This document shows positions 1 to 45,688 of a stretch of 45,688 nucleotides of DNA, piece after piece (position 1 is the stretch's first letter; every line of letters starts with the position of its first letter). This DNA is from Rhodocyclaceae bacterium. GTDB taxonomy: Bacteria; Pseudomonadota; Gammaproteobacteria; Burkholderiales; Rhodocyclaceae. Below the pieces are notes generated by a model, which saw only the letters and a list, made by a program, of their open reading frames with translations, searched no databases and had not been told where the DNA came from. The position numbers and the translations under genes are program-made. The stretch is taken from the NCBI GenBank assembly GCA_018883265.1, contig VEQK01000013.1:1-45688 (forward strand). Reading direction: 5' to 3'.

Positions 1-8
1 GTTTCTGG

Positions 9-37
9 TTGACGAAGTATAGGGCTGGGATTAAAAT
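9..37 (+). promoter_or_regulatory. Sigma-70 promoter of the tRNA gene
   Basis: TTGACG (9-14) and TAAAAT (32-37) are separated by exactly 17 bases, close to the consensus -35/-10 pair. The predicted start near 44 lies just before the tRNA at 50. The bases after the -10 are GC-rich (cttgcccc), as in stringently controlled stable-RNA promoters; that regulatory reading is inference. Confidence 0.7.
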
Positions 38-49
38 CTTGCCCCTTGT

Positions 50-126
50 GGTGATGTAGCTCAGATGGTTAGAGCGATGGATTCATAACCCATAGGTCGG
101 CAGTTCGATCCTGCCCATCACCACCA
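50..126 (+). tRNA. tRNA-Met (anticodon CAU)
   Basis: This 77-base cloverleaf has a 7-bp acceptor stem (GGTGATG with CATCACC), a D arm with GCTC/GAGC, an anticodon loop TTCATAA giving CAU, a T arm GGCAG-TTCGATC-CTGCC and an encoded CCA end. The acceptor stem is fully paired, which fits an elongator tRNA-Met rather than an initiator, whose first pair is mismatched. The anticodon stem shows an A-C mismatch next to the loop. CAU is also the gene-level anticodon of tRNA-Ile2, so the identity is likely but not certain. Confidence 0.93.
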
Positions 127-134
127 GCAATACC

Positions 135-169
135 AAAAGCCGTTGATTCATTGAGTCAACGGCTTTTTT
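135..169 (+). terminator. Rho-independent terminator after tRNA-Met
   Basis: AAAAGCCGTTGA pairs with TCAACGGCTTTTT across a short loop and ends in a T run. It lies directly downstream of the tRNA and separates it from hsdM. Confidence 0.85.
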
Positions 170-211
170 ATTGGTTCAGCAATGCATAATGGGCAAACTC
201 AAAGGTTTTCC

Positions 212-1777
212 ATGCTCGACGACATTAAAAAGACCCTGTGGGCCGCCGCCGACAAACTGCGCGCCAATATGGACGCCGCCGAATACAAGCACCTGGTGCT
301 CGGCCTTATTTTCCTCAAATACATTTCCGACACCTTCGCCGCCCATCGTGCCGAATTGGTCCAGCGCTTGGCCGACCCCAAAGATGAATACTTTCTCGAT
401 GGCGCGACTGCACAAGACATCGCCGCTGAACTCGAAGAGCGTGATTACTACCGTGAAGCCAACGTTTTCTGGGTGCCCGAAGCCTCCCGTTGGGAAGCGC
501 TACGCGCTGCCGCCAAACAACCCGATATCGGCAAACGCATTGACGATGCGCTCACCGCCATCGAAGCCGAGAATCCCAAACTCAAAGGCATTCTCGACAA
601 ACGCTACGGCCGCGCCCAATTGCCCGATGGCAAACTGGGTGAACTGGTCGACATGATCTCCACCATTGGGTTCGGGGAAGATGCCGGCCAAGCACGAGAC
701 GTCCTCGGCCAAGTCTATGAATACTTCCTCGGCCAGTTCGCCAGCGCCGAAGGTAAAAAGGGTGGGCAGTTCTATACCCCGGCCTCCATCGTTAAAACCC
801 TCGTTGCCATACTGGCCCCGCACCACGGCAAAGTCTACGACCCATGCTGTGGTTCCGGCGGCATGTTCGTACAGTCTGAGAAATTCATCGAAGCGCACGG
901 CGGCAAACTGGGCGATGTTTCCATCTACGGGCAGGAATCCAACCCCACCACCTGGCGCCTGGCCGCCATGAACCTCGCCATTCGCGGCATCGACTTCAAT
1001 CTCGGCCGCGAACCCGGGGACACCTTCACCCGAGACCAGCACCCCGACCTACGGGCTGACTTCATCCTCGCCAACCCACCCTTCAACATCAGCGACTGGT
1101 GGCATGGCAGCCTGGAGGGCGATCCACGCTGGCGCATTGGCAACTACAGCGGCACACCGCCCCAAGGCAATGCCAACTACGCCTGGTTGTTACACATGCT
1201 CTACCACCTCAAGCCCACAGGGCGAGCTGGTATTGTTCTGGCCAATGGCTCCATGAGCTCCAGCCAAAACAGTGAAGGCGAAATTCGTAAAGCCATGGTC
1301 GAGGCCGACGTGGTGGAAGTCATGGTCGCCTTACCCGGCCAACTCTTCTTCAATACCCAAATCCCCGCTTGCCTCTGGTTCCTCACCAAAGAGAAAACCC
1401 AGCGCAAAGGCGAAGTGCTCTTCATCGACGCCCGCAAACTCGGCAGCATGATCAGCCGCGTACAGGCCGAACTAACGGACGAAGTGATCGAACGCATCGG
1501 CAATACCGTTGCAGCCTGGCGTGGCGAACCAACCCCCGAACCCTACCAAGACATCCCCGGCTATTGCCGTAGCGTCAAACTCGAAGAGATCGCCCAACAC
1601 GGCCATGTGCTCACGCCAGGCCGCTATGTGGGTGCCGAAGAAGTCGAAGACGACGATGAGGCCTTTGCCGACAAGATGCAGAAGCTGACTGAGAAACTCG
1701 GCGAACAAATGGCCAAAGGCGCAGAACTCGATGACCTGATCCGCCAGAAGCTGAAGGGGTTGGGGTATGAGTTCTGA
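212..1777 (+). CDS. hsdM: Type I restriction-modification DNA methyltransferase subunit M
   Basis: This is the N6-adenine methyltransferase subunit of a type I system, which pairs with HsdS to methylate the recognition site. From the start used here (521 aa) the protein opens with the HsdM N-terminal helical domain ([16 protein letters not shown]), followed by the SAM-binding motif DPCCGSGG at about 210-217 and the catalytic NPPF at about 288-291. The ATG at 212 is preferred over the one at 182 because AAAGG lies 6 bases before it, while 182 has no ribosome site. The gene overlaps hsdS by 11 bases, so translation is probably coupled. No hsdR lies in the window, so the pair may be a solitary methylase or may have lost its nuclease. 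Confidence 0.95.
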
Positions 1778-3056
1778 GTGGGTTCCCTTTACCGATTTGC
1801 TTTCGACGATTGTTGATAACCGCGGCCGAACATGCCCAGTTGGTGATAGCGGCGTCCCTTTGATAGCCACTAACTGTATTGACTCGAATAGTCTCTATCC
1901 GCGTTATGACACAACCAGATTTGTTTCAGACGATACATATCACACATGGTTTCGCGGGCACCCCAAGCCAGGAGACATTCTGTTTGTCTGCAAAGGCAGT
2001 CCTGGACGTACAAATTGGGTACCGAACCCGGTAGATTTTTGTATTGCACAGGATATGGTTTCCGTTCGAGCCGACCCGAAGAAGATATACCCGAAATATC
2101 TTTTTGCTGCGCTTAGGTCGTCTGTGGTGCAAACACAGATCGATAACATGCACGTAGGCACGATGATTCCTCATTTTAAAAAGGGTGATTTCGGTAAGCT
2201 CAATATTCCTGTTCCATCCCGTGACGAGCAACGGGTAATCGGTGATTTTTATTTTTTTCTCTCCGAGCGCATCGCCCTCTTGCGAGAAACCAACGCCACC
2301 CTCGTAGCTATCGCCCAAGCATTGTTCAAATCTTGGTTTGTCGAATTCGACCCCGTCCGCGCCAAGATGGAAGGGCGATCGCCAGAGGGCATGGATGAAG
2401 CGACTGCAGCGCTGTTTCCGGATTCGTTTGAAGAGTCGGAATTGGGATTGGTGCCGAGGGGGTGGCGGGTATCAACAATTGGCGAAACGGTCGAGACAGT
2501 CGGCGGTGCTACGCCGGACACCAAAGACCCCAGCTATTGGGAGCCGGCCGAGCATGCTTGGACAACACCTAAAGATCTATCGGGTATTTCTTCGCCGGTG
2601 CTTCTAGATACAGAGCGCAAAGTATCGACGAAAGGCATAGGAAAAATTAGCTCAGGATTGCAACCTGCCGGTACCTTGCTTATGTCATCTAGAGCGCCGA
2701 TTGGTTACCTCGCAATCGCCCAGAAGCCTGTAGCGATCAATCAGGGTTACATCGCTATGCCACCTGGTAGCAAGTTACCGCCGTTGTATATGCTGTTCTG
2801 GTGCCAACAGAACATGGACACAATCAAGAACCATGCAAACGGCTCAACATTCATGGAAATCAGCAAGAAGGCATTTCGACCGCTTCCAATTTTGGTGCCT
2901 GCAGTCGGGGTGCTTGAAAAGTTTGTTGGTGCTGCTGGTGCTTTGTTTGACCGTCTCGTTGAAAACGAGTGTCAGGCAAAAACACTTGCCGATCTCCGGG
3001 ACACGTTGTTGCCGCGTTTGATCTCTGGGCAGTTGCGGTTGCCGAACATCTGCTGA
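1767..3056 (+). CDS. hsdS: Type I restriction-modification specificity subunit S
   Basis: HsdS sets the DNA recognition sequence of the M2S methylase. The 429-aa product has the usual two target-recognition domains, about 1-150 and 220-370. Each is followed by a conserved spacer helix: [17 protein letters not shown] after the first, and [19 protein letters not shown] after the second. After ISGQLRLP the reading ends abruptly in NIC and a stop, whereas relatives usually continue for a short acidic tail. The DNA continues in another frame as a HipB-like fragment, so the 3' end appears replaced at a recombination junction near 3040-3050. Both recognition domains look intact, so the protein may still work. 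Confidence 0.92.
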
Positions 3057-3202
3057 AGGTTTTAGCGGCGCTGGAGGTTCGTGTGCTGTTGCGCGACGCT
3101 GCTGCGGGGGACGTGCCGATCCGGGATGATAAAAATCCAAAGACGCTGGCTGAACTCAAGGCGGAGGGAGATCTACCGACTCTGAGTAATGAGGATTGGT
3201 AA
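3044..3202 (+). pseudogene. HipB-like antitoxin fragment, 5'-truncated
   Basis: In the frame overlapping the end of hsdS, codons from about 3044 read [17 protein letters not shown] and end with DLPTLSNEDW. The first part resembles the C-terminal beta strand of HipB-type Xre antitoxins. There is no helix-turn-helix and no start of its own, because upstream the frame lies inside hsdS. Its stop overlaps the ATG of the HipA fragment (TAATG), the coupling expected of hipB-hipA. The HipB assignment rests mostly on that arrangement and is tentative. Confidence 0.45.
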
Positions 3203-3444
3203 TGCGATCACTCAATGTCTGGATGAATGGGGTGCTTGTGGAAACCTGGTCCTATGGGCGAGGGGATTCGCACCGTTTCGTTTACGATGCAGATTGGCTG
3301 AAATCGCGAGCCTGCCGGTCATGGTCACTGTCTCTCCCGCTTAGTGCCTCAGCAGTGTCTGAGAAATTTTTATGGCCCAATCACTCCATCGGGCGAGGTT
3401 TTTGTGATCCTGCCCTCCAGATGACGGAAAACAGGAAACCGTAA
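3202..3444 (+). pseudogene. HipA kinase N-terminal fragment
   Basis: Starting at the ATG at 3202, the first 51 or so codons match the HipA N-terminal subdomain: SLNVWMNGVLV, then HRFVYDADWLKS, then SLSLPLSASA. Full-length HipA is a serine/threonine kinase toxin of about 420-440 aa. Here similarity stops around 3354, the next 30 codons look random, and the kinase domain is missing. The 3' end runs into the convergent membrane protein gene. No toxin activity is expected. Confidence 0.75.
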
Positions 3445-3656
3445 CCAAACCCCACGCACCAGGTTACGCCGATCAGTAATGCGGCGATGCCAAGTTCAAA
3501 TGGTTGTACTTGAACAGGCACGCTCAGCATGTGGAGCCAGAGGATGATATTGATCAAAGGCTGCGCCAAACCAGTAAGTACCAGTAGGGACCAGATCAGA
3601 TGCAGGGAGGCCAAGAAGCAGCCCAAAGCGATGCCTGTTCGGAGTGGACTATTCAT
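3381..3656 (-). CDS. Small inner-membrane protein of unknown function
   Basis: The 91-aa product has two to three hydrophobic segments (about 8-28, 30-48 and 57-85), short polar ends and no signal cleavage site, so it is probably an inner-membrane protein. An AGGTG ribosome site lies about 6 bases before the ATG. I do not recognise a named family. Its 3' end overlaps, on the other strand, the tail of the broken hipA reading frame. The C-terminal codons may therefore have been changed by the same rearrangement, as the last residues (RAGSQKPRPME) are no longer hydrophobic. Confidence 0.7.
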   Translation of the reverse strand: MNSPLRTGIALGCFLASLHLIWSLLVLTGLAQPLINIILWLHMLSVPVQVQPFELGIAALLIGVTWCVGFGYGFLFSVIWRAGSQKPRPME

Positions 3657-3835
3657 ATAACACCTCGTTTGGGTGATTAATAGATATTAGTCTACTCCTA
3701 TGTTCCAATAACAGGCCGGAAGTGCCTTTAATCCCTGTGACACTCCAAATGATCAATAAACCACGTGTACCATTCTTTGGAAGCGTCTAACCTTTGAACA
3801 AAATAGGCCTTAAATTCAACACGAGATGACCTCTA

Positions 3836-4399
3836 ATGGAAAAAATGCATTTCACCCGAATGGACGAGGGCACAAAAGCGGATTTTGAACTTCTCGAGAA
3901 GGTTCATGAGCAAACACTGCAGGAGCTGCCGGATCGTTTGTATGAACTTTTGGATGATGTGGGTAAAGATGATTTCTACAACATCAGCCGTAGGGAACAC
4001 TGCCTGCAGGCGGCAACCCGGGCGCTACGCGACAACCGCGACGAGGAATACATTGTCGTGACCCTGTTCCACGACATCTGTGAGTCATTGGGCCCCTTTA
4101 ATCATGGGGAGGTGATTGCGTCGATCCTGAAACCCTTTATCAGTCGGAACAATTACTGGATGCTGACGAAGCATGGCCTGTTCCAGACCTATTATTACGC
4201 CAGGTTTTTTGGCATGGATCCCAATGCACGGGATGCCTTCAAGAATGATCCGGCGTATGAACAAACTGTCGAGTTCTGTGCCAAGTACGACGAAGTTTCA
4301 TTCGACCCGAATTACAAAAGCGAGCCGCTTGCCACCTTTGACCCAATGGTCCGGCGTGTCCTCAATAAGCGTTGGGCGCCGCCGGGTACGACCGCATAA
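3836..4399 (+). CDS. HD-domain protein, possible diiron oxygenase-like (PhnZ/TmpB type)
   Basis: The 187-aa protein shows a metal-binding HD pattern: H55 in REHCLQAATRA, H79-D80 in LFHDI, H90, H113 and D152 in AKYDEVSFD. The first motif and the late aspartate resemble the small HD oxygenases that use a mixed-valent diiron site (PhnZ, TmpB, myo-inositol oxygenase) more than ordinary HD phosphohydrolases. That subgroup call is inference from motif spacing, and a phosphohydrolase remains possible. The gene stands 12 bases upstream of the EF-hand gene and could be cotranscribed with it. The first ATG is used; a second in-frame ATG lies 9 bases later. Confidence 0.7.
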   Translation: MEKMHFTRMDEGTKADFELLEKVHEQTLQELPDRLYELLDDVGKDDFYNISRREHCLQAATRALRDNRDEEYIVVTLFHDICESLGPFNHGEVIASILKPFISRNNYWMLTKHGLFQTYYYARFFGMDPNARDAFKNDPAYEQTVEFCAKYDEVSFDPNYKSEPLATFDPMVRRVLNKRWAPPGTTA

Positions 4400-4411
4400 A
4401 AGAAAGGCATC

Positions 4412-4669
4412 ATGAAAACCACTCAAATTACCGCAGTGATCGTCTTGGCAGTAGCCAGCATCTCAACCCAGGCATTTGCCCAGGAATCCTTTCGTGACCG
4501 CCAGATCGATGAGCGGTTTGCCGCAGCCGATAAAAATCACGATGGCAAGTTGACGCTTGAAGAAGCCAAGGCCGGCATGCCCCGGGTGGCGGCCAACTTT
4601 GACAGGATTGATGCCCAGAAACGAGGTTATGTCACCGTGGAAGATATCAAGGCCGCGGCCGACCGTTAA
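4412..4669 (+). CDS. Periplasmic EF-hand protein
   Basis: The 85-aa product has a signal peptide ending near AFAQ (about residue 24) and one canonical EF-hand loop, DKNHDGKLTLEE. A second, degenerate loop (DAQKRGYVTVED) has lost some calcium ligands. It is probably a secreted calcium-binding or calcium-sensing protein. AAGAAAGG lies shortly before the ATG. It converges on the cysteine-cluster gene with only 21 bases between the two stops. Confidence 0.8.
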   Translation: MKTTQITAVIVLAVASISTQAFAQESFRDRQIDERFAAADKNHDGKLTLEEAKAGMPRVAANFDRIDAQKRGYVTVEDIKAAADR

Positions 4670-4690
4670 GCTGTAATGATCTGCTGCTGA

Positions 4691-5086
4691 TCAGGCGCTG
4701 GGAATGAAGTCTTTGTCGTCCTGGTGCTTGCGCTCGAATTTCAGGAAGCTGTAGTACCCGCACTTCTTGCCATTGGGAAACTCGCGGCAGACATCCGGGC
4801 GGGCTTCGTAAATGGTGCAGCGACGGTGTTCTTTGTCCAGAAACTGACACGCCGTCTTGTAGATATCGTCGGTGCGATGGCGCAGAATCTGCTCCCGCAC
4901 ATGCTCATCCGGTTCGCCCTCGGTGAATACATATTCGCGGGTGTACGATGCCTTGGCCTCGGCAGGCGTAACCCCAAAATACTTAGCCAGCCGGTTGATA
5001 TCTTTTTTGCTGACCACGATGCGCGGGTAGGTGCAGCAGTAGCCGGGGCATTTGCTGCAGTCGTAACTTACTTTTGCTTTTGTCAT
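4691..5086 (-). CDS. YkgJ-family cysteine cluster protein
   Basis: The 131-aa protein begins DCSKCPGYCC and later has CQFL, CTIYEARPDVCREFPNGKKC, the cysteine arrangement of the YkgJ/UPF0153 family thought to bind a metal, probably zinc or an iron-sulfur cluster. The molecular role is not established. I chose the ATG at 5086 (MTKAKVSYDCSKC) because the 33 codons upstream in this frame are arginine- and phenylalanine-rich and look non-coding. A short convergent gap separates it from the EF-hand gene. Confidence 0.85.
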   Translation of the reverse strand: MTKAKVSYDCSKCPGYCCTYPRIVVSKKDINRLAKYFGVTPAEAKASYTREYVFTEGEPDEHVREQILRHRTDDIYKTACQFLDKEHRRCTIYEARPDVCREFPNGKKCGYYSFLKFERKHQDDKDFIPSA

Positions 5087-5213
5087 AGCTGGGATTCTAT
5101 CGCTTCGGTAGGGATTCGTGGGATGGCAACCACGAAAAAACCTTTTGAAACAAAACCGTAATGTTAGAATGCTCGAATATTGCATTGCGTCATCATGAAA
5201 TCACGACCTAACC

Positions 5214-6608
5214 ATGTCTCTTCGATCCACCATGTCGGCAAAACTGCTGGCGGGTATCAGCGCACTCTGGTTTGCGCTGTTCCCGCTGTTTGCCTATGGG
5301 GTGTCATCGGTTGAAGGTGATCCAACAGTCGATAGCGAAAGTGCTATCCCCGAGGATTCGGCGTGGTACAGCCTGCATGGTCAGGCAACCTACATTCTTC
5401 AGTACAAAAACAAGTTCAACTCGCCATACGTAGGCGATAAGAGTCTGCTCAGCACCGGGGATGTCGGTAAGAGCTATACCGTCACGGTTACCCCATTTAT
5501 AGGGGTTCGCCCATGGAAGGGCACGGAATTTTTCTATAACCCGGAAGCAGCTGAAGGGATGCCTTTCTCCAATCTCAGCGGCCTGGGCGGTTTTACCAAT
5601 GGCGAAATGCAGCGCGGCAATCTGGTACCCATGCAGTTTTACAATGCGCGCGCTTTTATTCGCCAGACAATTGGTCTGGGTGGCGGTGTTGAGCATATCG
5701 AGGACGGCCCCAACCAGATTAAAGGAGATGTCGATAAGCGACGGGTGACACTCACCTACGGTTGGTTATCTGCGCTCGATTATTTCGATAGCAATCGGTA
5801 CAGCCATGATCCGCGGACCCAGTTCTTGAACTGGTCAATTATGGCGGCGGGTGCGTATGACTTTGCCGCCAACGGGCGGGGCTACACCTATGGTGTGGTC
5901 GGAGAATACTTTGATGAGGGCTGGACGGTGCGTCTTGCACGTCTGGCCATGCCTAAAGATCCTAACGGTATGTCCCTGGATTATCAGCTGACGAAGCAAT
6001 ACGGTGATCAGGTTGAAGTTGAGCGCGAGCACAACTTGTTCGGGCAGGAGGGCGCTTTTCGGGCACTGCTCTTTCAGAACAGAGGCATTCTGGCAACGTT
6101 TAACGATGCCGTGAATCAAGCGCAACAAACCGGGGTTTATCCGCCGAATATCCTGACTTCCCGCAACGGATATCAGAATAAATGGGGTTATGTGCTAAAC
6201 GCCGAGCAGGCGGTGTTGGACGATATCGGGCTATTCGCCCGTTGGAGCTGGAACAACGGTCAGTCGGAGACTGAAGCGTTTACCGATATCAGCCGGTCGT
6301 TGTCGGCCGGTACGTCAGTGAAGGGCAGCTTCTGGGGGCGGCCGGATGATACCTATGGCCTGGCTTTCTCATTTAACGGGATTAGCTCGTCCCAGATTAA
6401 CTACCTGAATCAGGGTGGGTCCAGCATGTTTATCGGCGACGGAAAGATTGCCTATCAGGGTGAGCGCATTATGGAAACCTACTACAGCGTACGACTCTTT
6501 AAGGGCGCCTATCTTTCTGCCGATTATCAATATATCCGCAACCCGGCGTATAACAGCGATCGGGGTCCGGTAAGCTTCTTTGCTATGAGGGCGCACTTTG
6601 AGCTCTAA
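5214..6608 (+). CDS. OprB-family carbohydrate-selective porin
   Basis: The 464-aa outer-membrane protein has an N-terminal signal peptide (hydrophobic core LLAGISALWFALFPLFA). The family-typical opening of the barrel follows (LHGQATYILQYKNKFNSPY, then a WKGTEFFYNPEAAEG strand). It ends in an aromatic-rich strand, FFAMRAHFEL. OprB-type porins pass sugars and related small solutes across the outer membrane; the substrate cannot be read from sequence. ATGs at 5214 and 5232 are both possible, since neither has a clear ribosome site. It stands 37 bases before selD but has no functional link to it. Confidence 0.85.
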   Translation: MSLRSTMSAKLLAGISALWFALFPLFAYGVSSVEGDPTVDSESAIPEDSAWYSLHGQATYILQYKNKFNSPYVGDKSLLSTGDVGKSYTVTVTPFIGVRPWKGTEFFYNPEAAEGMPFSNLSGLGGFTNGEMQRGNLVPMQFYNARAFIRQTIGLGGGVEHIEDGPNQIKGDVDKRRVTLTYGWLSALDYFDSNRYSHDPRTQFLNWSIMAAGAYDFAANGRGYTYGVVGEYFDEGWTVRLARLAMPKDPNGMSLDYQLTKQYGDQVEVEREHNLFGQEGAFRALLFQNRGILATFNDAVNQAQQTGVYPPNILTSRNGYQNKWGYVLNAEQAVLDDIGLFARWSWNNGQSETEAFTDISRSLSAGTSVKGSFWGRPDDTYGLAFSFNGISSSQINYLNQGGSSMFIGDGKIAYQGERIMETYYSVRLFKGAYLSADYQYIRNPAYNSDRGPVSFFAMRAHFEL

Positions 6609-6645
6609 AATAGGGCCTCATTCAATGAGATTGTCATAACAAACA

Positions 6646-7680
6646 ATGAACGACCCCATCAGACTCACCCAATACAGCCACGGCGCCGGTTGTGGCTGCA
6701 AGATTTCACCCAAGGTGCTCGACGTCATCATCGCCGGTAGTGGCGCACAGCATCTGGACCCCAAGCTATGGGTTGGCAATGCCTCGCGTGACGATGCCGC
6801 CGTTTATGCCATCGATGAGACTCGGGGGGTGGTTTCAACGACCGATTTCTTCATGCCCATTGTCGATGACCCGTATGATTTCGGGCGTATCGCCGCCACC
6901 AATGCCATCAGTGACATTTACGCCATGGGCGGCACACCGTTGATGGCGATTGCCATATTGGGCTGGCCCGTCAATGTGTTACCGGCCGAAGTAGCCCGGG
7001 AGGTGATCCGCGGTGGGCGTAGTGTCTGTGAAAGCGCTGGTATACCGTTGGCCGGCGGCCATTCGATTGACGCACCTGAACCGGTATTCGGGTTGGCGGT
7101 CACCGGGGTTGTGGATAAGGGCAACCTGAAGCGCAACGATACCGCTACGGCAGGTTGTCGGTTGTATCTGACCAAACCACTTGGCGTCGGTATTCTGACC
7201 ACCGCCGAGAAGCGGGGGGTGGTGTCACCGGAGCATGCCCATATCGCACGGGATGCCATGGTGCGCCTCAATCGGCCCGGCGCGGCGTTTGGGCAGCTGA
7301 GCGGCGTGACGGCCATGACTGATGTCACCGGATTCGGCTTGCTCGGACATCTGGTAGAAATGGCGGACGGTTCCAAACTCACTGCCGAGCTTGATCGCGA
7401 TGCCGTGCCAGTTCTGGATGGGGTCGAAGCTTATCTGACTGCAGGCTGTATACCGGGCGGTACGTTACGTAATTTTGACAGTTACGGTGAACGTATATCG
7501 GCACTGACCGATCACGACAAGCACCTGTTGTGTGATCCGCAAACCAGCGGCGGCCTTTTGGTGGCCGTAACGCCGGAAGGGGAGGCCGAGTTTCTGGCAG
7601 TTGCGGAGACCTGCGGGCTGCAGTTGCAACCCATAGGTTGCATGGTGCCGCAAAATGATAAGGCCGTGATTATCCGTTAA
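6646..7680 (+). CDS. selD: Selenide, water dikinase (selenophosphate synthetase)
   Basis: SelD makes selenophosphate from selenide and ATP. The 344-aa sequence is full length and close to E. coli Sel[11 protein letters not shown] holds the catalytic Cys16 (a cysteine, not selenocysteine). ATP-binding and fold motifs follow ([52 protein letters not shown]). The stop shares a base with the next start (TAATG), so selD and mnmH are translationally coupled. No selA, selB or selC is visible here, so in this window the selenophosphate serves tRNA selenation. Confidence 0.97.
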
Positions 7681-8768
7681 TGTTGCCAACGCAGGATCAG
7701 TACTCCGAGATCTTCCTCAGCGGCGCACCGCTGATGGATACACGCGCGCCCATCGAATTTGCCCGGGGTAGCTTTCCCGGGGCCATTAACCTGCCGCTGA
7801 TGACGGATGAAGAGCGGGCGGCCGTAGGTACCTGCTATAAACATTCCGGTCAGGATGCAGCGATTGCGCTGGGGCACAAGATCGTATCGGGCAGCATCAA
7901 GTCGGCGCGCATCGCCGCCTGGGCTGAGTTTGCCCGGCAACATCCGCAAGGGTATCTCTTCTGTTTCCGGGGCGGACTGCGATCGCAGATCGTGCAGCGT
8001 TGGCTGGCCGAAGAGGCCGGTATCGTGTACCCACGCATTGCTGGCGGCTACAAGGCGATGCGGCATTTTCTGATGGGCACGACCGATCGCTTATCGGCGC
8101 AACTCGGGGTGCATGTGCTGGGTGGCATGACCGGAACCGGAAAAACAGAACTACTGCAGCACCTGGGGCAATCGGTCGACCTGGAAGCCTGTGCCAATCA
8201 CCGGGGCTCCGGGTTTGGCCGGCGCGTTTCCGGGCAGCCAGCGCAAATCGATTTTGAACACCGTATCGCAAGCCGCTTATTGCAGGTGGAGGCGGCTGGC
8301 GGCGGCGGATTCATTGTTGAAGATGAGGGTAACTTCATCGGCCGGTGCTCGATACCGGCTAGTCTGTATAGCCGCATGCAGCAGGCGCCGATCTTGTGGC
8401 TGGAAGATACGTTCAGCAATCGGGAAAGCCGCATCCTGCGGGATTATGTAGTCGAGCAACGCGCTGCGCATGATATGGCTTATGGCGAAGAAGGCGCGAG
8501 CCGTTTTGCCGCGCATTTGCTGGATAGTTTGTCACGTATCCAGAAACGTCTGGGCGGCGAGCGCTATGAACGGGCCCGTCAGGCCATGACAGCAGCTCTG
8601 GCGATACAGGCGGCAACCGGTGATACCGAAGCGCACCGGGCGTGGATTGGGTTATTGCTCCACGAATATTACGACCCGATGTATGTGCATCAGAAGGCGC
8701 AAAAGCAGCTGCGTATTGTCGCTGAGGGAGATGCCGAATCTCTGATTGATTTTGTAACAAAGTCTTAA
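7680..8768 (+). CDS. mnmH: tRNA 2-selenouridine synthase
   Basis: MnmH (SelU, YbbB) geranylates and then selenates 2-thiouridine at the wobble base of certain tRNAs, using selenophosphate from SelD. The 362-aa protein has an N-terminal rhodanese domain with catalytic Cys95 in CFRGGLRSQ. A P-loop domain follows, with GMTGTGKT at about 149-156 and the family motif IVEDEGNFIG near 215-225. Length and domain order are typical. It directly follows and overlaps selD, the usual arrangement for the selenouridine trait. Confidence 0.96.
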   Translation: MLPTQDQYSEIFLSGAPLMDTRAPIEFARGSFPGAINLPLMTDEERAAVGTCYKHSGQDAAIALGHKIVSGSIKSARIAAWAEFARQHPQGYLFCFRGGLRSQIVQRWLAEEAGIVYPRIAGGYKAMRHFLMGTTDRLSAQLGVHVLGGMTGTGKTELLQHLGQSVDLEACANHRGSGFGRRVSGQPAQIDFEHRIASRLLQVEAAGGGGFIVEDEGNFIGRCSIPASLYSRMQQAPILWLEDTFSNRESRILRDYVVEQRAAHDMAYGEEGASRFAAHLLDSLSRIQKRLGGERYERARQAMTAALAIQAATGDTEAHRAWIGLLLHEYYDPMYVHQKAQKQLRIVAEGDAESLIDFVTKS

Positions 8769-8812
8769 TAATTTACCTAGGCCTCAGGGATTACATTTCA
8801 AACTTAGAAAAA

Positions 8813-8847
8813 TTGTCAGACCCGCATAGGTAAGTCTGACTGCTAAT
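8813..8847 (+). promoter_or_regulatory. Candidate Pho-box promoter and inverted repeat before ppk2
   Basis: TTGTCAG (8813-8819) is followed 4 bases later by GCATAGG, then about 11 bases, then GCTAAT (4 of 6 matches to a -10). The second half-site is poor. The same stretch holds the perfect inverted repeat GTCAGAC (8815-8821) and GTCTGAC (8834-8840), which has no T run and so looks like an operator rather than a terminator. Confidence 0.3.
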
Positions 8848-8865
8848 GTTGGAGTGGTGTAGACA

Positions 8866-9822
8866 ATGAAGAAGCATCAACAAAAAGACGTGAGCAATCA
8901 TCCGCAAGAATCGTTGGCGGAGCTATATCACCGGTTAGAGCGAGACATGCTCGATAGCTTCGATGAAGAGTTGGAAATGGAGTTGGATGACCAGCGCTTT
9001 GACGAATCGACCGGCTCCGCAGAGGACATTGCCCAGGCCAGACTCCGGCGTCGTCAATATTTCAAAGAGCTTCTTCGTTTGCAGGGTGAGCTGGTCAAGC
9101 TGCAGGACTGGGTGGCTCATACGGGCTACCGCATGGTTATCCTTTTCGAAGGGCGAGATGCAGCCGGTAAAGGTGGAGTCATCAAGCGGATTACACAACG
9201 ATTGAATCCCCGCGTTGTTCGCACAGTTGCGCTGCCCGCGCCCAGTGACCGGGAGAAAACACAATGGTACTTCCAGCGCTATGTATCGCACTTTCCGGCA
9301 GCGGGTGAAATTGTCCTGTTTGACCGGAGTTGGTATAACCGCGCTGGGGTTGAGCACGTCATGGGTTTCTGCAATGACAACGAGTACAAAGAATTCTTCC
9401 GCTCAGCACCCGAATTTGAGAGGATGCTCGTAAGGTCAGGTATCAAGCTCGTGAAATACTGGTTCTCGATCAATGACGATGAACAGCATGCCCGATTCCT
9501 CAGCCGCATCAATGATCCACTCAAACAGTGGAAATTGAGCCCGATGGATCTGCAGTCCCGGGTGCGGTGGGAAGACTATACGCGTGCCAAGGAAAAGATG
9601 CTAAACAAGACAAATATTCCGGAGGCGCCATGGTGGGTGGTGCCGGGCAATGACAAGAAGGCCGCGCGGCTCAACTGCATAAGGCACCTACTCTCGCAAG
9701 TGCCCTATGAAGATATCATTCATGAGGAAGTTATATTGCCAAAGCGGCAGCATAATCCAGACTATGTGCGACATCCTGTGCCCGAATCCATGGTTGTACC
9801 GAACTACTACGATCTGGAATAA
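8866..9822 (+). CDS. ppk2: Polyphosphate kinase 2
   Basis: PPK2 enzymes transfer phosphate between polyphosphate and nucleotides, mostly making GTP or ATP from the diphosphate. The 318-aa protein has Walker A GRDAAGKGG at about 96-104, Walker B LFDRSWYNRAGVE at about 151-163, the lid-region sequence SRINDPLKQWKLSPMD, and the WWVVPGNDKKAARLN signature. Size and the acidic N-terminal extension fit the one-domain class I type; the preferred nucleotide cannot be told. It opens a run of phosphate genes, with a PstS-like gene 112 bases downstream and a CHAD-domain gene 3 kb away. Confidence 0.93.
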   Translation: MKKHQQKDVSNHPQESLAELYHRLERDMLDSFDEELEMELDDQRFDESTGSAEDIAQARLRRRQYFKELLRLQGELVKLQDWVAHTGYRMVILFEGRDAAGKGGVIKRITQRLNPRVVRTVALPAPSDREKTQWYFQRYVSHFPAAGEIVLFDRSWYNRAGVEHVMGFCNDNEYKEFFRSAPEFERMLVRSGIKLVKYWFSINDDEQHARFLSRINDPLKQWKLSPMDLQSRVRWEDYTRAKEKMLNKTNIPEAPWWVVPGNDKKAARLNCIRHLLSQVPYEDIIHEEVILPKRQHNPDYVRHPVPESMVVPNYYDLE

Positions 9823-9934
9823 CAGGAAAACAAATAGGTTTACGTAACGATCAATCGACGCTCATATTTCTATCGGTTATGATCAACAGGAGGTGGGCGC
9901 AAATTGCCCGGATCTTGTTAGCTAGATTGTCTTT

Positions 9935-10984
9935 ATGGTACGGCGTTCGGTTCAGAACCTAATTCTTGGTTGCTGCGGGCTGATCCTCTGGCTGGGATCG
10001 GAAGCCGCTTTGGCTAATGTGGAAGTCATTGGTACGCCGGTTGCTTCAGCAACGATTCGCCAGTGGGGAAATCGGTTTACATCAGATACGAAAATTGCGG
10101 TTTCGTATGTTGAAGCGCTGGAAGAAGTGGCTACATCTGAATTGTTTGTTGGCGTTTATGATCTTGCACTCGTCGAACATCCTCTGACAGCTGACCGTTT
10201 GCGGGCGAGAGGATTGGTGCAGTTCCCGCTCCTGTGTGTTCCTGTTGTCGTCGTCGTGAACCTTCCGGGAATTCCTGCCAACGCCTTACGCCTGAATGCT
10301 CGTGTCCTCGCGGCCATGTATACGGGCGAAATCCTTTCTTGGAATGACCCTGGTATCGCAGAGCTCAACCCGTCTCTTTCCCTGCCCGCAATTCCGGTGG
10401 TGCCTATTGCGCAATCTGATGGTTCAGCAGTGACACTTAATTTTACCCGCTACCTTGCCAGCGGTTCCGACAGTTGGCGCCAAAAACCTGGATTGGGCTC
10501 AGGGCTAATATGGCCGCTAGGGGGTAAAGGAGAGAAGGACGCAGAAACCGCGGCAAAACGATTGATGGCGCAAGAGGGTTCCCTGGGCTTTCAGCCCTGG
10601 GTTAATAAAACCCGGTTTGATCTCTCGACGGTGAGGCTGCAAAATGGCCGGGGCGAGTTCATAACGCCGACGTCTGGGCATTTTGCCGGTACGTTCAAAA
10701 CATTCCTGGCGAAGTCCAACGGTGATTTTTCCGCGCCCGTTAACGTAGATGGGGCGGATGCCTGGCCGATACTGGCTGTGGTGTATGGTCAGATGAAACA
10801 GATACCAGAAGATGTTCCCGATGCACAAGAGACTGTGCAGATGCTGACCCAGATTCTGCAGGCTCATGTTCCGCCCACGGATGGGCTTGTTTCCGTGGGC
10901 TATGAGGATGTTGCCCAGGCCTTGAGCCAGGTTCAATCCGAGAAGCGGTTTGGTCCGCCACAAAGGAAAAAGGTCGGACCATGA
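9935..10984 (+). CDS. Divergent PstS-like phosphate-binding protein
   Basis: The 349-aa protein has a signal peptide ending near EAALA (about residue 27). The body has a PstS-type fold, seen in VVVVNLPGIPANALRLNARVLAAMYTGEI and SWNDPGIAELNPSLSLP, equivalent to the FRAKITKWND region of the main PstS. The phosphate-contact segment SDSSGTT of true PstS is here SDGSAVT, so serine contacts may be kept but specificity could differ. It lies near ppk2, not with a permease. Its stop overlaps the next gene's start (ATGA), so the two are coupled. It could be a phosphate sensor, a second periplasmic binder or a polyphosphate-related protein. Confidence 0.75.
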   Translation: MVRRSVQNLILGCCGLILWLGSEAALANVEVIGTPVASATIRQWGNRFTSDTKIAVSYVEALEEVATSELFVGVYDLALVEHPLTADRLRARGLVQFPLLCVPVVVVVNLPGIPANALRLNARVLAAMYTGEILSWNDPGIAELNPSLSLPAIPVVPIAQSDGSAVTLNFTRYLASGSDSWRQKPGLGSGLIWPLGGKGEKDAETAAKRLMAQEGSLGFQPWVNKTRFDLSTVRLQNGRGEFITPTSGHFAGTFKTFLAKSNGDFSAPVNVDGADAWPILAVVYGQMKQIPEDVPDAQETVQMLTQILQAHVPPTDGLVSVGYEDVAQALSQVQSEKRFGPPQRKKVGP

Positions 10985-11409
10985 ACCGTTTCCCTTACGT
11001 TGCAAGCCTCGGAATTTTTCTGTCTACGCTTCTAAGCATTTATCCGCAAGCCTCAGTCGCTGGTGGTCGTGTGCCGACTACCTACAATCAGCGCTACCAG
11101 GCGTTGTTTGCGGAACAGGAGCTATTCAGAAAGCGTCCGGAGCTTCTAGGTTGTGTTGATGCATCCAGGGATTACGTGCAGGGGAGCAATGCGGCGATTT
11201 TTAACAAATTGAGATTCCAGCCATCTAGTGCCCAAATGGGTTTTGTCGCTGAGGATCTGGTCGGGGGCAAAGTCACGCGCACCGTAAGAATTCAAGCCGA
11301 GGGCCGGGTCCGCGCCTACAGTTTCCTTGAGAACTGGGAAACCGCCGAGATCAATTGCACCTTTGTGTCAGGGGAGTCGGCACGTGTTCACTTGAGTGTG
11401 ATTGAGTAA
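10981..11409 (+). CDS. Secreted protein of unknown function, coupled to the PstS-like gene
   Basis: The 142-aa product begins with a signal peptide (hydrophobic core LGIFLSTLLSIYP, cleavage near SVAGG). The mature part has two cysteines (in LLGCVDAS and EINCTFVS) that could form a disulfide. It is rich in alternating beta-type sequence. I do not recognise the family. The ATG overlaps the stop of the PstS-like gene by 4 bases, so it is translated with it and probably acts with it in the periplasm. Confidence 0.75.
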   Translation: MNRFPYVASLGIFLSTLLSIYPQASVAGGRVPTTYNQRYQALFAEQELFRKRPELLGCVDASRDYVQGSNAAIFNKLRFQPSSAQMGFVAEDLVGGKVTRTVRIQAEGRVRAYSFLENWETAEINCTFVSGESARVHLSVIE

Positions 11410-11505
11410 GCTGCAATCGACGTGTAACAAACTAGTAGCAGAATTCTAACCCATTGATTATTGGAGGCTGACTGCGTTCTGTGCGGTCTGCTTGGATGGG
11501 GCAGA

Positions 11506-12870
11506 TTGTTCAGGTTTCGTCTTTTCCCTCATACGACTTTCTTGGGACTGCTGTTCCTCGGCGTTCCGGGACTGTCTTGTGCCGAAGATGTGAACCCGGT
11601 GGGTTTTTTTGTGCGCCCCTCTCTATCCGGGGACTGGGGCGGGCTACGGAGCCTGCTGGAAGACCGGGGAGTGATTTTTACCTTGACACAAACTTCGGAT
11701 GTCCTCGGCAACGTGAATGGTGGTGTTAAGCGTGGTGTTGAATACGATGGGCTTTTTCAGCCGCAGATTGATATGGATCTGGGTGTGCTGATGGGTTGGT
11801 CTGGCATGTCAGCACATGCGGCAGCCTATGTCGTTCAGGGAAAGGGGCTCTCGCAAACTAACCTGCAGAACATCATGACGGTAACGAACACCGAATACGC
11901 ACCCGCTGGAACCAAGTTGGGAGAGTTCTGGGTCCAGCAAAAATTCTTTGACGATATTGTTGCGCTAAAACTTGGACAGATCGAGGCTGATCTGAATTTT
12001 GACACCATCGCATCGTCTGCCTTTATGGTGAACAGCACTTGGGGTTGGCCGGCCATCTGGGCTCAAAACATGCCGAATTCGGGGCCGACCTATCCGAATG
12101 CAACGCCGGCGGCACAGCTCATTATTAACCCAAACCCGGAATGGACCTTACAGGGCGCAGTTTTTAACGGTAACCCTATGGGAAGAGCACCAAACGGAAA
12201 TGCGACGGGTTTGGACTTTCCGATGGGCCAGGGGGTTCTCAGTTTTCTAGAAGGGGCATATAACCATAATCTAGCTGGTGAAAACGGGAAGATGCCTGGG
12301 GTCTATAAGCTTGGAGGCTGGTATAACTCACAATATTTTAATAGCCTGAGTATGGCCAATAACGGCCAGCCGCTAGCAGCGAATACCGGGGCGCCTGCAC
12401 AGAGCTTCAAGGGTAACTACTCGCTGTATGCCAGCTTTGATCAGGCAATCTGGCGGGATGCCAATACGGATGATCAGGGGCCTAATGTATTTGGCAGTTT
12501 GCATTACAGCCCACAGAGTGATCGAAATCAGGTGAGCTGGTTTGTTGAGGGTGGACTGAGTTATAAGGGTCTGGTTGATGGGCGGCCGCTAGATCAAACG
12601 GCGCTGGGCTTTGGTTATATGAACATGAGTAGTTCATATATCAGTAATGTTCAGTACGGGAATAGTTATCAAGGAACCAGTACACCGACCCCTAATTTCG
12701 AATCGTTTGTGGAGTTCGATTATCAGGCAGTGATATCACCGTGGTTAGCGCTTCAGCCATTCGTGGTTTATGTGATCAATCCGGGGGCTAGGGCGCCACA
12801 GCCACAGAATAATCAGCTCCCGATCAATAACGCCTTGGTATTTGGGCTACGGACAAACGTCTCGTTTTGA
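11506..12870 (+). CDS. OprB-family porin (second copy)
   Basis: The protein matches carbohydrate-selective porins: RPSLSGDWGGLRSLLEDRGVIFTLTQTSDVLGN near the N-terminus is the family signature, and the C-terminus ends NALVFGLRTNVSF, a barrel-closing strand. The frame has no ATG. TTG at 11506 is my choice because it gives a clean signal peptide (FRFRLFPHTTFLGLLFLGVPGLSCA) with GGATGGGG just upstream. The frame stays open back to a TTG at 11461. It follows the PstS-like pair by 96 bases and may belong to their transcript, so a role in uptake of a phosphate ester is possible but unproven. It is clearly diverged from the porin at 5.2 kb. Confidence 0.85.
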   Translation: MFRFRLFPHTTFLGLLFLGVPGLSCAEDVNPVGFFVRPSLSGDWGGLRSLLEDRGVIFTLTQTSDVLGNVNGGVKRGVEYDGLFQPQIDMDLGVLMGWSGMSAHAAAYVVQGKGLSQTNLQNIMTVTNTEYAPAGTKLGEFWVQQKFFDDIVALKLGQIEADLNFDTIASSAFMVNSTWGWPAIWAQNMPNSGPTYPNATPAAQLIINPNPEWTLQGAVFNGNPMGRAPNGNATGLDFPMGQGVLSFLEGAYNHNLAGENGKMPGVYKLGGWYNSQYFNSLSMANNGQPLAANTGAPAQSFKGNYSLYASFDQAIWRDANTDDQGPNVFGSLHYSPQSDRNQVSWFVEGGLSYKGLVDGRPLDQTALGFGYMNMSSSYISNVQYGNSYQGTSTPTPNFESFVEFDYQAVISPWLALQPFVVYVINPGARAPQPQNNQLPINNALVFGLRTNVSF

Positions 12871-13010
12871 TTCAGATGTTGGTCAAGCACTTGCTCTGTC
12901 ATTGATACTGACGTCGTTGTGCCAGATCAGGTATGGCGCATGAGGAATTTCTGGGAGGCTGAGCAAAAAAGTCTCATTAGGACATTGCAGCAGCGGTGCA
13001 GAGTCTTTTT

Positions 13011-14468
13011 TTACCAGGGAGTTTTTGCGTCAAGTACGGGTTTCAAGGCAGCCGGCAGTGTTTCGAGATAAGCACTCATTCTTCCCTTCGTCCAGGCAAC
13101 TGGTAGGTCAAAGGGGTTTCCGGGTCTTGATGCCAATAGTGCTTCGCCAGAGACCAGATCATTCATGTGTCCGAGCAGCTCCTGGGTCTCTGCGAGCGCG
13201 GAGAGGAATGGATGTAATTGTTTCTGCGGATACAGGCTCTCGAAGAAATCGAGGGTGTAGCGAAGTTTTTTCAGATCAATACGTACTTCATGGCGCTGCT
13301 CGCCATTAAGGGTATGGGCAATTCGTGCGCCACGGCAGAAGCGTTTGTACCGTTTTTTTATTGCCTTATCGGCAAACGCATCAATACGATCTGTTTTTCG
13401 GTCAGGTAGCATCAATAAGGCTTCACAGAAGGCAACCATAGTCAGGCTATAGCGACGGCCGCGTAGCCATTGCTGCGTTTCGGTGTGCGCCTTCTTGCGT
13501 TCAATCAACGCGAATTCTTTGAGCTGAATGAATTCAGCGTGGTTGCCGAGGTCGCCGGCCATGGCCGGAAGCGTCTCGCTGTAGAAGACGTCCCAGTTTC
13601 TGGCATTGCCTAGTTGTTCGGCCACATCGCGCCAAGCTTGACCCCACTTGTCACTGAATCCTGGGGGAAGTTCCGCTTCAAAAAGTCGAAGCGCGGTGCG
13701 AAGGCGGCGAAGCGCTACTCGCGCCTGGTGAATGAACTCCACATTACTCGGCGTAAAAACGCCTTCTTCATTCTCCTGCAATTGCCTCAGGCAGAGCCAA
13801 GCAATCTGTTTGAAGACACCGATAACGCATTCCTTGGCATCAATCTTGACCCGTTTCGCCTTGGCTGGGCCTAGGCTCTTGGCGAAGCTCAAGGAGTGTG
13901 CCTGCTGTGCAAGGCTATCGGCGACGGGGTGCAGTCTCACCTGGCGGCTTAGTAGGCGACCAAGGCCGTACAGTGCCGCTAGCTGCCCGTTATAGAGCCG
14001 AAGCTCAATCTCGCAAAAGGGCTTGGTAGGTTGAGCGGAGTCTTCACCTGCTGATAACGTGCCCTCTTCCAGGATCACATCGACCTGGGCGCTACGTATC
14101 TGTATGGACCACTCACGCTGTCTGGCCTCGATGGTGTAGATGGGTATGAGATTCCCGGCGAATTGCGTCAAACGCTCTGCTGTCTCCGGGTCATCGATCA
14201 GGGTGGCAAAATCGAAGGCACCAGGCGTTGTCGATCCGGTCCAGAGATGCGCATCATTGCCGGTCCGTTGCACAGTGAGCATGGTTTTGCGCAGGATGCG
14301 TGTTTCATTAACGGATAAACCGCTCCTTGCAAGGGCTTGATCAGATGTATCAAAGTGCGTCTGATGTATCCGTCGCCGCTTGGGGGCACTGCTCAGGAGT
14401 GGGTGTTGCAGGAGGGTGCTTACATCTCTCGAATCGAGGTTTAGCCTTAGGGTCTGTGAGGTACGCAT
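13011..14468 (-). CDS. CYTH-CHAD domain protein, probable polyphosphate binder
   Basis: The 485-aa protein joins an N-terminal CYTH (triphosphate tunnel) domain, about 1-200, to a C-terminal CHAD domain, about 220-480. CHAD shows conserved basic helices (FIHQARVALRRLRTALRLFE and HEVRIDLKKLRYTLDFFE) that bind polyphosphate in studied members. In the CYTH part the late motif CEIELRLYNG is kept. The opening ExExK signature is missing: the first strand reads QTLRLNL, so metal-dependent triphosphatase activity is doubtful. Near ppk2 and pst genes a role in polyphosphate binding or granule association is the best guess. Confidence 0.88.
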   Translation of the reverse strand: MRTSQTLRLNLDSRDVSTLLQHPLLSSAPKRRRIHQTHFDTSDQALARSGLSVNETRILRKTMLTVQRTGNDAHLWTGSTTPGAFDFATLIDDPETAERLTQFAGNLIPIYTIEARQREWSIQIRSAQVDVILEEGTLSAGEDSAQPTKPFCEIELRLYNGQLAALYGLGRLLSRQVRLHPVADSLAQQAHSLSFAKSLGPAKAKRVKIDAKECVIGVFKQIAWLCLRQLQENEEGVFTPSNVEFIHQARVALRRLRTALRLFEAELPPGFSDKWGQAWRDVAEQLGNARNWDVFYSETLPAMAGDLGNHAEFIQLKEFALIERKKAHTETQQWLRGRRYSLTMVAFCEALLMLPDRKTDRIDAFADKAIKKRYKRFCRGARIAHTLNGEQRHEVRIDLKKLRYTLDFFESLYPQKQLHPFLSALAETQELLGHMNDLVSGEALLASRPGNPFDLPVAWTKGRMSAYLETLPAALKPVLDAKTPW

Positions 14469-14575
14469 CTGATTGTTAAAATTTTGTTAAATTTCAGCAG
14501 GTTGCAACGAAATACAAGCGAAGCGTACCGGTGATCGTCAGCATAATCAATGTCCTGCCGACAATTCATGGTGGC

Positions 14576-14609
14576 CTGTCATGAATTAGAAATCTCGGCA
14601 GGATAGGGT
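14576..14609 (+). promoter_or_regulatory. Candidate Pho-box promoter before the GNAT gene
   Basis: CTGTCAT (14576-14582), a perfect PhoB half-site, is followed by GAAT and a second half TAGAAAT (14587-14593). Ten bases later is a weak -10, TAGGGT (14604-14609). The 7-4-7-10-6 spacing equals that of the E. coli phoA promoter. Confidence 0.42.
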
Positions 14610-14638
14610 TGGTCTCTGTAAAAAGGGGTCAATACATC

Positions 14639-15109
14639 ATGTCGAACAGCAAAGGGATTGAAGTCGGCGTCCTAGACACCGGCGAACCTGAAAAAGTCAT
14701 TCAGTCGATCGAGTTATTACACGGTAGTTTCGCCGGTAGCGATCGCTATACTGTAGCCAGGCTTAGCGAAGAGCTGAAGCAATTAGATGTGCCGCTGTAT
14801 CGGCAATTTTTTATCGCAACTCTACGCACCAATAAAGAAGAGCGGGTCGTTGGTATTGGTGGCGTCAAGGCGGCTGACTGGGCATCTAATACGCACATTC
14901 TCTATCTGTCAGCTGTGCATCCCGAGTTCCGTAACCTTGGCATTGGTAAACGGCTTGTGAAAGACCGCGTTCATTGGATACGTTCCAATTTTAGCGGCGG
15001 TCGTGTGCTTGTATCAACACCAAAAATCGAACGGTTCAAACAATTCGGATTCCGTCAGGTGACTGAATCCTGCCATAAAGGTCGGGCCATCATGCTCATG
15101 GAGTACTAA
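14639..15109 (+). CDS. GNAT-family N-acetyltransferase
   Basis: The 156-aa protein has the acetyl-CoA loop HPEFRNLGIGKRL at about 96-108 and the usual GNAT strand order, ending in a hydrophobic IMLMEY strand. The substrate is unknown. ATG at 14639 is chosen because AAGGGG lies about 10 bases before it; an upstream TTG at 14609 falls on the predicted -10. It faces the phosphatidylserine decarboxylase gene tail to tail, with 5 bases between. A Pho-box-like promoter suggests it belongs to the phosphate-stress set. Confidence 0.8.
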   Translation: MSNSKGIEVGVLDTGEPEKVIQSIELLHGSFAGSDRYTVARLSEELKQLDVPLYRQFFIATLRTNKEERVVGIGGVKAADWASNTHILYLSAVHPEFRNLGIGKRLVKDRVHWIRSNFSGGRVLVSTPKIERFKQFGFRQVTESCHKGRAIMLMEY

Positions 15110-15114
15110 TCGAC

Positions 15115-16002
15115 TTAAATATCTAATGCATTCAGAGTCATGAGTGGCTCACCCATTCGGATTGGTTGCCCTTCACGGAGGCCTGCAGTAAAACGATAAC
15201 GCTCGGGAAAGAGCAGAATGATGGTTGATCCATGTTCGAACCAGCCGAGCTCATCCCCTTTGTTGTAATGAGCATCACACCCAATGACATTGGGTCCCTG
15301 ATAGCGGAGATTCAGTAGAACGTCGATAAAGTGCAGGCGAATGCTGGCAACGAGGATGGCGGCTACCGGGATCATGAGGAAGGACATCGGGTGCCCGGAG
15401 GTACCCAAAAACTCGGCTTCAATAACCGCGCGTTCATTTTTGCAGAATAGCGCCTCAATACGTTTGAGCGCGATGGGGTTTACATTCCAGGTGTCCCCCG
15501 TGATGTAGGTAACTTGCGAAATATGACAGTCGACCGGTGCGTGAAAGCGGTGATACATCCCTGCCGTAATCCGAATCGTGATGTAAGTACCGTTGATGAA
15601 TCTTGCAACAAGGTCTGGATCGGGAAGCAAATCGCGAATTGAATAGGGGAATCCTTTGGCCTGAAATACCTGCGTGTCACTGATCTTACCGTGGGCGCCG
15701 ACGATGCCGTCACAGGGGCTCGTCAGTACGGACGAATTCGGGTCAACCGGCCGGGCGCCAGCTTTGAGTTTACGTATGAAAGCGTCGTGCAAGGAATTGA
15801 AGTTAAGGTCTAGCGCATCCGAAAGATCAACCTTCGAGAAAAATCTCCAAAGCCTGATGGAAACTGATCGGATGAACGGGTTTCTGATCTTGCTGAAACG
15901 GCCCATGAAAAGTGTTGTCGCACGCCTCGGAATCCTGTTGGTCAATAGAAAATTCAGGTCTTCTTGCAGCAGAAATCGATCAAGGAGTAGGCGTAATTTC
16001 AT
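15115..16002 (-). CDS. psd: Phosphatidylserine decarboxylase proenzyme
   Basis: PSD converts phosphatidylserine to phosphatidylethanolamine at the inner membrane and self-cleaves to form a pyruvoyl group. The 295-aa protein shows LTSPCDGIVG (catalytic aspartate), YHRFHAPVD (catalytic histidine) and the processing site HGST with Ser259. The usual proteobacterial LGST is replaced by HGST, but glycine and serine at the cut site are kept. It lies in a lipid-remodelling block and diverges from the aminotransferase gene across 33 bases. It may be the only Psd or a second, condition-specific copy; the window cannot tell. Confidence 0.93.
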   Translation of the reverse strand: MKLRLLLDRFLLQEDLNFLLTNRIPRRATTLFMGRFSKIRNPFIRSVSIRLWRFFSKVDLSDALDLNFNSLHDAFIRKLKAGARPVDPNSSVLTSPCDGIVGAHGKISDTQVFQAKGFPYSIRDLLPDPDLVARFINGTYITIRITAGMYHRFHAPVDCHISQVTYITGDTWNVNPIALKRIEALFCKNERAVIEAEFLGTSGHPMSFLMIPVAAILVASIRLHFIDVLLNLRYQGPNVIGCDAHYNKGDELGWFEHGSTIILLFPERYRFTAGLREGQPIRMGEPLMTLNALDI

Positions 16003-16035
16003 GTGCTTGTAACGAGGATTGGATAGAAATGACGC

Positions 16036-17694
16036 ATGGAAAATCTATTTAACGAAACCATGCTCGGGTTGATGGCGGTGGCTGGTGCTATTGCGGCACT
16101 GCCCAAGTTCAGGTCACGATTGATGCTCTCGCGGGCAAAACACCGGTCATTAGCCGGTCATTCCCGGATGGCCAAGCGTATCGCACGATTAATACCGTTT
16201 TATGAATATGATGAGTCAGGGTTCTTTCGAGCAGATGACGCCCCGGACGAGATCGTTCAAAAGCGGGTCAAGAGTCTGGCCATGCTTTCAGACTTTTACG
16301 AAAGAAAATACCGGCGTTCTGCAGCATTAACACGGCAGGCAGCAGAAACGATCTCGGATCTAAAATTTACGGGTTCCTATCGTGTGCCCTATCAGTTCTC
16401 TCGGTATGTACGTTCACGACTTCCTTCGGGTTCGTTCCTGAATAGTTCTGCTGGAGTCCTTGTGACGGATCTGGATGGCAATTCCTACTATGATCTGGCC
16501 GGCTCTTATGGGGTCAATGTCTTCGGTTATGACTTCTATAAAGCCTGTATCGCCGAAGGAGCGCGCCGGGTCGAAAATCTCGGACCTGTACTGGGCTCCT
16601 ATCATCCGATCGTTTTGGATAACGCAGAAAAACTGAAGCAGATTTCCGGGCAGGATGAGGTGTCGTTCCATATGTCAGGGACCGAGGCCGTTATGCAGGC
16701 AGTACGTCTTGCGCGATATCACACTGGCAAAAAGAATCTGGTGAGATTCTGCGGGGCATACCATGGCTGGTGGGAGGATGTGCAGCCGGGTATAGGCAAT
16801 CCGATGCCCCCTGGCAAGACCTACACACTATCGGATATGTCGCTTAAAAGTCTGAAGGTTCTTGAAACGCGTTCTGATATTGCCTGCGTGCTAATTAACC
16901 CATTGCAAGCCTTACATCCGAACAAGGCGGCCCCGGGCGATAGCGCTTTAGTAGATAGTAGCCGGGCAGCGGGCTTTGATCGGGAGGCTTATACGCAGTG
17001 GCTCAAAGCATTGCGGGAGGTCTGCACGCGCCGGGGTATTGTGCTCATCATGGATGAAGTTTTTGTGGGATTTCGTCTGGCGCCGGGTGGTGCCCAGGAG
17101 TACTTTGACGTCAGAGCCGATATGGTGACCTACGGTAAAACACTGGGCGGTGGGTTGCCCGTTGGTGTTGTCTGTGGCCGTAATGACTTGATGCAACGAT
17201 TCCGCAAGGAATATCCGGCCGACATCTGCTTTGCACGTGGCACATTTAATGCTCATCCTTATGTCATGGGAGCCATGCAGGTATTTCTGGAGCAGATCAA
17301 AGAGTTCGATGTGCGGCTGCTCTACAACAATCTTGATGAGATCTGGAACGCTCGGGCAGAAGGGCTCAATCGGCAACTAGCGGCAGAAGGATTGCCGGCG
17401 CGCGTGGATAACCTATCTACAATCTGGACGGTCAGTTACACCGTGCCGTCGCGCTACAACTGGATGTTCCAGTATTACCTCAAGGCGGAAGGGCTACTGC
17501 TCAGTTGGGTCGGTACCGGCAGATTAATCTTCAGCCTGAATTACACGGATGCAGATTTTGCGGCAGTCAGTACTAAATTTGTTCAGGCAGCACGTAGAAT
17601 GGTCTTGGATGGCTGGTGGTGGGCTGATACCGAAATGACCAATAAGACCATCAAGCGTCGTATTCTCGGGGAGATGTGGCGAACACGATGGTAA
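16036..17694 (+). CDS. Class III PLP-dependent aminotransferase with N-terminal extension
   Basis: The 552-aa protein has an N-terminal extension of about 110 residues: a hydrophobic stretch (MLGLMAVAGAIAALP) then a basic segment. A class III aminotransferase or aminomutase domain follows. Visible are SGTEAVMQAVRLAR, AYHGWWED (242-249), D340-E341 in LIMDEVFVGFR and the PLP lysine K368 in TYGKTLGGGLPVGVV. The fold resembles glutamate-1-semialdehyde aminomutase, but the extension and context argue against haem synthesis. The hydrophobic start suggests membrane contact. Placed between psd, an Mpo1-like protein and Agt, it may act on a lipid headgroup or long-chain amino compound; the reaction is unknown. 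Confidence 0.85.
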   Translation: MENLFNETMLGLMAVAGAIAALPKFRSRLMLSRAKHRSLAGHSRMAKRIARLIPFYEYDESGFFRADDAPDEIVQKRVKSLAMLSDFYERKYRRSAALTRQAAETISDLKFTGSYRVPYQFSRYVRSRLPSGSFLNSSAGVLVTDLDGNSYYDLAGSYGVNVFGYDFYKACIAEGARRVENLGPVLGSYHPIVLDNAEKLKQISGQDEVSFHMSGTEAVMQAVRLARYHTGKKNLVRFCGAYHGWWEDVQPGIGNPMPPGKTYTLSDMSLKSLKVLETRSDIACVLINPLQALHPNKAAPGDSALVDSSRAAGFDREAYTQWLKALREVCTRRGIVLIMDEVFVGFRLAPGGAQEYFDVRADMVTYGKTLGGGLPVGVVCGRNDLMQRFRKEYPADICFARGTFNAHPYVMGAMQVFLEQIKEFDVRLLYNNLDEIWNARAEGLNRQLAAEGLPARVDNLSTIWTVSYTVPSRYNWMFQYYLKAEGLLLSWVGTGRLIFSLNYTDADFAAVSTKFVQAARRMVLDGWWWADTEMTNKTIKRRILGEMWRTRW

Positions 17695-17710
17695 TTAATG
17701 GCTGTGGCAC

Positions 17711-17743
17711 AAAAAGCCAGAAGCCCCGCATGTGGGGCTTCTG
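17711..17743 (-). terminator. Bidirectional-type hairpin between convergent genes
   Basis: CAGAAGCCCC (17718-17727) pairs perfectly with GGGGCTTCTG (17734-17743) over a 6-base loop. On the minus strand the stem is followed by a short T run (the A run at 17711-17715 on the plus strand), so it should end transcripts of the Mpo1-like gene. On the plus strand it has no T run, but may still block read-through from the aminotransferase gene. Confidence 0.75.
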
Positions 17744-17767
17744 CCTGCTAGGGATACGTGCTTTAGT

Positions 17768-18397
17768 TTAGACAGCAGTCTTTATCTTTTCCTCGTGAGC
17801 GACATGATCCATCGGGTCGATCAGTTGACCGCGCATCAGATAGAACGGAGCCTTATAGTACATTTTCAGATCGTGAATGGGATCGGTCAGAATCTTAGTC
17901 ATCCATACCAGACCTGTCTGTACATCACGAATAAAGAACAGGTGCATGGTGCGGAATATAAGGCCGCCTACTCCAACGGCAAGCCAGATCATGCCAACAT
18001 GATCGATCATGCCTTTAGTTGACGTCGCTGGCTCAAAGATGCCGAATAAACTTGGGCTGACTAGAAGTAGGAGCGGCGAGGCGAGCCAGATGGCGATCAG
18101 GATGATTTTTCGGTTCAGGTTGTAGCCCACCTTGATCGCCTCCTTATATTCATTTGTGGCGTGGTTCACCACGTCGTAACCCTGGGGTTCAAAGAAGAAA
18201 TGGCCTGATTGGCGGGTACCCATGGACCAGAGCCATCCAATGATGGCGGCAGTGGCAGGGTCTGAAAGTACTAGGCTATAAGCAACGAGAAAACCGACTG
18301 CACTCATGAAATGCAAGGTTTGGTTGATCCGGCTCTGGTGATAGTAGCGGTGGTCGTCCCAGCGCTGCTCGCGCAGCGTTGCGAAAAATGATTTCAT
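17768..18397 (-). CDS. Membrane protein with Mpo1/DUF962-like histidine motifs
   Basis: The 209-aa protein has about four hydrophobic segments. Conserved-looking histidines occur in DDHRYYHQSRINQTLHF (H16, H20, H29) and in TRQSGHFFFE (H66, E70). This arrangement resembles Mpo1/DUF962 proteins, where yeast Mpo1 is an Fe(II) dioxygenase in fatty-acid alpha-oxidation. The resemblance is a motif-level judgement. The ATG at 18397 starts at MKSFFATLREQRWDD; the 33 codons upstream look non-coding. It lies among lipid-remodelling genes, divergent from the glycosyltransferase, which fits a role on lipid or fatty-acyl substrates. Confidence 0.65.
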   Translation of the reverse strand: MKSFFATLREQRWDDHRYYHQSRINQTLHFMSAVGFLVAYSLVLSDPATAAIIGWLWSMGTRQSGHFFFEPQGYDVVNHATNEYKEAIKVGYNLNRKIILIAIWLASPLLLLVSPSLFGIFEPATSTKGMIDHVGMIWLAVGVGGLIFRTMHLFFIRDVQTGLVWMTKILTDPIHDLKMYYKAPFYLMRGQLIDPMDHVAHEEKIKTAV

Positions 18398-18475
18398 ATC
18401 GACTCCATAGGTGATTTGATCATCAAACCTTATGTGTCGATTGCTACCGCTTTGTGAATTATTAAAGAGGTTTTG

Positions 18476-18493
18476 ATGACAGATGGTCAGTAA
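18476..18493 (-). promoter_or_regulatory. Candidate Pho box before the Mpo1-like gene
   Basis: Read on the minus strand, TTACTGA, then CCAT, then CTGTCAT (a perfect half-site, 18476-18482 on the plus strand) gives 7-4-7 spacing. AATAAT, a good -10, follows about 12 bases later. The first half-site is poor. Confidence 0.33.
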
Positions 18494-18506
18494 CAAATCC
18501 TTAAAT

Positions 18507-18540
18507 TTTTCGTAGCAATTTCATTACGCTGCTGGATAAA
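18507..18540 (+). promoter_or_regulatory. Candidate Pho-box promoter before the glycosyltransferase
   Basis: TTTTCGT (18507-18513), AGCA and ATTTCAT (18518-18524) are followed after exactly 10 bases by GATAAA (18535-18540). The half-sites match the CTGTCAT consensus at 4 and 5 of 7 positions, so the support comes mainly from spacing and from the gene's expected role. Confidence 0.33.
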
Positions 18541-18568
18541 GATATTGCAAAACACCCAGACAAATATC

Positions 18569-19756
18569 ATGGACACTATCTTTATTGAACAACTGGCCTC
18601 GAAAAAGAAATCATTGAGACTTGCGGTCGTGACTGAGACGTACCCTCCTGAAGTCAACGGTGTTGCATTGTCACTTTCAAAATTTGTCGAGGGGTTGTCC
18701 GAGTTGAATCATGAGATTCAACTGGTACGGCCTCGACAACAGTCGGATAGCAGGTCTAGCCTGGATGATGGTGTCGAGAAATTCCTGACCACGGGTTTGC
18801 CAATTCCTAAATATTCGAACCTAAAAATGGGACTTCCGGCCAAGAAAAGACTTATTGGTCAGTGGACTACCCATCGACCTGATCTGGTGCATATCGTGAC
18901 GGAAGGACCGCTCGGTTGGTCTGCGCTGGAAGCGGCGCGCAAGCTTAAGATTCCGGTTAGCTCGGATTTTCGGACAAATTTTCATAGTTACAGCCAACAC
19001 TACGGAATTGGCTGGCTCAAGAAGCCGATTGTCGGCTATCTGAGAAAATTCCATAACATGACGGCGCTGACCACAGTGCCTACGGAGTTCATGCGGCGTG
19101 AGCTGAGCAGTATCGGATTTCGAAATGTGCGTGTGCTGTCACGCGGGGTGGATGCCAGTCTATTTTCGCCAGAAAATCGCTCTGAGGCGCTGCGTGAATC
19201 ATGGGGTTGTCAGCCCGATGATCTGGTGATGATCCATGTTGGTCGATTAGCCGCAGAGAAAAATCTGGATTTGCTGATCAAATCATATTGGGCACTGCGT
19301 GAACAGGATAGTCGTATACGCCTCGTGATGGTCGGAGATGGTCCTGAGCGGGATACGTTGACGGCTTTGCTCCCTGAAGTGATATTTACCGGGGTCAAGA
19401 CAGGGAGAGATTTGGCAGCTCATTACGCTTCTGCCGACCTATTCGTTTTTCCGAGCAAGACAGAGACATTTGGCAACGTCACGCTGGAAGCGATGGCCAG
19501 TGGGTTGCCGGTAGTCGCATTTGATTATGCAGCTGCGGCACAATATGTGACGCAGGAAAGTGGTCGTCTGGCACCAATCGAAAGCGGTCGTCAGTTCATA
19601 GAAAGTTGCACCCAGTTACAGTTCTTGTACCGCAATAACCGTACCGCTTTTGATCAGATGTGTTTCTCATCCCGGCAACGCGCCATGCAAGAGAGCTGGC
19701 CAATGGTGGTGCGCAGTTTTGAATCCATGCTCCTTGATGTGGCTGAGCAAGTCTGA
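18569..19756 (+). CDS. agt: GT4-family glycosyltransferase, Agt-like (diacylglycerol glycosyltransferase)
   Basis: The 395-aa GT-B enzyme starts with VVTETYPPEVNGVALSLSKF, the glycine-rich acceptor-side motif. Its donor side shows HVGRLAAEKNLDLLI, MVGDGPERD and the E-x7-E motif in ETFGNVTLEAMASGLPVV. This matches the GT4 enzymes that, under phosphate limitation, add glucose or glucuronate to diacylglycerol (Agt, partner of PlcP). PlcP, the enzyme that would supply diacylglycerol, lies 1.7 kb away in the same locus. ATG at 18569 is used; the frame extends to a TTG at 18545. The sugar added cannot be predicted. Confidence 0.82.
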   Translation: MDTIFIEQLASKKKSLRLAVVTETYPPEVNGVALSLSKFVEGLSELNHEIQLVRPRQQSDSRSSLDDGVEKFLTTGLPIPKYSNLKMGLPAKKRLIGQWTTHRPDLVHIVTEGPLGWSALEAARKLKIPVSSDFRTNFHSYSQHYGIGWLKKPIVGYLRKFHNMTALTTVPTEFMRRELSSIGFRNVRVLSRGVDASLFSPENRSEALRESWGCQPDDLVMIHVGRLAAEKNLDLLIKSYWALREQDSRIRLVMVGDGPERDTLTALLPEVIFTGVKTGRDLAAHYASADLFVFPSKTETFGNVTLEAMASGLPVVAFDYAAAAQYVTQESGRLAPIESGRQFIESCTQLQFLYRNNRTAFDQMCFSSRQRAMQESWPMVVRSFESMLLDVAEQV

Positions 19757-19766
19757 TGTGAGCAGA

Positions 19767-19982
19767 TTAGGCGTTATTTGTGCCCGGTACAGTTTTGGGT
19801 GATCCAGCCTCGGTTTGAGCAGTGATTCCTTCAATGAAAGCTTTTAAACGCTTGGTGACAAGCTTGTGCCCATCTTCAAAACCGTTCTTGTAAGCGCTAT
19901 TGCCGTTGAGTTTGCTTGATTTGGGGCGCTCGCTTTTGATTTCCTTGTGCATCTCCTTGAGCGCATTGATGATTTCTTCCAT
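19767..19982 (-). CDS. Small conserved-type protein A, paralogue of the one at 24.05 kb
   Basis: The 71-aa charged protein has an N-terminal helix (EEIINALKEMHKEIK), then GNSAYKNGFEDGHKLVTKRLKAF, then a polar tail. The central part matches GSGYRNGYADGYKLAFARFK in the 60-aa protein at 24049-24231. It is the last gene of the minus-strand run corA-plcP-sixA-olsB, 34 bases after olsB. There is no signal peptide or membrane segment, so it should be cytosolic. I do not know the function. Confidence 0.7.
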   Translation of the reverse strand: MEEIINALKEMHKEIKSERPKSSKLNGNSAYKNGFEDGHKLVTKRLKAFIEGITAQTEAGSPKTVPGTNNA

Positions 19983-20016
19983 GGTTAATCCTTTGGTTAG
20001 TCATTAACATTTACAG

Positions 20017-20826
20017 TCACTGTGTCTTCCCGAGAAAATGACGGGCATAACGCGGGTGCATATCCGAAATTCGGAGCAGAGTAAGAAAGTCGGCTGTGTT
20101 GAAATTGGGGTCCCACGCCGGGGCGCCACAAATTTTTGCGCCAAGTCTCAAGTACCCTTTCACGAGTGCTGGTGGTTCGACATCCAGGCACTGGTTAAGA
20201 CTGTCTACCGGCAATGCAAGCCGCGGAAATGAGCGATATTCAATAGAGGCCAGATGGGATTTGCTCAGCTGGTGGTGCAGGCTTGCGGCGTAATGACCGC
20301 CGTCAGCCATGGAAACGCTGGCACACCCTAACATTGAGTCATAGCCGCCTCGGATCATGTAGCGGCCTAGTCCACCCCAGAGCGCCATGATGACACTGCC
20401 AGTGCGGTAGTCCTGATGTACACAAGATCGGCCAAGTTCGATCATTTTCGGACGCAAGTGAGCAAGCCTGGTCAGATCAAACTCGGTTTCCGAGTACAGG
20501 CAGCCAAGCTTGCTTGCATTGTCCGGAGTCAGAACACGATAAGTACCGACAACCCGGAGGGTCTCTTCGTCTCGGACCAGCAGGTGGTCGCACCAGTTAT
20601 CAAACATGTCCTGATCCAGACCGGTTTTTACCGATGGGAGCGCAGCGCCCATTTCTTCGGCAAAGACCTTGAATCGGAGTCGTTGAGCTTCCTCTACCTC
20701 GTCCTGATGTCTTGCCCAGGATACAGTTAACGCGGATTGATGAACTTGCCGAGGAATAATTCCAGCAATCTCTACCGTGCCAAGGCTACTGATTTGCTCG
20801 TCAAGCGATGGTTTTTTGTCGGGCAT
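20017..20826 (-). CDS. olsB: L-ornithine N(alpha)-acyltransferase
   Basis: OlsB transfers a 3-hydroxyacyl group from acyl carrier protein to ornithine, the first step of phosphate-free ornithine lipids. The 269-aa protein has the GNAT-like family motifs: RLRFKVFAEEMGA, the D-x-x-D-x-x-C segment TGLDQDMFDNWCDHLLV, ELGRSCVHQDYRTG, and a late VKGYLRLGAKICGAPAWDPNFNTADF. ATG at 20826 is preferred to the one at 20832 because AAGGA sits 5 bases before it. The second enzyme, OlsA, is not in this window. A three-half-site Pho box lies upstream. Confidence 0.88.
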   Translation of the reverse strand: MPDKKPSLDEQISSLGTVEIAGIIPRQVHQSALTVSWARHQDEVEEAQRLRFKVFAEEMGAALPSVKTGLDQDMFDNWCDHLLVRDEETLRVVGTYRVLTPDNASKLGCLYSETEFDLTRLAHLRPKMIELGRSCVHQDYRTGSVIMALWGGLGRYMIRGGYDSMLGCASVSMADGGHYAASLHHQLSKSHLASIEYRSFPRLALPVDSLNQCLDVEPPALVKGYLRLGAKICGAPAWDPNFNTADFLTLLRISDMHPRYARHFLGKTQ

Positions 20827-20890
20827 GGTCATCCTTTCAACACCAAAAGTCCTGAATGATTTGACTCTAGAACTGCAAGATGACGAAGGC

Positions 20891-20919
20891 GTGATGAATC
20901 AGTGACAGACCTGTTAAAG
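20891..20919 (-). promoter_or_regulatory. Triple Pho-box half-sites before olsB
   Basis: On the minus strand three 7-base half-sites recur every 11 bases: CTTTAAC, CTGTCAC and TCATCAC, separated by AGGT and TGAT. CTGTCAC is one mismatch from the consensus. The -10 that follows is weak. The box overlaps the end of the sixA-like gene, so olsB may have its own promoter besides the operon promoter. Confidence 0.52.
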
Positions 20920-21414
20920 TTTAGCAACGGGTAATAGATCCGGCGGAAGAACCAGCCGTAGTACTGTCTGAGGGCTTTCCTGCTCTTCAAGCTGGCGCAC
21001 CCGATGGCTAAGCCACCAGAGTGAGGATTTTTTGACGGACCAGTTCTGCTCATGTCCGGCAAGAAGAAGACTCGCGACCCGTCCAAGCCAAGGCTGATGG
21101 CCGATGACGAGTACATCTTTACCTTGTGGCCAGTTGATCGCGGCTAGCACATCGCTGGCATCTGCAAGGGGGTTCAGGCTATCCACAATTTCCGGGCAGT
21201 CAGAGTAAGCCGTCGCAGTTTGTAGCGCGCGTATTGCCGGACTGGAAATGACGCGCAGTTTTCGCTTGACGTTCGCCTTGAGCCAATTTCCGGAGGCTTG
21301 GGCCTGTAGGATGCCCTTGTTGGTGAGCGGACGTTCGAGATCACGTTTGCAGCCGGGGGTTACAGGGGTACCGAGATCGATGGCTTCGGCATGCCTCCAG
21401 AGAATAAGGTTCAT
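20914..21414 (-). CDS. sixA: SixA-like phosphohistidine phosphatase
   Basis: The 166-aa histidine-phosphatase-superfamily protein opens with LILWRHAEA (R7-H8, the phospho-acceptor motif). It continues with DLERPLTNKGILQA, ISSPAIRALQTA and LVIGHQPWLGR, which carries the second histidine. Small single-domain members of this type (SixA) remove phosphate from histidines of signalling or PTS proteins. Its place between plcP (38 bases) and olsB suggests a role in phosphate-stress control, but the target is unknown. Confidence 0.85.
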   Translation of the reverse strand: MNLILWRHAEAIDLGTPVTPGCKRDLERPLTNKGILQAQASGNWLKANVKRKLRVISSPAIRALQTATAYSDCPEIVDSLNPLADASDVLAAINWPQGKDVLVIGHQPWLGRVASLLLAGHEQNWSVKKSSLWWLSHRVRQLEEQESPQTVLRLVLPPDLLPVAKL

Positions 21415-21452
21415 TTGACAATCTTAAATGAGCTAGGTTGTTTGGTGCTGTT

Positions 21453-22259
21453 CTAGGACGAAGCTTTGGCAAGTTCTTCGTGCAGACTAAGCAGATTGAG
21501 CGGTGCCTCGACGCGTCTATTCCAGTGAACGATTTCAAGGTTCCCGTCGAAATCCTCAGTGAGTGCTGTGAGGCTTTCTACCCAGTCGCCATCGTTGCAG
21601 TAGAGTATTCCGTTGATTTCGCGTATTTCGGCCTTATGAATGTGTCCGCAAACGACACCATCACAGTCACGACGTTTGGCTTCTTCAGTCATCACGTGCT
21701 CGAATGCCGAAATGAAGTTAACAGCGTTCTTGACCTGATGCTTGAGGTATTGGGAGAGTGACCAGTAGGGAAGTCCCAGTTTCGTTCTGATGGCATTGAA
21801 CCAGCGGTTCAGGTAGAGAATCAGACTATATGCGCCATCACCCACATAGGCCAGCCAACGCGCATGCTGCATGACGCCATCAAACATATCGCCATGTGTT
21901 ACCCAGAGTCGTCTGCCGTTAGCCATCGTGTGAATGGCATCCTCACGTACCTCGATCTCGCCAAATTCGAGCCCGATAAACTGGCGAACGCTTTCGTCAT
22001 GGTTACCGGGTATGAAGATTACGCGGGTGCCCTTGCGGCCCTTCCGCAATATCTTCTGAACAACATCATTATGCGTCTGAGGCCAGTACCAGCCCTTTTT
22101 TAGGTGCCACCCGTCCAGAATGTCGCCCACAAGATAGAGTGTTTGGGATTCGTTGGTCTTTAAGAAATCGAGGAGGTAGTCTGCTTGGCAACCACGGGTG
22201 CCCAGGTGAACATCGGAAATCCAAATGGTTCGGTAATGTTTTGCGTTTTGGCTAGGCAC
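21453..22259 (-). CDS. plcP: PlcP-type phospholipase C (metallophosphoesterase)
   Basis: PlcP, made under phosphate limitation, cleaves phospholipid headgroups to give diacylglycerol and a phospho-alcohol. The 268-aa protein has the full calcineurin-like metal site: D16 and H18 in ISDVHLG, D46 in GDILDG, N86-H87 in GNHDE, H122 in THGD, and H206/H208 in CGHIH. Long stretches (DGWHLKKGWYWPQ, LPYWSLSQYLKHQVKNAV, YCNDGDWVESLTAL) match PlcP more closely than LpxH. The nearby agt supports this call. It lies 59 bases after corA and 38 before the sixA-like gene in one minus-strand run. Confidence 0.88.
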   Translation of the reverse strand: MPSQNAKHYRTIWISDVHLGTRGCQADYLLDFLKTNESQTLYLVGDILDGWHLKKGWYWPQTHNDVVQKILRKGRKGTRVIFIPGNHDESVRQFIGLEFGEIEVREDAIHTMANGRRLWVTHGDMFDGVMQHARWLAYVGDGAYSLILYLNRWFNAIRTKLGLPYWSLSQYLKHQVKNAVNFISAFEHVMTEEAKRRDCDGVVCGHIHKAEIREINGILYCNDGDWVESLTALTEDFDGNLEIVHWNRRVEAPLNLLSLHEELAKASS

Positions 22260-22318
22260 GATCCCTCTATTTAAGGCGAGGAACGTGAAGATTGGATTAA
22301 CAAAATATGACGTATCGA

Positions 22319-23344
22319 TTAAATGACGCGGCGTAAGCGTAATCCGATAAAGACCGCAAGTCCTGCGCCAATCATGGCTACCATCACGACCCAGAAGGAC
22401 TGCTCAAGTCCCGGCAAATCAGCCATATTCATCCCCATAACCCCGGTGACCAGCGTCATCGGCAAGAAGATAACCGTCATGACCGAGAGGACTTGCAGAT
22501 TCTTGGCGTTGAATTCCGCCATGTGGGCCGAGAGTTCATCTTGTAGCATTTTCGCGCGCTCATGCAGATTGCTTAGTTCATCAACCAGATAAGACAAAAG
22601 CTCAATTTGTTCCCGCAGCTTATCCGTATCAATTTCACTAAACCAAGCAGGGCGATGCCTCATCAAACGGCGAAGTGCCGTCAACTCAGGCGTGTAATGA
22701 CGACGAAGTCGGCCGCAGGTGATTCGGAGCCGACCAAGCGTTTCATGCTCCGGAACTTGCGCGCCGGTCAGCAAAGACTCTTCAAGACCGTCCATATCGG
22801 CAGAAAGTCGATCAATACGGTGGCGCAGATAATTGGCGCGCTCCTCAATCATCTCGTGATAGAGGGAGACGACATCAATCGGGTTAACGCGATGATGGCG
22901 CAGGAGGTGACGGAGCGTGTCGGTGGTGCGAAGGGGATGCGCCCTGAGTGACAACATCAGATGCGGCGTCATGATGGCCCAGAGTGTTCCCGTTTCATCA
23001 TCACCTTCAGTGCCAGAGAGTCCGACCCGGAAATCGTTCATGACCATCATCAGGCCATCGCCGAATTCATCGATCGTTTCCATGCGACTACGGTTGACCT
23101 CATCCAGAATCGCTTCTTTGAGGGTTTCCGGTAGGTGAGGTGTTTGCCTGATCCATCGTTGAACACGTGCGTTCGATAGATTCAGATGTAACCAGACCGA
23201 TTTATCAGGGTCAGAAAGAGCGCTATCGACCTGATCAGGTTTAAGTTCCTGAGGATGCTCGCGTGAAATTTCCCACGCAAAAATGACGCCATCCTCCGGA
23301 ATCTGCAGAGGGTCTATCAGAGAATTCAGCGGGATAAAAACCAT
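22319..23344 (-). CDS. CorA/ZntB-family divalent cation transporter
   Basis: The 341-aa protein has a large cytosolic N-terminal domain, a long helix (about 150-270) and two C-terminal membrane segments with the signature VMGMNM between them (GMN filter). The size and opening (FAWEISREHP...VWLHLNLSN) resemble the ZntB branch, but the kept GMN makes magnesium, zinc or another divalent ion all possible. It heads the minus-strand run that ends with olsB. Transport of magnesium, the counter-ion of phosphate and polyphosphate, would make sense here but is inference. Confidence 0.88.
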   Translation of the reverse strand: MVFIPLNSLIDPLQIPEDGVIFAWEISREHPQELKPDQVDSALSDPDKSVWLHLNLSNARVQRWIRQTPHLPETLKEAILDEVNRSRMETIDEFGDGLMMVMNDFRVGLSGTEGDDETGTLWAIMTPHLMLSLRAHPLRTTDTLRHLLRHHRVNPIDVVSLYHEMIEERANYLRHRIDRLSADMDGLEESLLTGAQVPEHETLGRLRITCGRLRRHYTPELTALRRLMRHRPAWFSEIDTDKLREQIELLSYLVDELSNLHERAKMLQDELSAHMAEFNAKNLQVLSVMTVIFLPMTLVTGVMGMNMADLPGLEQSFWVVMVAMIGAGLAVFIGLRLRRVI

Positions 23345-23426
23345 GGCAGAAGCTGGTCTTAAAACCCTAATATATGAACTATTTGTTGCAGGAATATTAC
23401 TTGCTAAAAGGGCCTATATTTTCATC

Positions 23427-23454
23427 AATTATGGCAGGCACGCATGCCATAATT
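23427..23454. promoter_or_regulatory. Perfect inverted repeat in the corA / H1-like divergent region
   Basis: AATTATGGCA (23427-23436) and TGCCATAATT (23445-23454) are exact 10-bp arms around an 8-base spacer, directly before TTGACC (23453-23458), a possible -35. No T run follows, so an operator is more likely than a terminator. The downstream gene encodes a protein with a ribbon-helix-helix-like domain that could bind here. Confidence 0.55.
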
Positions 23455-23487
23455 GACCATTATTTTATAAGTTACGAGGTGTACAAC

Positions 23488-23934
23488 ATGGCAACGACTC
23501 GAACTGCAAAGAAAGTATCTACGGCTACAAAGACGTCCCCGACGAAAGCTGTTCGCACCCGATCAGCTGCAGCGGTGACAAAGACCGTTGTACGCACAGC
23601 CCGTAAAGCTGCGGTCAAAGTGCCTGTCAAATCGGTTGTCGCAAAAAAACCGTTGGGTCAGAAGCCTGGTGTGCCAGCGACTAAGGTTGTTGTCCCGGCC
23701 AAGAAGGTTAAGCTGGTCCGGGATAGCTTCTGCTTTCCAAAGCATGAACATGCCTTGCTGGCCGACCTGAAGGGCCGCGCTCAGAAGTTGGGACAAGAAT
23801 TCAAGAAGTCGGAGATTCTTCGTGCCGGTATTCAGCATCTGGTCGCCATGGCTGACACGGCATTGATGGCTGCACTGGCCAGGGTAGAGCGTGTTAAGAC
23901 GGGACGCCCTGCGAAGAAGTCAAAGAAGAAGTAA
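23488..23934 (+). CDS. Histone H1-like basic protein with ribbon-helix-helix-like domain
   Basis: The 148-aa protein has a long Lys/Ala/Arg/Thr-rich N-terminal half (about 1-75, with repeated AKK and VRT units) like bacterial H1-type DNA-compacting tails. A compact domain, about 77-125, follows: VRDSFCFPKHEHALLADLK then KKSEILRAGIQHL, the strand-helix-helix pattern of ribbon-helix-helix proteins. It ends with an AT-hook-like GRPAKKSKKK. Such proteins probably bind DNA broadly, though polyphosphate could also bind the basic tail. ATG at 23488 is chosen; the upstream frame is AT-rich promoter DNA with the palindrome inside it. Confidence 0.8.
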   Translation: MATTRTAKKVSTATKTSPTKAVRTRSAAAVTKTVVRTARKAAVKVPVKSVVAKKPLGQKPGVPATKVVVPAKKVKLVRDSFCFPKHEHALLADLKGRAQKLGQEFKKSEILRAGIQHLVAMADTALMAALARVERVKTGRPAKKSKKK

Positions 23935-23956
23935 GTCATCTGCTAAGCGTCTTGGA

Positions 23957-23978
23957 GCCGCAATTTCCGGGTTGCGGC
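23957..23978. terminator. Hairpin after the H1-like gene
   Basis: GCCGCAA (23957-23963) pairs with TTGCGGC (23972-23978) over an 8-base loop, 22 bases after the stop codon. There is no T run, so it may be an RNA-stability hairpin rather than a true terminator. Confidence 0.4.
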
Positions 23979-24048
23979 CATTTAGGGGCGGGATTTCACA
24001 GAAACGCAATGTGCACCTGCTTTAGTAGCGTATAACCGGAGGATCACC

Positions 24049-24231
24049 ATGAACGAACCCGATATCAAGGACCTGCTCCAGCAATTGGAGAGCCTTCTTA
24101 AAGAGAAGCCAGATTACGACAAATTGCCGGGAGGTTCCGGATATCGTAACGGGTATGCTGACGGCTACAAGCTGGCGTTTGCCCGCTTTAAGGAATGCCG
24201 CGACCGTGTGCTCAAAAAGAGCAAAAAGTAG
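24049..24231 (+). CDS. Small conserved-type protein B, paralogue of the one at 19.8 kb
   Basis: The 60-aa protein starts with a charged helix (DIKDLLQQLESLLKEKPDYDK), followed by GSGYRNGYADGYKLAFARFKECRD and a lysine-rich end. GYRNGYADGYKLAFARFK aligns with AYKNGFEDGHKLVTKRLK of the gene at 19767-19982, so the two are diverged copies. A ribosome site (GGAGG) lies 6 bases before the ATG. It sits between the H1-like gene and pstS. The function is unknown. Confidence 0.75.
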   Translation: MNEPDIKDLLQQLESLLKEKPDYDKLPGGSGYRNGYADGYKLAFARFKECRDRVLKKSKK

Positions 24232-24342
24232 GTTTGATAGCTCGCCGAGTTGTACGGTCCTTATGCGGTGTCTTTGCTGCAGGTTTCCGGCTGTCAACGC
24301 CTTATGTCTTAGTTTTTGAAGAAATTTGCGGCGCTGCAAAAT

Positions 24343-24376
24343 TTGTCACAATTCGGTAACTTTCACCGCCTAAACT
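24343..24376 (+). promoter_or_regulatory. Pho-box promoter of pstS
   Basis: TTGTCAC (24343-24349), AATT and CGGTAAC (24354-24360) form a PhoB box. Ten bases later is a -10, TAAACT (24371-24376). The 7-4-7-10-6 layout equals the E. coli phoA promoter, with the box in place of a -35. A weaker second candidate (CTGTCAA-CGCC-TTATGTC) lies at 24291-24308. Confidence 0.75.
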
Positions 24377-24433
24377 CCCTTTCGTAGTCTTGGATTCGTG
24401 CCAGCATGTGCTGGAACCTCAAGGGAGTTAGAG

Positions 24434-25483
24434 ATGAACGCTTCAATCAACAAAGCGCTGAAGGGTCTGCTGATTTCGGCTGGTCTTCTGGCAGGCGTGG
24501 CTAATGCAGCACAAATTACCGGTGCGGGTGCGACTTTCCCAGCACCAATGTATGCTAAGTGGGCAGAAGCCTACAAGGCACAAACGACGATTGCACTGAA
24601 CTATCAGGCGATCGGTTCGGGCGGTGGCGTTAAGCAAATTCTGGCCAAGACCGTTGATTTCGGTGCCAGCGATGATCCGACGTCGGCAGATATCCTGGAG
24701 AAGAATGGTCTGGCTCAATTTCCGGCCGTTATCGGTGGTGTTGTGCCCGTCATCAATGTCTCAGGTATTGCACCGGGCCAGCTCAAACTGAACAACGATG
24801 TGCTGTCGGATATTTTCCGCGCCAAGATCACCAAGTGGAACGACTCGGCGATTGCATCGGTGAACCCGGGTATTAAACTGCCGGATACGGCCATTACACT
24901 GGTTTACCGTTCGGATTCGTCGGGTACAACAGCTGTCTTTACCGACTTCCTTGCGCAAGTGTCCCCGCCTTTCAAGGGTGTGGTCGGCGCGGGTAAAACC
25001 GTGAACTGGCCGGCCGGTGTGGGTGGTAAGGGTAACGCGGGTGTTGCCGCAAACGTCACCAAAATCGACGGTGCGATTGGCTATGTGGAATACGCCTATG
25101 CCAAGCAAAACAAGATGACGCACGTGTCGCTGATCAACCGTGACGGCAAGGCCGTTCAGCCGAACGAAGCGAGCTTCAAGGCTGCGGCAGCCAAGGCCAA
25201 CTGGACGGGTACACCGAACTTTGCGGTGAACCTGAACAACCAGCCGGGTGCCGGATCGTGGCCGATCACTTCAGCAACTTTCATCTTGATGTACAAGAAG
25301 GCCGAGAAGCCGGAGCAGAGCGGTGAAGTGCTCAAGTTCTTCAACTGGGCGCTGACCAAGGGTCAGAAGATGGCCACGGATCTGGACTACGTTCCCCTGC
25401 CGGATAACGCTGTCAACGCTATCGTTAAAAGCTGGGCTGAAATCAAGAGCCCGGATGGTAAGGCTGTTTTTGTCACCAAGTAA
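24434..25483 (+). CDS. pstS: Phosphate ABC transporter, periplasmic phosphate-binding protein
   Basis: PstS captures phosphate in the periplasm and delivers it to PstCA. The 349-aa protein has a signal peptide ending at VANAAQ (about residue 25). Phosphate-contact segments follow: GAGATFPAP, GSGGGVKQI, VDFGASDDP and YRSDSSGTTAVF. ATG at 24434 is chosen because AAGGGAG lies just before it; the 12 codons upstream of it are leader. It opens the pstSCAB operon behind a Pho box, with a hairpin before pstC that probably lets pstS be made in excess. Confidence 0.97.
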   Translation: MNASINKALKGLLISAGLLAGVANAAQITGAGATFPAPMYAKWAEAYKAQTTIALNYQAIGSGGGVKQILAKTVDFGASDDPTSADILEKNGLAQFPAVIGGVVPVINVSGIAPGQLKLNNDVLSDIFRAKITKWNDSAIASVNPGIKLPDTAITLVYRSDSSGTTAVFTDFLAQVSPPFKGVVGAGKTVNWPAGVGGKGNAGVAANVTKIDGAIGYVEYAYAKQNKMTHVSLINRDGKAVQPNEASFKAAAAKANWTGTPNFAVNLNNQPGAGSWPITSATFILMYKKAEKPEQSGEVLKFFNWALTKGQKMATDLDYVPLPDNAVNAIVKSWAEIKSPDGKAVFVTK

Positions 25484-25491
25484 ATCTGGGT

Positions 25492-25520
25492 TCATGCCGG
25501 CCCCTCATGGGTCGGCATGA
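25492..25520 (+). promoter_or_regulatory. pstS-pstC intergenic hairpin
   Basis: TCATGCCGGCCC (25492-25503) pairs with GGGTCGGCATGA (25509-25520) over a 5-base loop, with one G-T pair and no T run. Such a hairpin just after pstS is expected to protect the pstS message or reduce read-through, giving more binding protein than permease. Confidence 0.65.
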
Positions 25521-25550
25521 CACGAAGAGTCGATACTCCGGGAGTTTTGA

Positions 25551-26522
25551 GTGATTGATACCAATGAGACCGTGGCTCAAGCCATGGAGCGACAGGCAGC
25601 AAAGTCTGCAAAGTTTCTGCGTCAGGACCGGCTGTTTGCCGGAGTGACCTTAAGCTTTGCTTCACTGGTGCTGCTGACGCTGTTCGGGATCCTGGTGTCC
25701 CTGGTTGTTCAGGCCTGGCCGGCATTCCAGGAGTTTGGTTTCGGCTTCTTCTACAGCACTACCTGGAGTCCGACAGATGGTAACTTTGGTGCCGGTATTG
25801 GTATCTGGGGAACGCTGGTTACCTCTCTGATTGCACTATTGGTCGGTGTACCCATTAGTTTTGGGATCGCCATGTTTCTGACGGAATCCTGCCCGGTATG
25901 GTTGCGTCGCCCACTGGGTACGGCGATTGAGCTTCTGGCGGGCGTTCCGTCAATTATCTATGGTTTTTGGGGACTCTTCATCTTTGCACCGCTGGTTCAG
26001 GACTACATTCAACCCTGGATGATCCGCTGGATCGGCGAGCCTTTCTTTGGCGGTCCGCCGCTGGGATTGGGTATCTTTACCGCAGGTCTCGTGCTGGCGC
26101 TGATGGTGATACCGTTTATCGCCTCGGTGATGCGAGATGTATTCGAAACGGTGCCTGCCGTGTTGAAGGAGTCGGCCTACGGTATCGGTTGCACGCGTTG
26201 GGAAGTCGTCAAGAATATTGTGTTGCCCTATACCCGTGTCGGCGTTATTGGCGGCATCATGCTTGGTCTCGGCCGGGCCCTCGGCGAAACGATGGCCGTG
26301 ACCTTCGTGATCGGTAACGCTAACCGCTTTTCTCTGGATCTGTTTGATCCGGGTAATTCAATTGCTTCGACGCTGGCCAACGAATTTGCCGAAGCTGATC
26401 CGACCATGCATATTCCAGCACTCTTCGGGCTCGGTCTGATTCTCTTCATCATTACCTTTGTGGTGCTCTCGATTTCCGAGTGGCTCATCAAACAGGGTGA
26501 GAAGAAAGCGGGGGTCAAATAA
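25551..26522 (+). CDS. pstC: Phosphate ABC transporter permease
   Basis: PstC is one half of the inner-membrane phosphate channel. The 323-aa protein has about six membrane segments and the ATPase-contact loop region around ALKESAYGIGCTRWEVVKNIVLP (EAA-type motif, here VLKESAYGIG). It starts at GTG 25551, supported by GGGAG about 6 bases upstream. Its stop shares bases with the pstA start (TAATG), indicating coupled translation. Confidence 0.95.
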   Translation: MIDTNETVAQAMERQAAKSAKFLRQDRLFAGVTLSFASLVLLTLFGILVSLVVQAWPAFQEFGFGFFYSTTWSPTDGNFGAGIGIWGTLVTSLIALLVGVPISFGIAMFLTESCPVWLRRPLGTAIELLAGVPSIIYGFWGLFIFAPLVQDYIQPWMIRWIGEPFFGGPPLGLGIFTAGLVLALMVIPFIASVMRDVFETVPAVLKESAYGIGCTRWEVVKNIVLPYTRVGVIGGIMLGLGRALGETMAVTFVIGNANRFSLDLFDPGNSIASTLANEFAEADPTMHIPALFGLGLILFIITFVVLSISEWLIKQGEKKAGVK

Positions 26523-27367
26523 TGGACGCACGCTATAAGCGCCGCAAATTAACGAATAGCCTGAGCACCCTGCTGTCCGGCGTAGCTGTCGGCATTGGTC
26601 TGCTTGGCCTGATCTGGATTCTGGCAACCCTGTTTATCAAGGGGGTACCGGCCATGAACTGGGCGTTCTTTACCGAATCGACCCCAGCTCCGGGATCAGA
26701 AGGTGGCGGGATGATCAATGCCATTGTCGGTAGCCTGCTCATCGTTGGTTTGACCACGCTGGTATCAACTCCGATTGGCATTCTGGCCGGTATTTACCTA
26801 GCCGAGTTTGGTGACCGTTCTAAAATTGCCGCCGTGACTCGCTTCGTGACTGACATCATGCTCTCGGCGCCTTCCATCGTGATTGGTCTCTTTGTGTACG
26901 CATTGTTTGTTGCGACTACCAAGCATTTTTCGGGTTGGTCCGGCTCGATTGCGCTATCGCTCATCGCTGTTCCGGTTGTAGTTCGTACGACCGAAAATAT
27001 GCTGAAGCTTGTTCCGGGCAGCCTGCGTGAAGCAGCCTTTGCGCTGGGTATGCCGCGCTGGCGTGTCAGCCTTGATGTATGCCTGCGTGCCGTGCAGGGT
27101 GGTGTTATTACCGGGATTCTGCTGGCTGTGGCCCGCATTACGGGTGAGACGGCGCCGCTACTCTTTACCGCACTGAATAACCAGTTTTTCAGTTGGAATA
27201 TGGATCAGCCGATGGCCAATCTACCGGTCACCATTTTCAATTTCGCCATGAGCCCCTATGAAAACTGGCAGGAGCTTGCATGGGGTGCATCCGCACTGAT
27301 CGCCATGCTGGTTCTGCTACTCAACATTGTGGCTCGTGTTGCTTTCCGTGAAAAATCACATTCCTAA
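26522..27367 (+). CDS. pstA: Phosphate ABC transporter permease
   Basis: PstA is the second channel subunit. The 281-aa protein has about six hydrophobic segments, the conserved opening FFTESTPAPGSEGGGM and the EAA-type loop SLREAAFALGMPRWRVSLDV. It overlaps pstC by one base and is followed by pstB after 9 bases, all in the standard order. Confidence 0.95.
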   Translation: MDARYKRRKLTNSLSTLLSGVAVGIGLLGLIWILATLFIKGVPAMNWAFFTESTPAPGSEGGGMINAIVGSLLIVGLTTLVSTPIGILAGIYLAEFGDRSKIAAVTRFVTDIMLSAPSIVIGLFVYALFVATTKHFSGWSGSIALSLIAVPVVVRTTENMLKLVPGSLREAAFALGMPRWRVSLDVCLRAVQGGVITGILLAVARITGETAPLLFTALNNQFFSWNMDQPMANLPVTIFNFAMSPYENWQELAWGASALIAMLVLLLNIVARVAFREKSHS

Positions 27368-27376
27368 GAGGTCGTC

Positions 27377-28159
27377 ATGTCTGAATTTCTATCTGATCAG
27401 GGTGTTAATGTAGCCCTCAAGGTTCGTGATCTGGATTTCTACTACGGTACCTTCAAGGGACTCAAGTCGGTATCCATGGATATCGCAGAGAAGAAGGTCA
27501 CCGCTTTTATCGGCCCTTCGGGTTGCGGTAAGTCGACCCTGTTACGTACCTTCAACCGGATGTATGACCTCTACCCGGGCCAGCGTGCCGAAGGTCAAAT
27601 CCTGTTTCATGGTCAGAACACCCTGGACAAAGGTGTTGACCTGAACCTGCTACGTGCCCGGATCGGTATGGTCTTCCAGAAACCAACCCCGTTCCCCATG
27701 TCGATATACGACAACATCGCTTTTGGTGTTCGTCTCTATGAAGATCTGTCTAAGGCCGACATGGATAATCGTGTTCAGTGGGCCCTCGAACAGGCCGCGC
27801 TGTGGACCGAGGTCAAGGACAAGTTGCATCAGAGTGGTCTTTCGCTGTCAGGCGGCCAGCAACAGCGTTTGTGTATCGCCCGCGGTGTTGCGGTCAAGCC
27901 GGACATCCTGCTCCTCGACGAGCCAACATCGGCGCTAGACCCGATTTCGACGGCCAAGATCGAAGAACTGGTTTTCGAACTGAAAAACTCCTACACGATC
28001 GCGATCGTCACTCACAATATGCAACAGGCCGCCCGTGTTTCAGACTTTACGGCTTACATGTATCTGGGTGAACTGATTGAATTTGGTGTGACGGATGAGT
28101 TGTTTGTAAAGCCGAAACGCAAGGAAACCGAGGACTACATTACAGGCCGATTTGGTTAA
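27377..28159 (+). CDS. pstB: Phosphate ABC transporter ATP-binding protein
   Basis: PstB powers phosphate import. The 260-aa protein has Walker [10 protein letters not shown], a Q-loop in [15 protein letters not shown], the signature LSGGQQQR, Walker [14 protein letters not shown] and the switch histidine in [14 protein letters not shown]. The [13 protein letters not shown] segment is typical of PstB. It is the last gene of the operon before the palindromic terminator. Confidence 0.97.
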
Positions 28160-28180
28160 TGATAGGTGATAAGGTAGGCA

Positions 28181-28217
28181 GTAAAAAAACGCCGACCTTT
28201 GGTCGGCGTTTTTTTAC
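28181..28217. terminator. Perfect bidirectional terminator between pstB and phoR
   Basis: The arms at 28181-28197 and 28201-28217 are perfect 17-bp complements around TTT. Each strand shows a GC stem followed by seven T residues, so it ends transcription from pstSCAB and from phoU-phoB-phoR alike. Confidence 0.95.
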
Positions 28218-28232
28218 TGGGATTGATTTGAT

Positions 28233-29468
28233 TTAGTCAGTTATTCGGGAAATGCGTTGTCTCGGGAAACAGGCCGAAAAAGTGCTGCCCCCACCGGGTT
28301 GGCTATTGATCGTCAGGTGTCCCTGATGTTTGGTCAGGGCATGCTTGACAATCGCTAGGCCAAGCCCAGTCCCGCCAGTATCACGGGAACGTCCCTGATC
28401 AACCCGATAGAATCTTTCAGTAAGGCGAGGCAGGTGAGTCGGCGAGATACCAATCCCAGTGTCTCTGACATAAAGACAACCGCCATTGGGGGTATCTTCC
28501 CAGCCTATGGCAACTTGACCACCGTGGGGGGTGTAGTTCACGGCATTGTTGGCCAGATTGCCAATAATACTGCGCATGGCAGAAGCTGACCCCCGAATGC
28601 GAAGATCGGCTGGAATGTCACAGCTAATCTGGTGCCGCTCCGCTGATAGACTTTCGGTCGCCAGCAAAACGTCGTGAGCAAGGCTGCCGAGATTGATGTC
28701 AGTTTCATCAGCGAACGCAGTGCTGGCCTCTAATGATGAAAGCGTCAGTAAATCTTGGACTAATCGATTCATCTGCTGCGCCTGGGAATGCGCAAGGTCG
28801 AGGTAACGTTGACGCTTCTCTTCGCTGAGTATCGTGTGATGCGACTGGAGTGTTTCAATGAAACCACTGATGACCGTTAGCGGTGTCTTGAGTTCGTGCG
28901 ACACATTGGCCACAAAGTCTCTACGGACGTTTTCAAGTTTTTCAAGCTGCGTTAGATCGCGAATGGTCATTAGTGATCGTTCATGACCGTAATCAATCAC
29001 GTTCACCATATAGCAGGCCTCCGATCTCCGCGTGGGGTGGTACATCAAAGGCTCTGAGAAATCGGCATTCTGCAGGTAGGATACGAATTCGGGTTCGCGC
29101 ACCATATGTTCGATGGGTTTTCCGGAATCCTTGTTCTGAGACAGGAACATTAGAGTCTCAGCCAGCTGGTTCATCCAAAGAATACGCCGCTGGGTATCCA
29201 TGAAGATAACGCCGTCAGGTAGGGCCTCCATGGCACTTCGGAATTGCTCCAAGGCAGTCGCGAGTTCGGTTTTTTCACGCATCCGGAACTTGAGCCGACT
29301 GTTCATGCGGGACACGAACTCTCCCCAAACACCATCGGCATCCGGTAATGGGGCATCGAGAGGGCCTGAAATCCAGTCAAGCATCAAACGCAAATAGCGC
29401 CTGTGAACATACAGCCTAACTGCCAGTAAGAGTACTGCAATCGAGAGCAGCACCTCAAGAAAAGACAT
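28233..29468 (-). CDS. phoR: Phosphate regulon sensor histidine kinase
   Basis: PhoR phosphorylates PhoB when phosphate is short, under control of PstSCAB and PhoU. The 411-aa protein has a single N-terminal membrane segment (about 1-20) where E. coli PhoR has two. A PAS domain (MEALPDGVIFMD onward, about 78-170) follows. The H-box is FVANVSHELKTPLT with His191, then the ATPase N, G1 and G2 boxes (NLANNAVNYTP, DTGIGIS, GGTGLGLAIVK). It follows phoB by 54 bases and is the last gene of phoU-phoB-phoR. Confidence 0.95.
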   Translation of the reverse strand: MSFLEVLLSIAVLLLAVRLYVHRRYLRLMLDWISGPLDAPLPDADGVWGEFVSRMNSRLKFRMREKTELATALEQFRSAMEALPDGVIFMDTQRRILWMNQLAETLMFLSQNKDSGKPIEHMVREPEFVSYLQNADFSEPLMYHPTRRSEACYMVNVIDYGHERSLMTIRDLTQLEKLENVRRDFVANVSHELKTPLTVISGFIETLQSHHTILSEEKRQRYLDLAHSQAQQMNRLVQDLLTLSSLEASTAFADETDINLGSLAHDVLLATESLSAERHQISCDIPADLRIRGSASAMRSIIGNLANNAVNYTPHGGQVAIGWEDTPNGGCLYVRDTGIGISPTHLPRLTERFYRVDQGRSRDTGGTGLGLAIVKHALTKHQGHLTINSQPGGGSTFSACFPRQRISRITD

Positions 29469-29522
29469 GGAAACCTCCTGGTTACCAATGCTACCACTGG
29501 AAACCAGATCAGAGTTCGATTG

Positions 29523-30215
29523 CTACTCGGTATTGATTGAGAACCGATAACCACTGCCGCGTACAGTCTGGATCAGACTGTCATGGCCAGTCACTTCCAG
29601 TACGGACCGCAGGCGCCGGATATGGACATCAACCGTGCGTTCTTCAACAAAGACATGGTCCCCCCAGACCTTGTCCAGCAGCTGTGAACGGCTATGAACC
29701 CGTTCCGGATGCGTCATGAAGAAGTGAAGCAGACGAAACTCGGTAGGTCCGATGTTAACGGCAGCACCGGCAGCGGTGACACGATGTGTGACCGGATCAA
29801 GCACTAGCCCGTTGACGTCAACCTTGTCTTCCGTAAGCTGAGGTTTTCTACGCCGTAATACGGCCTTGATTCGAGCAATCAGTTCCCTTGGCGAAAACGG
29901 TTTGACCATATAGTCATCAGCGCCGATTTCAAGGCCGGTGACCCGATCCTGCTCATCCGTTCGAGCGGTTAGCATGATGATGGGAACATCCTTTGTGCGT
30001 TCCACCATGCGGATGCGCTGGGCAAACTGGGGGCCGGAACGACCCGGCAACATCCAGTCCAGCAGGATCAGATCAGGCAAGTTGTGTACGATCAGCTGCT
30101 CAGCCTCTTCAGCGGAACCCGCTTCGATTACACGGTGAGCGGAAGCTTCAAGGTTGACTATGAGCAGCTCACGTATCGCCGGGTCATCCTCGACGATGAG
30201 TATGGTTGCAGCCAT
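29523..30215 (-). CDS. phoB: Phosphate regulon response regulator
   Basis: PhoB activates Pho-box promoters when phosphorylated. The 230-aa OmpR-family protein has the acidic pocket ED10-D11, phospho-acceptor Asp53 in LLDWMLPG, a conserved ADDYMVKPFSPREL segment and a winged-helix DNA-binding domain ending in RGSGYRFS. The recognition helix region (VFVEERTVDVHIRRLR) is very close to PhoB of other proteobacteria. It lies 9 bases after phoU. The Pho boxes noted in this window are its expected targets. Confidence 0.96.
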   Translation of the reverse strand: MAATILIVEDDPAIRELLIVNLEASAHRVIEAGSAEEAEQLIVHNLPDLILLDWMLPGRSGPQFAQRIRMVERTKDVPIIMLTARTDEQDRVTGLEIGADDYMVKPFSPRELIARIKAVLRRRKPQLTEDKVDVNGLVLDPVTHRVTAAGAAVNIGPTEFRLLHFFMTHPERVHSRSQLLDKVWGDHVFVEERTVDVHIRRLRSVLEVTGHDSLIQTVRGSGYRFSINTE

Positions 30216-30224
30216 TATGCTAGG

Positions 30225-30941
30225 TTATCTTGTTTCTGCGCTGTCGCTTGCGAGCTTGGTGCGGATATCGTTCACATCGATATGGCGCACATTCATGCCA
30301 GACGCAATGTAGATGACGTTTTCGGCGACTGCACGTGCATGGTCGGCTACCCGTTCGATGGCTTTGGCCATACCCATGATCTCTAGTGCTTGCGAGATAG
30401 TGCGAGGGTCTTCCATCATGAAAGTGATCAGTTGACGCGTAATGCTGCGATATTCCGAGTCCACCAGGTCGTCAGCTTGCAGGACATCTGTAGCCGACAT
30501 GCTGTCTGCGCGAGAAAATGCATCCAAGGCGCGCCGAAGCATATCCAGCGCATCTTCCGACATGTGTCGTAGCTCTACTGTTGGCGTGAAGAGTGGGTGT
30601 TTTTCATGCAGCGATCGAGCAATTCGGGCGATTTTCAGGGCTTTGTTTCCGGCCTTTTCAAGCTCGAGACCAGTTTTCTGGACGCCGATAACAACACGAA
30701 GATCGATAGCCGTTGGCTGTCGCTTAGCAATCAATTGATTGCAGACCATATCAAGTTGTAACTCTGCTTCATCTAGGCGTACATCACCTTGCTCCACCGC
30801 AGAGAGAAGATTGATGTCCGCGCCATACAATCCTTGCATCGCCATGCGCATTTGCTGTTCGACGATGCCGCCCATCAAAAGAACGCGGGATTTCAGGTCG
30901 TCCAGCTCAAGATCAAATTGTTTGACGGTATGCTCTGCCAT
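30225..30941 (-). CDS. phoU: Phosphate signalling protein PhoU
   Basis: PhoU links Pst transport to PhoR and holds the regulon off when phosphate is plentiful. The 238-aa all-helical protein has the two PhoU repeats with metal-binding acidic motifs (DEAELQLDMVCNQL in the first, DLVDSEYRSITRQL in the second) and ends near AENVIYIASG. Here phoU is upstream of phoB rather than after pstB, so the regulators form their own transcript facing pstSCAB. Confidence 0.95.
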   Translation of the reverse strand: MAEHTVKQFDLELDDLKSRVLLMGGIVEQQMRMAMQGLYGADINLLSAVEQGDVRLDEAELQLDMVCNQLIAKRQPTAIDLRVVIGVQKTGLELEKAGNKALKIARIARSLHEKHPLFTPTVELRHMSEDALDMLRRALDAFSRADSMSATDVLQADDLVDSEYRSITRQLITFMMEDPRTISQALEIMGMAKAIERVADHARAVAENVIYIASGMNVRHIDVNDIRTKLASDSAETR

Positions 30942-30974
30942 GATGGCTCCGCTATGAAGTCCTAGGATGAGACG

Positions 30975-31008
30975 AGTATTACACCCGATTGTGACAAAGA
31001 TATTTCAA
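30975..31008 (-). promoter_or_regulatory. Pho-box promoter of phoU-phoB-phoR
   Basis: On the minus strand TTGAAAT, ATCT and TTGTCAC (31008 down to 30991) form a 7-4-7 box. After exactly 10 bases comes AATACT, matching the -10 consensus at 4 of 6 positions. It lies 34 bases before the phoU ATG and would make the regulators self-inducing. Confidence 0.55.
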
Positions 31009-31036
31009 ATGCAAGCAATTTTGCCATTGTCGTAAG

Positions 31037-31351
31037 TTATTCAGCGGTATACCCGTAATCCACGACCGCACGTGTATGGAATACCTTCAGGCCGGTTTCC
31101 CGGATCAGGCTGAACAGATGTTCGCACTGTGCCTCGCTCACGACCATGACCACGATCATCGGCTGTTCGGCCTGCTCGAAGAATCGCGTCGCATGCAGGC
31201 GGCCATCACTGCCAAACCCCTCGTCACCGTGAATAACCGTGGCGCCGCGGATGCCGATCATCTGCGCTTTGTCGACTAGCCACTCGCTGACCGATTGTTC
31301 CTGGTGCTTGCGGTTCTGTAGGGTGTAAAAATTAACCTGATAACCTTGCAT
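31037..31351 (-). CDS. DUF190 (PII-like) protein
   Basis: The 104-aa protein has the family pattern VSEWLVDKAQMIGIRGATVIHGDEGFGSDGRLHATRFFE followed by QPMIVVMVVSE. DUF190 proteins have a PII-like fold and often stand beside crcB, as here with 9 bases between. They may sense or regulate the fluoride channel, but no activity is established. Confidence 0.88.
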   Translation of the reverse strand: MQGYQVNFYTLQNRKHQEQSVSEWLVDKAQMIGIRGATVIHGDEGFGSDGRLHATRFFEQAEQPMIVVMVVSEAQCEHLFSLIRETGLKVFHTRAVVDYGYTAE

Positions 31352-31360
31352 GGGCTGTCC

Positions 31361-31744
31361 TTAGGTTTTGTGCAGGAGTTCCCAGGTCAGTAGACCGGCA
31401 ATGGTTGCCACCAGTGAACCGGCCACATGGACGGCAATTGATGTGGCAGCCCAACCGATGCGGCCGGCCTGAAGTAGCGTAACGACTTCGGCAGAGAACG
31501 TTGAAAAGGTGGTCAGGCCACCGCAAAAACCCGTAATGATGAAAAGCCGCCACTCGGGGGCGATTTCGCTGGCGTTGGCAAAATAGGCCACTGCTAAGCC
31601 AATGATATAGCCCCCTACCAGGTTGGCGACAAATGTTCCCGGCGGCAGGGTCGGAAAGTATTCATTCAGCTTAAGCCCCAGTTGCCAGCGCAACAGCGCC
31701 CCCAACGCTGCGCCCAGACAGATGGCGAGGATGGCGTTGATCAT
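31361..31744 (-). CDS. crcB: Fluoride channel Fluc (CrcB)
   Basis: Fluc is a small dimeric channel that lets fluoride leave the cell. The 127-aa protein has four membrane segments and the hallmark [15 protein letters not shown], with the [14 protein letters not shown] segment lining the pore. It is transcribed with the DUF190 gene. I saw no convincing fluoride riboswitch upstream. Confidence 0.95.
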
Positions 31745-31851
31745 GATGCAATTGAGCGGGTAGGCTGATCCATGTCCGAATCATAAGCCACGACAACGCG
31801 CCCGCCAACAGCGCCTAGCCTTCAAAATCCCTTGAATATTGCGGTGCCGCG

Positions 31852-32055
31852 TTATTTTGCGGCTTTAGGCTTACGTGCTTTGCATTCGGGGTGAGGTTCC
31901 GCGACCCCGGAATGAACGGCAAAACAGCCATCAAGAGGGCATTTGGTACCTTTCGGGCAATGATGCTCCAGCGCGCACTCGCGCTGGGTCTGATCCGTCA
32001 GTACCATTTCGCCGGCCACTTCACAGCGGGAAACCGAGATATCAACGCCGCCCAT
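31852..32055 (-). CDS. Small cysteine-rich protein of unknown function
   Basis: The 67-aa protein holds six cysteines, four of them close together in ECALEHHCPKGTKCPLDGC, and a basic C-terminus (KARKPKAAK). The pattern suggests a bound metal or iron-sulfur centre, though disulfides cannot be excluded; there is no signal peptide. AAGGAGA lies 6 bases before the ATG, which argues that it is a real gene. I do not recognise the family. Confidence 0.7.
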   Translation of the reverse strand: MGGVDISVSRCEVAGEMVLTDQTQRECALEHHCPKGTKCPLDGCFAVHSGVAEPHPECKARKPKAAK

Positions 32056-32349
32056 ATCGTTCTCCTTGAGGCTAGTGTCTGTGCTTTCATACTACGCTGC
32101 TGTCGGCATAAACTGGCGAATTAATATTGATGCCGGTCAAAAAAATACCGTTTTGGCGGAGGGGGTTCCCGGCTCGTTAAGCTGCACTAACAATCAGAAG
32201 CGCCCCTTGGTCGGGGTGATTACGCTAGATGCTTGCCTGGATTCGCTATGCGCCCCGGCGGCGTATGGTGCGTTAATAACAGCCTGGCAGGCGTCAACCT
32301 GATTCGCCGATGTTATGCTTGCGAAATTAATTTTCTGGAGACTGACCAC
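32056..32349. other. Intergenic region between divergent genes
   Basis: These 294 bases separate the Cys-rich gene from the cupin gene. I see a GC hairpin (CCCC-TTGGTC-GGGG, around 32205-32218) and an AT-rich stretch just before the cupin gene that could hold its promoter (TTATGCTT near 32315). No reading frame here has coding character. Confidence 0.4.
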
Positions 32350-32811
32350 ATGAAATCAACCAAGTTTATTAAATCCCTCGGTTGCGCCGGCTTGGTATTT
32401 ACCAGTGCAGGTCTCCTCGCCGCACCAAGCCATACAAAGTACGAAGGTATTCAAGCGACCGAAATACCCTTCATCGCCGCAGGCAAAACGATTCTGGACC
32501 AGACTTACGCCTACCCGACCGGTGCGCCGCGCATCCAGTCCTATATGGTGACTATTGCCCCTAATAAGCCCACCGATGTGCATGCGCATGCGATTCCTGT
32601 GGTGGTTTACCTTGTTTCCGGCCAGATGGAAGTTGATTATGGTTCGAAGGGCAAGCGCACCATCAAAGCCGGCGAATCTTATGTCGAGGCGATCAACTGG
32701 TGCCATCAGGGCCGTGCCGCGGGTGGCAAAGGGGTCACAGTAATGGTGACTTACCTCGGCCAGGAAAATGCCGATACGATCAAGCCGACCACTTGTGCCA
32801 AGCTTGATTAA
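32350..32811 (+). CDS. Secreted cupin-domain protein
   Basis: The 153-aa protein has a signal peptide ending near GLLAAPS and a small beta-barrel cupin. DVHAHAIPVVVYLVSGQMEVDYG supplies the first motif with its histidines, and AGESYVEAINWCHQGR supplies the second. It is probably a periplasmic metal-binding protein with no assigned substrate. ATG at 32350 is used, with CTGGAG 9 bases before it. It lies 57 bases upstream of the amino acid transporter lipoprotein. Confidence 0.82.
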   Translation: MKSTKFIKSLGCAGLVFTSAGLLAAPSHTKYEGIQATEIPFIAAGKTILDQTYAYPTGAPRIQSYMVTIAPNKPTDVHAHAIPVVVYLVSGQMEVDYGSKGKRTIKAGESYVEAINWCHQGRAAGGKGVTVMVTYLGQENADTIKPTTCAKLD

Positions 32812-33618
<807 letters not shown>

Positions 33619-33626
33619 TCTAGACC

Positions 33627-34280
33627 GTGGGTCTGTCGGGGATCTTTGCCCATCTCGCCGATGGGCTACTCTACACCATTGGGGTGACGCTGACCTGCAG
33701 CGTCACCGGCTTGGTGGTGGGTCTGACGGTTGCTGCCTTACACCGACTGGGTGGCAAACCGCTTCGTGCGCTGACCGACGTTTATACCTACGTCCTACGG
33801 GGCGTGCCAGTGCTGGTGCTGCTCTTCCTGGTCTATTTCGGGCTGCCGGGCCTGGGGCTCAAGATCCCGCCGCTGGCGGCTATGGCATTGAGTCTGGGGC
33901 TGGTTGCCGGCGCCAATCTGGCCGAAGTATTCCGGGGAGCGCTGGATGCGGTTGATCCGGTTGAAATTCTGGCGGGTCAGTCGATGGGGATGACCCGCTT
34001 TCAGATCTTTCGTTATATTGAAATGCCGCAGATGCTGCGTTTTGCCATTCCGGGGATGGTCAATGAATTTACTGCCGTGCTCAAGTATTCCCCATTCGCC
34101 TATACGGTGGGGATTCCGGAGATCACCAAGCAGGCGATCACACTGACCGGCACCACCTTGCAGGGTACAGAGATCTATCTGGCGGTTGGCGTGCTCTATT
34201 TCGCCATCTATCGTGTGCTACTTCTGGGCGTTCAGTTTATTGAGCGCTTGTATCGTGTACCGGGAATCCGGGCTGTTTGA
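33627..34280 (+). CDS. Polar amino acid ABC transporter permease 1
   Basis: The 217-aa permease has about five hydrophobic segments, the RGVPVLVLLFLVYFGLP motif typical of HisM/GlnP-type permeases, and the EAA loop GQSMGMTRFQIFRYIEMPQ. It starts at GTG 33627, 8 bases after the binding-protein stop. With the second permease it would form the heterodimeric channel. Confidence 0.9.
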   Translation: MGLSGIFAHLADGLLYTIGVTLTCSVTGLVVGLTVAALHRLGGKPLRALTDVYTYVLRGVPVLVLLFLVYFGLPGLGLKIPPLAAMALSLGLVAGANLAEVFRGALDAVDPVEILAGQSMGMTRFQIFRYIEMPQMLRFAIPGMVNEFTAVLKYSPFAYTVGIPEITKQAITLTGTTLQGTEIYLAVGVLYFAIYRVLLLGVQFIERLYRVPGIRAV

Positions 34281-34299
34281 GTGAGACTCGGAGCAAATC

Positions 34300-35022
34300 A
34301 TGTCGTTGATTCAAATTCGTGATCTGGTTAAAACCTTCAATGGACAGACCATACTCTCCGGGATTAATCTGGAGGTCGCTTCTGGTGAAGTCAAAGTCAT
34401 CATGGGCGCGTCCGGATGCGGAAAGACGACCTTGCTGCGCTGCCTGAATCGCCTAGTAGATGTGACTTCCGGTAGCATTCACGTGGATGGCGTGGATGTG
34501 AGTGATCCGCAAACGGATATTAGGGCATTGCGTCAGCGTATCGGTTTTGTGTTCCAGCAGTTTGCGCTATACCGCCATCTCAGCGTGATGGACAACGTGA
34601 CGCTGGGGTTGATCAAGCTGCGCGGTATGAGTCGTGCGGATGCGACCAGCGCTGCTTTGAAACAGCTGGATCGGCTGGAAATGGGTCGGCACCATGATAA
34701 GTACCCGTCGGAACTCTCCGGCGGCCAGAAGCAGCGAGTTGCCCTGGCACGGGTTCTGGCGATGGATCCTATGGTCGTTGTGCTTGATGAGCCCACATCG
34801 GCACTGGATCCGGTGATGTCGCAGGAGGTGGGCGCACTGATTCGTCAGTTGAATGCCGAAGGCGTGACCTTTATCTGTGCGACCCACGATGTCGGTCTTG
34901 GCCGTTCGATTGCCGAACGGGTGGTCTTTCTTGAAAACGGTGTCGTCAAGGCGAATGAGCGTTTTGATTACCTGGCACAGAGTTGTCCGGATGCCGAAAC
35001 CCGAGCATTTTTTGACCGCTAA
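34300..35022 (+). CDS. Polar amino acid ABC transporter ATP-binding protein
   Basis: The 240-aa ATPase shows Walker A GASGCGKTT, a Q-loop (VFQQFALYRHLSV), signature LSGGQKQR, Walker [14 protein letters not shown] and the switch histidine in CATHDVGLGRS. It is of the GlnQ/HisP type and lies between the two permease genes. Confidence 0.93.
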   Translation: MSLIQIRDLVKTFNGQTILSGINLEVASGEVKVIMGASGCGKTTLLRCLNRLVDVTSGSIHVDGVDVSDPQTDIRALRQRIGFVFQQFALYRHLSVMDNVTLGLIKLRGMSRADATSAALKQLDRLEMGRHHDKYPSELSGGQKQRVALARVLAMDPMVVVLDEPTSALDPVMSQEVGALIRQLNAEGVTFICATHDVGLGRSIAERVVFLENGVVKANERFDYLAQSCPDAETRAFFDR

Positions 35023-35030
35023 GCTAAGAC

Positions 35031-35696
35031 ATGGGTAGCTGGCATAACTTCCTGCAGGATCTGAGTGCTCAGTGGCCGGTGATCTGGTCTGGGCTGCTTG
35101 ATACGCTGCATCTGACCGTGACGATCAGCGTGTCCGGTTTTTTGCTGGGCATTGCCGTCTTCTATTGCAGCATCAGCCGCTACGTGCTGATTCGCAAGCT
35201 GACCGAGGCCTACATTTCTTTTTTCATCGGCATGCCGCTGATCGTATTGCTATTCCTGATGTATTACGGGCTACCGCAATGGGGTATCAAGCTGGAGCCG
35301 TTTACCGTGGCGGTGATCGGCTTTACGATGAACGTGGCGGCCTATAACGCGGCCTACTTGACGACCGCCTACAACAGCCTGGATCAGATTGAGCTGGAAG
35401 CAGCTCGCGCACAGGGTTTTAGCGAACCCCAGGTTTTCCGCTACATCACGCTGCCGCAGGTGCTTCGCTTCTCGGTGCCGGCGCTCACCAATCAGGTGAT
35501 CGGTAATCTCAAGGATAGTTCCGTTGCATTTCTGATCCAGTACACCGAGTTTTTTGCCCGGATTCAGGAGCTGGCATCGTATAACTTTCAGTTTTTCAAA
35601 GCGTATATGTTTGCGGCAGTCGTCTATCTGCTGCTGGTTTCCGTGATCGTAATCGTTGCTCGGATGATTGAGCGACGCATCTGCGTCATCGGATAA
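35031..35696 (+). CDS. Polar amino acid ABC transporter permease 2
   Basis: The 221-aa permease carries IGMPLIVLLFLMYYGLPQWG and the EAA loop EAARAQGFSEPQVFRYITLPQ. It pairs with permease 1 on the other side of the ATPase gene, an order seen for some glutamine- and cystine-type importers. It starts 8 bases after the ATPase stop. Confidence 0.9.
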   Translation: MGSWHNFLQDLSAQWPVIWSGLLDTLHLTVTISVSGFLLGIAVFYCSISRYVLIRKLTEAYISFFIGMPLIVLLFLMYYGLPQWGIKLEPFTVAVIGFTMNVAAYNAAYLTTAYNSLDQIELEAARAQGFSEPQVFRYITLPQVLRFSVPALTNQVIGNLKDSSVAFLIQYTEFFARIQELASYNFQFFKAYMFAAVVYLLLVSVIVIVARMIERRICVIG

Positions 35697-35716
35697 ATGG
35701 GTTCAAAAGGTTAGAG

Positions 35717-36709
35717 ATGGATTACACAATCAGAGAGATGCATGCTGGAGACGTTGATCAGCTGGTAGCCTTGGTGCGCAAGTGCTACGACGATGGTTAT
35801 CCCAATAAAATCATGTACGAAGCCGAGGAGATCTTGAAAGCGCTGAGTGAAGGTCTTCTGCGTTCGGTCGTGTCACTGGATAACAACGGCAAGCTGGTTG
35901 GACATTGCGCGCTGACCTTTGCGGTTGCTGGTGCGCCCGTGCCCGAGGCCGGCAAGATGATTGTCGACCCCGATTGTCGCGGCCAGCACCTCTCTAACCA
36001 CCTGGCGGAACACCGAAAGGCCTTGGCCAGCGAGAATGATCTGGTGGGCTACTGGTCTGAATGCGTGACCAATCATCCCTTCAGCCAGCACGAGATCATT
36101 GACTCTGGCGGCGTGGAAACGGGCGCATTTATCGGAAAAGACGCGCCAACCTGGCACATGGCGGGAGTCAACAATGTGACGGATGTGCGTTTGTCATTAA
36201 TGACCTTTTACATTCCGATGAAAGAGGCACAGACACGGTCGATTCATCTGGCAGGTCCCTATGCTGAATTCGCCCGGTCGCTTGCCAACGAGCTTGGCCT
36301 GAAGCGGGAGATTGTTGACGAGGCAGGTGCGGAATCGGTCAACACGGAATACACGTATCGGGCTAATACGGCAAACCAGTTTGCCCAGATCGATGTTTCG
36401 GTCGTTGGTATCGATATCGGCGAAAAGATGGAATCCTTGCTGCAAGCGCTTAAGGCAGATGGCATTGAAGTCTTTCACCTGGACCTCCCCCTGAATCAGC
36501 CCAATGCGCTTGCTGCCGTGACGGCACTGGAAGGATTGGGCTTTTTCTGGGCGGCCTGGCTGCCGGAGTATGCGCACACCGGAGATGTACTGCGTCTCCA
36601 GAAAACCGATACCCCTGTGAATCCGGATGAAATCATTTGTGCCAGAGAGCATGGCGAACGGATCAAACAACATATCCTTGCCGAACGCCAACGCGTCATG
36701 CAGCTCTAA
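35717..36709 (+). CDS. GNAT acetyltransferase with extra C-terminal domain
   Basis: The 330-aa protein has an N-terminal GNAT domain, about 1-160, with IVDPDCRGQHLSNHL as the acetyl-CoA motif. A second half of about 170 residues follows (IDVSVVGIDIGEKMESLLQALKADGIEVFHLDLPL and LEGLGFFWAAWLPEY). GGTTAGAG-type ribosome site and a 20-base gap place it in the transporter operon, so it may acetylate or detoxify the transported compound. The substrate is unknown. Confidence 0.82.
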   Translation: MDYTIREMHAGDVDQLVALVRKCYDDGYPNKIMYEAEEILKALSEGLLRSVVSLDNNGKLVGHCALTFAVAGAPVPEAGKMIVDPDCRGQHLSNHLAEHRKALASENDLVGYWSECVTNHPFSQHEIIDSGGVETGAFIGKDAPTWHMAGVNNVTDVRLSLMTFYIPMKEAQTRSIHLAGPYAEFARSLANELGLKREIVDEAGAESVNTEYTYRANTANQFAQIDVSVVGIDIGEKMESLLQALKADGIEVFHLDLPLNQPNALAAVTALEGLGFFWAAWLPEYAHTGDVLRLQKTDTPVNPDEIICAREHGERIKQHILAERQRVMQL

Positions 36710-36727
36710 AAATACCGGGAGTGATCA

Positions 36728-37108
36728 ATGAATACGTTGGAGCCGTCATCGCTCAATACACTGGCCGAGTCGCTGGAGCAGAAGACGCTGGATCTCATTC
36801 AGGCAGGCCGCTGGCAGGAGCTGGATGCGATGATCGCGCCGGAATGTCAGTTTGCGACCCATCAGGGTGTCTTTGATAAATCACGGGCAATTAGCCTGAT
36901 GCAGGAAATGCAGCTCACGGCGGCCACCATGCGTCACATCAACGCGACCCGTTGCGGTGATAATCTCATCGTGAGTTTTGAGCTGGCCTGTACCGAGCGG
37001 ATCAATGGGCAGCCTCAGTCCAGAGACTTTAGCCCGCGGCTTAGCGTCTGGAAGAGGGTAGGCAATGCATATCTCTGTATTGCCTACGGGGATTTCAATA
37101 GAGTTTGA
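36728..37108 (+). CDS. NTF2/SnoaL-like small protein
   Basis: The 126-aa protein has the cone-like NTF2 pattern: an N-terminal helix (KTLDLIQAGRWQELDAMIAPECQFATHQGVFDKS), then strands ending RLSVWKRVGNAYLCIAYGDFN. Such domains serve as small enzymes or as protein-interaction modules. It closes the transporter operon, 18 bases after the GNAT gene. No catalytic role can be assigned. Confidence 0.7.
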   Translation: MNTLEPSSLNTLAESLEQKTLDLIQAGRWQELDAMIAPECQFATHQGVFDKSRAISLMQEMQLTAATMRHINATRCGDNLIVSFELACTERINGQPQSRDFSPRLSVWKRVGNAYLCIAYGDFNRV

Positions 37109-37131
37109 CGGCGCAGGTAGTTTGGGCCGTC

Positions 37132-38772
37132 TCAGATTTTTTTCTTGAGCGCATCCGTCAGGCGGGTTAAAGCAGGGCTGATCTTACCCTGGGGCACGCA
37201 GGCGCGAATGATGAACAGATCATTCTGTGACGTTGCCTCTTTCAGCGCCGCATCGAGATCTTCCTCTGTTTCACAGAGGAATCCCTTCCCGGTACCGAAC
37301 GCCATTGGCAGGATTTCGGAACGTAACAGCGGGATGTTGTTGAATGGCCCATCCATCATCGGGCGTTGCGTACCGTATCCCTTGTTATCGACCACGATCA
37401 CAATAGGTTTTACGCCGTGGAACACAGCGCTTAATACTTCAAGACCCGTCATCAGGAAAGCCCCGTCGCCAACCAGCACGATCGGGCGGCGTTCCGGGTC
37501 TGCTCGTCCGGCGCCCATAGCCGCTGGAACCGCATAACCCATGGTGGCGTAGTATGCGCTGGAGAGAGCCCAGGCCGGGGCTGCCAGCTCCACCGAGGCA
37601 AACAGACAATCACCGGGTTCGATAATGAGTCCGAAACGATCGTCAATCACGGCGGATACACACTCCATGATTCTTTCAACGGAAAGCGCTTTGTCGGCGA
37701 CTGGCGTAAAGTCGGGTGCAATATGGAGACCCCGCCCATGTTCGTGGAAGTTGCGCTCTTTTGCGGCCTTGATCAGGGCCGGCAAGAATGCCCAGAGTGG
37801 TACATCCTGATAGGTGCGGTGGCCGATCGTGATATGGGTATCCGTGCATTCGATAAGATGTTCGCGATCCAGCTTTTGCGTAAAACCACCCATGACCAGA
37901 TCGGCAAAAGGGACGCCAAAGGTGATGAGTGGGAAGGCATTTTCAACCGCATGAATCACGGGCTCCGGGCTGACCGCGCCCATGTAGACACCCAGCGACA
38001 TCGGGTGACGTTCTGACATCACACCTTTGGAGAGCGATGTCGTGGCAATAGGCACGCCGAAGTTCTCGGCAAAGGCCAGGATATGTTCACTCAATCCCCG
38101 GCGCAGAGCCATGACGCCGACCAGTGCAACGGCAGAACGGGGATCCTCTAACAGCGTAAGCGCATCATTAACCGCCAGTTCGAGGCGGCGTTCGTTCACC
38201 GGAGGCAAATTAATATCCAGAGACTCTGGCGAATCGGGAATAGGGGTGTCCACAATATCCCGAGGGACTTCAATATAGCCGGGCCTCTGGTGCGTGATCA
38301 TTTCTTTAATGACGCGGTCAATCTCGGCTGTGGCGGTTAAAGGGTTGTCCAGAACGGCTTGCGCCACGGTAATGTCTTTGAAGACATCCAGCTGGGTATT
38401 AAAGTCTTTGACTTTATGATGGAGCATTGGGTCACCCTGACGCTCTTTCATGCCCGGCGCGCCGCTGATCACCAGCAGGGGTACCTGCTCGGCCCAGGCG
38501 CCCGCAGTGGCATTGACCACTTTCAGCCCGCCGACCGAATAGGTGGTTGCACAAACACCAAAACCCCGTAAACGCGCATACGCATCGGCGGCAAAGGCTG
38601 CACCCTGTTCGTCGGCCGCAACAAGGATCGGAAAATTGTGATGGACGATGCGATCAAAAAGCCGCAGCGCAAAGTCGCCGACGATGCCAAAGCCCTCGTC
38701 GATGCCCAATTCCCTGAACCGTCGCACCATAAATTCGGGGATGGTGGTGTAGTTGGCTGAAGATTGTTCCAT
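37132..38772 (-). CDS. ThDP-dependent 2-keto-acid decarboxylase (pyruvate/indolepyruvate-type)
   Basis: The 546-aa enzyme has the three-domain layout of pyruvate- and indolepyruvate-type decarboxylases. The N-terminal pyrimidine-binding domain carries catalytic Glu55 in AADEQGAAFAADAYAR. The C-terminal diphosphate-binding domain has GDGAFLMTGLEVLSA and VDNKGYGTQRP (GDG to N motif). It would release CO2 from a 2-keto acid to give an aldehyde. ATG at 38772 is chosen (MEQSSANYTTIPEF); the 41 codons upstream look non-coding. It converges with the amino acid transporter operon and diverges from a carbonic anhydrase gene, suggesting, but not proving, use of transported amino-acid carbon. Confidence 0.88.
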   Translation of the reverse strand: MEQSSANYTTIPEFMVRRFRELGIDEGFGIVGDFALRLFDRIVHHNFPILVAADEQGAAFAADAYARLRGFGVCATTYSVGGLKVVNATAGAWAEQVPLLVISGAPGMKERQGDPMLHHKVKDFNTQLDVFKDITVAQAVLDNPLTATAEIDRVIKEMITHQRPGYIEVPRDIVDTPIPDSPESLDINLPPVNERRLELAVNDALTLLEDPRSAVALVGVMALRRGLSEHILAFAENFGVPIATTSLSKGVMSERHPMSLGVYMGAVSPEPVIHAVENAFPLITFGVPFADLVMGGFTQKLDREHLIECTDTHITIGHRTYQDVPLWAFLPALIKAAKERNFHEHGRGLHIAPDFTPVADKALSVERIMECVSAVIDDRFGLIIEPGDCLFASVELAAPAWALSSAYYATMGYAVPAAMGAGRADPERRPIVLVGDGAFLMTGLEVLSAVFHGVKPIVIVVDNKGYGTQRPMMDGPFNNIPLLRSEILPMAFGTGKGFLCETEEDLDAALKEATSQNDLFIIRACVPQGKISPALTRLTDALKKKI

Positions 38773-38893
38773 GATCGATATTCCGGGAAGACAAAGGGTG
38801 CAATAGAAGTTGGGCGAAAAAACTGTGATTATGTTCGCATAATTCCTGGCCAAAACAGTAAGAAATTGGCTTTGTGACTCATAATTGCCAACC

Positions 38894-40039
38894 ATGAAAG
38901 CACAGTTCTATTTTCTGACATCCGAAGACGCGCAACCACTTCAATACGTTCGCGATTTCTTCCGGCAATATCTGACGGGCCTGGGCGTCGATCTAAGCTT
39001 CCAGGATTTTGACAAGGAGATGGCCTCGCTGCCGGGCGATTATGCACCACCGCGGGGCGCGTTAATCTATGCAGAGCTCGAAAGACAACCCGCCGGTTGT
39101 GTTGGGATTCGCCCATTATCTGAAACCGTCTGTGAACTGAAACGGCTTTATGTTTCTCCAGAGTGCCGTGGCCATGGCATAGGTCATCAGCTGGCAATCC
39201 ACGCGATTCAATCTGCCCGAAAGTTGGGGTATCGCAAAATCATGCTCGACACGATTCCAAGCATGCGCATTGCGATCAAGCTGTATCGCGAACTTGGTTT
39301 TCAGGAGGCGCCTGCCTATTACCAATCGCCGATTGAGGGCACGCAGTTTCTGGCTCTGGATCTGGAAAACTGGTCCGATGACGAAAAACACAATGACGAA
39401 CTGAACCATTTGTTCGACTTCAATGTCGCCTGGGCCAAGCAAATGACCCAGGTGGATCCGGATTACTTCGAGAAACTTTCAAAGATTCAATTGCCGGAGT
39501 ATCTCTGGATCGGGTGTTCCGATTCGCGGGTTCCTGCTAACCAGATCGTCGGCTTGATGCCGGGCGAAGTCTTTGTTCATCGGAATATTGCCAACCTGGT
39601 CATTCACACTGATCTGAACTGTTTATCCGTGACGCAGTTCGCGATTGATGTGCTCAAAATCAAACACATCATGGTCGTGGGGCACTATGGGTGTGGCGGC
39701 ATTGGCGCTGCGCTGAACCAGACGCGTGTTGGTTTGGCTGATCTCTGGTTGCAGCACATACAGGACATTCACACCAAGTTCCGCCCGTACCTCGAGTCGC
39801 TACCGGAAAACGAGCGTCACGACAAACTCTGCGAGATCAATGTCGTAGAACAGGTGATGAACCTATGCAGCTCGGTCGTCGTTAAAGATGCCTGGCAGCG
39901 CGGGCAGAAGTTCACGATTCATGGCTGGATTTACAACCTGAATGATGGGTGTTTGCGTAATCTTGGTGTGACGGTCAGCGCCGATGACGATGCCACGGCG
40001 GTTTGTCAGAAGGCGCTAAAGGCCCTGGGAATCAACTGA
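38894..40039 (+). CDS. Fusion of GNAT acetyltransferase and beta-carbonic anhydrase
   Basis: This single 381-aa frame joins two domains. Residues 1-157 form a GNAT domain with the acetyl-CoA motif SPECRGHGIGHQL. Residues 165-381 form a full-length Can-type beta-carbonic anhydrase with the zinc site C208, H264 and C267 (GCSDSR and GHYGCGG), the D210/R212 dyad and NIANLVIHTDLNCLS. The linker, about 158-168, is short, acidic and free of stops. The anhydrase part alone matches the length of E. coli Can, so it is complete. ATG at 38894 is used. No signal peptide is seen, so it should be cytosolic. Confidence 0.93.
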   Translation: MKAQFYFLTSEDAQPLQYVRDFFRQYLTGLGVDLSFQDFDKEMASLPGDYAPPRGALIYAELERQPAGCVGIRPLSETVCELKRLYVSPECRGHGIGHQLAIHAIQSARKLGYRKIMLDTIPSMRIAIKLYRELGFQEAPAYYQSPIEGTQFLALDLENWSDDEKHNDELNHLFDFNVAWAKQMTQVDPDYFEKLSKIQLPEYLWIGCSDSRVPANQIVGLMPGEVFVHRNIANLVIHTDLNCLSVTQFAIDVLKIKHIMVVGHYGCGGIGAALNQTRVGLADLWLQHIQDIHTKFRPYLESLPENERHDKLCEINVVEQVMNLCSSVVVKDAWQRGQKFTIHGWIYNLNDGCLRNLGVTVSADDDATAVCQKALKALGIN

Positions 40040-40808
40040 CGCACGGGTTTGAGTTTTTGAAGTGCGTGTAACGAGTTTGTAGGCTTTGGCTAGATTCTTT
40101 GGCATAGATCCAGGCTTCATGCCAGGTGTGTTTAGCCAGCGCTTGTGCATTGCCGAGGCCAGCCTTGATGCACTGCACGTGAAAAAACTCTGGCGGCTCG
40201 GGGTAGTCATACTCGGTGGCATGGTTGACGACTAGCGCCTGCGATTCGACGGTCAGATTCGTCCAGGATTCTCTGATCCTTCCCATGTAGTGTCGCATGT
40301 AGGCTGCGCGGTCTTCAGAGGGTTCACGGAAAATATCGATCAGTACGAATCGGCCATCGGGAGTTAGTGCTCTGGAGATTTGTTCAATAAGCAGTTGTTT
40401 GTTATTGGCGCTGAGGTGATGAATGGCATAACTGCTAAATACCAGATCCAGGCTCTGGTCAGGTTGTTCGGATGCTACGTTTAGCATGTCATCGCAGATT
40501 AGCTTGGCTGAAATGGCCAAGGCATCAATCTGGCGATGTGCGATTTCCAAAGCGGGCTGGCTGAGGTCGCAGGCAATGTAAGAACCGATGCGCTCGGGCG
40601 GCAATAACCTGAGCGTCATGCTGCCGTCGCCGCAGCCCAGATCAAGAATGCTTAACTTTTTATTGGGCCTGAAGGATATTAGAGAATCTCTGACCGCGTC
40701 AGAGATTTCCCTGTGGAACATGTAGTTGTTCTCAATAATTTGCTGATAGAGCTGCCACGACTTTAAAAAGACCTCGACAGCGGCTTGATCGATATTGGCG
40801 TGTTGCAT
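40032..40808 (-). CDS. SAM-dependent methyltransferase
   Basis: The 258-aa class I methyltransferase has motif I ILDLGCGDGSMTLRL at about 54-68, an acidic second motif (YIACDLSQPALEIA), IHHL at the end of motif IV and a post-motif ALTPDGRFVLIDIF. The substrate is unknown; a small molecule or a lipid are both possible. Its 3' end overlaps the end of the fusion gene by 8 bases. It lies 9 bases downstream of the exported carbonic anhydrase gene and is probably cotranscribed with it. Confidence 0.85.
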   Translation of the reverse strand: MQHANIDQAAVEVFLKSWQLYQQIIENNYMFHREISDAVRDSLISFRPNKKLSILDLGCGDGSMTLRLLPPERIGSYIACDLSQPALEIAHRQIDALAISAKLICDDMLNVASEQPDQSLDLVFSSYAIHHLSANNKQLLIEQISRALTPDGRFVLIDIFREPSEDRAAYMRHYMGRIRESWTNLTVESQALVVNHATEYDYPEPPEFFHVQCIKAGLGNAQALAKHTWHEAWIYAKESSQSLQTRYTHFKNSNPCVS

Positions 40809-40817
40809 AATTACGTG

Positions 40818-41546
40818 TTAGTCGTTGAGCAGGGTGACTTTTCCGGTTTTAAGATCATAGACACCGCCGACCACCTGCAGTTTTTTGGTTTGAACCAATC
40901 GACGGAGGAGGGGCGTTGAATTCCGCAGCGACTCCACGTTGAGGCGGACGTTCTCACGAGTGGCGGCTTCCTCCAGATCCTTCGGGTTTCGCTTCATGGC
41001 CGCATCAATGGCCGGGGTCAGGCTGGTAGCCAGCTGTTGAATATGTCCGGGGAAATCTTCATCGGATTTCACGGCCTTGATCGATGCTTTGATCGCCCCG
41101 CAGCTCGTATGCCCTAATACGAGGATCAGGGGGGATTGCAACACCGCAGTGCCATATTCCAGACTGGCCAGAATTTCGGGGGTGACAAAGTTACCGGCGA
41201 CCCGTGTGACAAAAAGATCACCTCTATCTGCATCAAAACAGAGTTCCGGACTGACGCGCGAGTCGGCGCAACTCAGAATGCAGGCATAGGGGTTTTGCCC
41301 CTGTGCCAGCGAGGCCCGCATAGCGGAAAAGCTGGCTGGCGTTGTCTTGTCCGCAACGTAGCGTTCGTTTCCTGCCATCAATCGTTGTAGCGCTTCTTGC
41401 GGGGAGATCACGTTTTCCGGTTTGGGCGGTTGTGCGCTCGCGGCAAATGCAGGCAAAACCGTCGTTGCAAACCCTGCGGTCGCCAGTTTGAGAAAATTGC
41501 GACGAGATTGCTGTGTTTTGTCTGTTGAATCACATACTGTGCACAT
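40818..41546 (-). CDS. Tat-exported beta-carbonic anhydrase
   Basis: The 242-aa protein begins with a twin-arginine signal, SRRNFLKLATAGFATTVLPAF, with R15-R16 and cleavage near AASA. It then carries the beta-anhydrase zinc site (C93 in SCADSR, D95, R97, H146 and C149 in LGHTSCGA). It should interconvert CO2 and bicarbonate in the periplasm. ATG at 41546 follows AGGAGCC; longer starts in this frame would hide the Tat signal. It differs strongly from the cytosolic fusion 0.8 kb away. Confidence 0.92.
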   Translation of the reverse strand: MCTVCDSTDKTQQSRRNFLKLATAGFATTVLPAFAASAQPPKPENVISPQEALQRLMAGNERYVADKTTPASFSAMRASLAQGQNPYACILSCADSRVSPELCFDADRGDLFVTRVAGNFVTPEILASLEYGTAVLQSPLILVLGHTSCGAIKASIKAVKSDEDFPGHIQQLATSLTPAIDAAMKRNPKDLEEAATRENVRLNVESLRNSTPLLRRLVQTKKLQVVGGVYDLKTGKVTLLND

Positions 41547-41649
41547 TTGAGGCTCCTGGCAAATGACGGGACTTGGGCTGGGGACGGCTTGGAGCAGACA
41601 ATCAAGCCCCATTTCTAGATGATCGTAGCAAAAAATGTGGGCATAAAAA

Positions 41650-41665
41650 CTGACAAATTCTGACA
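41650..41665. promoter_or_regulatory. TGTCAG direct repeat between carbonic anhydrase and response regulator genes
   Basis: On the plus strand CTGACA (41650-41655), AATT and CTGACA (41660-41665); on the minus strand TGTCAG-AATT-TGTCAG. The 10-base repeat nearly equals one near 44507. It could be a binding site for the OmpR-type regulator next to it, or a PhoB-like site for the carbonic anhydrase, which has a possible -10, TACGAT, downstream on the minus strand. Confidence 0.5.
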
Positions 41666-41738
41666 AAACCCGAAAATCAGGCGAAGAAAATACAATAAAT
41701 GCTATATTTTCCAGTGGGTTAATCAAAGAAAGAACGCT

Positions 41739-42422
41739 GTGAAAAGCAGAATACTGCTGGTTGAAGATGAAATTGATTTTCAGGAGACCTTAACTGAAAT
41801 CCTCATGCTTCAAGGCTATGAAGTCATTGCTTGTAACAGCGTTGCAAGTTTTGAGCGTTGGTATCGTCCATCCTCTTTTGATCTGGCGATTCTTGATCGT
41901 ACGTTACCGGATGGGGATGGCTTGGATATCCTCAGACGTATACGGGCGGAGGCATCGGTGCCGGTCCTGATGCTGACCGGGTTGGGGCACGTTGAGGAAA
42001 AAATTCTCGGCCTGGATGCCGATGCAGACCATTACCTGGTTAAGCCAGTTGATGTTCGTGAATTACTTTCGATCATCAAACGCGTACTTCGTCGGGAAAC
42101 ATTGGTGGCGAAAGAACCGGGCGTGTGGGTGCTTGATGTACATGGCTGGAAGCTGTTATCGCCCGAGGGCGTCACGGTTGCCCTGACGCACCGCGAATCC
42201 ATCTTGCTCACATGCTTTTCGGGTCAAAAAGGGTGTGCCATTCATCGCGATATTATTATCACCGCGTTGGGCTTTGATCCGTTGATATATGACCTGCGCC
42301 GCCTGGAAACCATGGTGTCCCGTTTGCGCAAGAAAATCGAACAGGCTGGCGCCATCGGACTTGATCTCCAGACAGTCTATGGTGTTGGTTATGCGTTGCA
42401 CACGCAGCTGATTGAAAGCTAG
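41739..42422 (+). CDS. OmpR-family response regulator
   Basis: The 227-aa protein has a receiver domain with E9-D10, phospho-acceptor Asp53 in ILDRTLPDGDG, T80 and K102 (LVKP). A winged-helix DNA-binding domain ends in TVYGVGYALHT. It starts at GTG 41739 with an A/G-rich stretch before it. The kinase gene is convergent, and the two stops overlap in the palindrome CTAG (42419-42422). The DNA-binding part is diverged from PhoB, so the targets differ. Confidence 0.88.
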   Translation: MKSRILLVEDEIDFQETLTEILMLQGYEVIACNSVASFERWYRPSSFDLAILDRTLPDGDGLDILRRIRAEASVPVLMLTGLGHVEEKILGLDADADHYLVKPVDVRELLSIIKRVLRRETLVAKEPGVWVLDVHGWKLLSPEGVTVALTHRESILLTCFSGQKGCAIHRDIIITALGFDPLIYDLRRLETMVSRLRKKIEQAGAIGLDLQTVYGVGYALHTQLIES

Positions 42423-44443
42423 ACCCGCTCGACGACAGGCGTTGAAATTGGAAGCCATAGGGTAATCGAAGAACCCTCGCCCAGTTCGCTGTCAATATCG
42501 ATACGCCCCTGATGCAACTCTACAATCCGATTAACAAAAGCCAACCCAAGGCCGGTTCCGGGAACGCCGCTACTTGCCTGATCCGCTCGTTGATAGGGTT
42601 GTAATACGGTTTCAATTTGCGCTTTGGAAATGCCACAGCCGTGATCCCGGATACATATGCCCAGAAAACGATCGACCTGTGTGGCCCCAACCGAGATTCT
42701 TGATCCCGGGGCGCTGTATTTGGCGGCGTTGTCGATTAGGTTGATCACTGCAATTTGTAATAAGTGGTCGTCCGCGATAATCGTCAGATCAGAGGGGCAT
42801 CGTAGAGCCGTAATCATGTGTTGGTCATGGTAGGTGCGGCAACTTTCGACGAGCTGATTCAGCCAGGGCTCCATTCGTATTGGCTGGAGATTGAGCTGGT
42901 TATCAACCGTTCGTATGCGGTCGCTCTCAAGCCATTGATCAAAAAGCGTTGTCAGTCGATGGACAGCGCTGCGAATAACGCTAGTCCGCTTGTGTGTTTT
43001 TTCTACCGTAGTCTCCGGTTCCATCTCAAGGATGGACGCCTGAGCGGCAATTGTGTTTAACGGATTACGGAACTCATGGGCAATCATTGCGCCAAAACGA
43101 ACGTATTGCTCGACCATTTGCTGTTCGCTCAGCAAAAGCTGTTGGAGTTTTTCTGTTCTGGCGCCTACGGCTTTTTCCAGCCGATCTTCTGAAAGCTGTA
43201 GTGCACGTACTGTGGCCTCTTGGGAGCTAATCAGTGCGTTCTGGGCATTTTCACGCTTGGCACGCTCGGATTGGAAACGATAAGCCAGGGCCAGTGAAAA
43301 AAGGAGCATCTCCAGACCGGAACTGATTTGAAAGGCGTAAAGCGTCAGCGGGTTGCTCGGAATCAAGTTGAAAACCCGTGCAGCAGCGACGAGAACGCCG
43401 AGACATAAAATCCCCCACGCGGCCAGAAAAAAGCGGGCGCTTCGAATGTTGTAGCGTATATTTCTAATGCAGGCAGCGCTGACTAGTATCGGTGTTAACA
43501 GCGATATCAAGAATAGAACTTGAAATAGCGGGGGCTGTGGAATTGGTAGATTGAGGGAAAGTCCGATCAATACGGCTAAGGCAGTAAATAACCCGATGAG
43601 CACTTGCAGGGCGCGGTGTGTTTTGGGAAGAAAGCGCCGTGTTTTCAAAAACCGTGTCGAGAATAATACCCCGACGCCGCCAGCAAGGCTCATTAGAACA
43701 GGCTGGGCAATGGCATCCCAATGCGGTGAGTCAGACCAGAGATAAATGCTGGCATAGCCATTTCCGGCAAAAATGGCTAACCCGGTCAGCAAGGTAAAAA
43801 GCGAATAAATGACATATTTGTCATCACGGATCATGATGAACAGCATCAGGTTATAGATCAGCAGGCTGATGAGGCCGCCAAAGTAGAGAAACTGAAAAAG
43901 GTTCTCCCAGGTCTGCAGTTCGTAAAAGTGCCGTTGCTCAACCAGCCTGATGGGTAGACTAATCGGGTACGTGGATTTGACCCGAAGATAGTAGGTTGTC
44001 GGCTGCGTGGTCAAACGCAGCGGGAATGCATAAAACCTGGAGTAAACGGGCCGGTTCTCGACCGGAATAAGACTGCCGTTCAGTAAAGGTGGCTGTCCTG
44101 GCGTATAAAGATCAATCTGGTTGATACCGAGATACGGAATCTCCAAGACCCAATTTTCTGCAATCGTAGGTGCCCGGTTGAGAGTGACGCGTATCCAGTT
44201 GGCCGATTGGGTAAAGCCCAGATTCAGAACATCGGATCCTGAGGGGACGGCAACAAATTCGCCGGCATTGACTGCAGCAGAAACAGAGGGCAGCGTTGCT
44301 TTCCCCGTTTTGTCCTCCCAGTAGCTAATATCTTGGTTGAGGCTCAATTCCCGGTCTGCTTGGCTAACGGTGAACGCGTACGATGGCGCTTGGCTAAAGG
44401 CCATCAGCCAGAGTAACACCGTGAATTTGAATGCTGTTCGCAT
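42419..44443 (-). CDS. 7TM-type (7TMR-DISM) sensor histidine kinase
   Basis: The 674-aa kinase has a signal peptide (about 1-23) and a periplasmic beta-rich ligand domain of the 7TMR-DISMED2 type, about 30-170 (FTQSANWIRVTLN, WVLEIPYLGINQIDLYTP). Seven membrane segments span about 185-390. A coiled-coil linker (391-450), the H-box GAMIAHEFRNPLNTIAA with His456 and ATPase boxes (NLIDNAAKYS, DHGCGIS, GTGLGLAFVN) complete it. DISMED2 domains are thought to bind carbohydrate-like ligands. It should phosphorylate the adjacent response regulator; the signal is unknown. Confidence 0.92.
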   Translation of the reverse strand: MRTAFKFTVLLWLMAFSQAPSYAFTVSQADRELSLNQDISYWEDKTGKATLPSVSAAVNAGEFVAVPSGSDVLNLGFTQSANWIRVTLNRAPTIAENWVLEIPYLGINQIDLYTPGQPPLLNGSLIPVENRPVYSRFYAFPLRLTTQPTTYYLRVKSTYPISLPIRLVEQRHFYELQTWENLFQFLYFGGLISLLIYNLMLFIMIRDDKYVIYSLFTLLTGLAIFAGNGYASIYLWSDSPHWDAIAQPVLMSLAGGVGVLFSTRFLKTRRFLPKTHRALQVLIGLFTALAVLIGLSLNLPIPQPPLFQVLFLISLLTPILVSAACIRNIRYNIRSARFFLAAWGILCLGVLVAAARVFNLIPSNPLTLYAFQISSGLEMLLFSLALAYRFQSERAKRENAQNALISSQEATVRALQLSEDRLEKAVGARTEKLQQLLLSEQQMVEQYVRFGAMIAHEFRNPLNTIAAQASILEMEPETTVEKTHKRTSVIRSAVHRLTTLFDQWLESDRIRTVDNQLNLQPIRMEPWLNQLVESCRTYHDQHMITALRCPSDLTIIADDHLLQIAVINLIDNAAKYSAPGSRISVGATQVDRFLGICIRDHGCGISKAQIETVLQPYQRADQASSGVPGTGLGLAFVNRIVELHQGRIDIDSELGEGSSITLWLPISTPVVERV

Positions 44444-44506
44444 TGATCTAAATAGTCATATCCCAAGGCAGTACTGTAATTCGACAAGGGGACTGACGAT
44501 ACAGAA

Positions 44507-44549
44507 TGTCAGCATTTGTCAGCATTTTTTGACAAAAACCCCCTAAACT
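44507..44549 (+). promoter_or_regulatory. TGTCAG repeats and Pho-box-like promoter before the secreted protein gene
   Basis: TGTCAG-CATT-TGTCAG (44507-44522) is a 10-base direct repeat like that at 41650. The second copy also fits a PhoB layout: TTGTCAG (44516-44522), CATT, TTTTGAC (44527-44533), 10 bases, and TAAACT (44544-44549). That spacing and -10 are identical to the pstS promoter. Either regulator, or both, could act here. Confidence 0.5.
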
Positions 44550-44594
44550 GCGAAAAAACCCTTTGACAACAGTTATCGACACCAAGGCAATCAT

Positions 44595-45077
44595 ATGAAA
44601 AGAACAGCCCGTAACCTGGTGGCTTTACTATCCGCCACGGTTTTACTAACCCCTCAGATCTCGTACGCTCAGAATGTTCCTGTGCTTGCTAAAGAGTGGA
44701 ACGGCACGCTGACACTGACATCAATCGGTGCAACCTCAATACACAATCCAACCCATAAAATGCATCGTGATGACGGACAGGAAACGCCTCTGACGTGGAA
44801 CTCTTATGTTCAGCCACGAAAGGTTGTTATCACGAAGCAGGATGGTCGTCACATCGAATTTACGGTGAAGGGGCCCCGTGTTGATTCATTCTGGATTGGT
44901 ACCTTATCGGCAGACGGGAAAGAAATTGTTTATGCGAGCAAGCACGGTTCTGGTACAGCAAAAATCCAGGGCGATCGAATGACCGGATGCGGCGCCTCTC
45001 GGGGCATAGATGGTAATTTCGAGCATTGGCTGAATCACTATGCAGCGTGGTGCTGGGAATTCACGAGCAGCAAGTAA
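44595..45077 (+). CDS. Secreted protein of unknown function
   Basis: The 160-aa product has a signal peptide cleaved near ISYAQN (about residue 26). The mature part is beta-rich and carries VVITKQDGRHIEFTV and IGTLSADGKEIVYAS, like a small lipocalin- or beta-barrel-type domain, with two late cysteines (TGCGAS and AWCWEF). I do not recognise a family. It lies 67 bases before the apyrase gene and probably shares its transcript behind a Pho-box-like promoter, so it may aid nucleotide or phosphate scavenging. Confidence 0.75.
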   Translation: MKRTARNLVALLSATVLLTPQISYAQNVPVLAKEWNGTLTLTSIGATSIHNPTHKMHRDDGQETPLTWNSYVQPRKVVITKQDGRHIEFTVKGPRVDSFWIGTLSADGKEIVYASKHGSGTAKIQGDRMTGCGASRGIDGNFEHWLNHYAAWCWEFTSSK

Positions 45078-45144
45078 TCAATCATTAACGGTGATGCGTC
45101 CGCCGAATATGCGAGTCACCTGGTTGTTTTAAGGAGTTCTGGAT

Positions 45145-45688
45145 ATGTTTCAAAATGTATCTGCCAACGCCAAGCTGGCTGTGATTCTTATAAGCTCTGC
45201 GCTTGTTGTCGCCTGCGGCAGTGGGTCATCCACCTCATCAAACTCAAGTCAACCCATATACACAGGTGTTTTTGATGCGGGTAGTAGTGGTACTCGTTTG
45301 TCATTCTTCAAGGTGATTCCGAGCCCGGGCGGTTATCCGGTCATCAGCAAAATTGCCACCATCGACAAGGATATCGATGGAGTCGTCAAAGATGATGGCA
45401 TCAATGATTTTCTCAATGGCAACGGCTCGATTAAGCTTGAGAATGACACTTTGCCGCCGGGTTGCCCGCGCACCACTGATTTAGGTCAGTACAATGTCGA
45501 AGCTTGTGTGCTGCAACCGCACTTGGCACAGCTGGACCAGGAGATCGCCAAGCTGAATACGCAAAACCCCGGTTTGAACCTCACCAGAGCCCAGGTCAAA
45601 CTGGAAATGTTTGCAACAGCAGGTATGCGCACTGAAGACGAGCGCAACGGTGGCAGTCATAGCACCGCTGCGATTGAACAGTACTACG
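45145..45688 (+). CDS. GDA1/CD39-family nucleoside triphosphate diphosphohydrolase lipoprotein (partial)
   Basis: The frame starts at ATG 45145 with AAGGAG 8 bases before it and runs off the window, giving about 181 residues. It has a lipobox-type signal (ALVVACGSG) and a Ser/Asn-rich linker. Apyrase conserved region 1 follows, as VFDAGSSGTRLSFF, and region 2, as MFATAGMRTED. These enzymes remove terminal phosphates from nucleotides; a lipoprotein form would act at the cell surface or in the periplasm and free phosphate. The C-terminal half is not visible. Confidence 0.88.
   Translation, partial: MFQNVSANAKLAVILISSALVVACGSGSSTSSNSSQPIYTGVFDAGSSGTRLSFFKVIPSPGGYPVISKIATIDKDIDGVVKDDGINDFLNGNGSIKLENDTLPPGCPRTTDLGQYNVEACVLQPHLAQLDQEIAKLNTQNPGLNLTRAQVKLEMFATAGMRTEDERNGGSHSTAAIEQYY

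Follow-up and report, generated by a model that had tools for sequence, protein, structure and literature searches.

Phosphate is growth-limiting in much of soil, freshwater and the ocean, and the known bacterial answers to its scarcity (glycolipids, betaine lipids and ornithine lipids) rest on few genes. To our knowledge, the ornithine lipid pathway (OlsB/OlsA or OlsF) consists of acyltransferases only, without an aminotransferase or a decarboxylase; it shares with the locus that we describe here a link to phosphate and, putatively, an aminolipid product, and its genes are also found at such loci, with an OlsB-like gene located in our window and OlsF immediately adjoining the cassette in two other genomes (L154 and L155). 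In the PlcP-Agt type of lipid renovation, phospholipid is replaced by phosphorus-free lipid under phosphorus limitation (PMC4796936, PMC8528852, PMC9239053); our locus would share with it a Pho-type control and, putatively, the lipid replacement itself, and it shares the pairing of a phosphoesterase with a lipid glycosyltransferase, since carriers have PlcP-like and Agt-like genes either close to the cassette or elsewhere in the genome. The trio that makes up our cassette does not belong to that system: neither “decarboxylase” nor “aminotransferase” appears in the main text of PMC9239053 or of PMC8528852, and neither “phosphatidylserine decarboxylase” nor “aminotransferase” in PMC4796936. A figure legend of PMC4796936 shows uncharacterised aminolipids in marine isolates, and the cassette may help to assign some unidentified aminolipids. 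Our literature search, the coverage of which excluded most subscription papers and all preprints, has returned no description of the cassette; together with the strict linkage of its genes and the frequent Pho-box-like sites in its promoters, this suggests an overlooked membrane lipid, and the cassette probably makes one that nobody seems to have described.

The window, i.e. the whole stretch of DNA that has been analysed, comprises 45,688 nucleotides from a Rhodocyclaceae bacterium. The four genes that an earlier, sequence-only reading had grouped into a lipid block are present there as open frames: a GNAT acetyltransferase (14609..15109, + strand; Acetyltransf_1 in Pfam), a phosphatidylserine-decarboxylase-like proenzyme of 295 aa (PSD; 15115..16002, - strand; PF02666 and TIGR00163), a class III PLP aminotransferase of 552 aa with a predicted helical N-terminal extension (AT; 16036..17694, + strand; PF00202) and an Mpo1-like membrane protein of 209 aa, a putative iron-dependent oxygenase (17768..18397, - strand; assigned through the matches of its orthologues to PF06127). 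The PSD and AT genes diverge from a gap of 33 bases (16003..16035, delimited by the gene start coordinates), and the gene that diverges from the Mpo1-like gene encodes a lipid-type, Agt-like GT4 glycosyltransferase (18569..19756, + strand; GT4 Pfam models), whose best NCBIfam match is N-acetylglucosaminyl-phosphatidylglycerol synthase, at 151 of 480 bits. Outside the core of the cassette are located an OlsB-like acyltransferase, associated with phosphorus-free lipids (20017..20832, - strand; PF13444 above its cut-off, OlsB models below theirs), and a metallophosphoesterase associated with lipid remodelling (21453..22259, - strand; Metallophos), which scores far below the cut-off of the LpxH models and which we presume, from its gene context, to be PlcP-like; farther along (24398..30941), in a regulatory neighbourhood that is likewise no part of the cassette, a pstSCAB-like transporter (+ strand) and a PhoR-like kinase, a PhoB-like regulator and PhoU (- strand) have been named from their Pfam domains and gene order.

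The comparison of related genomes has revealed that the PSD, the AT and the Mpo1-like protein form a conserved cassette, linked far beyond chance. The same six of 61 genomes (the window's own and 60 relatives) have orthologues of the whole trio, as neighbours in each case; among 398 Pseudomonadota genomes, the Mpo1-like gene is found in 25, the AT in 25 and both in 24 (Fisher p 3e-36, with relatedness ignored), and in both mismatch genomes the contig ends too early. Gene placement by tblastn across 80 loci has located the AT within 5.5 kb of the Mpo1-like gene in 79 loci (at a median gap of 95 bases, with 4.2 kb for L111) and the PSD within the same distance in 73; the one missing AT and six of the seven missing PSDs fall at contig ends, while the seventh, in L111, sits farther along the locus. 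Counts over loci are not independent, because some of the loci analysed are near-copies (L042 and L048, from equally long contigs; L100 and L101 look alike) and genera may recur across the locus sets. A chance neighbourhood of the three genes is ruled out by this near-perfect linkage across families. The carriers include Bradyrhizobium, Methylobacterium, Nitrobacter, Hydrogenophaga, Dechloromonas, Curvibacter and others; with cultured carriers (e.g. Hydrogenophaga flava NBRC 102514 and Methylobacterium aquaticum DSM 16371) and single deletable genes, the question of the product is directly testable.

The membership of the cassette differs from that of the block as first drawn. Co-occurrence analysis had been proposed as a check, with a lack of co-occurrence counting against the block; this outcome has not been seen for three of the four genes, which co-occur almost perfectly, while the GNAT has been rejected as a member, as it is found next to the trio in a single genome of the window's own genus (L041, 52%) and in none of the 80 loci. 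Conversely, the gene at 18569, read as “agt” and as the boundary of the block, is the usual fourth member: a GT4 homologue is located within 5.5 kb of the Mpo1-like gene in 73 of the 80 loci, and 71 of these have at least 42% identity to the GT of the window or to that of a Bradyrhizobium cassette. The trio is found without a GT homologue in five further loci (L043, L045, L159, L163 and L179), given which the GT may be dispensable. Less frequent companions are a PmtA-type methyltransferase (29/80 loci), a UGDH-type (UDP-glucose dehydrogenase) gene (8/80, plus L157, L165, L178 and L180) and an OlsB-like gene (4/80).

The phosphate link that had been suggested for the block is supported by the family-wide enrichment of Pho-box-like sites, by the distribution of PlcP and by the pst/pho genes of the window; sites of this phosphate-starvation type often precede the cassette genes. 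A Pho-box-like site has been defined by at least 11 matches to a 14-position consensus that we take to represent the Pho box; such sites occur at 2.44 per kb in cassette promoters and at 0.10 per kb in the remainder of the same 97 loci, which served as the control, a 24-fold enrichment. In the convergent AT-Mpo1 region, used as a further control, 5 of 66 sequences (7.6%) reach this threshold versus 1.2% of shuffles that preserve base composition only, with the mean score near that of the shuffles (8.17 vs 8.05). The PSD/AT gap carries a site in 19/19 Bradyrhizobium loci and in 14/62 other loci. The best sites of the window itself are weak: 10/14 at 18465-18482 (- strand), within the region between the divergent Mpo1-like and GT4 genes (18398..18568), and 9/14 in the PSD/AT gap; a 12/14 site at 16144, within the coding part of the AT, is probably due to chance. 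PlcP relatives, found in 149 of the 398 genomes, occur in 18/18 genomes with a non-fused cassette, in 0/8 with a fused GT and in 131/372 without the cassette, a contrast that is drawn from few lineages (seven of the eight fused-GT genomes belong to one family and nine of the 18 non-fused ones to one genus) and that includes fused-GT genomes only 78-90% complete.

We lean, if only slightly, towards the reading that the trio and its usual GT4 partner constitute a cassette under Pho control, the product of which is a phosphorus-sparing aminolipid for the membrane in times of phosphate scarcity. The computed points in its favour are the fixed gene partnership, the intact catalytic residues, the enrichment of Pho-box-like sites and the association with PlcP-like, OlsB, OlsF and UGDH genes. 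An aminolipid made under phosphate limitation had also been the proposal of the sequence-only reading: the linkage of the trio has held and the phosphate link is supported, the role of the GNAT has not been borne out, and that the product would be an aminolipid we infer from the enzyme families. In the pathway that we propose, PlcP, or the extra N-terminal domain that some cassettes carry in a fused GT, would free diacylglycerol from phospholipid, and the GT4 would attach a sugar, which may be glucuronate. With iron and oxygen, the Mpo1-like protein would turn a hydroxy-acid group of this lipid into a carbonyl, the AT would convert the carbonyl into an amino acid group, and the pyruvoyl PSD would decarboxylate this group to an ethanolamine-like amine, which a PmtA-type enzyme, where encoded, would N-methylate. 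The steps of the AT, the PSD and the methyltransferase fit the known chemistry of their families, while the position of the group and the Mpo1-like step are guesses, and it is doubtful that the steps follow exactly in this order. A narrower form of the proposal, which we regard as possible but somewhat unlikely, is that the product is a phosphorus-free substitute for PE (and, in carriers of a PmtA-type gene, for PC): the headgroup of a diacylglycerol or glycolipid would be oxidised, transamination would make it serine-like, loss of the carboxyl would leave an amine like ethanolamine, and N-methylation would follow, all under PhoB control, with the fused-GT domain replacing PlcP. In the additional N-terminal domain of the fused GT (in L156, at 9610-12483), the motifs HxH, NHNN, HP and DDH are kept in 5/5 aligned proteins; our guess is that they resemble a PHP domain, of which Pfam gives no match in 4/4 proteins at E 5, and the search of one such protein against the PDB has given no match.

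A phosphorus-free product is somewhat at odds with PSD and PmtA, the usual substrates of which are phospholipids. That the PSD belongs to its family, as the sequence-only reading had it, is confirmed by the match to PF02666 (PS_Dcarbxylase; 3.7e-59, 200.2 bits against a cut-off of 22) and by a TIGR00163 score of 164.9 bits, above the cut-off of 111.75; residues D98, H151, H154 and G258-S259-T260, which we take, by E. coli PSD, to be the Asp/His/Ser self-cleavage and pyruvoyl site, are kept in 33/33 aligned orthologues. A second, short PSD is located on contig C11 of the same genome, so that the cassette PSD is a paralogue, and an additional PSD is found in 6/6 cassette genomes checked (of the short type in five and of the long type in G009). 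The methyltransferase of alphaproteobacterial cassettes has its best PDB match in a bacterial PmtA, the phosphatidylethanolamine N-methyltransferase 8ys9 (4.9e-43; PMC12139422), but it stays below the cut-off of the PmtA model NF045882 (151 of 390 bits), and the window's genome has no such gene at E 1e-12; in the three genomes of family f63, the cassette copy is the only PmtA-type gene found at this threshold. The f63 genomes, together with the TIGR00163 score and the intact catalytic residues, would agree with a role in phospholipid balance, where the PSD (with PmtA, if present) would just supply PE and PC to phosphate-stressed cells and the AT and the Mpo1-like protein would perform an ordinary linked step, e.g. 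the supply of fatty acids or amino donors. We consider this role quite improbable, since the supply of PE is already covered by the other PSD in all six genomes checked, extra PE conflicts with the PlcP neighbourhood, and the strict linkage between AT and Mpo1-like genes is left unaccounted for.

The AT (Aminotran_3, PF00202, 1.1e-37; K368 and D340 kept in 55/55 aligned orthologues) is nearest, by sequence, fold and tree, to the aminotransferase domains of PKS/NRPS proteins, which use large carrier-bound acyl substrates. The nearest relative of its core is the AMT domain of mycosubtilin synthase (6kfm/6kfu), which makes a beta-amino acyl chain; 6kfm is the closest solved structure by sequence (8.3e-46) and ranks first in the search with the modelled fold. 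HemL structures rank directly below those of AMT in that model-based search, and HemL models are the top NCBIfam matches, which could be taken to indicate a HemL-like or other soluble-substrate aminotransferase with unrelated neighbours. HemL and the AT have a fold family in common, but the AT misses the curated cut-offs by more than half (179.4 vs 398 and 174.9 vs 527.3 bits), while the genome's own HemL (L003) exceeds both (670 and 593 bits); in the tree, which comes with a long-branch warning, the 15 cassette ATs included group together (100/100) on a long stem (4.1), on the side of the PKS proteins and apart from L003, with support for the PKS side of 91/89 and 95/94 on long branches. Given also the near-perfect linkage to the Mpo1-like gene and the PSD across families, we have rejected HemL as the identity of the AT, and a soluble-substrate enzyme of this kind is very improbable; clustering with HemL, which the sequence-only reading had named as evidence against itself, has not been seen. 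The PKS/NRPS labels have been checked on the domains: L011 and L013 carry condensation, acyltransferase and carrier domains, and L012 a carrier domain. Another protein below the HemL cut-offs, L014, is also located on the PKS/cassette side of the tree, on a long branch.

Unlike AMT, which lies within a PKS/NRPS protein, the AT is a stand-alone frame, and some 130 residues extend it at the N-terminus. This extension had been described as 110 hydrophobic residues; hydrophobicity is confined to a short helix at residues 4-22 (mean hydropathy 1.63), the profile of residues 36-130 peaks at 0.06, and the part beyond the hydrophobic stretch is helical in the structure model and partly conserved. Membrane anchoring through the N-terminus is plausible from the hydropathy profile, and in 29/55 AT orthologues no segment anywhere exceeds the hydropathy threshold of 1.6.

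The Mpo1-like protein of the window matches PF06127 at E 0.0041 (17.6 bits, below the 24-bit cut-off); each of the 58 aligned orthologues hits the family with an E of 1 or better, the lowest value being 1.4e-5, and the one from G050 clears the cut-off at 24.6 bits. Weak as the Pfam match itself is, the histidines to which the sequence-only reading had drawn attention are aligned with those of the canonical family: hhalign pairs H20, H29, H66 and E70 with canonical H31, H40, H78 and E82 (E 9e-5, probability 59.5), and the three histidines are invariant in 58/58 aligned orthologues. The search of the model fold against the PDB has given no useful match (Foldseek best E 0.34; second search best Z 4.5 over 73 residues). 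According to PMC9624242, yeast Mpo1 acts on 2-hydroxy fatty acids as an iron-dependent dioxygenase; the cassette protein shares the H-x8-H and GHF-x-FE motifs with canonical members, but it scores weakly, is longer and is strictly linked to the AT and the PSD. The activity of the yeast enzyme and the nearness of the AT to PKS/NRPS domains would suit a route through the acyl chain, in which the Mpo1-like protein would shorten or oxidise a hydroxylated chain, the AT would aminate it, yielding an amino-acyl or long-chain-amine lipid, and the PSD would decarboxylate the amino acid so formed. Such a route seems unlikely to us: the PmtA-type methyltransferase, PlcP, UGDH and Ols neighbours suggest the headgroup over the chain, as in the aminolipid pathway that we prefer, and no ketosynthase or acyl carrier protein is found among 10 neighbour-cluster representatives and 10 scanned proteins, a subset of the recurrent neighbours. 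A second Mpo1-like paralogue occurs in Bradyrhizobium (L166; plasmids).

The block contains four open reading frames, located where the sequence-only reading had placed them: a GNAT gene (14609-15109, + strand), the PSD paralogue (15115-16002, - strand) and the class III aminotransferase, AT (16036-17694, + strand), all three named by Pfam/NCBIfam, and the Mpo1-like gene (17768-18397, - strand), whose product matches PF06127 weakly (E 0.0041); a GT4 gene (18569-19756, + strand) is located at the downstream end. Outside the block, the window contains genes of OlsB-like and PlcP-like type as well as a pst/pho set, with pstSCAB-like and PhoR-, PhoB- and PhoU-like genes at 24398-30941; this set forms a phosphate island, to which PPK2 at 8866 and a CHAD protein at 13011 also belong.

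The comparison of the window's own genome with 60 relatives (4 from the genus, 32 from the family and 24 from the order) has revealed full-length AT orthologues in six of the 61 genomes (52-100% identity, at least 626 bits; best non-orthologue among the matches listed, 158 bits). The Mpo1-like protein occurs in exactly these six genomes, as does the cassette-type PSD (43-100% identity, at least 228 bits; next match, 126 bits), and the three genes neighbour one another in all six. Every carrier has an additional PSD, which belongs to the long type in G009 and to the short type in the other five; the two non-carrier genomes in that PSD search have one PSD apiece. Across 398 Pseudomonadota genomes (thresholds E 0.001 for Mpo1-like and E 1e-60 for AT), each protein is found in 25 and both in 24; in the two unpaired genomes, G187 and G321, the contigs (4,431 and 10,628 bases) stop short of the expected position of the partner.

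Among the best 80 of the 572 relatives confirmed in named genomes, AT is located within 5.5 kb of the Mpo1-like gene in 79 loci (the gap has a median of 95 bases and is 4.2 kb in locus L111) and PSD in 73. The locus without AT nearby, L068, is at a contig end, as are six of the PSD absences (L068, L086, L102, L119, L123 and L125), while in the seventh, L111, PSD is present at a greater distance; the trio is thus consistent in 80/80 loci as far as the DNA extends. The proposed co-occurrence of four genes holds for PSD, AT and Mpo1-like and fails for GNAT, rejected as a cassette member, which adjoins the cassette in one same-genus genome only and in none of the 80 loci.

The usual fourth member is GT4: a GT homologue is found within 5.5 kb of the Mpo1-like gene in 73 of these best 80 loci, and in 71 of the 73 its identity to either the window GT or a cassette GT of Bradyrhizobium is at least 42%. 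Loci L064, L068 and L069, which have no nearby GT, come from short contigs or the ends of contigs; L082 retains part of a GT where its contig stops, the GT lies beyond 5.5 kb in L111 and L125, and in L095 none was found anywhere in the examined flank; the trio also occurs with no detectable GT in L043, L045, L159, L163 and L179. In genome G202, a separate GT accompanies the PlcP gene and shares 58% identity with a cassette GT of Bradyrhizobium, which makes the Bradyrhizobium cassette type kin to the Agt type; the window GT is farther off, with 34% identity between the two GT types. A PmtA-type methyltransferase is located within 5.5 kb in 29 of the best 80 loci, 28 of them labelled alphaproteobacteria and one (L103) just "bacterium", and its top PDB match is the phosphatidylethanolamine N-methyltransferase 8ys9 (4.9e-43). 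At E 1e-12, a match is found in 14 of the 22 cassette genomes searched, directly at the cassette in eight, and none in the window genome. The plain supply of PE/PC remains as an alternative role for the cassette.

The catalytic residues of PSD are kept in 33/33 aligned orthologues; the protein passes TIGR00163 and matches the solved E. coli PSD 7cnw (3.7e-26). In AT, the PLP lysine K368 and D340 are kept in 55/55 aligned orthologues, and the nearest relative, by sequence and by fold, is the AMT domain of mycosubtilin synthase. In a tree of 42 sequences, all 15 cassette ATs form one clade (support 100/100), adjoined by the ATs of three PKS/NRPS-type proteins (91/89 and 95/94), albeit on a long cassette stem that drew the program's long-branch warning; the PKS side also includes L014, a further sequence that scores below the HemL cut-offs. 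HemL, the clustering that the sequence-only reading had set against its own proposal, was rejected as the identity of AT: HemL proteins sit elsewhere in the tree, away from the separate cassette clade, and the three tested, the genome's own included, all pass the HemL models.

All 58 aligned Mpo1-like orthologues match PF06127 (best 1.4e-5), one of them above the cut-off, and the histidines noticed from sequence are aligned by hhalign with the canonical ones, H20, H29 and H66, together with E70, falling on H31, H40, H78 and E82 of canonical members (E 9e-5, probability 59.5). The predicted model is almost entirely helical (mean pLDDT 90.7), with no useful fold match among solved structures. 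The protein is related to a dioxygenase that depends on iron and uses 2-hydroxy fatty acids as substrates (PMC9624242). An acyl-chain route also remains as an alternative for the cassette.

A link with phosphate is supported in part by PlcP-like genes, found in 149 of the 398 genomes (E 1e-30). At least one cassette gene occurs in 26 genomes, and PlcP-like genes are present in all 18 that lack a fused GT (8 genera, nine genomes from a single genus; classed by gene-by-gene reading in nine and by AT-Mpo1 gaps below 400 bases in the other nine), in none of the eight with a fused GT (seven from one family, some just 78-90% complete) and in 131 of the remaining 372; Fisher's test of the 18 vs the 372, with relatedness ignored, gives p 1.5e-8. 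In the examined flanks of the best 80 of 572 loci, a PlcP-like gene occurs in 15, UDP-glucose dehydrogenase in eight and OlsB in four.

The fused GT, observed directly in eight genomes (loci L154-L158, L164, L167 and L178; e.g. L156:9610-12483 and L154:7515-10172), combines GT4 with an N-terminal domain of ~480 aa that has no relevant match in Pfam and keeps metal-binding-type motifs in 5/5, perhaps resembling PHP. In the family labelled f57 and in G421, a genome of the window's class, the order on a single strand is AT, a long protein of about 880-960 aa with GT4 at its C-terminal end, PSD and Mpo1-like; OlsF directly adjoins this variant cassette in two loci, L154 and L155 (NF052615, 841 bits vs a cut-off of 620 in L154; 87% identical in L155).

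Pho-box-like sites, scored out of 14 against the Pho-box consensus, are concentrated in the cassette promoters (the PSD/AT gap and the region upstream of Mpo1-like): 2.44 per kb at 11/14 or better vs 0.10 in the remainder of the same 97 loci, and 0.85 vs 0.027 at 12/14 or better, with perfect sites numbering zero and one, respectively. A score of 11 is reached by 34/74 PSD/AT gaps (shuffles 1.1%), 28/80 Mpo1-like upstream regions (0.75%) and 4/15 PlcP upstream regions (2.7%); the convergent AT-Mpo1 control, at 5/66 vs 1.2%, lies somewhat above its shuffles when counted in this way, but its mean score does not exceed theirs (8.17 vs 8.05). The PSD/AT gap has such a site in all 19 measurable Bradyrhizobium loci vs 14/62 others, and the Mpo1-like upstream region in 5/21 and 27/71. 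In the window, the best sites score just 10/14 (before Mpo1-like) and 9/14 (PSD/AT gap), so Pho control of its own cassette is putative; a 12/14 match at 16144, within the AT coding sequence, is probably due to chance.

Chemistry aside, the cassette probably belongs to phosphate-controlled lipid remodelling. During phosphate starvation, PlcP, or the fused domain in its place, would release diacylglycerol, GT4 would attach a sugar, and the trio would install an amine. Pyruvoyl decarboxylases require alpha-amino acids, an aminotransferase can form these from keto acids, and PmtA-type enzymes methylate ethanolamine-like amines, which suggests, from family knowledge, the order AT, PSD, methyltransferase; the Mpo1-like protein could provide the carbonyl for AT. 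No description of the cassette was found in the open-access literature searched, in keeping with the earlier failure to match it to a described pathway; published accounts exist of the PlcP-Agt, betaine-lipid and ornithine-lipid routes (PMC4796936, PMC8528852, PMC9239053).

Cassette genes are found in three metagenome bins labelled Bordetella parapertussis (L061, L069 and L071), which, judging from their sample-style names, are probably mislabelled environmental bins. The cassette can reside on a plasmid: a 385 kb plasmid of Sphingomonas parapaucimobilis carries the trio and a methyltransferase (L182:8105-12197), for which the annotations read archaetidylserine decarboxylase, class III aminotransferase, hypothetical protein and methyltransferase. 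Another Mpo1-like paralogue, located apart from any cassette and labelled Blr4581 protein in one case, occurs in Bradyrhizobium (L166:9523-10170; L183:6001-6576) and on eight plasmids, with seven of the nine plasmid matches typed conjugative.
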